NCBI GenBank assembly: GCA_013003295.1
Contig: JABDJV010000394.1
Location: forward strand, 1-39,676
Direction of reading: 5' to 3'
Length of the DNA: 39,676 nt
DNA from: Pyrinomonadaceae bacterium
GTDB taxonomy: Bacteria > Acidobacteriota > Blastocatellia > Pyrinomonadales > Pyrinomonadaceae
The translations under genes were made by a program, and so were the position numbers. Every line of letters begins with the position of its first letter. Within the stretch, counting starts at the first letter, position 1. The notes beneath the pieces are model-generated. The model was given only the letters and a program-made list of their open reading frames with translations. It made no database searches and had not been told where the DNA came from. Shown here piece by piece: positions 1 to 39,676 of this stretch.

Positions 1-144
1 CAACATGCAGAAACACGCACGCAGTAAGTGTGCCGACTGTAGTCTAAGTGCATCGGGCTGCAAGAGTATCGTTAAATCCCTAGCACAGCGTCAACGTTTC
101 AGATACCAACTTGCAGAAACTCGCACGCAGTAAGTGTGCCGACT
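1..144. repeat. Two direct copies of a 38-bp repeat (1-38 and 107-144)
   Basis: The same 38-bp string occurs at 1-38 and 107-144 with two mismatches (positions 5 and 15 of the unit), 106 bp apart. Each copy contains GCACGCAGTAAGTGTGC, which can fold into a small hairpin (GCACGC/GTGTGC with one wobble). The array probably extends left of the window. No convincing gene lies in 1-249. The opposing 72-aa ORF at 91-309 overlaps the patatin start and looks like a shadow. Confidence 0.75.
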
Positions 145-249
145 CTTCAACAGAAGCGCAATGGTCTTATATGACAAAAGTGCACACTCTTTGCAGCACC
201 GGTTTTGGCCTGTACAACCAACGCACTCTTTTGAGACGATAATCAGGCT

Positions 250-1032
250 ATGGCGAGAAAAAAAGTAGGACTGGCATTGTCGGGCGGTGCCGCAAGGGGT
301 TTCGCACATCTTGGCGTTCTCAAAGTGCTCAAAGAAAACAATATCCCAATCGATTTTATCGCCGGGACATCGGCGGGGTCATTTGCGGGCGGAGCCTTCG
401 CCGCGGGAATGTCGATCAATGAAATAGTCAAGATCGGAGAAAAGATCAGCTGGTTTAAGATCAGCGGGTTGTCGTTTTCCGCAAAGGGGTTGATCTCAAA
501 TGCGCCGATCGCACACCTTATTAAGGAGAGGTTTCCACATAATAGATTTGAGGATCTGATGATCCCGTTCGCGGCGGTTGCTACTGATCTTGAAACCGGA
601 AAAGAAAAGGTGTTCAAGGAAGCAGGCGATTTGGGTTTCGCTATTTGTGCAAGCTGCGCGATCCCCGGGATATTTGCTCCGCTCCAGGATACGGATGGCC
701 GGCTTTATATCGACGGAGGCGTTGTTTCACCGGTTCCGACGGAAGCTGTGCGCGGGATGGGGGCGGACATTGTCATTGCAGTGGATGTCATTTCCTCGGG
801 CGCAACTTACTGGGGAAAACCCTCAACGCTGGTAGGGATAATTTTTCAATCGGGCATGATGCTACTCAGAACGGCCTCGCAGCACCAGCATTTTCAAGCA
901 GATGTCGTCGTTATACCTGAGATAGCGCATTTGCGGCCCGATGAGATCCGGAAAATGAATGAATTCGTCGAATTGGGCGAAAAGGCCGCAGCGGATCAAA
1001 TCGATCAGATAAAACGAATTATCGAATCCTAG
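250..1032 (+). CDS. Patatin-like phospholipase (RssA/YchK-like)
   Basis: Predicted lipid acyl hydrolase using a Ser-Asp dyad. The oxyanion glycine-rich motif GGAARG lies at residues 12-17. The nucleophile elbow GTSAG has Ser41. The dyad motif DGG follows at Asp155. The length of 260 aa suits the small bacterial RssA-type patatins, and there is no signal peptide, so a cytosolic or membrane-peripheral location is expected. The ATG at 250 gives the complete N-terminal strand before GGAARG; its upstream Shine-Dalgarno is weak. It converges with the symporter gene, with only 3 bp between the two stop codons. Substrate is unknown. Confidence 0.9.
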   Translation: MARKKVGLALSGGAARGFAHLGVLKVLKENNIPIDFIAGTSAGSFAGGAFAAGMSINEIVKIGEKISWFKISGLSFSAKGLISNAPIAHLIKERFPHNRFEDLMIPFAAVATDLETGKEKVFKEAGDLGFAICASCAIPGIFAPLQDTDGRLYIDGGVVSPVPTEAVRGMGADIVIAVDVISSGATYWGKPSTLVGIIFQSGMMLLRTASQHQHFQADVVVIPEIAHLRPDEIRKMNEFVELGEKAAADQIDQIKRIIES

Positions 1033-1035
1033 ATC

Positions 1036-2478
1036 CTAAGAATCCGATTCAACCGAATTAGTCATTAGACTCACGAGAATTGTTATTACAAAACTTCCTA
1101 GAAATGCGGGAATCAGCTCATAAATATTCCAGATATTCTCTTTGAAAAAGGGAACCAGTTTCCATAGAAAGATCAGAACACCGCCGGTTATGATCCCGGC
1201 AATAACACCTGCTCGGGTGCTGCCTTTCCAGAATAGTGTCAGCAGCGAGGTAGAGCCGATCGTTGCGCCCAATCCTCCCCACGCGAAAAGCACCAGCCAG
1301 AAGACCAGATCGCTTGCAAAAAGCCCAAAAAACAAGGCGAGCAAAACCAGAACCGCAACGACGCAGCGGCTGATGAACACTAAAGTCCGACTGTCAATTT
1401 CACTATCCTTGAGGATGAGTTTCTGATAGAAATCTCTGACGATCGCCGAGGCCGCGACGAGTAATTGTGAATCGGCTGAAGACATGATCGCAGAAAAAAT
1501 CGCGGCTATTATAAATCCGAATAGCAGCGGATTTAGCAATTGACTCGCCAGAAAAGGAAAGGCCTGTTCGGCATCTCCGGAGGGCAGTGTGGAAACTTCC
1601 GGGAAATAAGCACGGGCAGCAAAGCCTATCGAGATCGCTCCAAGAGCCAAGACCACGTTCCAAAAGGTTCCCATTATTGCGGCCGATCGAAGATCTTCCG
1701 GTTTGTCGATCGACATATAGCGGACCAATATATGCGGGTTTCCCGGAGCCCCGAGTCCGATCCCAAGATAACCGATCATCACTCCCCAGGAGACCGCCTC
1801 AAGATCAAAAAACATTTTGTCAGCCTGAACTACGGTCTCGACGATCGGCGTCCAACCTCCGAAATTAATTACCGCAACGATCGGCAGAACGACCAATGCC
1901 AGCAGCATAAAAAAGGCTTGAACAATATCGGTTTTACTCACTGCCATGAATCCGCCGAGGGTTGTGTAAATCAAAATTATTGCCGCCGTCAGAAAAACTC
2001 CGGTCGTTTGTTCGATCCCAAAGCTTCCAAAGAAGGCCTTTCCACCGGCAACAAACTGCGCCGAGACATACGCAACCATAAATACAGCTATAACTAAAAC
2101 AAGGAGCCCCCGAAGCAGGCCGGATCGGTCGCCCAACTGAGAAACGTAGAAATCCGGGATGGTGATGTCGTCATTCTCCTCTGTTAATTTCCGAAGTTTT
2201 GGAGCATAAAAAAAGAAAAGCAGGCATTCAACGACGATGTATCCGAGTGCCGCCCAAATCGCTGCGATCCCTTTTGCATAAGCGATCCCAACGAATCCCA
2301 AAAGCAGCCAGGCGCTTCTGCCCGATGCCACAGCCGAGATTGCAACGACATATTTATTGAGCGATCTATTTGCGAGGAAATATGCCCCAACTCCGGTGGA
2401 AGACGAGCGGGCGGATATCATCCCGATAGCTATCAAAGCGACCAGATAAATGACAAAACCGATGATCGAGAGATTCAT
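1036..2478 (-). CDS. putP: Sodium/solute symporter, PutP (sodium/proline) type
   Basis: Member of the solute:sodium symporter (SSS) family, with 480 aa and about 13 hydrophobic segments spread over the whole length. The N-terminal region has the pattern SGRSAWLLLG, corresponding to the S-x-x-S-x-W-L-L-x-G stretch of PutP. The segment SSADSQLLVAASAIVRDFYQ matches the conserved TM8-9 region with Na+-site serines. It probably imports proline or a related compound with Na+ across the inner membrane. Proline specificity is inferred from overall PutP resemblance and is not proven. It stands alone on the minus strand, with no proline dehydrogenase nearby. Confidence 0.85.
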   Translation of the reverse strand: MNLSIIGFVIYLVALIAIGMISARSSSTGVGAYFLANRSLNKYVVAISAVASGRSAWLLLGFVGIAYAKGIAAIWAALGYIVVECLLFFFYAPKLRKLTEENDDITIPDFYVSQLGDRSGLLRGLLVLVIAVFMVAYVSAQFVAGGKAFFGSFGIEQTTGVFLTAAIILIYTTLGGFMAVSKTDIVQAFFMLLALVVLPIVAVINFGGWTPIVETVVQADKMFFDLEAVSWGVMIGYLGIGLGAPGNPHILVRYMSIDKPEDLRSAAIMGTFWNVVLALGAISIGFAARAYFPEVSTLPSGDAEQAFPFLASQLLNPLLFGFIIAAIFSAIMSSADSQLLVAASAIVRDFYQKLILKDSEIDSRTLVFISRCVVAVLVLLALFFGLFASDLVFWLVLFAWGGLGATIGSTSLLTLFWKGSTRAGVIAGIITGGVLIFLWKLVPFFKENIWNIYELIPAFLGSFVITILVSLMTNSVESDS

Positions 2479-2535
2479 AATGTCTATTTACAGGTCAAAT
2501 ATATCAAAAATAGTCAAAAGCGGCGCATTACGATA

Positions 2536-2569
2536 TAAAAAGGCCCCAAACGTTGTTTCGCCCGGGGCC
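2536..2569 (-). terminator. Rho-independent terminator after the 2594-3205 gene
   Basis: Read on the minus strand, GGCCCC and GGGGCC form a 6-bp GC stem with a roughly 16-nt loop, followed directly by TTTTTATAT. It lies about 25 bp past the stop codon of the secreted protein gene. Confidence 0.75.
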
Positions 2570-2593
2570 AAAAATGTTCTGGTTTTTGTGAGT

Positions 2594-3205
2594 TTATCTG
2601 GGTTTGATCTCGATCTTCAGTTTGAAATCGCCCTCGGTCAAGCCTTCCGCTCCGGCGACTCCGATCAGGATACTGTAAGGGCTTCCTACCGAAATATACT
2701 CTACCTTTCTTGTACCGTCGTCTTTATTTGTAACCCGCCTTGTTTTGCTGACGTTTGCATAGATCGGATAACTCGCTTCGCAAGAAATTGACGAAGTGAC
2801 ATTTGGTGGAACCTGCTGCCGCCGCATTCCCTGTCTTAAAGCATAAAGATTGATCGCTTTTCCTTCTTTTGGCGTTACGATAATCTTCATTGCCGAAGCT
2901 GCCGGAAGGGTAATTCGATAAAAAACGTGGTTTCCGTTAAACATTTCAAAACGGGTTCCGGGAAAACACGCGACCGAGCTTCTTTCCGCCCAGCGAAGTG
3001 AAGAGAGCCTTGCGCCGTCTTTAATGTTTCCGGTAACTTCACCTGCATTGTATCCGGCAGGTAACTTCAGCGGCTTTACCTTAATCGGTTTCTGCTTTTC
3101 CGTAACTTTCTTTGTGCCTTTTGGACCAACCCCGGTCATCACCTGGGCGAACGCAAGGCTGCTCAACACGAATACCATCATCAACAAACTGATCACTGAT
3201 CTCAT
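2594..3205 (-). CDS. Secreted hypothetical protein, PPC-like ending
   Basis: 203 aa with a clear Sec signal peptide (about 20 residues, ending SSLAFA before Q). A lysine-rich linker follows, then a beta-rich domain without a catalytic motif that I recognise. Two cysteines (in SVACFPG and SISCEAS) could form a disulfide after export. The C-terminus (SPYSILIGVAG...GDFKLKIEIKP) resembles the last strands of pre-peptidase C-terminal (PPC)-type beta-sandwiches, but this is a weak resemblance. It is monocistronic, with its own terminator and a divergent intergenic region shared with the RRM gene. Function unknown. Confidence 0.7.
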   Translation of the reverse strand: MRSVISLLMMVFVLSSLAFAQVMTGVGPKGTKKVTEKQKPIKVKPLKLPAGYNAGEVTGNIKDGARLSSLRWAERSSVACFPGTRFEMFNGNHVFYRITLPAASAMKIIVTPKEGKAINLYALRQGMRRQQVPPNVTSSISCEASYPIYANVSKTRRVTNKDDGTRKVEYISVGSPYSILIGVAGAEGLTEGDFKLKIEIKPR

Positions 3206-3341
3206 ATAAATTCTCTCCTTAGCAAGATTTCTACTTATATTGTGGTTTATTTTTATACTATTTCAGCCCAACCCATTTCCTTTCTTTTAACTGACGGAAG
3301 TTTTCGATTTTTTTGCAGCAAAAAATAAGTTAATTGTGTGT

Positions 3342-3370
3342 TTGCAACTATTTAGAAAAAAGTGCATTAT
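3342..3370 (+). promoter_or_regulatory. Candidate sigma-70 promoter for the RRM gene
   Basis: TTGCAA (3342-3347) and CATTAT (3365-3370) are separated by exactly 17 bp, in an AT-rich stretch. Transcription from here would leave a leader of roughly 210 nt. This rests on pattern match only. Confidence 0.35.
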
Positions 3371-3556
3371 TACATCCGTTAATCCTTCTCTTACACCTGC
3401 GTAGGGTGTGCAAAGTCAAAGACGGTTTTTGGATGAATTAGAGCAGGTAAGTTTAAGTTAATACAGAAGTCGCTCCAGATAGAGCATCCGAAACACGACC
3501 CTTCGCGAGCCGTCCGTTTTTCTCCGAAGCCAAATCGATTCGACACTTCTTTTGAA

Positions 3557-3577
3557 TTTCCCCTTGAGGGAAAAAGG
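3557..3577 (+). promoter_or_regulatory. Leader hairpin abutting the RRM ribosome binding site
   Basis: TTTCCC (3557-3562) pairs with GGGAAA (3568-3573) around a 5-nt loop. The 3' arm runs into the AAAAAGG Shine-Dalgarno of the RRM gene (start 3587). Such a stem could modulate ribosome access with temperature or by protein binding. That role is inferred. Confidence 0.4.
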
Positions 3578-3586
3578 TAAATTATT

Positions 3587-3910
3587 ATGTCAAGCAAACT
3601 TTATGTAGGAAATCTTTCCTTTAGTACAACTGATCAAGAATTAGAAGATGTTTTTGCAGAACACGGAACAGTTGAATCAACAAATATCATCACAGATCGC
3701 GATACCGGACGCTCACGCGGATTCGGCTTTGTCGAAATGTCCAGCGCTGAAGAAGCTCAAAGCTGTATCGCAGAATTGGACGGCAAAGAAGTAGATGGTC
3801 GCAATTTGAAAGTAAACGAAGCTAAGCCACGCGAAAATCGCGGCGGCGGAGGCGGCGGCGGACGCGGCGGATACGGCGGCGGTGGAAATCGCGGCGGTTC
3901 ACGCTGGTAA
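3587..3910 (+). CDS. Glycine-rich RRM RNA-binding protein
   Basis: 107-aa cytoplasmic RNA-binding protein with one RNA recognition motif. RNP2 LYVGNL is at residues 5-10 and RNP1 RGFGFVE at 44-50, with the aromatic residues Tyr6, Phe46 and Phe48 that stack on RNA. The tail from about residue 86 is almost only Gly and Arg (RGG-like), as in cyanobacterial Rbp proteins and plant glycine-rich RNA-binding proteins. Those relatives are often cold-induced and act as RNA chaperones. Codon choice in the tail is strongly GGC-biased. It has its own strong terminator, so it is probably monocistronic. Targets are unknown. Confidence 0.93.
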   Translation: MSSKLYVGNLSFSTTDQELEDVFAEHGTVESTNIITDRDTGRSRGFGFVEMSSAEEAQSCIAELDGKEVDGRNLKVNEAKPRENRGGGGGGGRGGYGGGGNRGGSRW

Positions 3911-3940
3911 GCATCTTGGGCATTTACTAGTGTCTGAAAA

Positions 3941-3973
3941 AAGAGCCCCTGGCATTTGCCGGGGGCTTTTTTT
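3941..3973 (+). terminator. Rho-independent terminator of the RRM gene
   Basis: AGCCCCTGGC and GCCGGGGGCT form a 10-bp stem (one mismatch or wobble) with loop ATTT, followed by TTTTTTT. It sits 30 bp after the RRM stop codon. Confidence 0.9.
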
Positions 3974-3997
3974 GTTGAGTTGTTGTTTTTAGTCCTT

Positions 3998-4084
3998 TCG
4001 CCGAAGGTGACATATTTAACAGCCAAAGGTACGGCGTTTCACCGCAACCCTAGGCTATTCTCGTTGTCGCTTTCAGCGACATGA
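3998..4084. repeat. Dispersed repeat 'CCGAAGGTGACA', copy 1
   Basis: Begins TCGCCGAAGGTGACATATTTA, continues through a GGTACGGCG...CCGCAACCCTAGG hairpin region, and ends with the palindrome GTCGCTTTCAGCGAC. The same order of blocks recurs at 4848-4945, so this is a mobile or amplified intergenic element and not a gene remnant. Confidence 0.7.
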
Positions 4085-4122
4085 AAAGACGACGGCTTTG
4101 CCTGATTGGGGCAGCCGGGATT

Positions 4123-4728
4123 CTAAACGGGCTTCTTATCCTTTAAATGCCTCGTCGTCTCTTCAGTGACGGAAGAAAATTCTTGTCGGGCTGATGGGGG
4201 CATTAAGAGCTCATTGGTTGTCGAGGCAACACGATCGGGATCTTTCGTTCCGGGTGCATCCAGGAGATCTTCAGCTTTCGAATCCTCGCTGGGAAGCGAA
4301 AAATGCACACCGTTTACGAGCAGCGCCACGCCGACGCACAAGGTCACTAACCCGAAGGCCGCCGCAATAAACATCTCTTCTTCTACAAAAATTCCTGCCA
4401 AAAGAAATCCGATCGCAATTCCGACCCCGACAAAAGACACAATACTGCCATTTCGAATCCGCCGCATTTTTCTTTCTTCCGGCGTTTCAAGAAATTTCTC
4501 CACTTCCGGCAGGATCTTTTTGGCAAACTTGCTTAGGTCGCTGGAGGATTCGGTCCTTTGAATTTTGGCTGCGAGCGCGCGTCCGATCTCCTCGCGCGCT
4601 GACACCGCCGAGGCCGTAAATTTTTCAGGACCTTCCAACGCCGTAGTGACGGAACCCAGATCGGTGCCGCAAGACCTGCAATATTGATTTGAGTTATTGT
4701 CCTTTAAGCCGCAACTCGGGCAAAACAT
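4123..4728 (-). CDS. Zinc-ribbon membrane protein (paralogue of 19190-19645)
   Basis: 201 aa. The N-terminus has a zinc-ribbon with two CxxC pairs (Cys3/Cys6 and Cys17/Cys20). A soluble, charged, helical stretch follows, then two hydrophobic segments at roughly residues 93-140 that should span the membrane, then a polar tail. The tail contains TTNELL...SSVTEETTRHL, which matches the tail of the zinc-ribbon protein at 19190-19645 (TTNQL...ASVVENTTRTL). The shared ends make these two paralogues. Function is unknown; the zinc-ribbon probably mediates a protein or nucleic-acid contact on the cytoplasmic side. Confidence 0.8.
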   Translation of the reverse strand: MFCPSCGLKDNNSNQYCRSCGTDLGSVTTALEGPEKFTASAVSAREEIGRALAAKIQRTESSSDLSKFAKKILPEVEKFLETPEERKMRRIRNGSIVSFVGVGIAIGFLLAGIFVEEEMFIAAAFGLVTLCVGVALLVNGVHFSLPSEDSKAEDLLDAPGTKDPDRVASTTNELLMPPSARQEFSSVTEETTRHLKDKKPV

Positions 4729-5163
4729 AGTGTCTCTCCAGTTTTTCTTGGTTAACTTCTAAAATAAATACGCTATTTGATAAATATAGTTCGCAACGAC
4801 TCCGCTTTTCAATCCATAACGATTTTCACTGACAAATAATATTCCTGTCGCCGAAGGTGACAGATATTATAGCCCAGGGTAAGGCGATTAGCCGCGACCC
4901 TGGGATGGTTCGGAGTCCAAACCGACGCTGAAAGTGTCGAACCATTTAGTTGGGGTATGAGGTCAGAATGATTCGGAGTTATGTTCGACTCCTTCAGAGT
5001 CGGATCTATGTTTTTAACCTGTCCCTCATCTCAATCGCTTTACCCTTGGCTTGTATCGATTTTCTATATCGCTTTCAGCAAAGGGAGTTTGTCGATTGAC
5101 GCTACGGCACATGTTTAAATTGACCCTTGCGATTTGTGGGTATGAGGGAGCATACCTGGGCGG
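4729..5163. other. 435-bp intergenic region rich in palindromes
   Basis: No credible coding region. It holds repeat copy 2 of the CCGAAGGTGACA family (4848-4945). After that come further short inverted or near-palindromic pieces (GACTCCTTCAGAGTC at 4988-5002; a partial TCGCTTTCAGC near 5070) and two similar GGTATGAGG(T/G) stretches (near 4955 and 5139). The left end includes the upstream region of the zinc-ribbon gene. Confidence 0.6.
4848..4945. repeat. Dispersed repeat 'CCGAAGGTGACA', copy 2
   Basis: Shares TCGCCGAAGGTGACA with copy 1, then CAGGGTAAGGCG...GCCGCGACCCTG, a well-paired hairpin. It ends with the palindrome CGACGCTGAAAGTGTCG, equivalent to GTCGCTTTCAGCGAC of copy 1. It is better conserved in its central hairpin than copy 1. 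Confidence 0.7.
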
Positions 5164-5721
5164 CTATATTTTTGTGACTATGTCGCCGGTTCGAATTGTA
5201 CCCTCCTGAATCACCTTTGCGTTGATCCCTCGCAAGTGGAGTTTCTTGCCTATTTCGGAATTTACAAATTTCATCGCTTCTAAACCAAAACGCTCGACAA
5301 ACTTTTTGCAGCCCGTGTGCGGTATCGGGGTAACTTCAATGACCGCTGATCCGATCTCAAGTCGCGCTCCGGGTGGAAGATTTTCATCGCTTAGATCCAG
5401 ATCGATGTAAAGTTGGTCGCCCGCGAGCTGCCATCTTGCCTTTTCTTGCGCGACCAAAGCGGTTGCGCGCGAATTCATGATATTCAGCTGCATTTCAGGG
5501 TGTCCGAATCCGTCGTTTGTACGGGAACTGCCGCGGGTTTTCCAGTTATCTCCAACGAGCCCGGCATCTTTATCCAGCTGTCCTTCCTTGAGGACCTCGC
5601 GTTCATTAATTTCGGGACGTCTAACTATCAATTCGAGCAAACCGTTGTTTTTCGGAGCTTGCTTGATCAGGTCCAATCCCGCTTCAAGTTCTTCATTTGT
5701 TAGGTGCCTGATATCAGTCAT
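5164..5721 (-). CDS. MOSC domain protein
   Basis: 185 aa covering a single MOSC (molybdenum cofactor sulfurase C-terminal) beta-barrel domain. The conserved cysteine of the family is present in TPIPHTGCKKF, preceded by ARLEIGSAVIEVTPIPH and followed by the typical GINAKVIQEGTIRTGDIV ending. MOSC proteins bind the molybdenum cofactor or carry sulfur and often act in detoxifying reductions such as YiiM/mARC. The exact substrate here is unknown. It lies 20 bp downstream of the exported protein gene at 5742-6707, so the two may be co-transcribed. No molybdenum cofactor genes are nearby. Confidence 0.85.
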   Translation of the reverse strand: MTDIRHLTNEELEAGLDLIKQAPKNNGLLELIVRRPEINEREVLKEGQLDKDAGLVGDNWKTRGSSRTNDGFGHPEMQLNIMNSRATALVAQEKARWQLAGDQLYIDLDLSDENLPPGARLEIGSAVIEVTPIPHTGCKKFVERFGLEAMKFVNSEIGKKLHLRGINAKVIQEGTIRTGDIVTKI

Positions 5722-5741
5722 AAACTCTTACTATCCGAAAG

Positions 5742-6707
5742 CTAATGTCGCGTATATCGCTTCCATGGGTGTTTTCCGTGGAAAAAGTTTGTGAAGCTTT
5801 GAAAAGGAGTTATAAACGTACGCAGGAGTCGAACGCTCCTCCGGCTCCTTCTTTTTTCGAGCCATCCTTTAAGGATATATTTGTCGATGACGTCTTCCCC
5901 GATCAAAACCAGAGTGCCAGCCGTCGGAGTAATAACTAAATCGACCCATCCCATACGGTTTGGTCCCACCCTGTCGTAAAGGCCGACGTTCCCGATCGAG
6001 GCTTCACTGATGGGACCAAGCTCAAACTGAGTGCTCCAAGCTGCGGACCAGGCCATCGCCTTCGCGCGGCTTTTCCAATATTCCTTCGACCGGCCGAATT
6101 CTTGCCGTCGTGATCTTTCGCTGTTGTTAATAAAAATCCTACCGGTTACTGCTCCCTGCATTGGGTGGGCAACATAATTTGTGAAGACACTGTCGCCATC
6201 CCGCCATTTTCCGAGGTTTTTGACCGATCTTCCCCAGTCACGGAAAAATGGTCCTTTGATCTCTCTTCGAGTCTTTTTTTGGAGCATTCGCAGGCTCTGC
6301 TGAACTCCGAGGAAGTATAAGGATTCGACGATAGCAGTTTTCCAATGAAACTTATCGCCTGCGTTCGTCTGAGGTTTGAGCGACTTTCCGGAAAAACTCT
6401 TCGATTTAACTTCCTCCAGAATGTCGATCTTTTTTGGTTTGAGCGGTGAGAATTTCGCCGCGGGGACGGATTCCGGCTTGAGTTCTGCCAGCTTTTTGTT
6501 CAAATTTGTTCCCGGACTCTTTTCTTCAGCTATGTTTTCAGCGCTCGAAAATACTGGCGAAGGATCCTCTTCTACGGAAGCGGCTGGCGTCCGATCGTTT
6601 GCCTCCAAAGTCTCGTTTTTGGCAGGATTCGGGTCCGGTTGAGATTCCTGTGAAAAGACACAAGTAAGACTTAAGAGGACAGTCATGATGAGCAATACTA
6701 ACTTCAT
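5742..6707 (-). CDS. Exported hypothetical protein
   Basis: 321 aa beginning with a Sec signal peptide (MKLVLLIMTVLLSLTCVFSQ). Then comes a low-complexity, Pro/Glu/Ser/Lys-rich linker to about residue 110, followed by a globular domain. That domain has FHWKTAIVESLYFLGVQQ, then TNYVAHPMQGAVTGR, which recalls the HP-x-x-G signature of DUF3943-type outer-membrane-associated proteins. Hydrophobic stretches (TPTAGTLVLIGEDVIDKY) suggest membrane contact. I cannot assign a function. It is followed after 20 bp by the MOSC gene. Confidence 0.65.
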   Translation of the reverse strand: MKLVLLIMTVLLSLTCVFSQESQPDPNPAKNETLEANDRTPAASVEEDPSPVFSSAENIAEEKSPGTNLNKKLAELKPESVPAAKFSPLKPKKIDILEEVKSKSFSGKSLKPQTNAGDKFHWKTAIVESLYFLGVQQSLRMLQKKTRREIKGPFFRDWGRSVKNLGKWRDGDSVFTNYVAHPMQGAVTGRIFINNSERSRRQEFGRSKEYWKSRAKAMAWSAAWSTQFELGPISEASIGNVGLYDRVGPNRMGWVDLVITPTAGTLVLIGEDVIDKYILKGWLEKRRSRRSVRLLRTFITPFQSFTNFFHGKHPWKRYTRH

Positions 6708-6820
6708 ATACTTTTGTAGGAATTAACTCTTCAACGTCAAAGTACTCGATATTATCTCTTTGAGATATGAAAGCAAACTCGCCATGGACAGGACCAAGCA
6801 CGAGTCAGGCTATGAGTATA

Positions 6821-7993
6821 TCAACGGGTTCTCGCCGGCACGAGCCGGAAGATCCGGTCATCCCGATCACTTGGTTTGCCTCGTCCGTCGCGGTTTGAGG
6901 TCGAAAAATATATGTAACCTTCCGGGCTGACCGCGACCTCGCGAATGCGCCCAAATTTTTTATTTAAAAGATATTCCTGGCCGATCACTTTTTGGTTTTG
7001 AATTACCAATCTAACGATCATTTTCCCTTTGAGAGTTCCAAAAAAGAAGTTGTTTTTATATTTCGGGAACGCATCGCCTCGGTAAAAGGATCCGCTAGCT
7101 GGCGCGACCGCTGGAGAATATTCTACCAACGGGGCCTGCATCCCTTTCTTTTTCATCTTATGGCTGATCTTGGCCCAACCGTAGTTTTTGCCACCCTCTA
7201 CGATATTTATTTCGTCGCCACCGGTACGTTTCTTAAATAGAGAAACCCCATCAATGAAACTTGGTCCGTGCTCGGTTTGAAACATTACACCGGATTCAGG
7301 ATGCCAGTCCATTCCTTGCGCATTACGGTGGCCGAAACTCCAAATCTCCGGGCGGGCATTTTTTCTGTCTACAAATGGATTGTCTTCCGGGACGCTTCCG
7401 TCATCATTCAATCGAAGCGTCTTCCCATTTATCGAACTAAGTTTTTGCGCGCGCTTTTGTTTAGTTGCGTCACCGGTAGTGATGTAGAGCTTACCGTCCT
7501 TGGGACCGAATCCCAGACGGGTTCCCGCATGAAATTTTGCCGCCGGTATTCGTTCGATGATGGTTTTCCGGTCCGCTAGTGTGTTGTTCGTTTCCCGGTA
7601 CCGGCTGACGCGAACAAATTTGTCACCCGCGTTTTCATAAACGTATGCGAAGTATAAAAGTTGGTTCTCGGTAAAATTTGGATGAAGAACGATTCCCATC
7701 AGCCCGGTTTCGCTTGAGAGTTTAACGTCCGGCAGGGTAAAAAGAGGCTTTTCGCGCAATGTTCCGCGCTCGATCACCCGAATTCTCCCAGGTCTTTCGG
7801 TGAAGAATATTCTTCCGTCCGGGGCAAAAGCAATTGACCAGGGAACTTCCAGGTTTTCCGCGACCGTTTCAACCAAGAATTCAGAGCGGTCGGCCGGACG
7901 AGGAATATCAGAATCATCCAGCGTAATTTGTTGCGGGCAAACAGCATTTGGGATCAAAGATACTACCACAAAAATCAAGATCTTTAGTTTCAT
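6821..7993 (-). CDS. PQQ-dependent sugar dehydrogenase (YliI/Asd-like)
   Basis: 390 aa exported six-bladed beta-propeller of the glucose/sorbosone dehydrogenase family, which oxidises aldose sugars in the periplasm with pyrroloquinoline quinone. There is a signal peptide of about 20 residues. Family motifs appear in order: VPWSIAFAPDGRIFFTERPG, ETGLMGIVLHPNF, FHAGTRLGFGPKDGKLYITTGD (with the catalytic-type His), GHRNAQGMDWHP, EHGP and GGDEINIVEGGKNYGW. No PQQ biosynthesis genes lie in the window, so the cofactor would have to come from elsewhere. It starts 39 bp after the serine hydrolase stop and may be co-transcribed with it. Confidence 0.92.
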   Translation of the reverse strand: MKLKILIFVVVSLIPNAVCPQQITLDDSDIPRPADRSEFLVETVAENLEVPWSIAFAPDGRIFFTERPGRIRVIERGTLREKPLFTLPDVKLSSETGLMGIVLHPNFTENQLLYFAYVYENAGDKFVRVSRYRETNNTLADRKTIIERIPAAKFHAGTRLGFGPKDGKLYITTGDATKQKRAQKLSSINGKTLRLNDDGSVPEDNPFVDRKNARPEIWSFGHRNAQGMDWHPESGVMFQTEHGPSFIDGVSLFKKRTGGDEINIVEGGKNYGWAKISHKMKKKGMQAPLVEYSPAVAPASGSFYRGDAFPKYKNNFFFGTLKGKMIVRLVIQNQKVIGQEYLLNKKFGRIREVAVSPEGYIYFSTSNRDGRGKPSDRDDRIFRLVPARTR

Positions 7994-8032
7994 ATTAAGT
8001 GTTGAATTCCAAAACCCCGCAATTTTATCGTG

Positions 8033-9265
8033 CTAAAGAAGACTCTCGTAAACCTTGCCTAAGAATTCATCGATCTTAGAATTCTCGATCCAGCGCGCGA
8101 CGATAACCAGGTCATTCTTACGGTCGATGTAAACGATATTGGTGCCGTTGCCCAAAAAGGCGATCGTACCCTCCGGAGCTTTTGGATAAAGTTTCCGATC
8201 AGTGTTGAGGAAAAAGTTCATAAAGCCGTAGGTCGGACGTGCTCCTGTGGGTGTCTCGGCCAGTTTAAGAAATGCTTCTGAGAGGATTTGCCGGCGTTTC
8301 CATTTACCGTTTCTTTCGATGAGCAAGCCAAAGCGTGCCATATCACGGGCATTGATAAACATCCCGCCGCCCCAATGTCCGCCGCCGCTGACGGATTGAA
8401 TTATCTTTCCGTCCATCAAAACATAGGAGTTCTCATAGCCGTGCCAACGCCAGGTCTGTGAGGCACCGATCTCATCCATGATATTGTTTTTTAAGATCTG
8501 CGGGAGCGGCTTTCTCCACATATTCAGCGCAGCCAGGGCGAGCAGATTTACACGAACATCGTTATATTCGAAAGCGGCACCGGGCGCATTTCGTTTTCTC
8601 GTTAGCCAGGTTTTGCGATCGCGGGCGGGCCTGTCTGCCCAGTCAGGCTTGCCCCAGAGAGTACCCTCCCAGTCGCTGGTTTGGCGCAGAAGCGAATCCC
8701 AATCTATTCTTTTATTGTGTGCGGATTCGAATAGTGCAAGAAATTTAGATTTACCCAGTTTGTTTGGATCATCCGCCCTTTGAAGCGGATCATATCGAGA
8801 TACGGGGGCCATCTCTTTGTAGACGGGTGCTTTTAAATCTTTGATGATCTGTTGGTCATAGGCCAATCCAACCGTCGCAGTAAGAAAACTCTTGGTGACC
8901 GAATGGGTCATATCTACCCTAAACGGTTCACCCCATTCCGCGACGATATAACCATTCCTGATAATGATTCCGGTCATCGCGCCGCGGACCTTAAACGGGC
9001 CGGTCGCTTCGCCAAAAGGTTCTCTTCCAAAGGTCATCGCTTGACCGAGCTCCTGGTCTCTTGGAGCCGTTGCCTCATTCGATTTTGCGAATTCGATCGC
9101 GGCATTGAGCTTTGCCGCGTCAATCCGCACTTGTCCTGGACGTTTTGTATTCCAGTTATCAGCAGCTGGAAAATAATCCCTCTGTGCGTAAACTGCAGAA
9201 GAATAGACGACTGCAACTAAGATGCTTGCTGACAGAAGCCGAATGCGATGGGTTGATTTCTTCAT
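8033..9265 (-). CDS. Serine hydrolase, beta-lactamase class C / esterase family
   Basis: 410 aa exported penicillin-binding-protein-like hydrolase. The signal peptide spans about residues 1-28 (ending SSAVYA before Q). The catalytic SxxK is Ser122-Val-Thr-Lys125 in HSVTKSFL. A YN-containing motif (FEYNDVRVN) stands where the class C YxN box is expected. The third box is HWGGG in SGGGHWGGGMF. The family includes esterases and D-aminopeptidases as well as beta-lactamases, so resistance activity is not implied. A 15-bp perfect hairpin ends immediately before the start codon and leaves no obvious Shine-Dalgarno. The PQQ dehydrogenase gene follows after 39 bp. Confidence 0.88.
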   Translation of the reverse strand: MKKSTHRIRLLSASILVAVVYSSAVYAQRDYFPAADNWNTKRPGQVRIDAAKLNAAIEFAKSNEATAPRDQELGQAMTFGREPFGEATGPFKVRGAMTGIIIRNGYIVAEWGEPFRVDMTHSVTKSFLTATVGLAYDQQIIKDLKAPVYKEMAPVSRYDPLQRADDPNKLGKSKFLALFESAHNKRIDWDSLLRQTSDWEGTLWGKPDWADRPARDRKTWLTRKRNAPGAAFEYNDVRVNLLALAALNMWRKPLPQILKNNIMDEIGASQTWRWHGYENSYVLMDGKIIQSVSGGGHWGGGMFINARDMARFGLLIERNGKWKRRQILSEAFLKLAETPTGARPTYGFMNFFLNTDRKLYPKAPEGTIAFLGNGTNIVYIDRKNDLVIVARWIENSKIDEFLGKVYESLL

Positions 9266-9302
9266 AAAAATGGCTGAAAACAGATGGGTTTTCAGCCATT
9301 TT
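9266..9302 (-). terminator. Perfect 15-bp hairpin between HDOD gene and serine hydrolase start
   Basis: AAAATGGCTGAAAAC and GTTTTCAGCCATTTT pair perfectly around AGATGG. On the minus strand the 3' arm ends in TTTTT, which runs straight into the ATG of the serine hydrolase. It looks like the terminator of the REC-HDOD gene (stop about 25 bp upstream) but could also control translation of the next gene. Confidence 0.75.
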
Positions 9303-9326
9303 ACAATGAGTTAAATTAAAATAAAA

Positions 9327-10541
9327 TCAGGCTGCGACCGGTTCCTCTTCATCAACAAAAAAGTGTACAAACTCTTCGTGCCATTCGGGTACCTTTTCGA
9401 GGAGACCGAGTTTCGCAAGATAGGGAACATCGCAATTCTGCAGTCGCGGGGTTTGAGCTCTTGGATCGCGTGAATTATGAAAGACGTCTGCCATGTGTAC
9501 GGCAGTAAGTGCGCTGAACGAAGGCGTTAGGTATTCGCTGGGTTTGTGGTGATAAGCTACCGCCTCTACTACTGTCCAGGGGATCCCCCAAAGGCTTAAC
9601 AAATAGGCTCCGATCTCTGCATGCGTTGCCCCAAATAACTCTAATTCCGCATCGAGCAGAGAGATCTCCTGCTCCTTGGCAAAAGCACGCGATCTCGAAT
9701 ATTCCTCAGGCATGTTATAGGCGAGTACGAGCTCACCGATATCGTGAACGAGTCCGGCGGTAAATGCATCGCCTGCGGTTTCCGGTTTTTCCGTGGAAGC
9801 GAGGAGTTTTGCCATTGCTCCGACGGATTCGCTGTGAGCACGAAATTCTTCGACCATCCTGATATCGATGATCTTTTTGTCAAATTGCGCAAATATTCCG
9901 AGCGAGAGCGTAAGCGAGGTTATCGTATCTATACCTAAGTACATTACGGCGTCGGTTGCATTTGAAACATGACGCTGCAGGCCAAAAAAGGCAGAGTTAA
10001 CGATCTGAAGGATCTTAACCGTCATCCCTATGTCTTTCTCGACGATCTGCCCGATATGTTTGATCGATGGATCTGCCGAATTTACCTCATCCATTAGCTC
10101 TGAATAAAGTGTCGGCAAGCTGGGAACCGTGTTTAGTGTCGAAACCATTTCGCGCAGCGAATCACGTTTTAGCATATCCCGCAGCGCACAGGTTTTTCGT
10201 ATCGTCGACTGAATCGTTTTGACGTCGCTCGGTTTGGCAAGATATTGGTGGGCGGTTCCAAGTGATTTCATAACCATTGCCGTTTCTTCATAACCGGTAA
10301 GAATGATCCTGACGACATCAGGATGCCGGACCTTTGTATTTCTGAGAAGTTCGACTCCGTCCATTCCCGACATTTTCATATCAGAGATCAATACGTCGAA
10401 AGTTTCTTCGCCGAGTTTCGTCAGGGCTTCGATCCCGTCAGACGCGATCGATGTTGTCCATCCTGGATTTGATAATGCGGTCTCGGCTTGCATTCGTTTT
10501 AGAAAAACCGGGTCGTCGTCGACGAAGAGAATGTTTAGCAT
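9327..10541 (-). CDS. Response regulator with HDOD output domain
   Basis: 404 aa two-domain signalling protein. Residues 1-120 form a receiver domain with acidic pocket Asp8-Asp10, phospho-acceptor Asp54 in ISDMKMSGMDG, switch Thr82 and Lys103 in YLAKPSD. Residues about 130-330 are an HDOD domain (VPSLPTLYSELM..., ILQIVNSAFFGLQ, GLVHDIGELVLAY, EIGAYLLSLWGIPWTVVEAVAYHH). HDOD lacks the full catalytic metal set of HD-GYP enzymes and usually works as a signalling scaffold. Proteins with this architecture are common in systems controlling motility, stress and cyclic-di-GMP. No partner histidine kinase is next to it. Confidence 0.93.
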   Translation of the reverse strand: MLNILFVDDDPVFLKRMQAETALSNPGWTTSIASDGIEALTKLGEETFDVLISDMKMSGMDGVELLRNTKVRHPDVVRIILTGYEETAMVMKSLGTAHQYLAKPSDVKTIQSTIRKTCALRDMLKRDSLREMVSTLNTVPSLPTLYSELMDEVNSADPSIKHIGQIVEKDIGMTVKILQIVNSAFFGLQRHVSNATDAVMYLGIDTITSLTLSLGIFAQFDKKIIDIRMVEEFRAHSESVGAMAKLLASTEKPETAGDAFTAGLVHDIGELVLAYNMPEEYSRSRAFAKEQEISLLDAELELFGATHAEIGAYLLSLWGIPWTVVEAVAYHHKPSEYLTPSFSALTAVHMADVFHNSRDPRAQTPRLQNCDVPYLAKLGLLEKVPEWHEEFVHFFVDEEEPVAA

Positions 10542-10745
10542 GGTTGTTAACTCCGTTCAAAGCGCGTGTGATAAATAAGTGTGGGAGGATAAGAAAACGG
10601 TGAAAGTTCTGCCTCAAAATACCTATCGGCAATATTTCGGAATACTTAACTAAAATTATCGCTTATTTCTTGCCGTACCAGTCAGTTTAGAGGACGAAAT
10701 GATCTGGAACTGTTTAAAGAACCTGAGTTTGAGGTCTTTCCCGAT

Positions 10746-11210
10746 CTACTTTGCGGATCTGTGGAGCATTTCAACGGAAAATTCCCTACTCTTGGCGAGT
10801 TTTCCATTAAGGAGAATATCTACCCGGTATGATCCAACGATCCAGTCGTTTTCAGGTTTCCCGGTAAAGGTCACCGCATCTTCTCCTTTCTTGGTTTTAT
10901 AACTGATGGAAATGATTTTCGTGTTTGGGCGAAGACCCTTTACTTTTACGGCGATAAGATTTAGCTGCACTGACGTTGGTACGGTTGAGATAAGGTCAAC
11001 ATAGCAGAATATGGGAACGTCGTTTGTCGAGAAAATTTCGATATTTTCCTCGATGTTTCCCTCCGAATCCTGGCGGGCCAAAGTAAGTTTCTTAACTCCG
11101 TTCTTTTCGGCACTTTTGCTGAATCCGGTCTTTTCCGTTTGAGCCACGGCGCTAACGACTGCTAAAACGCACAATAATGCAGCAAGGATAAACTTCATCA
11201 ACTCCTCCAA
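10746..11210 (-). CDS. Small secreted hypothetical protein
   Basis: 154 aa. The likely start is the internal ATG giving MKFILAALLCVLAVVSAVAQ, a textbook Sec signal peptide; the ORF-track start adds MEEL. A GGAGGAG-like sequence (CTCCTCC on the plus strand near 11202) lies a few bases upstream of that internal start and favours it (coding end near 11198). The mature part is about 130 residues, beta-rich, with one Cys, and contains GLRPNTKIISISYKTKKGEDAVTFTGKP. No known domain is recognised. It lies about 200 bp upstream of the REC-HDOD gene on the same strand. Confidence 0.65.
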   Translation of the reverse strand: MEELMKFILAALLCVLAVVSAVAQTEKTGFSKSAEKNGVKKLTLARQDSEGNIEENIEIFSTNDVPIFCYVDLISTVPTSVQLNLIAVKVKGLRPNTKIISISYKTKKGEDAVTFTGKPENDWIVGSYRVDILLNGKLAKSREFSVEMLHRSAK

Positions 11211-11344
11211 TTATCCAAAAGTTATTTAAAGAGGTGCGGGAAGTTTGAGATTGGTTGTATCGGGATTCATTCGACTTTTACTTACCTGGGTTCGATCGTC
11301 GGTGCAAAGCAAAGACTCTGAAAAAGGTTTAAGCGTTTCGAACC

Positions 11345-11857
11345 CTATTTTTTCGCATAGGCGAGTTTTACCACGCCGTTCTCGAATTTCTCGGTATCGA
11401 TCAGTTTCAGATCGATTTGATTCTCAAACGGCAGAAAAAGCGGCAAACCCTTACCGAGCAGAATCGGGTGAACAAATAGGAAGATCTCATCAACAAGGTT
11501 TTTGTCTAGAAACTGCCGGATCAGATCGCCCCCGCCGACGAGCCAAATATCCTTGCCTTTCTTTCGTTTCAACTTCGACGCGAACTTTTCCAGATCTTCG
11601 GATATGTATTCAAGCTCATCAATTTCGCTTTCCTTAATTGTCTTGGAGAAAACATAATTCTTCATTCCCTTATAGTGGGTTTGACCAAGCTCGTTTCCCT
11701 TTTCGATCGTTTTTCGTCCCATCAAAACTGTATCGACGGAAGCGTAAAACTCCGCCATTCCGTATTCGCCATCGATAAAAAGCCAGTCGACGTCTCCATT
11801 TTCACGGGCAATATAGTTGTCGAGGCTGTTGGCTATATATAACTTTATTTTTCTCAT
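11345..11857 (-). CDS. Dihydrofolate reductase-fold protein (RibD C-terminal family)
   Basis: 170 aa cytosolic protein of the RibD_C/YyaP-YwjB family, which has the dihydrofolate-reductase fold and binds NADPH. The N-terminus MRKIKLYIANSLDNYIA is the typical first strand. VDTVLMGRKTIEKG is the conserved MGRxTxE-like segment. IWLVGGGDLIRQFLDKNLVDEI is the nucleotide-binding GGG motif, and HPILLGKGLPLF is the closing signature. True folate or riboflavin activity cannot be deduced; many members are uncharacterised reductases. It is divergent from the DUF4440-like gene with 40 bp between starts, so promoters must overlap. Confidence 0.88.
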   Translation of the reverse strand: MRKIKLYIANSLDNYIARENGDVDWLFIDGEYGMAEFYASVDTVLMGRKTIEKGNELGQTHYKGMKNYVFSKTIKESEIDELEYISEDLEKFASKLKRKKGKDIWLVGGGDLIRQFLDKNLVDEIFLFVHPILLGKGLPLFLPFENQIDLKLIDTEKFENGVVKLAYAKK

Positions 11858-11897
11858 CTACTGATTATATCCGAAATCGTGCTATTTTAATCTCACT

Positions 11898-12344
11898 ATG
11901 AAAATCCTGAATTTTGCTTTGACCTTGATTTTGATGCTCACCAGTATCGTTTTAGCCGGGCCTGATAAGAAAAATACAAAGGTCGAAACCGCTGTAAAAA
12001 AAGTTCTTGCTGATCAGACGGCGGCCTGGAATAAATGCGATATCGAAGGGTTTATGCAGGGTTATTGGAAATCTGAAGAATTGAGTTTCACATCTGGAAA
12101 TAAAAATACCCGAGGTTGGCAGGCGACCTTTGATAACTACAAAAAAGGTTATGATTCCTGCGAGAAAATGGGCAAGCTATCTTTTTCCGAATTGGATATA
12201 ACCGTTTTGAGCAAGAAATCTGCAATGGTTAGAGGGAGATTCCTGCTTGAGCGGAAAAGTGATAAACCTACCGGATTATTTACTCTGATTTTTAGAAAAT
12301 TCAAGGAAGGGTGGAAAGTGGTGCACGATCACACGTCGGTTTGA
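11898..12344 (+). CDS. Exported DUF4440/SnoaL-like (NTF2 fold) protein
   Basis: 148 aa with an N-terminal signal peptide (about 20 residues, ending SIVLAG). The remainder is a cystatin/NTF2-like cone domain. VKKVLADQTAAWNKCDIEGFMQGYW is the first helix, followed by GWQATFDNYKKGY and a final strand pair ending GLFTLIFRKFKEGWKVVHDHTS, which is diagnostic of the DUF4440/SnoaL group. The family is a general small-ligand-binding or isomerase scaffold, and no specific function can be given. It is convergent with the Gfo/Idh/MocA gene. Confidence 0.82.
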   Translation: MKILNFALTLILMLTSIVLAGPDKKNTKVETAVKKVLADQTAAWNKCDIEGFMQGYWKSEELSFTSGNKNTRGWQATFDNYKKGYDSCEKMGKLSFSELDITVLSKKSAMVRGRFLLERKSDKPTGLFTLIFRKFKEGWKVVHDHTSV

Positions 12345-12366
12345 GTTGGTTTGCTGCGGCCAAAAA

Positions 12367-13452
12367 TTAGACTATTCTCGTCATTTCTCCGCTCCTGTCC
12401 GATTCCCGGCAAGCGTCTAAAACTTTTTGAACTTTGACGCCGTCTTCAAAAGTCGCGGATTCGGGGATCTGTGTTCTTCCTTCTTTTAATGCTGAAACGA
12501 TCTCTTTTGAAAAACTCATAAACCCCCGGGACCAACCGCCGACCTTGGTATTCGGCGGCGTATCGCCCAAATCAATCTTGATTTCGTCCCATTTGTTTGA
12601 ACCCATTCTGGCGAACCAAAGTTCGCCGCTTTCGCCAACGATTATCGAGCCTTCGGTTCCAAAGATCTTGCAGTTGAAATCGTATTTTCCAGCTTCCACT
12701 ACTGACAAAGAGACCGTTCCACTCGAATCTTGCGTTAACTCTGAATCTGCAAACTTCAGAATAATATTGGTTTCGTCATCGGCCGTAACAGCGCGTTTGA
12801 TGCCTTCAGAATCCATCCGCTCCTTTACATTCGTTTTTAAGAAACAAAAAACGTCTGTTATTTCAGTATCTAGGAACCAATGAAAACCATCGATCGCATG
12901 TGATCCGATCGCGCCAAGTGCACCGCCGCCGGCGTCTATGTCTGACCACCAGTTCCAGGGGATATTTGCTTTTCCTCGCGAAGCGTTTCGAAACATCTGT
13001 TTGAAATGGAAAACTTTTCCGATTTTTCCATCGCGAATCATTTCGCGTGCTTTTTGTCTTCCGTTCAGAAAACGCAATTCGTGGTCGATCAAAGCTAACA
13101 AGCCTTTCCCCCGGGCGGCTAAGGCCATCTCTTCAGCCTCAGCGGTGTTCATTGCCATCGGTTTTTCGCACAATACGTGCTTATCGTGTTCGAGAGCAAA
13201 CAGCGTCATTTCGTGGTGCAGATTTGGCGGTGTCGTTATGCTGAGCAGATCTATATCTTCACGCCTTGCGGTCTCGCGCCAATTGTCAGTAAAATGACCG
13301 ATTCCGAATTCAGCGGCTGTCTTTTCAGCATTTGCCAAATTGGCACTCGCGACCGAAACTACCTGCGTGTCTTCACAGTTTAAAAACGCCGGTATTTGGG
13401 TTAAGCGTGCAAATCCGGTTCCGATAACTCCGATCTTCACCTGCTTTTTCAT
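12367..13452 (-). CDS. Gfo/Idh/MocA family NAD(P)-dependent oxidoreductase
   Basis: 361 aa from the chosen start MKKQVKIGVIGTGFA. The ORF track begins 23 residues earlier, within the intergenic region and terminator tail, which is unlikely. The Rossmann GxGxxA-type motif is at residues 8-14. CEKPMA is the conserved EKP motif of the family, with the catalytic Lys. GSHAIDGFHWFLDTEI carries the HxxD/H pattern of the substrate pocket. It oxidises or reduces a sugar or cyclitol; the substrate is unknown. No sugar operon surrounds it. The PilZ gene lies upstream on the same strand but a terminator separates them. Confidence 0.9.
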   Translation of the reverse strand: MKKQVKIGVIGTGFARLTQIPAFLNCEDTQVVSVASANLANAEKTAAEFGIGHFTDNWRETARREDIDLLSITTPPNLHHEMTLFALEHDKHVLCEKPMAMNTAEAEEMALAARGKGLLALIDHELRFLNGRQKAREMIRDGKIGKVFHFKQMFRNASRGKANIPWNWWSDIDAGGGALGAIGSHAIDGFHWFLDTEITDVFCFLKTNVKERMDSEGIKRAVTADDETNIILKFADSELTQDSSGTVSLSVVEAGKYDFNCKIFGTEGSIIVGESGELWFARMGSNKWDEIKIDLGDTPPNTKVGGWSRGFMSFSKEIVSALKEGRTQIPESATFEDGVKVQKVLDACRESDRSGEMTRIV

Positions 13453-13480
13453 ATCGAAAATTAGAACACGAATGTAGTTT

Positions 13481-13515
13481 AAAAAACAAAAACGCAAGGA
13501 ATTCGATTCCTTACG
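13481..13515 (-). terminator. Terminator after the PilZ gene
   Basis: On the minus strand CGTAAGGAAT and ATTCCTTGCG form a 10-bp stem with one mismatch and a 3-nt loop, followed by TTTTTGTTTTTT. It is located between the PilZ stop and the Gfo/Idh/MocA start. Confidence 0.8.
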
Positions 13516-13538
13516 CAACACTTTTTTATTGAAAAATC

Positions 13539-14000
13539 CTAACTTTCTTTGATTCCGAGTTCGAGCGCGCCGCCCTCAAATCTCTTGTTCTTCAAACACT
13601 CTTTGTAGATCTCCTGATCTCCTGCGGACATTTTTAGGATCTTTGCACCGATCAGATATTTGCTCGCCGAAACATGTTGGCCGATCTGCTTATATCTTTG
13701 GCCCATCAGCTGCATTTTAACGATTCCATTTGGAAGGCTTACTTCTGCATTTAGAATGCGGCCTTCACCAACAAGGTAATTTTCCTGTAACCGAATCGAA
13801 TCAACTATAAACCCTACTCCCGTTTCGCTCAGATCCCGGGTTTCGCCGCGAACAAATACATCCTTCAAAGGCATTTGCAGGCTTCCGGTTGTCGTGTCCG
13901 GCTCGATCGAGATCTTGACCGGAACCCGCAGACCCTTTCTCTTCGAGACTGCACGTTTCGACATAGATTTCCGGAATTTATTTGTCCATTTTCGTATCAT
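13539..14000 (-). CDS. PilZ domain protein (cyclic-di-GMP receptor type)
   Basis: 153 aa cytosolic protein with one PilZ domain. The N-terminal RxxxR motif is present as Arg21-Lys-Gly-Leu-Arg25, followed by the D/NxSxxG motif as DLSETG at 56-61. These two motifs are the cyclic-di-GMP binding determinants, so ligand binding is likely. The basic N-terminal 20 residues (RKWTNKFRKSMSKR) form an extended helix. There is no fused output domain, so it would act by binding a partner. Together with the REC-HDOD protein 3 kb away it hints at second-messenger signalling, but there is no operon link. Confidence 0.88.
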   Translation of the reverse strand: MIRKWTNKFRKSMSKRAVSKRKGLRVPVKISIEPDTTTGSLQMPLKDVFVRGETRDLSETGVGFIVDSIRLQENYLVGEGRILNAEVSLPNGIVKMQLMGQRYKQIGQHVSASKYLIGAKILKMSAGDQEIYKECLKNKRFEGGALELGIKES

Positions 14001-14112
14001 CTAATGTTCTTAGGGGTAGCATCGGCTGCCAAAGTGCAAAGATTATAGCGCTTTTAAGTCAGTATTCAAAGCCAATAACCGTTTAAAACCAAAAGGTTTA
14101 GTTAATTTCTTA

Positions 14113-15066
14113 TTAATTTTTCAAAGGCCTTCCCTTGAGATCTTTGAAGATCAGCTCAGGCTGTTTGTCTTTTGTGATCTTCAAGGCAAAAGAGAGTTTA
14201 CCCGTTTTACCATATTCGGCGGGTGTGGCGACCGCGGTATAGGTCGTATGATCTTCCGCGAGCAAAACGTCATATTTGTAGCCGGTCGTTAATGGAGTTT
14301 TCGCATCTTGCGGCACAAAACCTTTATTTATAAGCGTTTCAAGATTCCCAAACTTTCCGTTGTTTTTCATCGAGTAGATCATTTGCGCTTTCCCGATCCG
14401 ATCCAGCATCGCCTTGGCCTCTTTGTGGTGAACATCCATTCGAAGGGCAAAGAAATAGTTTTTGCCTTCGCGCTTCGCCATTTTTTCGCCGGCACCGTCG
14501 GCGACCAATACGATCCAGATATCTTTGTCTTTGCGTAATTTAATTTCGGCGGTTTCGAGCTTTTTTGTTTCTTCGTTTGGGAATTTTACCGTCACCGTTG
14601 CAGTATCTCCGGTCACGATCTCACCATTTATCGGCATATTTTCGGGAACTCTTTGTGCCAAAAAGCCGAAATCAACACCAAGGTCCTTCATTTCGCTGTC
14701 GGTCAGGCCTTCGATCGCCGGCCGTAAATTGGTAAGCATGATCGCCTCGCGAAACTGCTTGGCCCGCAGGCGTTTGTAGAAAACCCTGACGGTATCTGCC
14801 GGTGAATTCTCCTTGATCTTTATCATCGCGCCTTTTGAGCGCTCTTTATCGGCGATCTCAATTCTCTCGGCCTCGGTCTTCGGTTCAGATTTTGAGACCG
14901 GAACTTTTTCACTTTTGACCTCGGCCGCAGACTCTGTTTTCGCTTTTGATCCGCAGGATGCTGCAAGAAATATTAGCAGCAGTAGAAATGCGGTCGATGT
15001 GATCGGATTAAAGAAGAGTCTGTTAATCGAAAGGTTGGATACCATAAAAATTCTCCGGGAAGCCAT
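14113..15066 (-). CDS. Lipoprotein with NTF2-like and C-terminal pilin-like region
   Basis: 317 aa putative lipoprotein. The hydrophobic signal ends with lipobox LAAS-C (residues about 35-39). A second in-frame ATG seven residues in (MVSNLSINRLFF) would give a more normal signal peptide length. A charged linker follows, then SPADTVRVFYKRLRAKQFREAIMLTNLRP, resembling DUF4878/NTF2-like domains. The last ~100 residues contain AKAMLDRIGKAQMIYSMKNNGKFGNLETLINKGFVP, a pattern seen in type IV pilin-like and DUF2950-type proteins of Acidobacteriota. Function unknown. Confidence 0.7.
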   Translation of the reverse strand: MASRRIFMVSNLSINRLFFNPITSTAFLLLLIFLAASCGSKAKTESAAEVKSEKVPVSKSEPKTEAERIEIADKERSKGAMIKIKENSPADTVRVFYKRLRAKQFREAIMLTNLRPAIEGLTDSEMKDLGVDFGFLAQRVPENMPINGEIVTGDTATVTVKFPNEETKKLETAEIKLRKDKDIWIVLVADGAGEKMAKREGKNYFFALRMDVHHKEAKAMLDRIGKAQMIYSMKNNGKFGNLETLINKGFVPQDAKTPLTTGYKYDVLLAEDHTTYTAVATPAEYGKTGKLSFALKITKDKQPELIFKDLKGRPLKN

Positions 15067-15275
15067 GTGCTGGAAATGAAAAGAAAAAGAAATGGGAATC
15101 TAAATTAGGATTTTGTTTTGGCAGGAGATGCATCGTCAAAGTGCGACACTAAAGACATTATACCTCGTAAAACTGTGTTGGTAAACATCTAATGTGCCCT
15201 TTCTTCCAGAAAAATTTCAAAAAAGTGGAAAATAGTTTAAAATCACGAAACCAAACACACAATCGAGTGGAAAAA

Positions 15276-17627
15276 ATGATAAAAAAAACTTTTGCTGCGT
15301 CTTTGATTCTTTGCGGGTTGATCCTGTTCCTGGTGGTTCCGGGTTTTGCGAAAAAAGCGGTTCCTGAGCCTAAAGAAGTCCTTGGATTTGTGCCCGGCGA
15401 TGATTACAAACTTGCTTCGTGGGCTAGCATTGTCGAGTATTTCAAAAAGCTCGACGCGTCTTCTGATCGAGTCATCCTCAAGGAAGCCGGTAAAACAACC
15501 GAAGGGAAACCTTTTGTTTACGCGCTTATATCCTCACCTGAGAATTTGAAGCGAATAGACTACTACAGGGGAATCAATGACAAGCTGGCCGATCCACGAT
15601 TGATAAACCGAAGCGATAAAAAGGCGGAAATGCTTATCAAACAAGGCAAGACCTTTGTCGCAATCACCCACGGGATCCACTCCACTGAGGTTGGATCAAC
15701 CCTTTCTTCAACGCTGACCGCGCACCGGCTGGCATCATCCGACGAGCCCGATATTAAGAAGATCCTCGATGAAACTATCATCGTAATGGTTCCAAGCTTA
15801 AATCCGGACGGGGTTGATATTGTAAAAAATTGGTATGACAAAACGCTTGGAACAAAGTTTGAGGGAACCCGCCCGCCGGAGCTATATCAAAAATATGTCG
15901 GGCACGATAACAACCGCGATTGGTATGCGTTTACACAGGTGGAAACGCAACTCACCGTAAAGCACATACATAACCAGTTTCATCCGCAGATCGTTCACGA
16001 CATACACCAGCAGGGATCAAACGGCGCGAGGTTTTTTGTGCCGCCGTATCTAAATCCGGTCGAACCAAATGTACCGAAAGAAATTATTGAGGGATATTCC
16101 GAGATCGGAAACTATATCGCCGGACAAATGAGAAAGGCCGGTATGAACGGAATCACGACCGGTTCGACCTATGACGCCTGGACACCCGCGAGAGCCTACT
16201 CGCATTACCACGGCGGTGCGAGAATTTTATCGGAAACTGCGTCGGCAAGATTGGCTTCGCCGATCACCGTCGACTATAAGAAAATGACCAGCCGCCGCGG
16301 GTTTGATGTTTTTAAAGTCTCTGAAAACTATTCGCCGCTTTGGACGGGCGGAGAATGGGGAATGCGCGATATCACCAACTACATGACCACAGGCGCATTT
16401 TATTTAATGAAACACGCTGCTGAAAATCGCGAAAAGTGGCTTAAGCGGTTTTATAGGATCGGGAAAGACGCGACGCAAAAACGGGAAAAGGGAAAGCTGT
16501 TTGCGTACGTGCTTCCGTTAACTCGGGATAAGAATGGAAACTACTCAGCTGAGTTTTACCGAGCGAATGGATTGCAGGAAAAACTGAGATTGGGAGGCGT
16601 TCAGGTACACACGGCAGAGTTTGATTTCACAGTTAACGGCGTCAAATACAAAGCCGGAAGCTTTGTGATACCAATGGCCCAGCCCTACGGTGGATTTGCA
16701 AAAGCCATGCTTGAAAACGGCGGATATCCGAATCTAATTGACAAAGAGGGAAATCCCATTCCCCCGTATGACGTGACGTCTCATTCCCTTTCACTATTGA
16801 TGGGTGTTACGGCAATGCCGATTTTTGAACCGGTGACGTATAGGAAAAAATTTAAAACCGGTGGCGGTTTTGGAAGGGGCAGTAATTGCGGATGCGGCAG
16901 CAAAGTAAGATTTGGGCTTTTTCGTTCCAGTATTCCCAGTAAGGATGAAGGATGGACCAGGTGGGTACTCAAAAATTACGGGAAAGCGACAAGTGTCTGC
17001 TGTTTTGAGTTTGAGCCGATCAGAGAAACCGAAGCCAGGTCTCAAATTTTAACCGGGACACGCGGCATCATTTTTCCCGATCAATCGCCAAACCAAATTC
17101 TAAACGGCTACCGCGAAGGCCGAATGCCAAAAGAGTATACGGGAGGACTCAAAGGCAAAGGAGTCGAAAACCTCAAGCAGTATGTCGCGGGCGGCGGCAC
17201 TCTTGTTTTCCTAAACCGCTCCTCGGATTTTGCGATCGAGCAATTTAATTTGCCGGTGAAAAACATCGCCAAGGATTGGAAACGAAAGGACTTTTTTATA
17301 CCCGGCTCGATTTTAAGAACGGAGTTGGATAAGTCGCATCCAATAACAAAGGGAATGCCGGAGAAATCCATCGCCTGGTTTGAGCGCTCGCCGGTTTTTG
17401 AATCGACCGACGATTCGCGGGTGAAGGTGATCGGAAAGTATCCTTCCGATTCGGATAAGATCCTGCTTTCGGGTTGGGCCTTAGGAAAAGAAAAGATCGC
17501 CGGAAAGGCCGCTTTGGTTGAAGTAAAAATGGGTAAAGGGAAGATAATTTTGTTTGGCTTCCGCCCGCAATACCGGGGCCAATCGCTGGCGACATTTCCG
17601 CTTTTGTTCAATTCGGTTTCAAATTGA
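15276..17627 (+). CDS. Exported M14-family zinc carboxypeptidase
   Basis: 783 aa from the ATG at 15276, which begins a Sec signal peptide (MIKKTFAASLILCGLILFLV). The ORF-track start 28 residues upstream would hide it. The peptidase domain has the zinc site HSTE (His135, Glu138) in THGIHSTEVGS, the substrate Asn/Arg region DNNRDWYAF and a histidine pair in VHDIHQQ (His241, His244). SETASAR may hold the catalytic glutamate. After residue ~540 comes a Gly/Cys-rich hinge GGGFGRGSNCGCGSK, then a C-terminal domain resembling a class I glutamine amidotransferase-like fold. It probably degrades peptides in the periplasm or outside the cell. Confidence 0.9.
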   Translation: MIKKTFAASLILCGLILFLVVPGFAKKAVPEPKEVLGFVPGDDYKLASWASIVEYFKKLDASSDRVILKEAGKTTEGKPFVYALISSPENLKRIDYYRGINDKLADPRLINRSDKKAEMLIKQGKTFVAITHGIHSTEVGSTLSSTLTAHRLASSDEPDIKKILDETIIVMVPSLNPDGVDIVKNWYDKTLGTKFEGTRPPELYQKYVGHDNNRDWYAFTQVETQLTVKHIHNQFHPQIVHDIHQQGSNGARFFVPPYLNPVEPNVPKEIIEGYSEIGNYIAGQMRKAGMNGITTGSTYDAWTPARAYSHYHGGARILSETASARLASPITVDYKKMTSRRGFDVFKVSENYSPLWTGGEWGMRDITNYMTTGAFYLMKHAAENREKWLKRFYRIGKDATQKREKGKLFAYVLPLTRDKNGNYSAEFYRANGLQEKLRLGGVQVHTAEFDFTVNGVKYKAGSFVIPMAQPYGGFAKAMLENGGYPNLIDKEGNPIPPYDVTSHSLSLLMGVTAMPIFEPVTYRKKFKTGGGFGRGSNCGCGSKVRFGLFRSSIPSKDEGWTRWVLKNYGKATSVCCFEFEPIRETEARSQILTGTRGIIFPDQSPNQILNGYREGRMPKEYTGGLKGKGVENLKQYVAGGGTLVFLNRSSDFAIEQFNLPVKNIAKDWKRKDFFIPGSILRTELDKSHPITKGMPEKSIAWFERSPVFESTDDSRVKVIGKYPSDSDKILLSGWALGKEKIAGKAALVEVKMGKGKIILFGFRPQYRGQSLATFPLLFNSVSN

Positions 17628-17996
17628 AACTGACCTCCAGTTTTACTAATCCGTCCCGTTCGGGACGTTTGATAATAGCCCCGTCATTTATGGTGGGGTT
17701 TCGCGTCATAGGGATTTTGAGTCCCATCGGGACTGCTGACCCAAGACCGAATTCAGCCGTCCCAATGTGACTGTTGATTCCTGTCAACGAAACCCAACGA
17801 TGAATCGGTGGGCTATTTTCACAAGGTCCCTTGCGGGACCAGAAAGTAATAAATCCTCGCGACTTCGTTTTATCCAAAATCTCCGGGCGCTCGCTGGAGG
17901 CCTTCTATTTCTTGCTCAAAAGTTTGCTTATTGAAACATCAGGCTCTTTTTTCTCGTTAAATTCTACTAAGTCGCGCGAAAATAAGGAGCCTTTTA
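17628..17996. other. Intergenic region dominated by a symmetric repeat element
   Basis: 369 bp without a credible gene. It contains the ~190-bp element at 17652-17840, then a short AT-rich stretch with the promoter region of the DUF2306-like gene. The 89-aa minus ORF at 17608-17877 and the 83-aa plus ORF at 17831-18082 cover repeats or overlap real genes and are rejected. Confidence 0.6.
17652..17840. repeat. ~190-bp symmetric MITE-like palindromic element
   Basis: The element is bounded by short palindromes CGTCCCGTTCGGGACG (17652-17667) and GGTCCCTTGCGGGACC (17825-17840). Inside, the left arm 17671-17708 (ATAATAGCCCC...GGTGGGGTTTCG) reappears inverted as the right arm at about 17784-17820 (CGAAACCC...GGTGGGCTATTTT). 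A third small hairpin GTCCCATCGGGAC lies in the centre (17721-17733). It encodes nothing. Confidence 0.75.
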
Positions 17997-18485
17997 GTGA
18001 TCTATACAAGCAGCATCGGATTGTTTCATCTGATCGTATCGATTCTTGCCTTGATCTTCGGGACCTGGGTGATCGCAACTGAAAAGGGTACGGCGATCCA
18101 CAAAAAAATCGGCTATCTGTACGCCGCTTGTATGACTGCGGTGATCGTTACCTCGTTTATGATGTACCGCCTGTTTGGCGGATTCGGGATTTTCCACGTT
18201 GCGGCAGTGATAAGCGCGATCTCACTTCTTGGCGGGATGGTCCCCGTGATCTTGCGAAAACCAAAGAAATCCTGGCTTAGTCTTCATTTTAGTTTTATGT
18301 TTTGGTCGGTGATGGGGCTTTATGCAGCATTTGCTGCGGAGATATTTACGAGAATTCCCCGGATGAGATTTTTTTGGATGGTTGGCGTGGCGACCTTGCT
18401 TGTAATGGTCGCGGCAAATATTGCATTTGTAGTTTACAAAAAACGCTGGGAGAAACTCGAATCGGTCTATATCGAGGGAAAATGA
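17997..18485 (+). CDS. DUF2306-like integral membrane protein
   Basis: 162 aa with four to five hydrophobic helices. It starts at a GTG with an AAGGAG Shine-Dalgarno 7 nt upstream (17984-17989). HLIVSILALIFGTWVIATEKGTAIHKKIGYLYAACM has the His and IHKKIGYLY pattern of the DUF2306 family, followed by SLHFSFMFWSVMGLYAAFAAEI and a last helix before a charged tail. Family function is unknown; some relatives are thought to handle heme or quinone-like ligands, but that is not visible here. Next gene starts 56 bp downstream on the same strand. Confidence 0.8.
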   Translation: MIYTSSIGLFHLIVSILALIFGTWVIATEKGTAIHKKIGYLYAACMTAVIVTSFMMYRLFGGFGIFHVAAVISAISLLGGMVPVILRKPKKSWLSLHFSFMFWSVMGLYAAFAAEIFTRIPRMRFFWMVGVATLLVMVAANIAFVVYKKRWEKLESVYIEGK

Positions 18486-18541
18486 AAACCGTGTATAACG
18501 GAACATTTTCTGATAAACTGTCGTAAAAACAGACTGAAGCG

Positions 18542-19180
18542 ATGGCAAAAAAATTCGATACAAATCCGCTTGATCCCAAGTTTCCGGAAAGTGTGAAAGA
18601 CACGCAGCCGGAGCTTGAGACCGTGACTCTGCCGAAATCGGGGGGGAAGACGACGAAGTTTGCCGAGCCGCTTGAGACAGAAGAGCAAACCAGAAAACTC
18701 GGCGCAACGGAATTTGAAGGCGTTAATCCTAATTACGGTAATGGGAATGCGGAAATCGCGCCATATCAGCCGCAGCAATTCTACGAAGAAGCTCCTGCCG
18801 AAACAAAAACCCACAATATCGGAAGTATTAGTTTGCCCGAAAATGTCTTAACCGCCTTGCCCTATATTCCGTTTGCGTACATTGGCATTATTGCGGGTGT
18901 TATCGAGCTTGTTTTTATACCGAAAAGCGAGCCGAAAGTTCGCTATCATGCAGCTCAGGGATTGGCGGCTCAGATTGCCGTTTGGATCGTTTTGACCGGG
19001 CTCGGTTTTCTTAGCTGGGGTACGGATGTGGCGGATGTCGCCGCGACGATCTTTAGTATAGTGACGAGCATTATGCTAATGATATTCGCGTATAAGGCTC
19101 TCAGAGGAAAACCGATTCACATCGAATCGGTGCAGGATTTGACAGATTGGATCGAAGAAAAGATCACGCCTAAAAGTTAA
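18542..19180 (+). CDS. DUF4870-like membrane protein with long acidic N-terminus
   Basis: 212 aa. Residues 1 to ~95 are hydrophilic and low-complexity (rich in Glu, Pro, Thr, Gln). They are followed by a DUF4870-like three-helix membrane module: NVLTALPYIPFAYIGIIAGVIELVF, then KVRYHAAQGLAAQIAVWIVLTGLGFL, then a helix ending FAYKALRGKP. RYHAAQ corresponds to the conserved RFHAxQ loop. The C-terminus ends in a short amphipathic piece with DWIEEKITPK. The gene precedes the zinc-ribbon gene by 9 bp, so they are surely co-transcribed and may interact at the membrane. Confidence 0.8.
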   Translation: MAKKFDTNPLDPKFPESVKDTQPELETVTLPKSGGKTTKFAEPLETEEQTRKLGATEFEGVNPNYGNGNAEIAPYQPQQFYEEAPAETKTHNIGSISLPENVLTALPYIPFAYIGIIAGVIELVFIPKSEPKVRYHAAQGLAAQIAVWIVLTGLGFLSWGTDVADVAATIFSIVTSIMLMIFAYKALRGKPIHIESVQDLTDWIEEKITPKS

Positions 19181-19189
19181 AATATAAAA

Positions 19190-19645
19190 ATGACCTTTTG
19201 CTCAAACTGCGGAAACGAAGTGAAACAGGGATTGAATTATTGTAATCGCTGTGGAGGAAAGATTCAGGGAGAAGACGAGTCGGAATCGACGTCGGTCGCA
19301 AAGAGCCTTGCGACTTCGCTTGGCTATATCGGCGCTGCCGGATTTGGTGTCTTAATAGGAATAATAGCAATTCTGACGAAGAGCGATATTGATCCTCCCG
19401 CGTTGGTTGCCGTGATCGCTTTTTATCTCGTGGCGTTATTTGGAATCTGCTTTTCAATTCTTCAAATGATTCCAAAGGTATCCGGGAAGCGGGATCAATC
19501 TCGAACGACTTCACCGGACCATGCGAGTCCGGCTCAGCTCGATTCACCCACGACGAATCAGCTTGAAGAAGCGAAAGTTGCCCCGGCAAGTGTCGTTGAG
19601 AATACAACGCGAACCCTTGATAAGGTCCCGATCGAGAGAAAATAG
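19190..19645 (+). CDS. Zinc-ribbon membrane protein (paralogue of 4123-4728)
   Basis: 151 aa. The N-terminal zinc-ribbon has Cys4/Cys7 and Cys18/Cys21. Two hydrophobic helices follow at about residues 45-65 and 70-92 (YIGAAGFGVLIGIIAILT and ALVAVIAFYLVALFGICFSIL), then a polar tail. The tail reads TTNQL...ASVVENTTRTL, matching the tail of the 4123-4728 protein, which marks the pair as paralogues despite divergent cores. It sits in a plus-strand operon with the DUF4870-like gene upstream and a 42-aa membrane peptide downstream. Function unknown. Confidence 0.82.
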   Translation: MTFCSNCGNEVKQGLNYCNRCGGKIQGEDESESTSVAKSLATSLGYIGAAGFGVLIGIIAILTKSDIDPPALVAVIAFYLVALFGICFSILQMIPKVSGKRDQSRTTSPDHASPAQLDSPTTNQLEEAKVAPASVVENTTRTLDKVPIERK

Positions 19646-19669
19646 GTTTTCTGGGGTAGAATACCCGGA

Positions 19670-19798
19670 ATGCCATTCGCCGCAAAGATTTTTATATTTT
19701 TTCTGATCTTCTGCTTTATTTCGCTGCTGGTGTATTTCGCAGTAGTCAAGGCCTTTTATTGGGGAGATAAAAAGGAGCCTCCAAAAAAGCGAAAATAG
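19670..19798 (+). CDS. 42-aa single-helix membrane peptide
   Basis: Too short for the ORF track. The ATG at 19670 opens a 42-codon frame: a hydrophobic helix (FIFFLIFCFISLLVYFAVVKAF) followed by a strongly basic tail (KKEPPKKRK), the topology of a one-pass N-out/C-in membrane peptide. It begins 24 bp after the zinc-ribbon stop codon and ends right at a terminator hairpin, so it would be the last gene of that operon. Preceding sequence ACCCGGA is a poor Shine-Dalgarno, which lowers confidence. Confidence 0.55.
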   Translation: MPFAAKIFIFFLIFCFISLLVYFAVVKAFYWGDKKEPPKKRK

Positions 19799-19844
19799 AC
19801 GGGAACTTGTTGAAAATAGGGTAGCTATTTTTTTTCCCGTTTTG
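19799..19844. terminator. Bidirectional terminator between the 42-aa gene and phoU
   Basis: ACGGGAA/TTCCCGT outer stem (19799-19805, 19834-19840) and AAAATAG/CTATTTT inner stem (19813-19819, 19825-19831), followed by TTTT on the plus strand. The right half of the hairpin lies inside the last codons of phoU (KREKK-stop). Confidence 0.75.
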
Positions 19845-20520
19845 CCTGCTTTTTGAGTTTCTTAATGCTCTTCTTATGCTTAATGAAAGCTGCCTCCGTT
19901 AGATAGACATTTAGCTCACAAATGTCCTTTACGTAATCACCGATTCTCTCGAGATGCTTGGCGACAAAAAGCAGATGCGCCGCGCTGGGAGTCGAGTCAG
20001 GGTCTCTGATCATCATTTCGATCAACTCACCAAAGACTTTGTCGTAAATTTTATCTATTTCTTCGTCACGCTTAATAACCTTTCTGGAAGTTTCGGCATC
20101 CTCAGACGTGAACGCATCCAAAGCGGCCTGCAGCATTTCGCCGGCGATCTCTGCCATTTTTGGGAAATCGACATAGCTTCTAACCTCCGGTTCGTTATTC
20201 AATATTATCGCGGCTTCGGCGATATTTGCGGCGTGATCGGCGATGCGTTCTAAAATGGGCGTGATCTTTGCGACCGATATTACAAAGCGAAGATCGTGAG
20301 CAGCCGGCTGCTGAAGCGCGAGGATCTCGACACTAAGACGGTCTATATCAACCTCCATCTTATTTATGACCTTATCATCGTCAATAACCTGCTGGGCGAG
20401 GTCGCTGTCGCGCTGCGTTAACGACTGCATCGCGCGGTGAACGGCTTTCTCGGTTGTGCCGCCAAGCAATAAAAGCTTGTCCCGCAGAACATCTAGTTGT
20501 GAATCAATTATCCTTTCCAT
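19825..20520 (-). CDS. phoU: Phosphate signalling regulator PhoU
   Basis: 231 aa, all-helical, with two PhoU-type three-helix repeats. The first has LRDKLLLLGGTTEKAVHRAMQSL and LALQQPAAHDLRFVISVAKI; the second begins FPKMAEIAGEMLQAALDAF and contains ARLL-type AAHLLFVAKHLERIGDYVKDI. The motifs LERIADHAANIAE and LERIGDYVKDI carry the acidic/metal-binding E-x-x-x-D pattern. PhoU links the Pst transporter to the PhoR/PhoB two-component system and represses the response when phosphate is plentiful. It is the last gene of the pst operon, 38 bp after pstB. The C-terminus has an extra lysine/arginine-rich tail of ~20 residues. Confidence 0.96.
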   Translation of the reverse strand: MERIIDSQLDVLRDKLLLLGGTTEKAVHRAMQSLTQRDSDLAQQVIDDDKVINKMEVDIDRLSVEILALQQPAAHDLRFVISVAKITPILERIADHAANIAEAAIILNNEPEVRSYVDFPKMAEIAGEMLQAALDAFTSEDAETSRKVIKRDEEIDKIYDKVFGELIEMMIRDPDSTPSAAHLLFVAKHLERIGDYVKDICELNVYLTEAAFIKHKKSIKKLKKQAKREKK

Positions 20521-20558
20521 TTTCTTAATTATACATTGGCCCGTTTGGGTCAGCGCCT

Positions 20559-21317
20559 TTAGCCAAATCTTCCCGTAATATAGTCTTCTGTTAATTGATC
20601 TTCGGGGTTTGTGAACATTATTTCCGTAGGATTTACTTCGATCAATTTTCCGAGCATAAAAAATGCTGTTTTATCTGAAACGCGCGCGGCTTGCTGCATA
20701 TTATGCGTTACGATGGCGATCGTATATTCCTTCTTCAATTCAACCACAAGCTCTTCGATCTTTTGTGTAGCAATTGGATCGAGCGCCGAGGCAGGTTCAT
20801 CCATCAGAATCACTTCCGGCTGAACCGCAAGGGCGCGCGCGATGCAAAGTCTCTGCTGCTGTCCCCCCGAAAGGCCGAATGCGGAGGAATTCAAGCGGTC
20901 CTTTACTTCGTCCCACAGAGCAGCATCGACGAGTGCCTTTTCAACCCGGTCTTCCAAATCCGATTTGCCCGAATGCATCCGATTGATACGTATCCCATAG
21001 GCTACATTTTCGAATACGGATTTTGGAAAAGGATTCGATTTTTGAAACACCATTCCAACTTTTCGTCGCAGCGAGACGACATCGGTTTTCGGAGCGTAAA
21101 TATCTTTTCCGTCGATAAGCACTTCTCCGCTCACCTTTGCGATCGGGATCGTATCGTTCATACGGTTTATCGTTCGAATAAATGTAGATTTACCGCACCC
21201 TGAAGGCCCGATAAACGCCATCACTTCACGCTCCTTGATCTTAAGGTTAATATCAAACAGGGCTTGATTTGGGCCGTAATGAAAATCCAAATTTTTAATG
21301 CTGATTTTGCTTTTCAT
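20559..21317 (-). CDS. pstB: Phosphate ABC transporter ATP-binding protein PstB
   Basis: ATPase of the Pst phosphate importer, 252 aa from the chosen start [15 protein letters not shown] (the ORF track adds seven residues). Walker [11 protein letters not shown]-loop, signature [16 protein letters not shown], Walker [14 protein letters not shown] and switch His in [14 protein letters not shown] are all intact. It is cytoplasmic, paired with PstA and PstC. Neither start has a strong Shine-Dalgarno, so the choice rests on alignment of the family N-terminus. A 120-bp gap with a GGCGGC/GCCGCC hairpin separates it from pstA. Confidence 0.96.
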
Positions 21318-21354
21318 AAAAAACTGTAACGCCAACATCCACGCTGGCTTTTGT

Positions 21355-21370
21355 GGCGGCTTTTGCCGCC
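21355..21370. promoter_or_regulatory. Intercistronic hairpin between pstA and pstB
   Basis: GGCGGC (21355-21360) and GCCGCC (21365-21370) close a 4-nt loop in the pstA-pstB gap. No U-tract follows directly, so an RNA-stability or repeat origin is likelier than termination. Confidence 0.4.
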
Positions 21371-21458
21371 GCTCCCCAAGTGCGCAATAGAATCAAATAA
21401 TAAACAATACCTGTGAGCGGGACGAACCCACGCAAGCCGCCGAGACGGCCGCGCCACT

Positions 21459-22295
21459 TCAAAACTTCTTCCGCGTAAAAATTCTAACGATAATATTGAT
21501 CACCAATATCAAACCGACCAGTATTAGTGTCGCCGCCCAGGCCATCTGGTGCTCGACCTCAAACGGACCGGTCGCAAAGTTATAGATCTGTACCGTTAAG
21601 GACGACATCGGCTTGTCGTAATACCAGTTATAGAAACGGCTGTTCAACGCAGTAAACAATAAAGGTGCCGTTTCACCCGAAATCCGCGCGATCGACAACA
21701 TCGCCCCGGTCGCAATTCCGGAAGCCGCAGCCGGCATCACAATATCCCAGGTTACGCGCCATTGCGGAGCTCCCAGCGCAAGCGCACCTTCGCGCATCGA
21801 TTTTGGAACGAGCCGGATCATTTCCTCGGTGGTCCTCGCAACGATAGGGATCATTATTATCGCAAGTGCGATTGCGCCCGCGAGACCCGATTGTCTTTGC
21901 ATCGGCAAGACTATCAGGGTGTAAATAAATATCCCGACGATGATCGAAGGCACACCGATCAAGGTGTCAGAAAGGAAACGGATGGTGTTTCCGTACCATT
22001 TGTCGCCAAATTCCGCCAGGTAAACACCCGCTCCAATTCCGATAGGCAGACCGATCAACGACGCAAGCAGCGTCATCATTGCCGATCCGGCGATCGCGTT
22101 TCCGATCCCGCCGCCTTCGCCAACCGGCTTTGGAGTGCTGACAATAAACTCCCAGTTGATCGCGGCGATGCCGCGGTAAGCGATATAAGAGAGAATCAGG
22201 ATCAAAACAGCGATCGCGAAAATCGCACACGCCGCCGTAACCGTAGTCATAATGCTACTGACGAATTTCCTGCGATTGTGAATTGCTTCGCTCAT
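21459..22295 (-). CDS. pstA: Phosphate ABC transporter permease PstA
   Basis: 278 aa inner-membrane permease with about six helices. The binding-protein-dependent transport signature appears near the end of the core (EMIRLVPKSMREGALALGAPQWRVTWDIVMPAAASGI), which is the EAA loop that docks PstB. Family-specific pieces include GGIGNAIAGSAMMTLLASLIGLPIGIGAGVYLAEF and ISGETAPLLFTAL. It forms the channel with PstC for phosphate entry. Complete by length and motifs. Confidence 0.95.
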   Translation of the reverse strand: MSEAIHNRRKFVSSIMTTVTAACAIFAIAVLILILSYIAYRGIAAINWEFIVSTPKPVGEGGGIGNAIAGSAMMTLLASLIGLPIGIGAGVYLAEFGDKWYGNTIRFLSDTLIGVPSIIVGIFIYTLIVLPMQRQSGLAGAIALAIIMIPIVARTTEEMIRLVPKSMREGALALGAPQWRVTWDIVMPAAASGIATGAMLSIARISGETAPLLFTALNSRFYNWYYDKPMSSLTVQIYNFATGPFEVEHQMAWAATLILVGLILVINIIVRIFTRKKF

Positions 22296-22313
22296 TTACT
22301 TTGAATTCAAAAC

Positions 22314-22357
22314 TCAAGATTCAAGATTCGATATTTCGACCCGTCCTTGAATCTTGA
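22314..22357. promoter_or_regulatory. 12-bp perfect inverted repeat between pstC and pstA
   Basis: TCAAGATTCAAG (22314-22325) and CTTGAATCTTGA (22346-22357) pair perfectly around a 20-nt loop inside the 73-bp pstC-pstA gap. No U-tract follows, so it may stabilise upstream mRNA or tune relative expression. Confidence 0.5.
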
Positions 22358-22368
22358 ACTTGGAATTT

Positions 22369-23298
22369 TTACGTTACCTTCGCGGTTCCGGTGCCCTTGG
22401 CAACCCGCGCGACCAACAGTTTTGCAAATCCATTTACTACAAACGTTACCAAAAACAGCACCAACCCCATTTCGATCAATGCGCTTAAATATAAACTGTC
22501 CGTGGCCTCTGCAAAATTCGCGGCCAGAACAGAGGCGATCGTGTATGCAGGCTCAAAAAGGGAAGCAGAGATCTGCGGCGAGTTTCCTATCACCATCGTT
22601 ACTGCCATTGTCTCGCCAAGGGCCCTTCCAAGTCCTAAAACGACCGCTCCCGCGATCCCGGATGCTGCATTTCCGAGAACAATTTTAGTCGTTTCCCATT
22701 TTGTCGCACCAAGTGCCAGCGCTGCTTCTCTCTGCTGAGTCGGAACGACCTCTAATACATCCCGCACAACCGCGGTGATTATCGGAGTAACCATCAAGGC
22801 CATTATCATGCCGCCCGTGAGCATTCCGATTCCCGTCAGGCGACCCTGGAAAAGTGGCAGCCAGCCAAAATAATCCTGCAGAAATACGCCAAGATAATTG
22901 CGAATAAAGGGTGCGAGTACGAATATTCCCCAAAGTCCGTAGACGACCGAGGGGATCGCGGCCAGCAATTCGACCAGAAACGCGATCGGCGTAGCTACCT
23001 TCTTTGGTGCCTGCTCAACAAGAAAAATCGCTATTCCCAACGACAGTGGGACAGCGATTATCAGAGCAATCAATGATGACACGATCGTACCGTAGATAAA
23101 CGGCAGGGCGCCGTAAATATCCGATGCCGGCTGCCAGTCTCTCCCAAACAAGAACCCGATTCCGAACTGCTTGATCGTGGGCATCGAATTCCACACCATC
23201 ATAAATATCATCGCGACGACGGTCAGCAGGATCGTCGTCGCAAAGATAAGCAATATGGAACGGAAAACTTTGTCTCCGGTTGTTCCTGTTTTCGACAA
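22369..23298 (-). CDS. pstC: Phosphate ABC transporter permease PstC
   Basis: 309 aa inner-membrane permease, partner of PstA. About six helices, with the EAA-type loop VLEVVPTQQREAALALGATKWETTKIVLGNAASGI and the PstC-typical GLGRALGETMAVTMVIGN. The N-terminal segment includes FGIGFLFGRDWQPASDIYGALPFIYGTIVSSLIAL, characteristic of PstC and absent from PstA. It starts 6 bp after the pstS stop codon, showing co-transcription with the binding protein. Confidence 0.95.
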   Translation of the reverse strand: MSKTGTTGDKVFRSILLIFATTILLTVVAMIFMMVWNSMPTIKQFGIGFLFGRDWQPASDIYGALPFIYGTIVSSLIALIIAVPLSLGIAIFLVEQAPKKVATPIAFLVELLAAIPSVVYGLWGIFVLAPFIRNYLGVFLQDYFGWLPLFQGRLTGIGMLTGGMIMALMVTPIITAVVRDVLEVVPTQQREAALALGATKWETTKIVLGNAASGIAGAVVLGLGRALGETMAVTMVIGNSPQISASLFEPAYTIASVLAANFAEATDSLYLSALIEMGLVLFLVTFVVNGFAKLLVARVAKGTGTAKVT

Positions 23299-23304
23299 GG
23301 TAAG

Positions 23305-24423
23305 TTATTCTCCGGCGGCCTTGGCTTTTTCGCGAAGCGGCTTTCCATCAGCCGTTATCGAGTAGATCTTGGCTTCTACTTTTTCAACTACTTCTTTTGG
23401 CAATGGTGCATAATGCAGGGCTTTCGCATATTGCGAACCATCATGGACCGCCCACCAAAGAAAATCGACCAGCGCTTTTCCTTTTACTGCATCTTTCTGC
23501 TGCTTGTAGACCAAAATGTAGGTGTAGCTTGAGATCGGGTAGGTATTATCACCTTCAGCATTCGTGATCTTGACCCGCATGTCTTCCGGCATATCTTTAA
23601 TCGATCCCGCCGCGGCTGCCGAAACATTGTCGATCGTTGCATCTACAAAGTTTCCTGCTTTGTTCTTGATCAAAGCTGTCGGCAGCTTGTTTGCCTTTGC
23701 AAAAGCGATCTCCACGTAACCGATCGTATTCGGAGTTTGTTTAACTTGTCCCATTACCCCATCGTTTCGAGGCGCTCCGGCTCCAACACCTTTAACCCAA
23801 TTCGGCTGCTTGCTTGCTCCGATCTTTTCCTTAAATGCCGGAACGGTTTTGGCCAGGTAGTCGGTAAACACGGCAGTTGTACCGCTGGAATCGTTTCGAT
23901 AGATCGGTAGAATCTCAGCGTCAGGAAGCTTTACGTCACCATTGTCGGCGGCGATCTTTGGGTCGTTCCACTTTTTGATATCGCCGAGATAGATCGCGGC
24001 GATCACCTCCGGAGTAAGATTCAACGGTTTATCAACCCCCTCGAGATTATAGGTCATTACGACTGCACCCAGAACCGTTGGGATATGAAGTATTTCGCCT
24101 TTGGCTTTCTCCATATCCTCATCTTTCATGGGATCGTCGGAAGCACCGAAATTAACGATTTCAGCGATGATGTCCTTTTGTCCGCCGCCGGAACCTTTAG
24201 ATTGATAATCGATCCTGATTTTCGGATTTATCTTTTGATACTCGTTGACCCACTTCTCATAGATGGGCTTTGGGAAGCTTGCACCCGCACCCTGAAGGCT
24301 TATATTTCCGCTGCTATCTGTTGTTCCATCGCCGCCGCCGATCGGGTCGCCGCTGCACGCCAGTCCTAAAATAAGATTTAAAGTTAAGATCGTAGCCAAA
24401 AAAATTTTTGCAAAAGTTCTCAT
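23305..24423 (-). CDS. pstS: Phosphate-binding lipoprotein PstS
   Basis: 372 aa periplasmic phosphate receptor, membrane-anchored by a lipobox (LILGLACSG, Cys about residue 23). The ligand loops are intact: GAGASFPKPIYEKWVNEY, the GSGGGQKDI loop with FGASDDPM, and RNDSSGTTAVFTDYL, which together coordinate phosphate through main-chain NH, Ser, Thr, Arg and Asp. It delivers phosphate to PstCA. First gene of the operon pstS-C-A-B-phoU. The upstream region carries a Pho-box-like array and TATAAT, matching expected control by a PhoB/PhoP-type regulator. Confidence 0.96.
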   Translation of the reverse strand: MRTFAKIFLATILTLNLILGLACSGDPIGGGDGTTDSSGNISLQGAGASFPKPIYEKWVNEYQKINPKIRIDYQSKGSGGGQKDIIAEIVNFGASDDPMKDEDMEKAKGEILHIPTVLGAVVMTYNLEGVDKPLNLTPEVIAAIYLGDIKKWNDPKIAADNGDVKLPDAEILPIYRNDSSGTTAVFTDYLAKTVPAFKEKIGASKQPNWVKGVGAGAPRNDGVMGQVKQTPNTIGYVEIAFAKANKLPTALIKNKAGNFVDATIDNVSAAAAGSIKDMPEDMRVKITNAEGDNTYPISSYTYILVYKQQKDAVKGKALVDFLWWAVHDGSQYAKALHYAPLPKEVVEKVEAKIYSITADGKPLREKAKAAGE

Positions 24424-24479
24424 ATTAAATACGGAATCTCCTAATGTGATTTGTTCTTTATCTTTTAAAGCGAAGCGCG

Positions 24480-24522
24480 ATTATAAGTTAATTTGGAGGA
24501 CGAATTGTTAAATTATAGTTAA
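24480..24522 (-). promoter_or_regulatory. Candidate Pho box and -10 of pstS
   Basis: On the minus strand TTAACT (24522-24517) and TTAACA (24511-24506) begin exactly 11 bp apart, the spacing of PhoB/PhoP direct repeats. A consensus TATAAT follows at 24485-24480, 20 bp after the second repeat and about 57 bp before the pstS start codon. Confidence 0.65.
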
Positions 24523-24555
24523 TTTTTTGCGCAAACAGGTTTTTTCGATGGAGAT

Positions 24556-24596
24556 TTAACACAAAGTTAACATTGTTCTAACATAGGGGGTATAAT
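24556..24596 (+). promoter_or_regulatory. Second Pho-box-like array and -10, plus-strand orientation
   Basis: TTAACA (24556), TTAACA (24567) and CTAACA (24578) occur with exact 11-bp periodicity, followed 7 bp later by consensus TATAAT (24591-24596). The layout, with repeats replacing the -35, resembles PhoB-type activated promoters. It points away from pstS, toward the 65-aa ORF at 24690. Confidence 0.65.
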
Positions 24597-24689
24597 ATTA
24601 AGCATCTAGTACTAAAGATAGGTAAGATTACGTTTGAATCGCAGGAAAAGTGCGGCTTTTAAACGACCATTAACTTCTGACTCAAACAT

Positions 24690-24887
24690 ATGGAACTGAT
24701 ACACGACCTGGAAAGCGATCTGGCCCTCGCCATTTTATTGGAAAAGAAATATTCGGAAAAAATTGAAGCAAAAGATGTTGTTTCTTTAGTGACCCGCGTA
24801 AATGAAACCCTGAGATATGTTTCGCTGAAAGATCATACTTGCTCTGACGATCAGCAGGCATTGAATATTGCCGCAGGAACCCATTAG
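24690..24887 (+). CDS. 65-aa hypothetical protein, possibly Pho-controlled
   Basis: Predicted mostly helical soluble peptide (DLESDLALAILLEKKYSEKIEAKDVVSLVTRVNETL) with a hydrophilic C-terminus containing one Cys. No known domain is recognised. It begins about 90 nt downstream of the plus-strand TATAAT and stands alone before a 283-bp gap. There is no clear Shine-Dalgarno directly upstream (the nearest AGGAAAAG is about 45 nt away), so translation is uncertain. Regular codon use, a helical heptad-like pattern and the dedicated promoter are the arguments for a real gene. Confidence 0.5.
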   Translation: MELIHDLESDLALAILLEKKYSEKIEAKDVVSLVTRVNETLRYVSLKDHTCSDDQQALNIAAGTH

Positions 24888-25170
24888 TGCCGATCGAAGC
24901 ACCGTAGATTTGTGTGTTTTATCAGGGCGGCCTAACCTTTGGTGCGGTCAATCCTTTATTCATAGCGACCCGGAGCTGAAAATTCCCCCGACCTAAGAAA
25001 AATAAATGCCTGGATGATCGGGTCCCCGATTCCGGCAAACCCCCAACAACGCATTTTTCATCGTAGAAACCCTGGCAAGATCTTTATATTGCCTAATTTT
25101 GCACTATTGCTTAAACTAATAACACAATATCAATTAAATAAGATAACTGCAGTAAACTTCGGAGGAGAAA

Positions 25171-26613
25171 ATGAGAAGATTAAGACTGGGTAGAAACCTG
25201 ACTTCGGCGGCGATGATCTGGGTTTTGTTAGTGATGCCGATGGCGGTATTTTCACAAACGCAGGTAAAATTGGCCAAGAATAAGTATAAGGTCCAGCAAG
25301 ACGTTGAGATCGGCAATAAGTATTCACAGCAGGTAGAGCAGCAAATGCCCGTTTTGAATGATGCCGAGGCGACCAGATATATTCAGAATTTAGGGCGCAG
25401 ACTAGTAAATGCGATCCCGAGAGAATTTCAGCAGCCGGCCTTCAATTATAGATTCAAGATCATCAACGCGCGGGATATCAACGCATTTGCTCTTCCGGGT
25501 GGTCCGATGTATGTAAACCGCGGACTGATTCAAGTTGCAAAAAACGAAGGTGAATTGGCGGGTGTTATGTCACACGAGATCAGCCACGTCGCTCTTCGTC
25601 ACGGTACCGCGCAGGCAACGAGGCAGAGCGGCTTGGGGTCGCAGCTCGGAACGATCGGTTTGATTCTAGGCGGTGCAATCCTAGGCGGACAAGCCGGAGC
25701 GCAGGCCGGGGCGATCGCAGCAGCTGCCTGGCAAACAAAATACAGCAGGGCGTTTGAAAGCGATTCAGATATTTTAGGTGCACGGATCATGGCAAACGCC
25801 GGTTATGACCCAAGAGATCTTGCGAATATGTTCAGAACGATCGCTGCGCAAAGCCAGGGCGGACGACCGCCGGAATTTTTGAGCAGCCACCCGGATCCGG
25901 GCAAGCGCTATGAAAAGATCAACCGAGAGGCCGAATTGCTTCGGGTATCAAACAATCCGATCAAATTCACACAGGCGTTTGCGCGTGTAAGGGAAAGGCT
26001 TGGCGCAATGCCGCGGGCGAGATCGATGGCCGAAATTCAGAAGGAAGCAAAAGGTCAGCAAACTGGCGGCAACACAACCGGAGGCAATACAGGTAATACA
26101 GGAAATACGGAAATGTCTCGCGGCAGATACTCCAGCCGTGTTCAGTTACCTTCGTCCCGAACTTTGACTTATCAAGGTGGCAATCTTTTCACGGTGCGCT
26201 ATCCTCGAAACTGGAGACAGCTTCCGGCACAAAATTCGATCACATTTTCGCCAACAGGAGCTTATGGAGACCAAGGGTTTACCCATGGTGCGATGATCGG
26301 GATCATCCAACCTCAAAGAAGCGGTTTGGAGCGCGCGACCGAAGATTATGTGAAAGGTGTTCTCGAGGGAAACACCTACTTAAGGCAGCGTACTAATTTT
26401 TCGAGAACGTCGATAAGCGGAAGACAGGCATATGCGGTAAGATTGTCGGGCCCTTCGCCGATCACGCGAAGGACGGAAGAGGTGATCATTTATACGACGC
26501 TTCTTAGGGATGGAAAGCTGTTTTACTATGTCGGCGTCACGCCTCAGCGTGATCGATACAGGTATTACCGCGCGTTTAACAACATGGTTCGTTCAATAAG
26601 GCTGAATGCATAG
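25171..26613 (+). CDS. Exported M48 family metalloprotease (BepA/YfgC-like)
   Basis: 480 aa. It starts at the ATG with a strong GGAGGAG Shine-Dalgarno (25161-25167). A signal peptide of about 30 residues ends near AVFSQ. The zinc site is HEISH (His135, Glu136, His139) in GVMSHEISHVALRHG. The third ligand is in SRAFESDSDILGARIMANAGYDP, and HPDPGKR follows, all typical of M48C/loiP-like periplasmic proteases. After a Gly/Asn/Thr-rich linker (TGGNTTGGNTGNTGNT) there is a separate C-terminal domain of ~150 residues of unknown fold. It likely degrades or assembles envelope proteins. Confidence 0.93.
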   Translation: MRRLRLGRNLTSAAMIWVLLVMPMAVFSQTQVKLAKNKYKVQQDVEIGNKYSQQVEQQMPVLNDAEATRYIQNLGRRLVNAIPREFQQPAFNYRFKIINARDINAFALPGGPMYVNRGLIQVAKNEGELAGVMSHEISHVALRHGTAQATRQSGLGSQLGTIGLILGGAILGGQAGAQAGAIAAAAWQTKYSRAFESDSDILGARIMANAGYDPRDLANMFRTIAAQSQGGRPPEFLSSHPDPGKRYEKINREAELLRVSNNPIKFTQAFARVRERLGAMPRARSMAEIQKEAKGQQTGGNTTGGNTGNTGNTEMSRGRYSSRVQLPSSRTLTYQGGNLFTVRYPRNWRQLPAQNSITFSPTGAYGDQGFTHGAMIGIIQPQRSGLERATEDYVKGVLEGNTYLRQRTNFSRTSISGRQAYAVRLSGPSPITRRTEEVIIYTTLLRDGKLFYYVGVTPQRDRYRYYRAFNNMVRSIRLNA

Positions 26614-26634
26614 CATTCCTTCTGAAGTGAATTC

Positions 26635-26687
26635 GAGATTGCGATTTTCTGGCTACCAGGGCCTTCAAATCGCAATCTCATCTTTTT
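26635..26687 (+). terminator. Terminator after the M48 protease
   Basis: GAGATTGCGATTT and AAATCGCAATCTC form a perfect 13-bp stem with a 19-nt loop containing CTGG/CCAG, followed shortly by TTTTT. Confidence 0.8.
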
Positions 26688-26717
26688 AGTAAAACTCCCC
26701 CTTTAGAGAAAACTATT

Positions 26718-27899
26718 ATGAAAATTAAGAATCTGATTTTGTTTACTTTCTTGTTTTGTTTGGTCGGTGCGCTTGCAGAGAGTGCGAGTGCGCAGCTGAT
26801 TAGCAATAACGCCGTGCAATGTTCCGGAGACTATATAACCCCGATCAAATGCGGATACCATGCCGAGGGATATCAGGATGGCATGAATGATGCACGGGCA
26901 AACCGCGATTACGACTACAAAAGGTACAAACGTAAATATGAGGATCAGTACGAATCTTATTACAGAGACGGCTATGACCGGGGCTACCGGAGCATAAATC
27001 CGAATGTGCGTTGGACGGGCAAACAGAGAGACGTTTACAACGATGGCTATGATGATGGCGATAAGGACAAAGATCGGGGAATCTCGAGGCTTCCGGCTAG
27101 ATACGAGGGGCAATATGACCGTTCGTATGAGGAATATTATCGAAAGGGCTATCTCGATGGATATGACCGTAGGCCGAAGCAGTATGATGTAGCGGTCGGA
27201 AACGCCAGAAGAATCGGCACTTTCGGGGGTAACACGACAACCGTTCCGATTCGAAACAGAGGAATAAACCGAAATCGTCGGGGAACACGGACGGGTACAC
27301 TGACCTGGACCGGAAGGGTCGATGCACGAACCAATTTGGTAATTCGAGGTTCAACCGTTCGAACTGATGCGATCACCGGAAGGAATCTTGGACAGGGAAC
27401 AAGCAATTGGGTCGGGGTTTTACCCCGACGGCAGGCTACCGTGGTTGCCCGCAGACTTGACGGACGCGGCAGCGTAATCGTTACCCAACAGCCGACTCGC
27501 GCGAATAATTTCACGACTATTGTGTCGGTCAACGATACAAGACGCGGATCCGATAATTATCGGATTCAGGTTTCCTGGCAGGCATCTAATACGCAGGAAG
27601 CTTACAGCCAGGGGAAAGTGATGTGGCGAGGACGAGTCGATCAAACGGCGAATATAACGATCTCTGGCGAAGATGTTTCTAGTTTTGCTCTATCGGGCCG
27701 TGCGCTAACCAACGTAACTTTTGACCTCGACGGATATCTTGCACGCCGTCGCGGAAATGTTTCCGTTAGAAAACTTGACGGCCGCGGAACGGTTACGATC
27801 TTAGAGCAGCCTTCGAGACAAAATGATTATGTTGCCGTTATTCAGGTCTTTGATCCAAAAGGCAATGATGACTTCTATGAGATCGAGGTAACCTGGTAG
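26718..27899 (+). CDS. Secreted protein: YxDGYxxG-rich region plus tandem beta domains
   Basis: 393 aa with a signal peptide (about 26 residues ending ESASA). Residues ~45-150 are rich in Tyr, Asp, Arg and Gly, with repeated YxDGY/DG motifs (GYQDGMNDA, YYRDGYDRGY, YNDGYDDGDKD, YYRKGYLDGYDR), resembling calcium- or polymer-binding low-complexity repeats. Two homologous ~90-residue domains follow: TLTWTGRVDARTNLVIRG...LDGRGSVIVTQQPTR and GKVMWRGRVDQTANITISG...LDGRGTVTILEQPSR. Each ends in an aromatic strand. I do not recognise the domain family. It is monocistronic between two terminators. Confidence 0.75.
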   Translation: MKIKNLILFTFLFCLVGALAESASAQLISNNAVQCSGDYITPIKCGYHAEGYQDGMNDARANRDYDYKRYKRKYEDQYESYYRDGYDRGYRSINPNVRWTGKQRDVYNDGYDDGDKDKDRGISRLPARYEGQYDRSYEEYYRKGYLDGYDRRPKQYDVAVGNARRIGTFGGNTTTVPIRNRGINRNRRGTRTGTLTWTGRVDARTNLVIRGSTVRTDAITGRNLGQGTSNWVGVLPRRQATVVARRLDGRGSVIVTQQPTRANNFTTIVSVNDTRRGSDNYRIQVSWQASNTQEAYSQGKVMWRGRVDQTANITISGEDVSSFALSGRALTNVTFDLDGYLARRRGNVSVRKLDGRGTVTILEQPSRQNDYVAVIQVFDPKGNDDFYEIEVTW

Positions 27900-27923
27900 A
27901 TAGTTTTTATTGAATTTCAATTT

Positions 27924-27956
27924 GCGGGAAACGTTATCGTTTCCCGCTTTTTTTTT
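27924..27956 (+). terminator. Terminator overlapping the 3' end of trmB
   Basis: GCGGGAAACG and CGTTTCCCGC form a perfect 10-bp stem with TTAT loop and a nine-T tract. The right half is also the last codons of trmB (K-S-G-K-R-stop) on the opposite strand. Confidence 0.93.
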
Positions 27957-28572
27957 CGAAGATTCTTCGATAAATCGGAAGATCGCGGTTTTCTACAGAG
28001 ATCTCACGCTCGGTTTTTACCGCGAGTGGGTTTTCGTCGATCCCGATCGGTATTAAAAGTTTATGCTGCTCAAATAATTCAAACATTTCTTCTGCAAGAA
28101 ATTCTACGTCAGTTTGAACAAGAATCTCGCCTTCTTCAGCAAGTTTTGCCGAAATCGTTTCGACCAAATTATCTTTGACCATGCGTCTTTTTGCGTGCCT
28201 TTTCTTAAACCAGGGATCCGGAAACTGGATCGTTACAAACTTCAGAATGTCTGACGGTACATTTTCCAGCAGGGTTTCCAGATCCAGGGTCGCATTACAG
28301 AATTCATAGTGCAGGTTTTTCAGTTTCTGCGTATCCCGAATCTCGTTCGCCTGGATAACGATCGGCTCCCTGATATCGATACCGAGATAGTTCCAATCCG
28401 TTTGTTGTTTTGCCAATTGTAGAAGGAAGCGCCCGCGCCCGCAGCCGATATCCAGATGCAAAGGCATTTCCGGGTCGCCGAAAACATCTTTTAGGTTCAG
28501 CGGCTTGACCGGGAGTTCGCGATAGTACTTCGCTAGCGGATTTACGTGCTGGTGTACTCTGACTCTGGCCAT
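27934..28572 (-). CDS. trmB: tRNA (guanine-N7-)-methyltransferase TrmB
   Basis: 212 aa SAM-dependent enzyme that makes m7G46 in tRNA variable loops. The SAM-binding motif I is LDIGCGRGRFLLQLA. The characteristic TrmB stretch QFPDPWFKKRHAKRRMV contains the catalytic Asp and tRNA-contacting basic residues. A conserved acidic D follows in YLGIDIREP. Length is standard. It overlaps the rhomboid gene by one base (TAATG), so the pair is translationally coupled. Confidence 0.95.
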   Translation of the reverse strand: MARVRVHQHVNPLAKYYRELPVKPLNLKDVFGDPEMPLHLDIGCGRGRFLLQLAKQQTDWNYLGIDIREPIVIQANEIRDTQKLKNLHYEFCNATLDLETLLENVPSDILKFVTIQFPDPWFKKRHAKRRMVKDNLVETISAKLAEEGEILVQTDVEFLAEEMFELFEQHKLLIPIGIDENPLAVKTEREISVENRDLPIYRRIFEKKSGKR

Positions 28573-29318
28573 TATTGAAATTCCGTATAAGGCAAACCGA
28601 TCACACCGGTTATCAAGAGAATGCTAAAGAGGCACGTCAGAAGAAATATTCCGATCGAGATATAACCGAAGATGTTTGTTAATCCATCAGTTTCACGAGG
28701 GTCTTCATGAACATCCCTGGGAATTTGGACAAGTCCGTAAATTGCACCGACAAGAAAGCCTCCAAGGTGGGCGAAGTTGTCGACGTTTGGTATGACAAAG
28801 ACACCTAAAAATGTAATTAACCCAACGTTAAAAAGCATATTCTTTAGAAACGCGTTTGATAGAAGTGCGCGCCGTTTGAAACCGTAAACGGTCAGATAGC
28901 CAAGAAACCCGATCACGCCTCCCGAGGCGCCGATCGAAGGGGCATCCGGGCCGAAAACAAGGCTTAGGATGTTTCCGCCGATTACTGAACACAAAAACAC
29001 GACGGCTAAATGTGCGCGGTTTGAAAGTATTTCGATCAGTCTTCCGAGCACAAACAGTGCGTAGCTGTTAAACCCAATATGCATTAGTCCTGCATGGAGC
29101 GCGGCGCTCGTCAGGATCCGCCAGTATTCGCCGGCTAAAAAGAGTGGTTTTACAAAACCCGCAACAATAACCGACGCTTCCAAATCTGTTGCGATTTGGA
29201 CAAACGAAACCACCACAATTGAAACGACCAAAATGATCGAGTAATAAGGTGTGATCGGAGTTACCTGTGCAGCTTTTTCAGTCCGCTCTTCTATTTCCTC
29301 TTCAGTTACGTATTCCAT
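28572..29318 (-). CDS. Rhomboid family intramembrane serine protease
   Basis: 248 aa from the chosen start MEYVTEEEIEERTEKAAQ (the ORF-track start, 32 residues earlier, adds a cysteine-rich extension with no similarity to the family). About six to seven hydrophobic helices. The catalytic Ser is in GASGGVIGFLGYL and the catalytic His in FAHLGGFLVGAIYG; the conserved HIGFNSYALFVLG lies in an earlier helix. It cleaves membrane-embedded substrates. It sits in a minus-strand operon with trmB, overlapping by one base. Confidence 0.9.
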   Translation of the reverse strand: MEYVTEEEIEERTEKAAQVTPITPYYSIILVVSIVVVSFVQIATDLEASVIVAGFVKPLFLAGEYWRILTSAALHAGLMHIGFNSYALFVLGRLIEILSNRAHLAVVFLCSVIGGNILSLVFGPDAPSIGASGGVIGFLGYLTVYGFKRRALLSNAFLKNMLFNVGLITFLGVFVIPNVDNFAHLGGFLVGAIYGLVQIPRDVHEDPRETDGLTNIFGYISIGIFLLTCLFSILLITGVIGLPYTEFQ

Positions 29319-29466
29319 AAATTTCGGACAAGTTCTTTCCCCCTTATGTCTTTCTTTGCACCTTTGCGGGAAACCCTCTACCTCGAAAGACGCCGACATC
29401 AAACAAAAAGACACTTGATTAATTATAAACCAAATGCCTATTGCTTTCAGACCCGCCGTTGATATT

Positions 29467-30222
29467 TTACATAGCGATTCCGCCGTCAGCCTGGATCACC
29501 TGACCCGTGATATATTTCGCCGAATCCGATAGCAGGAAACATACGATCTCAGCTACTTCCTGGGTATTTCCCAATCGCCCTAGCGGGATCTCGGACAGGA
29601 TCTTCTCCCGGTACTCCTCGTTCATTTCAGATGCCATATCAGTTTCTACCAATCCGAGCGCGAGCGCATTTACGGTTATGTTTCTGCTGGCGATCTCCTT
29701 CGCCAGAGACTTTGTCAAACCGATCATTCCAGCCTTCGATGCCGAGTAGTTTGATTGCCCCAGCATGCCTACGACACCGGAGATAGAGGAGATATTCAGG
29801 ATCGAGCCACCATTTTCATTGCGCATCATTGGTCGAACGGCCGCCTTTGAAAAATTCCAGGCGCCTTTCAGATTTGTATCGATCACCGAATCCCAATCAT
29901 CCTCTTTCATACGCATGATCAAATTATCCCGCGTGATGCCGGCATTGTTCACGAGAAAATCGATTCCGCCAAATTCTGATTTTACGTGCTTTACAAAATC
30001 CGCAGCGGCATTTGTGTCGGCGACATCGCAGGAATCTGCAAATGCTTTCACGCCAAGACCCTCAATCTCCGATTTGATCTTCTCCGCAGCTTCCGCGCTC
30101 GATGCGTAATTAAATGCCACATTGCATCCGCGATTTGCGAGTTGGAGTGCGATCGCCTTCCCGATCCCACGAGTTGCGCCGGTTACAATAGCCGATTTTC
30201 CTTCAAATTGTTTTTCGTTCAT
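29467..30222 (-). CDS. fabG: 3-oxoacyl-ACP reductase FabG
   Basis: 251 aa short-chain dehydrogenase that reduces 3-oxoacyl-ACP with NADPH in fatty acid elongation. Cofactor motif TGATRGIG (14-21), NNAG (92-95), catalytic Ser146, Tyr159 and Lys163 in YSASK, and the C-terminal GQVIQADGGIAM ending typical of FabG, as opposed to other SDRs. NNAGITRDNLIMRM is also a FabG hallmark. No other fab or acyl-carrier gene adjoins. Its upstream region is occupied by the left end of the palindromic repeat array. Confidence 0.92.
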   Translation of the reverse strand: MNEKQFEGKSAIVTGATRGIGKAIALQLANRGCNVAFNYASSAEAAEKIKSEIEGLGVKAFADSCDVADTNAAADFVKHVKSEFGGIDFLVNNAGITRDNLIMRMKEDDWDSVIDTNLKGAWNFSKAAVRPMMRNENGGSILNISSISGVVGMLGQSNYSASKAGMIGLTKSLAKEIASRNITVNALALGLVETDMASEMNEEYREKILSEIPLGRLGNTQEVAEIVCFLLSDSAKYITGQVIQADGGIAM

Positions 30223-30238
30223 AAATACGACCTTTTGC

Positions 30239-30338
30239 TTGCTAGCCCGCGTAGCGGGCTGCAGCGTTTAGCCCATAGCCTTGGCTATGGGGGAATGATC
30301 CAAAAATAGTTTGAGCAATCGTAGATTGCGACAGCATC
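30239..30338. repeat. Palindromic repeat element at the 3' side of the transposase
   Basis: Hairpin AGCCCGCGTAGCGGGCT, then TAGCCCATAGCCTTGGCTATGGG, then GAGCAATCGTAGATTGCGACAGCA, ending at the transposase stop. The same order of blocks recurs at 31153-31252 with changed bases, so the element is duplicated on both sides of the transposase. Confidence 0.75.
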
Positions 30339-30785
30339 TTATTTCCAAAGGTATTTCAGATCGTAATCAATTTCGCTCTGCTTCAAAATACTCTCAAATT
30401 CTTGATCAAAATTCATCCTGCGGTGATGTTTTTCCTGATTTAGAATGTAACGTCGAACGATCTCCACTTGTGTTTGACCAACCGTAAATGCGCCATAACC
30501 GATCTGCCATTCAAATTTCGAATCGACGTTCTTTCGGGCCCATGTGGTAACGCTCGGTTTCAACTCGCGCATCAAGTTTGGAACAAGTAGTGTATGTTTC
30601 AATTTTACCAGCAAATGTACGTGATCCTCGATTCCGCCGATTTCAAGTGAAATACCGCCCAATCCGCGAATCGTGCCACCAATATATTCATAAATGGTGG
30701 GACAGAATCGTTTTGTAATAAATGGATACCGATCTTTTGTGGAAAAAACGATGTGATAGAGAAAATTTGTATATGTGTGAGGCAT
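30339..30785 (-). mobile_element. tnpA: IS200/REP-associated (RAYT-like) Y1 transposase
   Basis: 148-aa single-domain HUH transposase. MPHTYTNFLYHIVFSTKDRYPFI is the typical N-terminus. The HUH motif is His55-Val-His57 in GGIEDHVHLLV. The catalytic tyrosine is Tyr113 in VRRYILNQEKHH. FEWQIGYGAFTVG is a signature of the REP-associated/IS200-like group. It is full length with no frameshift, so probably active or recently active. It has no tnpB partner and no obvious IS boundaries; instead it lies inside palindromic repeats, as RAYT genes do. It would cut single-stranded hairpin DNA. Confidence 0.9.
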
Positions 30786-31490
30786 ATTTTATTTCCTTCA
30801 CCCGTTAAACGGGTTCTGAGGTTTATTTTGTTCCGACCCACAGCGCCGCTGTGGGCTAGATGCTGACGCCAACTGACGTTGGCTCCGTCTTTCACCGGCT
30901 ACGCGGGCTCAGGTTTGTTTTTTGCGATTCAACCCACAGCGCCGCTGTGGGCTAAATGCTGACACTAACTGACTTTGGCTCCGTCTTTCGCCCGCTACGC
31001 GGGCTCCGAGATTCTTTTTTCGATTCAACCCACAGCTGCCGCTGTGGGCTAAATGCTGACACCAACATACGTTGGTTTTGCTCTACGCTATGACAGTGCA
31101 CGCCATATTTCAGGCTAAATCGGGACGCGTATCGCCCTTTTGTTTTTCGACATCGGTCTTCGCTCGTGTAACGAGCGCCAGCATGTAGCCCATAGCGCCA
31201 GCTATGGGAACCGGCAAAAAGCCAAACGAGCAATCGTAGATTGCGACAGCAGAGGTTTTTGGAGAATTTGCAGATCGAGGATTCATTCGCCTGGATTTCT
31301 TTCACCCGCTACGCGGGCTCTGAGATCCTTTTTCGATTCAACCCACAGCGTCGCTTTGGGCTAGATGCTGACGCCAACTGACGTTGGCTCCGTCTTTCGC
31401 CTGCTACGCGGGCTCCGGTTTTTTTGCGATTCAACCCACAGCGCCGCTGTGGGCTAAATGCTAACGCCAACTGACGTTGGCTCGATATCA
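30786..31490. repeat. Dense palindromic repeat array upstream of the transposase
   Basis: Five copies of a hairpin module, CCCACAGCGCCGCTGTGGG plus TAAATGCTGACGCCAACTGACGTTGG, start at about 30837, 30933, 31029, 31342 and 31435. They are joined by CACCCGCTACGCGGGCTC-type hairpins, giving a unit of ~95 bp. Three copies, then a 31153-31252 block similar to 30239-30338, then two more copies. Copies differ by substitutions (for example GCGTCGCTTTGGG at 31342), so it is an evolving array, not a recent tandem duplication. Confidence 0.85.
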
Positions 31491-31533
31491 ATTTAAACTA
31501 CGGGGCACTATCTCGACGAGATCTAAACCCATC

Positions 31534-32253
31534 CTAACTACCCAAAACCCCTCTCTGAATCTCAAACAGCTCGGTCACGCCCTTTTCTCCAAGCGCGAGC
31601 ATTTCATTCATTTGCTCACGGTTGAACGGTTCCTGCTCGGCGGTTCCCTGGATCTCGATAAATTTGCCCTCGCCGGTGCAGACGATATTCATATCGACTT
31701 CGGCGTTGGAATCTTCTTCATACTTAAGATCCGAGATCGCCGTTCCCTCGATGATCCCGACGCTTACCGCCGCGACTTCGCTTAGGATCGGTGAACTACT
31801 CAGTTTTCCGGTCGCAACTAGTTTTTTTGCGGCCAGTGCCAGAGCGACATACGCGCCCGTTATCGAAGCGCAGCGCGTTCCTCCATCCGCTTGAATAACA
31901 TCACAATCAAGAAATATTTGGCGCTCTCCGAGCTTTTTCATATCGACGACTGCCCGCAGGCTTCGTCCGATCAGGCGCTGGATCTCCTGCGTTCTCCCCG
32001 AGGGGTTTGGCCTTTCGCGGCGGATCCTCGTGTGGGTCGAGCGAGGAAGCATGGCATACTCCGCGGTGACCCAACCCTTGCCCTGATTTCTCAACCAATG
32101 AGGGAGTTTTTCTTCAACTGTTGCCATGCACAAAACCTTTGTTCCGCCCACTTCGATCAGTGCCGACCCTTCAGCGTATGGAGAAACATTCGGCGTGATC
32201 TTGGTCTTGCGAATCTCGTCTAATTGTCTGTTATCAATTCTTGTATAGCTCAT
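31534..32253 (-). CDS. rph: Ribonuclease PH
   Basis: 239 aa phosphate-dependent 3'-5' exoribonuclease that trims tRNA 3' ends and forms a hexameric ring. Family landmarks: IGRSLRAVVD (phosphate site), LDCDVIQADGGTRCASITGAYVALALA, AEYAMLPRSTHTRIRRERPNPSGRTQEI, and the DLKYEEDSNAEVDMNIV region with catalytic aspartates. The length agrees with the 238-aa E. coli enzyme. It ends near the right edge of the repeat array and is preceded by murI on the same strand, with ~180 bp holding an inverted repeat between them. Confidence 0.95.
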   Translation of the reverse strand: MSYTRIDNRQLDEIRKTKITPNVSPYAEGSALIEVGGTKVLCMATVEEKLPHWLRNQGKGWVTAEYAMLPRSTHTRIRRERPNPSGRTQEIQRLIGRSLRAVVDMKKLGERQIFLDCDVIQADGGTRCASITGAYVALALAAKKLVATGKLSSSPILSEVAAVSVGIIEGTAISDLKYEEDSNAEVDMNIVCTGEGKFIEIQGTAEQEPFNREQMNEMLALGEKGVTELFEIQRGVLGS

Positions 32254-32297
32254 AAATCTTTTGTCCGCGAAAATACACGAAAAACCTGAAAGAAAAA

Positions 32298-32400
32298 TTT
32301 GCCGCGGATTACGCGGATGGACGCGGATAAAATCAAAAAGAGAAATTCAGGCCCTTGCTTAACCGGCCGATCCGCGTCATCCGCGCAAATCCGCGGCAAA
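32298..32400. repeat. Large GCGGAT inverted repeat between murI and rph
   Basis: TTTGCCGCGGATTACGCGGA (32298 onward) and its near reverse complement at 32370-32400 (CCGCGCAAATCCGCGGCAAA) form ~31-bp imperfect arms around a ~41-bp spacer. The same core recurs at 37231-37316 and 38560-38600, so it is a dispersed family. Confidence 0.8.
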
Positions 32401-32435
32401 ATCTCTTTCTTTCTTCCTTCTTTGACCTCTTTCGG

Positions 32436-33320
32436 CTAATCTTCGTTCAATTTGTCGGCACCAAACACTTCGATCGCTTCGAGTTTTTCGGGCTTTTCGC
32501 CTAAAAATCTTTCGGCAACAAATGCAAATCGTTCTGCCGCATCGGTCACGTAAAAGTGGTCGAGATCATCACATAAACGGCGCTCACGATTATATGAGAT
32601 TTGCTCACTATTAGCTAAGCCCTTGCTCTTTAGCAGTTCTCCAACTTCCTCAGCCGTTGCCTCGCCTGAATCGATTAGAACTACTCCGTCTCCAACGGTT
32701 TGCTGGATCACGTCGCGTAAGATCCGGTAGTGGGTGCAGCCTAAAACCAATGCATCAGGCTCAAAACCGGTCATCCTATTGAGGTGTTTTTTTGCGATCG
32801 AAAACGTTTCGTCTTCATGTGTCCAACCCTCTTCTGCCAGCGGAACAAACAGCGGACAAGCGGTCTGCAGTATTTCGGCCGCTGACGAGGCCTCACGAAT
32901 CGAATCGGCGTAGGCATTGCTTGAAACGGTCGCTTCGGTGGCGATCACCCCGATTTTCGCCGCATCCTTTTCCCGTGTAATTTTCACTGCCTTTCTCGCA
33001 CCCGGACCGATCACACCCATAACGTCAATTCCGATCTTTTCACGGATCTTTGGAAGCGCCAGCGCAGAAGCCGTATTGCAGGCGACAACGAGAAGCTTGA
33101 TGCCGCGGGAGGCTAAAAAAGAGGAGTTTTCGAGGGCGTATCTTTCTACCGTTTCGAGCGATTTCGTTCCGTAAGGTACTCGCGCCGTATCGCCCAAATA
33201 AATGAAATGTTCATTTGGCAGACGGTTGTGAAGTGCGCGGTAAACAGTCAACCCGCCGACACCGGAATCAAAAATTCCGATCGGTAAATTTTGTATATTT
33301 TGTGACGGATCTCCCTTCAT
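32436..33320 (-). CDS. murI: Glutamate racemase
   Basis: 294 aa cytosolic enzyme making D-glutamate for peptidoglycan. The catalytic cysteine pair is Cys81 (VACNTASALALP) and Cys195 (LVLGCTHYRIL), with Asp18 in IFDSGVGGLTV. It is slightly longer than most, owing to a C-terminal extension after AERFLGEKPEK. Expected upstream of rph in a minus-strand group. The start MKGDPSQNIQ places a short hydrophilic lead before the first strand; an internal start is possible but not needed. Confidence 0.95.
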   Translation of the reverse strand: MKGDPSQNIQNLPIGIFDSGVGGLTVYRALHNRLPNEHFIYLGDTARVPYGTKSLETVERYALENSSFLASRGIKLLVVACNTASALALPKIREKIGIDVMGVIGPGARKAVKITREKDAAKIGVIATEATVSSNAYADSIREASSAAEILQTACPLFVPLAEEGWTHEDETFSIAKKHLNRMTGFEPDALVLGCTHYRILRDVIQQTVGDGVVLIDSGEATAEEVGELLKSKGLANSEQISYNRERRLCDDLDHFYVTDAAERFAFVAERFLGEKPEKLEAIEVFGADKLNED

Positions 33321-33387
33321 GTTGAGCGAAGAGAAAGGATAAGTTTAGCGCGCTGATAAGTCAATAAACGCGGATGAATTTAAGGTT

Positions 33388-34197
33388 CTAACGGTTCAAT
33401 ACTCTTGATAGTACAACAGCGCAATACTCGACCGAAAGCGGGTCAAAGAATTTGATCGTTCTCAGCGCCGGATCATGGATCGTGGAAAATTGGATAGAAT
33501 CGATGAAAATGCGGAGCCCGATCAAGCCAAAGATCTCAGCGGAAAACCCGTCAGTGCCGGAAAATGTCAGCGTCGTGTTTGTTATAACCAGGAATCCATC
33601 GCTGATCTCAGAAAAGACCGATCCGATCAGCAAGTCACTTTTCTGCTGACCGACGCGGTAATCCACACCTCTTCCCAATTTAAAACCGCCGGATGCCGAG
33701 ACGTCGCCCGGAAGCCTCGTGAACGATTCTTCCCTGATCTCGGAAACCGGGAACTCCGCATAGGCCCGTTCGAACGGTTTTAATATGACCGATTCCGGTT
33801 GTATTTTTGGGATATCCTTAAACGGACACTTCTCAATAAAATGCAGGATCGTAAGAGTGCTGATCTCCTCTTCCATCCAGTCAATTATCGCGGGTGATAT
33901 CTCAAGTTTTGCCGCCAAGTGAAGCAGCCAACGCGTATCTTCCCGGGTCGAACCCTGGCTGACCAATTCCAGGTGCACCGCCCAGCGAAAAGCCTGATCC
34001 CGAACCCCTGACAGATTCTCATCAGAAATGTCATTCTGCACATAAAAATCTTTTAGACGCGTCAGGCCGCTCTCGGTCACCGTCTCTTCGTCGATTATCA
34101 AACTAAAGATTTCCCGTAACGCCCGAGCCTGTTTATCAATTCGTCCATTCGCTCTAAAAGGAACATCTACTACTGCGACTGAATCCATTTGGTTCAC
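33388..34197 (-). CDS. Hypothetical protein with helical N-domain and PH/GRAM-like C-domain
   Basis: 269 aa, no signal peptide. Residues ~25-115 are helical (ALREIFSLIIDEETVTESGLTRLKDFYV...WAVHLELVSQGSTREDTRWLLHLAAKLEIS), with a general resemblance to TerB/DjlA-type helical domains. The last ~100 residues look like a bacterial PH/GRAM-type beta-sandwich (FSEISDGFLVITNTTLTFSGTDGF...FGLIGLRIFIDSIQF). The start chosen is GTG (AAGGAATT-GTG); an ATG three codons later also fits. It is 52 bp downstream of the PqqD-like gene on the same strand and probably co-transcribed. Function unknown. Confidence 0.65.
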   Translation of the reverse strand: MNQMDSVAVVDVPFRANGRIDKQARALREIFSLIIDEETVTESGLTRLKDFYVQNDISDENLSGVRDQAFRWAVHLELVSQGSTREDTRWLLHLAAKLEISPAIIDWMEEEISTLTILHFIEKCPFKDIPKIQPESVILKPFERAYAEFPVSEIREESFTRLPGDVSASGGFKLGRGVDYRVGQQKSDLLIGSVFSEISDGFLVITNTTLTFSGTDGFSAEIFGLIGLRIFIDSIQFSTIHDPALRTIKFFDPLSVEYCAVVLSRVLNR

Positions 34198-34249
34198 AAT
34201 TCCTTGGTTAAATCCAACTCGTTTGAAGCGGCTAAAAAGTGATTCTCAA

Positions 34250-34495
34250 CTAGTTTATTAAAATTTTGCGCTCAAAAAGCCGGTTTACGGTCATCGAAAC
34301 GACTCCTTCGCTGACCTTCATTCCGAGCTCCGTTTCCATCTCCTCGGCGATCTGCCGGGTGTCCCTTCTGCCGTCGCACTTCTTCCATACGTATGCGTAA
34401 ACAGGACTGAGTTGGACCCTTGTCTTCCCGGTAAAGTCCTCGATCAGAAGGTCTCCGGTTCTTCGTTGTATTTCGTTTGACTTATCTGCTTCCAT
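34250..34495 (-). CDS. Free-standing PqqD-like (RRE) domain protein
   Basis: 81 aa from the chosen start MEADKSNEIQRR, which has a GGAGAG Shine-Dalgarno 5-6 nt upstream, unlike the ORF-track start 22 residues earlier. The whole chain is one PqqD-type winged-helix domain: LLIEDFTGKTRVQLSPVYAYVWKKCDGRRDTRQIAEEM, then MTVNRLFERKILIN. This fold is the RiPP recognition element that binds leader peptides. The core is similar to residues 20-95 of the fusion protein at 34780-35412 (LLVYDLNTNRAICLNETSALVWKNCDG). No radical SAM or other maturase is nearby. Confidence 0.85.
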   Translation of the reverse strand: MEADKSNEIQRRTGDLLIEDFTGKTRVQLSPVYAYVWKKCDGRRDTRQIAEEMETELGMKVSEGVVSMTVNRLFERKILIN

Positions 34496-34637
34496 TTTTC
34501 TCTCCGTAAAAAAGTAATTTGGGGGGTAGCCCAATGCAGTATTTAGCAATGTGCGTGCCAAAAGCGGGAAATTGAGGTAAACCCCGTGTTTACAGGCTTA
34601 TAGGAGAATCTGGATGAAAGCTGATCTAAATGGATGC

Positions 34638-34674
34638 CGGGCTGAAATCAGTCAGTCTGACTGATAAGAGCCCG
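34638..34674. promoter_or_regulatory. Extended inverted repeat between the two PqqD genes
   Basis: GGGCT (34639-34643) and ATCAGTCAG (34647-34655) pair with CTGACTGAT (34657-34665) and AGCCC (34669-34673) around one unpaired T, with symmetric 3-nt interior bulges. It could be an operator or an mRNA structure controlling the PqqD genes. Confidence 0.55.
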
Positions 34675-34715
34675 CCCATGAACGGAATTTGGGTGAAAGC
34701 TATTAACTTCTGGCA

Positions 34716-34754
34716 TAAAAAGAAGAACGCTCCCGATCTGTTCGATCAAGAGCG
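34716..34754 (-). terminator. Probable terminator after the PqqD-fusion gene
   Basis: On the minus strand CGCTCTTGATC and GATCGGGAGCG pair around a short loop (with two mismatches), followed by TTCTTCTTTTT. It lies 25 bp after the stop codon of the 210-aa gene. Confidence 0.6.
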
Positions 34755-34779
34755 AAACGGTTTAACCTTCTATTGAGGT

Positions 34780-35412
34780 TTACGTGCAGGCACAACTGAA
34801 TGGAGCCGCACCTGGTATAGGACCTGTACCTGGTACATGGCAGGTGAGCGTAGCCATCCCCGTACAACAATTGCCTCCCTGACCAGCGCATATATTAAAC
34901 GGATCTCCCGGAATGCAAACTCCGCCGGGATAGGTTGCTCCAGATGCTGTCACGGTTCCCGGAGCGAAGTTCGCTCCCACACCAACACACGTTTGCGCGT
35001 GAAATGACTGCGGAGCAACAAGCGAAGAAACGATCGGCAGCGCGATCATGCTCCCAATGCCTACTTTTCTTATAAGCTCGCGTCTTGAAAGCCCGCTAAA
35101 TCGTTGGGGAATTTCTTCCGATCCATCAAGTAGGTTTTCTTTATCGAGCTGTTCGATAGCAAACCACACCAGTTCTTCATCAACGGAATGACCGGTACTA
35201 TCTCCAATATTTTTTGCGATATCGGCGGCTGTATTTACGCCGTCGCAATTCTTCCAAACGAGAGCGGATGTCTCGTTTAAGCAAATCGCTCTATTTGTAT
35301 TCAGATCATATACAAGGAGCTCTTTTTCGGTTTCCTGAATGATCAACTGTGCTGTTCTCGCTTTTGTTGCTGCGGACAAAACGGTATCCGCCTCTTTCTG
35401 TGGTTTGGTCAA
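34780..35412 (-). CDS. PqqD domain fused to twin-arginine segment and Cys-rich tail
   Basis: 210 aa. Residues ~20-95 are a PqqD-type domain (QLIIQETEKELLVYDLNTNRAICLNETSALVWKNCDG). Residues 108-135 contain LSRRELIRKVGIGSMIALPIVSSLVAPQSFHA, a twin-arginine-like motif (Ser-Arg-Arg at 109-111) plus hydrophobic stretch and AxA-like end at FHA. The last ~70 residues (141-210) hold eight cysteines (142, 166, 175, 182, 183, 191, 207, 209) in a Gly/Pro-rich low-hydrophobic sequence. The likely topology has the PqqD domain inside and the Cys-rich tail exported. It resembles a RiPP precursor fused to its own recognition domain. The function is inferred. Confidence 0.8.
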   Translation of the reverse strand: MTKPQKEADTVLSAATKARTAQLIIQETEKELLVYDLNTNRAICLNETSALVWKNCDGVNTAADIAKNIGDSTGHSVDEELVWFAIEQLDKENLLDGSEEIPQRFSGLSRRELIRKVGIGSMIALPIVSSLVAPQSFHAQTCVGVGANFAPGTVTASGATYPGGVCIPGDPFNICAGQGGNCCTGMATLTCHVPGTGPIPGAAPFSCACT

Positions 35413-35534
35413 ACTGCAATTCTCCTGTTAAAACCAGATTTTCGATATGTGAGATGAATCGAAAAGATAGTAGCATGGCCTGAACATCAATGTGAAATCT
35501 GAATTGAAACTTTTATTGACTGGTAAAACAGACT

Positions 35535-36950
35535 CTATTTGATCGGCAACATCTTATCGATGACTTCGCGGTCTATGTCCAAACCGCCGACCGTATACCA
35601 ACTTCCTTTCAGGTTCACCATTCCGCGATGGTCCATCGAGGCGGTCGGTTTATCATTCAGCGCAATCCATTTGTCTCTTCCAAAATCCCAAACAAAAACG
35701 TGCTTTTTGGCTTGGGCGGGAGTGCCGTTATAACCGATGCCGCTGTAGTTGTATGCCGTCGGTGTGCCTCCAACGAAGATCACTCGGTTTGCAGTCGGAT
35801 CACCCGCGCCGGCCATTCGGTAATGACCCCTTCCGGGAAGCTGCGGAAGGCGCCTGTATGAAATTTTCGTATTGTCTCTTGGATCGATCGTTCCCATCCA
35901 GCCTTCATTCACCGTATCGAAGATCCTCTTTCCCTTATCGGTTTTTCCGACGACTGCGACGCCATCGGCGATTACAAATCGATTTCCGACGATCCCGCCG
36001 GCATGTCCGAAGACAGGTGTTCCGGGGTAATCCGACCCGCGTGCCCAAAGGTTCTCCTTGGTGTCGTAGATCTGAACTAAATTGACGTTACCATTGTCGT
36101 GCCAACCCGAGACCAGATAGATATAGCGATCCTTATAGGTAAAGGTAACCATGTCGTCTACTGGCGTCGGCATATCCTTCATGCGCCTGTATTTCATTCT
36201 TTTTGGATCAAACCGAAAAACTTCCGGAGTCGATTTCTCGCTTCCGTCTTTTGCGACGGTATAGCCTCCAAAAATGTAGACTGTTCCATTGACAGCCTGC
36301 GCCGAGGCCGCTAGCCGACCGAGCTTCACAGGAAGATCCGGAAGAGTCTGCCACGATGTATCACCTTCTACATACATAAATGCTTGCTTCGATGTGTCTT
36401 TCCAGGATTTACCCTTGGTCAACCCGGCAAAGGAGAATACGTGAGTCTTGCCGTCGATCACGGTTGACGCTACTGCATTATTTGCATGGGGAACCGTTAG
36501 CGCCGCGAGGCCAGCACTTATTTTAGGGTTTTTACCCTTAAACTTTTTTTGAAACTCTGCTTCGCGTTCTTTGAAAGCCAGCCAGGAGCAAAGGTTTGTC
36601 GTAAAACCCTTTTTGGTTTTCTGCGCTGCGACAAAAAACTCCTCATCCATTTTGTAGGGTACGCCGCAGGCAGCTCCATTAAGCGCGGTTATTACGGTAA
36701 CCTCATTTTTTCCCTCAACCCCTTTCCAATACCGTTCTACCCGAAAACGGACCGTTTTTATATAATTTTCTCTGTCTTTTTTGATCGAAACAACCTTGCC
36801 AAAAAAAACCGGACCCTTGTGTTCTTTAAGCCACTTCGCATAATCAAAAACCTTTGGCTTATCCGGAATGATGCAGGAGCAGGCATGGGTTTGTTTCGCA
36901 AAAATTCCCACGAATGCGATTGTTAAAACCAGCAGTGCGACCTTTTTCAT
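35535..36950 (-). CDS. Exported TIMP/NTR-like domain fused to Kelch propeller
   Basis: 471 aa with a signal peptide (about 23 residues; cleaved before the CSC motif). Residues ~24-140 match the bacterial tissue-inhibitor-of-metalloproteinase (NTR-like) domain: CSCIIPDKPKVFDYAKWLKEHKGPVFFGKVV, ERYWKGVEGKNEVTVITALNGAACGVPY, TNLCSWLAF. The N-terminal Cys-Ser-Cys and further cysteines would make disulfides. The rest is Kelch repeats (NGTVYIFGGYT, STPEVFRFDPKRMKYRRMKDMP, DRYIYLVSGWHDNGNVNLVQIYDTKENLWARGSDYP, NRVIFVGGTPTAYNYSG), forming a beta-propeller. It probably binds protein or glycan in the periplasm or outside the cell. Confidence 0.85.
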   Translation of the reverse strand: MKKVALLVLTIAFVGIFAKQTHACSCIIPDKPKVFDYAKWLKEHKGPVFFGKVVSIKKDRENYIKTVRFRVERYWKGVEGKNEVTVITALNGAACGVPYKMDEEFFVAAQKTKKGFTTNLCSWLAFKEREAEFQKKFKGKNPKISAGLAALTVPHANNAVASTVIDGKTHVFSFAGLTKGKSWKDTSKQAFMYVEGDTSWQTLPDLPVKLGRLAASAQAVNGTVYIFGGYTVAKDGSEKSTPEVFRFDPKRMKYRRMKDMPTPVDDMVTFTYKDRYIYLVSGWHDNGNVNLVQIYDTKENLWARGSDYPGTPVFGHAGGIVGNRFVIADGVAVVGKTDKGKRIFDTVNEGWMGTIDPRDNTKISYRRLPQLPGRGHYRMAGAGDPTANRVIFVGGTPTAYNYSGIGYNGTPAQAKKHVFVWDFGRDKWIALNDKPTASMDHRGMVNLKGSWYTVGGLDIDREVIDKMLPIK

Positions 36951-37400
36951 AACTTCTCCTTAAGTAAGTTTGATGGCTCAAAACGATCAGGTGATGTTTG
37001 CTTATTAATTTGTGAATCGATAAAGATCAAATTGTATATCAATTACTACTAATATTGCTCTTGTATGGAACGGAACCGGAATAAAATGTGGGTGAAATCG
37101 CGCTTGTATGGTCAACCGGCGTCTCGGAACAACAGGCCGGGGTGGTTACTAGTTCGGACTGTTTGATTGTTTGGACGGTTTGGAGTTTCTTGAGGTTGGA
37201 TTCCGGCAGGAGAATCAAACTGAAGAATTATTTGCCGCGGATTGGCGCAGATGACGCGGATATATGGTCGAATGGATATATAACGCATCCTTTGATCCGG
37301 TTTAATCCGCGGCATAAGTGTCTTCTCGCGTATTTGTTGATCACGCGGGTTTTCGCTTCGCTCATTGGGCAGGGACAAGCCGCTGCGCCTACGTCGTCAA
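36951..37400. other. 450-bp intergenic region with a degenerate repeat
   Basis: AT-rich left half (promoter region of the Kelch gene), then an imperfect GCGGAT inverted repeat at 37231-37316, then GC-richer sequence up to the esterase stop. No credible gene; the 120-aa plus and 88-aa minus ORFs here show no family features and lie across the repeat. Confidence 0.55.
37231..37316. repeat. GCGGAT inverted repeat, degenerate copy
   Basis: TTTGCCGCGGATTGGCGCAG at 37231 with a decayed inverted partner TTTAATCCGCGGCATAA at about 37300-37316. Same family as 32298-32400 and 38560-38600. Confidence 0.7.
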
Positions 37401-38423
37401 TTACCTTGAATGCTTTAAGAAGAAATCGAGGATCATTTCACTTGCGTTAATATCGCGCGATACCGTTCCGACAAGCCGCGAGGATAAGTATTGCTTTCCG
37501 CCCGGCCAGGTATGACCTCCGCCTATAACCTTTACTAAAACAACTTCGGTAGCGTCTTTTTCGCACTTATATTTTTCAACTTCCACAGTGGTCCCATCGT
37601 TTGGGTCGAGATCATTGAGCTTTTTCTTTTCAGGCAGATCGCTGCAGTCGTTGTGACGACGAAATCGATCAATTGTTTCAGCGGTCGACAAAATCTCACC
37701 CCGACTCCGGCCAAACCGAAACAGCCGTACGTGGCCGCCGTCATATGGGACCAGCGGATCCTCGGTTCCATTTAAAACCATGATCGAGATCGGAAGCTTT
37801 GGCTTCTTGTCTTTTATTGCGACAGAAAGCTGAGCGGTGACCGGCGCCACAGCAGTTATCTTTTCCGAGAGTTCCAAGGCAAGCCGTACCGACATAAAAC
37901 CGCCGTTTGAGATGCCGGTCGAGTACACCCGTTTTCTGTCGATACCGTATTCAGCCGCCATTTTGTCGATCAGTTTTGAAATGAAACCGACGTCGTCTTT
38001 TGGTTTACCCCGTCTGAAAATATCATTGCGCCCGTCGTTCCATTGCCTGTTTATTCCTTCAGGATAGACGATCACCACACCGCGCTCATCGGCCGCTTTT
38101 TCAAGTGTGCCTTCCGCGGTGAGCTCGTTAAACTTTGTTCCTTTGCCGCCTCCGCCATGCAGGGCAAGTACCAGCGGTGCCGGTTTATTCTTATCAAAAC
38201 CGGGAGGAAGGTGAATGTGGTATGTTCTCTCAACGCCGCCGTGCTGAAGCGACTTGGTAATGATCTTTGTACCTGGAGTTCCGAGTCCGCCATTTGCAGA
38301 TCCGACGCTACAGCCAATACACAAAGCAAAAAGAAGAGAAACCAAAACACCCTTTAGAAACCACAATTGTTTGTTACCAGCGTTGTTACGGATTCCTTTT
38401 ACACCCAAATATTTATTGATCAT
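37401..38423 (-). CDS. Exported PHB-depolymerase-like esterase (LpqC family)
   Basis: 340 aa from the chosen ATG at 38423, which has GGAGG 7 nt upstream; the ORF-track start is 22 residues further upstream and lacks a signal. The hydrophobic signal ends LCIGC, a possible lipobox with an unusual residue at -3. The alpha/beta-hydrolase triad is complete: Ser172 in TGISNGGF, Asp222 in NGTEDPLVPYDGG and His304 in GGGHTWPGG. LALHGGGG is the oxyanion strand. The family covers polyhydroxybutyrate depolymerases and feruloyl/acetylxylan esterases; substrate cannot be decided from sequence. Confidence 0.88.
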   Translation of the reverse strand: MINKYLGVKGIRNNAGNKQLWFLKGVLVSLLFALCIGCSVGSANGGLGTPGTKIITKSLQHGGVERTYHIHLPPGFDKNKPAPLVLALHGGGGKGTKFNELTAEGTLEKAADERGVVIVYPEGINRQWNDGRNDIFRRGKPKDDVGFISKLIDKMAAEYGIDRKRVYSTGISNGGFMSVRLALELSEKITAVAPVTAQLSVAIKDKKPKLPISIMVLNGTEDPLVPYDGGHVRLFRFGRSRGEILSTAETIDRFRRHNDCSDLPEKKKLNDLDPNDGTTVEVEKYKCEKDATEVVLVKVIGGGHTWPGGKQYLSSRLVGTVSRDINASEMILDFFLKHSR

Positions 38424-38559
38424 ATTTTCCTCCAGCTCGTGACTCCTCCGCCATTTGATCTTACTATCGACGTCAAAAAAATAAGGCATCGTCTGTTACT
38501 TATTAGACAAACGCCAGGGCATATTAGACGACTTTTATTCAAAGTAGCAGCCCTCCCTA

Positions 38560-38600
38560 ATCCGCGTCATCCGCGTAAATCCGCGGCTGATCTTCTGCGT
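38560..38600. repeat. GCGGAT repeat, half element
   Basis: AATCCGCGTCATCCGCGTAAATCCGCGGCTGATC, equivalent to the right arm of 32370-32400, without a matching left arm in this 259-bp gap between the esterase and the DinB-like gene. Confidence 0.7.
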
Positions 38601-38643
38601 TCTTCCGGGTGCATCAAGATCGCTCTCCGGAGATACTTGCAAT

Positions 38644-38688
38644 AAAAAAAACGGTAAGCTGCAGTTTGCTAACTGGCCACTTACCGTT
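38644..38688 (-). terminator. Terminator after the DinB-like gene
   Basis: On the minus strand ACGGTAAG and CTTACCGT pair (8 bp), with an internal CAGTT/AACTG hairpin in the loop, followed by TTTTTTT. Confidence 0.85.
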
Positions 38689-38748
38689 ATTAGTTTTCTT
38701 CACTATCCCGCGGCAAGACGAAATTAGCTTGCCAATCCTGCATGTGAA

Positions 38749-39411
38749 CTAGTTCTTTGGGAAATCCTTATTCGCTTTGATCTCAGCGATCTGCGCCAGG
38801 TGCCTTTCGGTATGCCCGTTTAAAAATAAAAAGGTTTGATAGGCATCGATCATTCCCATCAGCGGGTTTGGCGAAAAATGATTTCGCAGATCAACCTTTG
38901 TCGTCTTCAGGATCTCTACATTCACGGCTCTGGCCTTATTAAAACCGGCGATAAGATCTTCAATCGATTTTGATTCTGACTTGGGTTGAATTGCAGGCGG
39001 AGCGTTGAATTTTTGCTGCCGATTGGTGATTGCGAGTGTGACCGCCAGGTCGTTTACCCTAAATACACCGGGGTTTTCGTTAACAGGAGTTTTCATCGCC
39101 TGTTTAATAAAATTAAGAATTAGACTCTCTGACAACATAATGTGTTCAGCCGCCTGCCCGACCGACCAGCTTTTTTCATTTGGTTTAAAGTTCATTTGAG
39201 CCATTGAAAGGCCTTTAAGGGCGTTGGCGTAATTCGCTTGAGTCTCAGCGAATCGTTTTATCGCCGCATCGCGGTCCTTTTGGGTGAATGTTACCGGTTC
39301 TTTTTTCTCAGCCTGCGCTAAGCAAATTTGCGGCATCGCTGCGCATAGTACAAATGCAGCAAAAGCAAATGCTGCCAGCCTCTTCATCAAAAATGTATTT
39401 CGAATAATCAT
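38749..39411 (-). CDS. Exported DinB-like (DUF664/DinB_2) protein
   Basis: 220 aa from ATG 39411, which has an AAGGAG Shine-Dalgarno; the ORF-track start is a TTG six codons earlier that forms part of that site. The signal peptide continues through MKRLAAFAFAAFVLCAAMPQICLA. The mature part is the four-helix DinB/YfiT fold: RFAETQANYANALKGLSMAQMNFKPNEKSWSVGQAAEHIMLSESL, with His in QAAEHI as first metal ligand, and the closing FLFLNGHTERHLAQIAEIK with a second His pair. Members bind a divalent metal and often act in thiol or detoxification transfer. It is followed upstream by TetR. Confidence 0.85.
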   Translation of the reverse strand: MIIRNTFLMKRLAAFAFAAFVLCAAMPQICLAQAEKKEPVTFTQKDRDAAIKRFAETQANYANALKGLSMAQMNFKPNEKSWSVGQAAEHIMLSESLILNFIKQAMKTPVNENPGVFRVNDLAVTLAITNRQQKFNAPPAIQPKSESKSIEDLIAGFNKARAVNVEILKTTKVDLRNHFSPNPLMGMIDAYQTFLFLNGHTERHLAQIAEIKANKDFPKN

Positions 39412-39430
39412 AATTTTACTCCTTTCCAAT

Positions 39431-39676
39431 TTATTTAGTCTTAAACGATCTTAAATGGGCGTAACACTCCCGTAGAGCTGCCTCCATACTTGCTTCATTT
39501 TTTTCTACCAATCCGATTATCAACGCGCCTTGAATAGCAGCAACTGAGAAACTAGCTAATGCCTTTGGCGAAGCGTCAGGTCTCAATCGGCCAGCTTTTT
39601 TTTCTTTTTCAAGAAATTCGATCAGCCGTCTTCTTATTCCATCAAGCGTTCGTTTGAGAGGCTTTCGCTCCTCATC
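39431..39676 (-). CDS. TetR-family regulator, C-terminal part (cut by window end)
   Basis: Absent from the ORF track because no start lies in the window. The last 81 residues read in frame to TAA at 39431: KRTLDGIRRRLIEFLEKEKKAGRLRPDASPKALASFSVAAIQGALIIGLVEKNEASMEAALRECYAHLRSF. This is the typical TetR ligand-binding C-domain pattern (P-x-x-A-x-x-x-x-A-x-x-G-A-L). Its stop is ~20 bp before the DinB-like start, so the pair forms an operon and TetR probably regulates it. The HTH lies outside the window. Confidence 0.85.
   Translation of the reverse strand, partial: DEERKPLKRTLDGIRRRLIEFLEKEKKAGRLRPDASPKALASFSVAAIQGALIIGLVEKNEASMEAALRECYAHLRSFKTK

Follow-up and report, generated by a model that had tools for sequence, protein, structure and literature searches.

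Why should two proteins encoded far apart on a bacterial chromosome end in nearly the same tail? This question is raised by the window analyzed here, a 39,676-nucleotide stretch of DNA from a Pyrinomonadaceae bacterium whose genome is available as a draft of 501 contigs and is 85% complete. The initial annotation described the products of 4123-4728 and 19190-19645 as unlinked proteins with the same zinc ribbon and two helices, matching tails (TTNELL...SVTEETTRHL versus TTNQL...SVVENTTRTL), and divergent middle parts, and it regarded the tail as a possible docking peptide or sorting signal. Here, we reexamined these proteins and searched for their tail in related genomes.

Two unlinked genes encode zinc-ribbon membrane proteins with matching tails

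The descriptive part of that account was borne out. The two genes, referred to as paralogues A and B, lie about 14.5 kb apart on opposite strands, and the open reading frames (ORFs), the cysteine motifs, and a model of B agree on the zinc ribbon and the two helices of their products. The features are as follows.

4123..4728, minus strand: paralogue A, a zinc-ribbon/two-helix/C-tail protein of 201 aa (ORF listing; own ortholog group, which reaches other families)
4669..4722, minus strand: zinc ribbon of A, C3-C6...C17-C20 (sequence; DZR 17.8 bits, below the Pfam cut-off)
4207..4221, minus strand: upstream T-x-x-L copy in the A tail, TTNEL (tail alignment and +3 counts)
4144..4173, minus strand: tail core of A, SVTEETTRHL, with predicted phospho-Thr192 and Leu195 at +3 (DNA pattern and tail set)
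19190..19645, plus strand: paralogue B, a zinc-ribbon/two-helix/C-tail protein of 151 aa (ORF, tree, and model)
19199..19252, plus strand: zinc ribbon of B, C4-C7...C18-C21 (sequence; Zn_Ribbon_1 21.2 bits, below the Pfam cut-off)
19274..19498, plus strand: two-helix hairpin of B formed by residues 29-103 (helices at 29-64 and 69-103 in model m25987d1a2e41)
19550..19564, plus strand: upstream T-x-x-L copy in the B tail, TTNQL (tail alignment and +3 counts)
19589..19618, plus strand: tail core of B, SVVENTTRTL, with predicted phospho-Thr140 and Leu143 at +3 (DNA pattern and tail set)

Both proteins start with the pattern CxxCG-x9-10-CxxCG. All four cysteines are present, and the Zn_Ribbon_1 and DZR matches scored 14.7 to 21.2 bits against curated Pfam cut-offs of 25 to 27.3; the matches to DUF6249 and DUF4870 (hairpin and neighbouring gene) were also weak and below the curated cut-offs. 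None of these Pfam matches extends over the tail, and a Pfam profile search of both proteins found no FHA domain in A or B. Transmembrane segments were called from hydropathy, which gave two segments in 56 of 72 cases, and from one model. In the model of B (mean pLDDT, 74), the tail has low confidence and only a three-residue turn is predicted there, and the tail is predicted to be disordered in A and B. The two helices together with the Cys-rich N terminus suggest that it faces the cytosol.

When A was compared with B by BLASTP, the overall alignment was weak; the helix-to-tail region and the ribbon matched with E values of 1e-4 and 6e-4, respectively, in one single comparison. Identity reached 70% in the 10-residue core of the tail; it was 21% for the helical hairpin and 10% for the stretch that joins this hairpin to the ribbon.

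Other features of the window were also noted. A repeat, TCGCCGAAGGTGACA..., lies on either side of the 4123-4728 gene (3998-4019 and 4848-4869); its two occurrences in the window compare with a chance expectation of 0.01, and it continues as an imperfect stem-like stretch. By eye, a minus-strand ORF at 30339-30785 resembles a small REP/IS200-type transposase, and two adjoining minus-strand ORFs at 34250-35412 resemble PqqD-type carrier-binding proteins, the second having a Cys-rich C terminus.

The tail is conserved in a multicopy family of Blastocatellia

Beyond what had been annotated, A and B proved to belong to a large family. At least six proteins with the tail are encoded in their own genome, where the core DNA pattern gave eight matches versus two for the reversed pattern. 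Zinc-ribbon membrane proteins account for six of the eight; of the others, one falls within a histidine kinase and one in a short frame that is spurious. A profile built from five own-genome members found 4 to 27 matches per genome in all 60 relatives (Blastocatellia, Acidobacteriota), counts to which ribbon proteins without the tail contribute. The family is multicopy, with some members in tandem, and its copy number follows genome size among ten genomes. Matches in public records came from Acidobacteriota, mostly from Blastocatellia and Pyrinomonadaceae.

With a stricter DNA pattern, 78 sites were found in 34 of 47 genomes of the class, compared with a single site for the reversed control. 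Elsewhere in the phylum (349 genomes), the same pattern gave 4 sites versus 3 for the reversed control, which is the level of chance; spread through the phylum was therefore rejected, and at this sensitivity the motif is restricted to the class. Four outlying loci (L020, L021, L184, and L191) were judged to be chance matches.

A tree of 91 proteins, in which the start codon of each row was set at the nearest Met before the ribbon, placed A and B in separate supported groups, each with members from other families of the class. Within each ortholog group, pairwise identity was 67 to 72% in the core and 21 to 38% in the hairpin and linker. By this phylogeny, A and B diverged long ago as paralogues, and each belongs to an ortholog group of its own. 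At one locus (L026), apparent adjacency of A and B orthologues was rejected, as the N terminus of the second gene assigns it to another paralogue group (C70 type).

These data bear on ordinary inheritance, by which A and B would be recent paralogues whose tails are yet to diverge. The two proteins are indeed homologous, and a multicopy family with tandem members is what such an origin would leave. Nevertheless, separate ortholog groups that reach other families, a core far more conserved than the hairpin and linker, and the presence of the motif in a protein of different architecture (see below) all speak against it. Recent duplication is ruled out as a sufficient explanation by the tree and the region-wise identities, and we consider this account hardly credible. 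The tail is selectively conserved, as had been proposed; the tree, the identities, and the pattern controls revealed neither loss in orthologues, nor chance similarity, nor recent duplication only.

The tail core is built around an invariant threonine

The core was read in 72 distinct tails. Its successive positions are Ser (71 tails), Val (70), Thr or Val (70), Glu or Asp (72), any residue, Thr (70), Thr (72), Arg or Lys (59), any residue, and Leu or Phe (71). The second Thr occurs in every tail and is never replaced by Ser; the residue at −3 from it is Glu or Asp without exception, and that at +3 is Leu in 66 tails, Phe in 5, and Pro in 1. The first Thr gives way to Pro, Ala, or Glu in some family members. 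All six serine codons are used at the first core position, and this variation in codons points to selection on amino acids. The distance from the core to the C terminus varies between 3 and 25 residues in the zinc-ribbon family, and in some members the entire core is present in two copies. These data indicated that the tail is a short linear motif, which, as read from the aligned sequences, takes the form [P]-x-S-V-[TV]-[ED]-x-x-T-[RK]-x-[LF]. No description of it was found in the literature (open-licence papers). Two loci (L134 and L135) encode family members with an additional N-terminal domain and the core twice in tandem, e.g., SVTEETTQLL...SEGTTQLL.

A DUF4870-like neighbour carries the motif at its N terminus

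The gene directly upstream of 19190 also encodes the motif, a point absent from the earlier description. Its features are listed below.

18542..19180, plus strand: DUF4870-like membrane protein, N-terminal tail with four T-x-x-[LF] copies (PF09685, 21.5 bits; cut-off of 25 not reached)
18560..18571, plus strand: T-N-P-L copy (KFDTNPLD); T-x-P/Q-L is found here in 22 of 22 relatives read
18620..18631, plus strand: T-V-T-L copy
18650..18661, plus strand: T-T-K-F copy (GGKTTKF)
18671..18700, plus strand: tail-core equivalent LETEEQTRKL (relatives: SVTEEQTRRF, SVTEEETRKF, SVTEDETQRF)

The 18542-19180 product has no zinc ribbon, and its alignment to the B product is confined to a hydrophobic stretch. 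In most of the near relatives read, the two genes are found close together, which is not the case in the distant ones. In the core of DUF4870-like proteins, the first Thr of the TT pair is Gln or Glu and the second is kept; together with the replacements seen in zinc-ribbon members, this identifies the second Thr as the critical one. That two differently built families share the motif, one at the C terminus and the other at the N terminus, argues for a common binding partner, and by this comparison the tail is a portable linear motif.

This arrangement separates the two functions first suggested for the tail. A sorting or degradation signal would fit the position of the motif near the C terminus in the zinc-ribbon family, but neither the variable C-terminal distance, nor the duplication of the motif in some members, nor its N-terminal place in the DUF4870-like neighbour is expected of one, and we regard such a signal as very improbable. 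The proposal of a docking peptide, on the other hand, is supported by the sequence conservation, class-wide recurrence, duplication, and presence in the neighbour family.

Threonine-based units recur in the tails outside the core

Apart from the core, 108 of 260 tail Thr residues (42%) have Leu, Ile, Phe, or Met at +3, compared with 10 to 19% at other offsets and with 39 ± 6 occurrences in shuffled tails. For Ser, the +3 figure is 13%. As the sequences are related, P values calculated from them are optimistic; a test on one representative for each of 11 clusters corrects for this in part (Thr, 12 of 29, versus Ser, 3 of 61; Fisher P = 4e-5). The +3 peak for Thr was absent (21%) from about 800 other genes sampled around the loci in the same class, as well as from the tails of other membrane proteins. 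It recurs in the N-terminal tails of DUF4870-like proteins from 22 relatives (46% for Thr, 9% for Ser). Thus, T-x-x-[LF] occurs as a repeated unit in the tails.

An unbiased tail screen returned as its top match a protein (L102, 5224-6162) whose zinc ribbon is of a different type (CPxC...FCLNDG); it has six T-x-x-hydrophobic units and, by eye, a single membrane helix and a C-terminal part that resembles TonB. This DGT-type zinc ribbon was considered as a third family and rejected, since three proteins gave no clear Thr +3 peak.

What kind of docking might these units serve? One reading dispenses with phosphate: SVTExxTRxL would be bound directly by a receptor specific to the class, perhaps the zinc ribbon of a different family member. 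Consistent with this, all core matches with a readable full ORF, barring those judged to be due to chance, fall in a zinc-ribbon protein or its DUF4870-like neighbour, and the conserved S-V-[TV] goes beyond known FHA requirements. Such a receptor would nevertheless leave unexplained why these tails contain further, recurring T-x-x-[LF] copies that lack SVTE and why Thr is never exchanged for Ser, and we think this reading rather unlikely.

The tail as a predicted phospho-switch

Phosphothreonine recognition by FHA domains has as its signature a Thr that is never Ser, together with a hydrophobic +3 residue. The +3 residue is crucial for FHA recognition, and Glu occurs near Thr in FHA self-peptides (PMC6733907). 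Moreover, Glu at −3 matches Glu-x-x-Thr(P), an in vivo motif linked to PknA/PknB in M. tuberculosis (PMC5845002). There is also precedent in a membrane protein whose cytosolic tail bears a phosphothreonine that is bound by an FHA protein with specificity for this residue (PMC3953482). The T-x-x-[LF] logic, which the initial annotation had not drawn, led us to a phospho-switch as the reading that we find reasonably probable: a Hanks-type kinase would mark the invariant Thr, an FHA domain would dock on it, and the membrane protein would serve as the anchor. In this mechanism, a Hanks-type Ser/Thr kinase would phosphorylate the second Thr of the tail, and the FHA domain would recognize phospho-Thr-x-x-Leu/Phe. 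The zinc-ribbon membrane proteins and the DUF4870-like neighbour would act as phospho-switched anchors with the tail on their cytosolic end, and the zinc ribbon could form a second end that binds protein or nucleic acid. We infer phosphorylation, FHA binding, and the anchoring role from the residue pattern of the tail.

Could phosphorylation act without an FHA reader, directly altering the charge or the oligomerization of the membrane protein? The acidic −3 residue would suit bacterial Ser/Thr kinase sites (PMC5845002; PMC6030727) in this case, too. However, Ser would serve a charge switch just as well, so that strict Thr and a hydrophobic +3 are more in keeping with a reader, and we hold a substrate of this kind to be improbable.

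Three known systems resemble the predicted phospho-switch in part. The N-terminal ETTS tail of GarA/OdhI in Actinobacteria is an STPK substrate read by FHA (PMC5448819; PMC6733907); the tails described here share with it predicted disorder, a TT pair, an acidic residue just before it, and a hydrophobic +3 position relative to the second Thr. GarA/OdhI are soluble and possess an FHA domain of their own, whereas here the tail sits on zinc-ribbon membrane proteins without FHA, and Glu lies at −3 from the second Thr rather than at −2. In the type VI secretion system of Agrobacterium, a Hanks kinase phosphorylates a Thr at the cytosolic terminus of the membrane protein TssL, to which an FHA protein binds (PMC3953482). 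TssL-pThr14/Fha is alike in involving a membrane protein, with the kinase and FHA steps being predictions in our case; it differs in that other proteins are involved, that a large multiparalogue family takes the place of one protein, and that type VI genes were not noticed in the vicinity of A and B. DgcB of Bdellovibrio, which combines FHA with a self-peptide, also has the hydrophobic +3, with Glu at −2 (PMC6733907). Recognition there occurs within one protein, whereas the partner of the tails described here would have to act in trans.

Both components are encoded where the family is found. The genome of A and B has 38 Hanks-kinase and 16 FHA domain matches, one of the latter fused to a zinc ribbon, and both domains are encoded in all ten Blastocatellia genomes tested (8 to 45 kinase matches each), which lends weak support because both are common. 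Family copy number was not significantly correlated with the number of kinases or FHA domains (Spearman, 0.20 and 0.26, respectively; ten genomes). In one genome, four of six family loci have FHA genes no more than 17 kb away (P = 0.001); proximity was not significant in three others. One locus (L075) encodes a 206-aa protein that combines a zinc ribbon with one FHA domain, a natural candidate reader of the tails. Another (L007, contig C216 of genome G000) encodes a Hanks-type kinase, about 544 aa long, that has an N-terminal ribbon-like Cys motif and three C-terminal zinc ribbons.

Taken further, the data raise the tentative possibility, which we put below an even chance, of a shared phospho-tail code in Blastocatellia, in which several zinc-ribbon membrane proteins per genome and a DUF4870-like protein would allow one or a few FHA readers to be recruited by Hanks kinases to many membrane sites. 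The predicted substrate site can be read from sequence, so that it would yield candidate Hanks-kinase substrates and a reader interaction that can be assayed. It may thereby offer a functional handle on two families without an assigned function, the zinc-ribbon hairpins and the DUF4870-like proteins.
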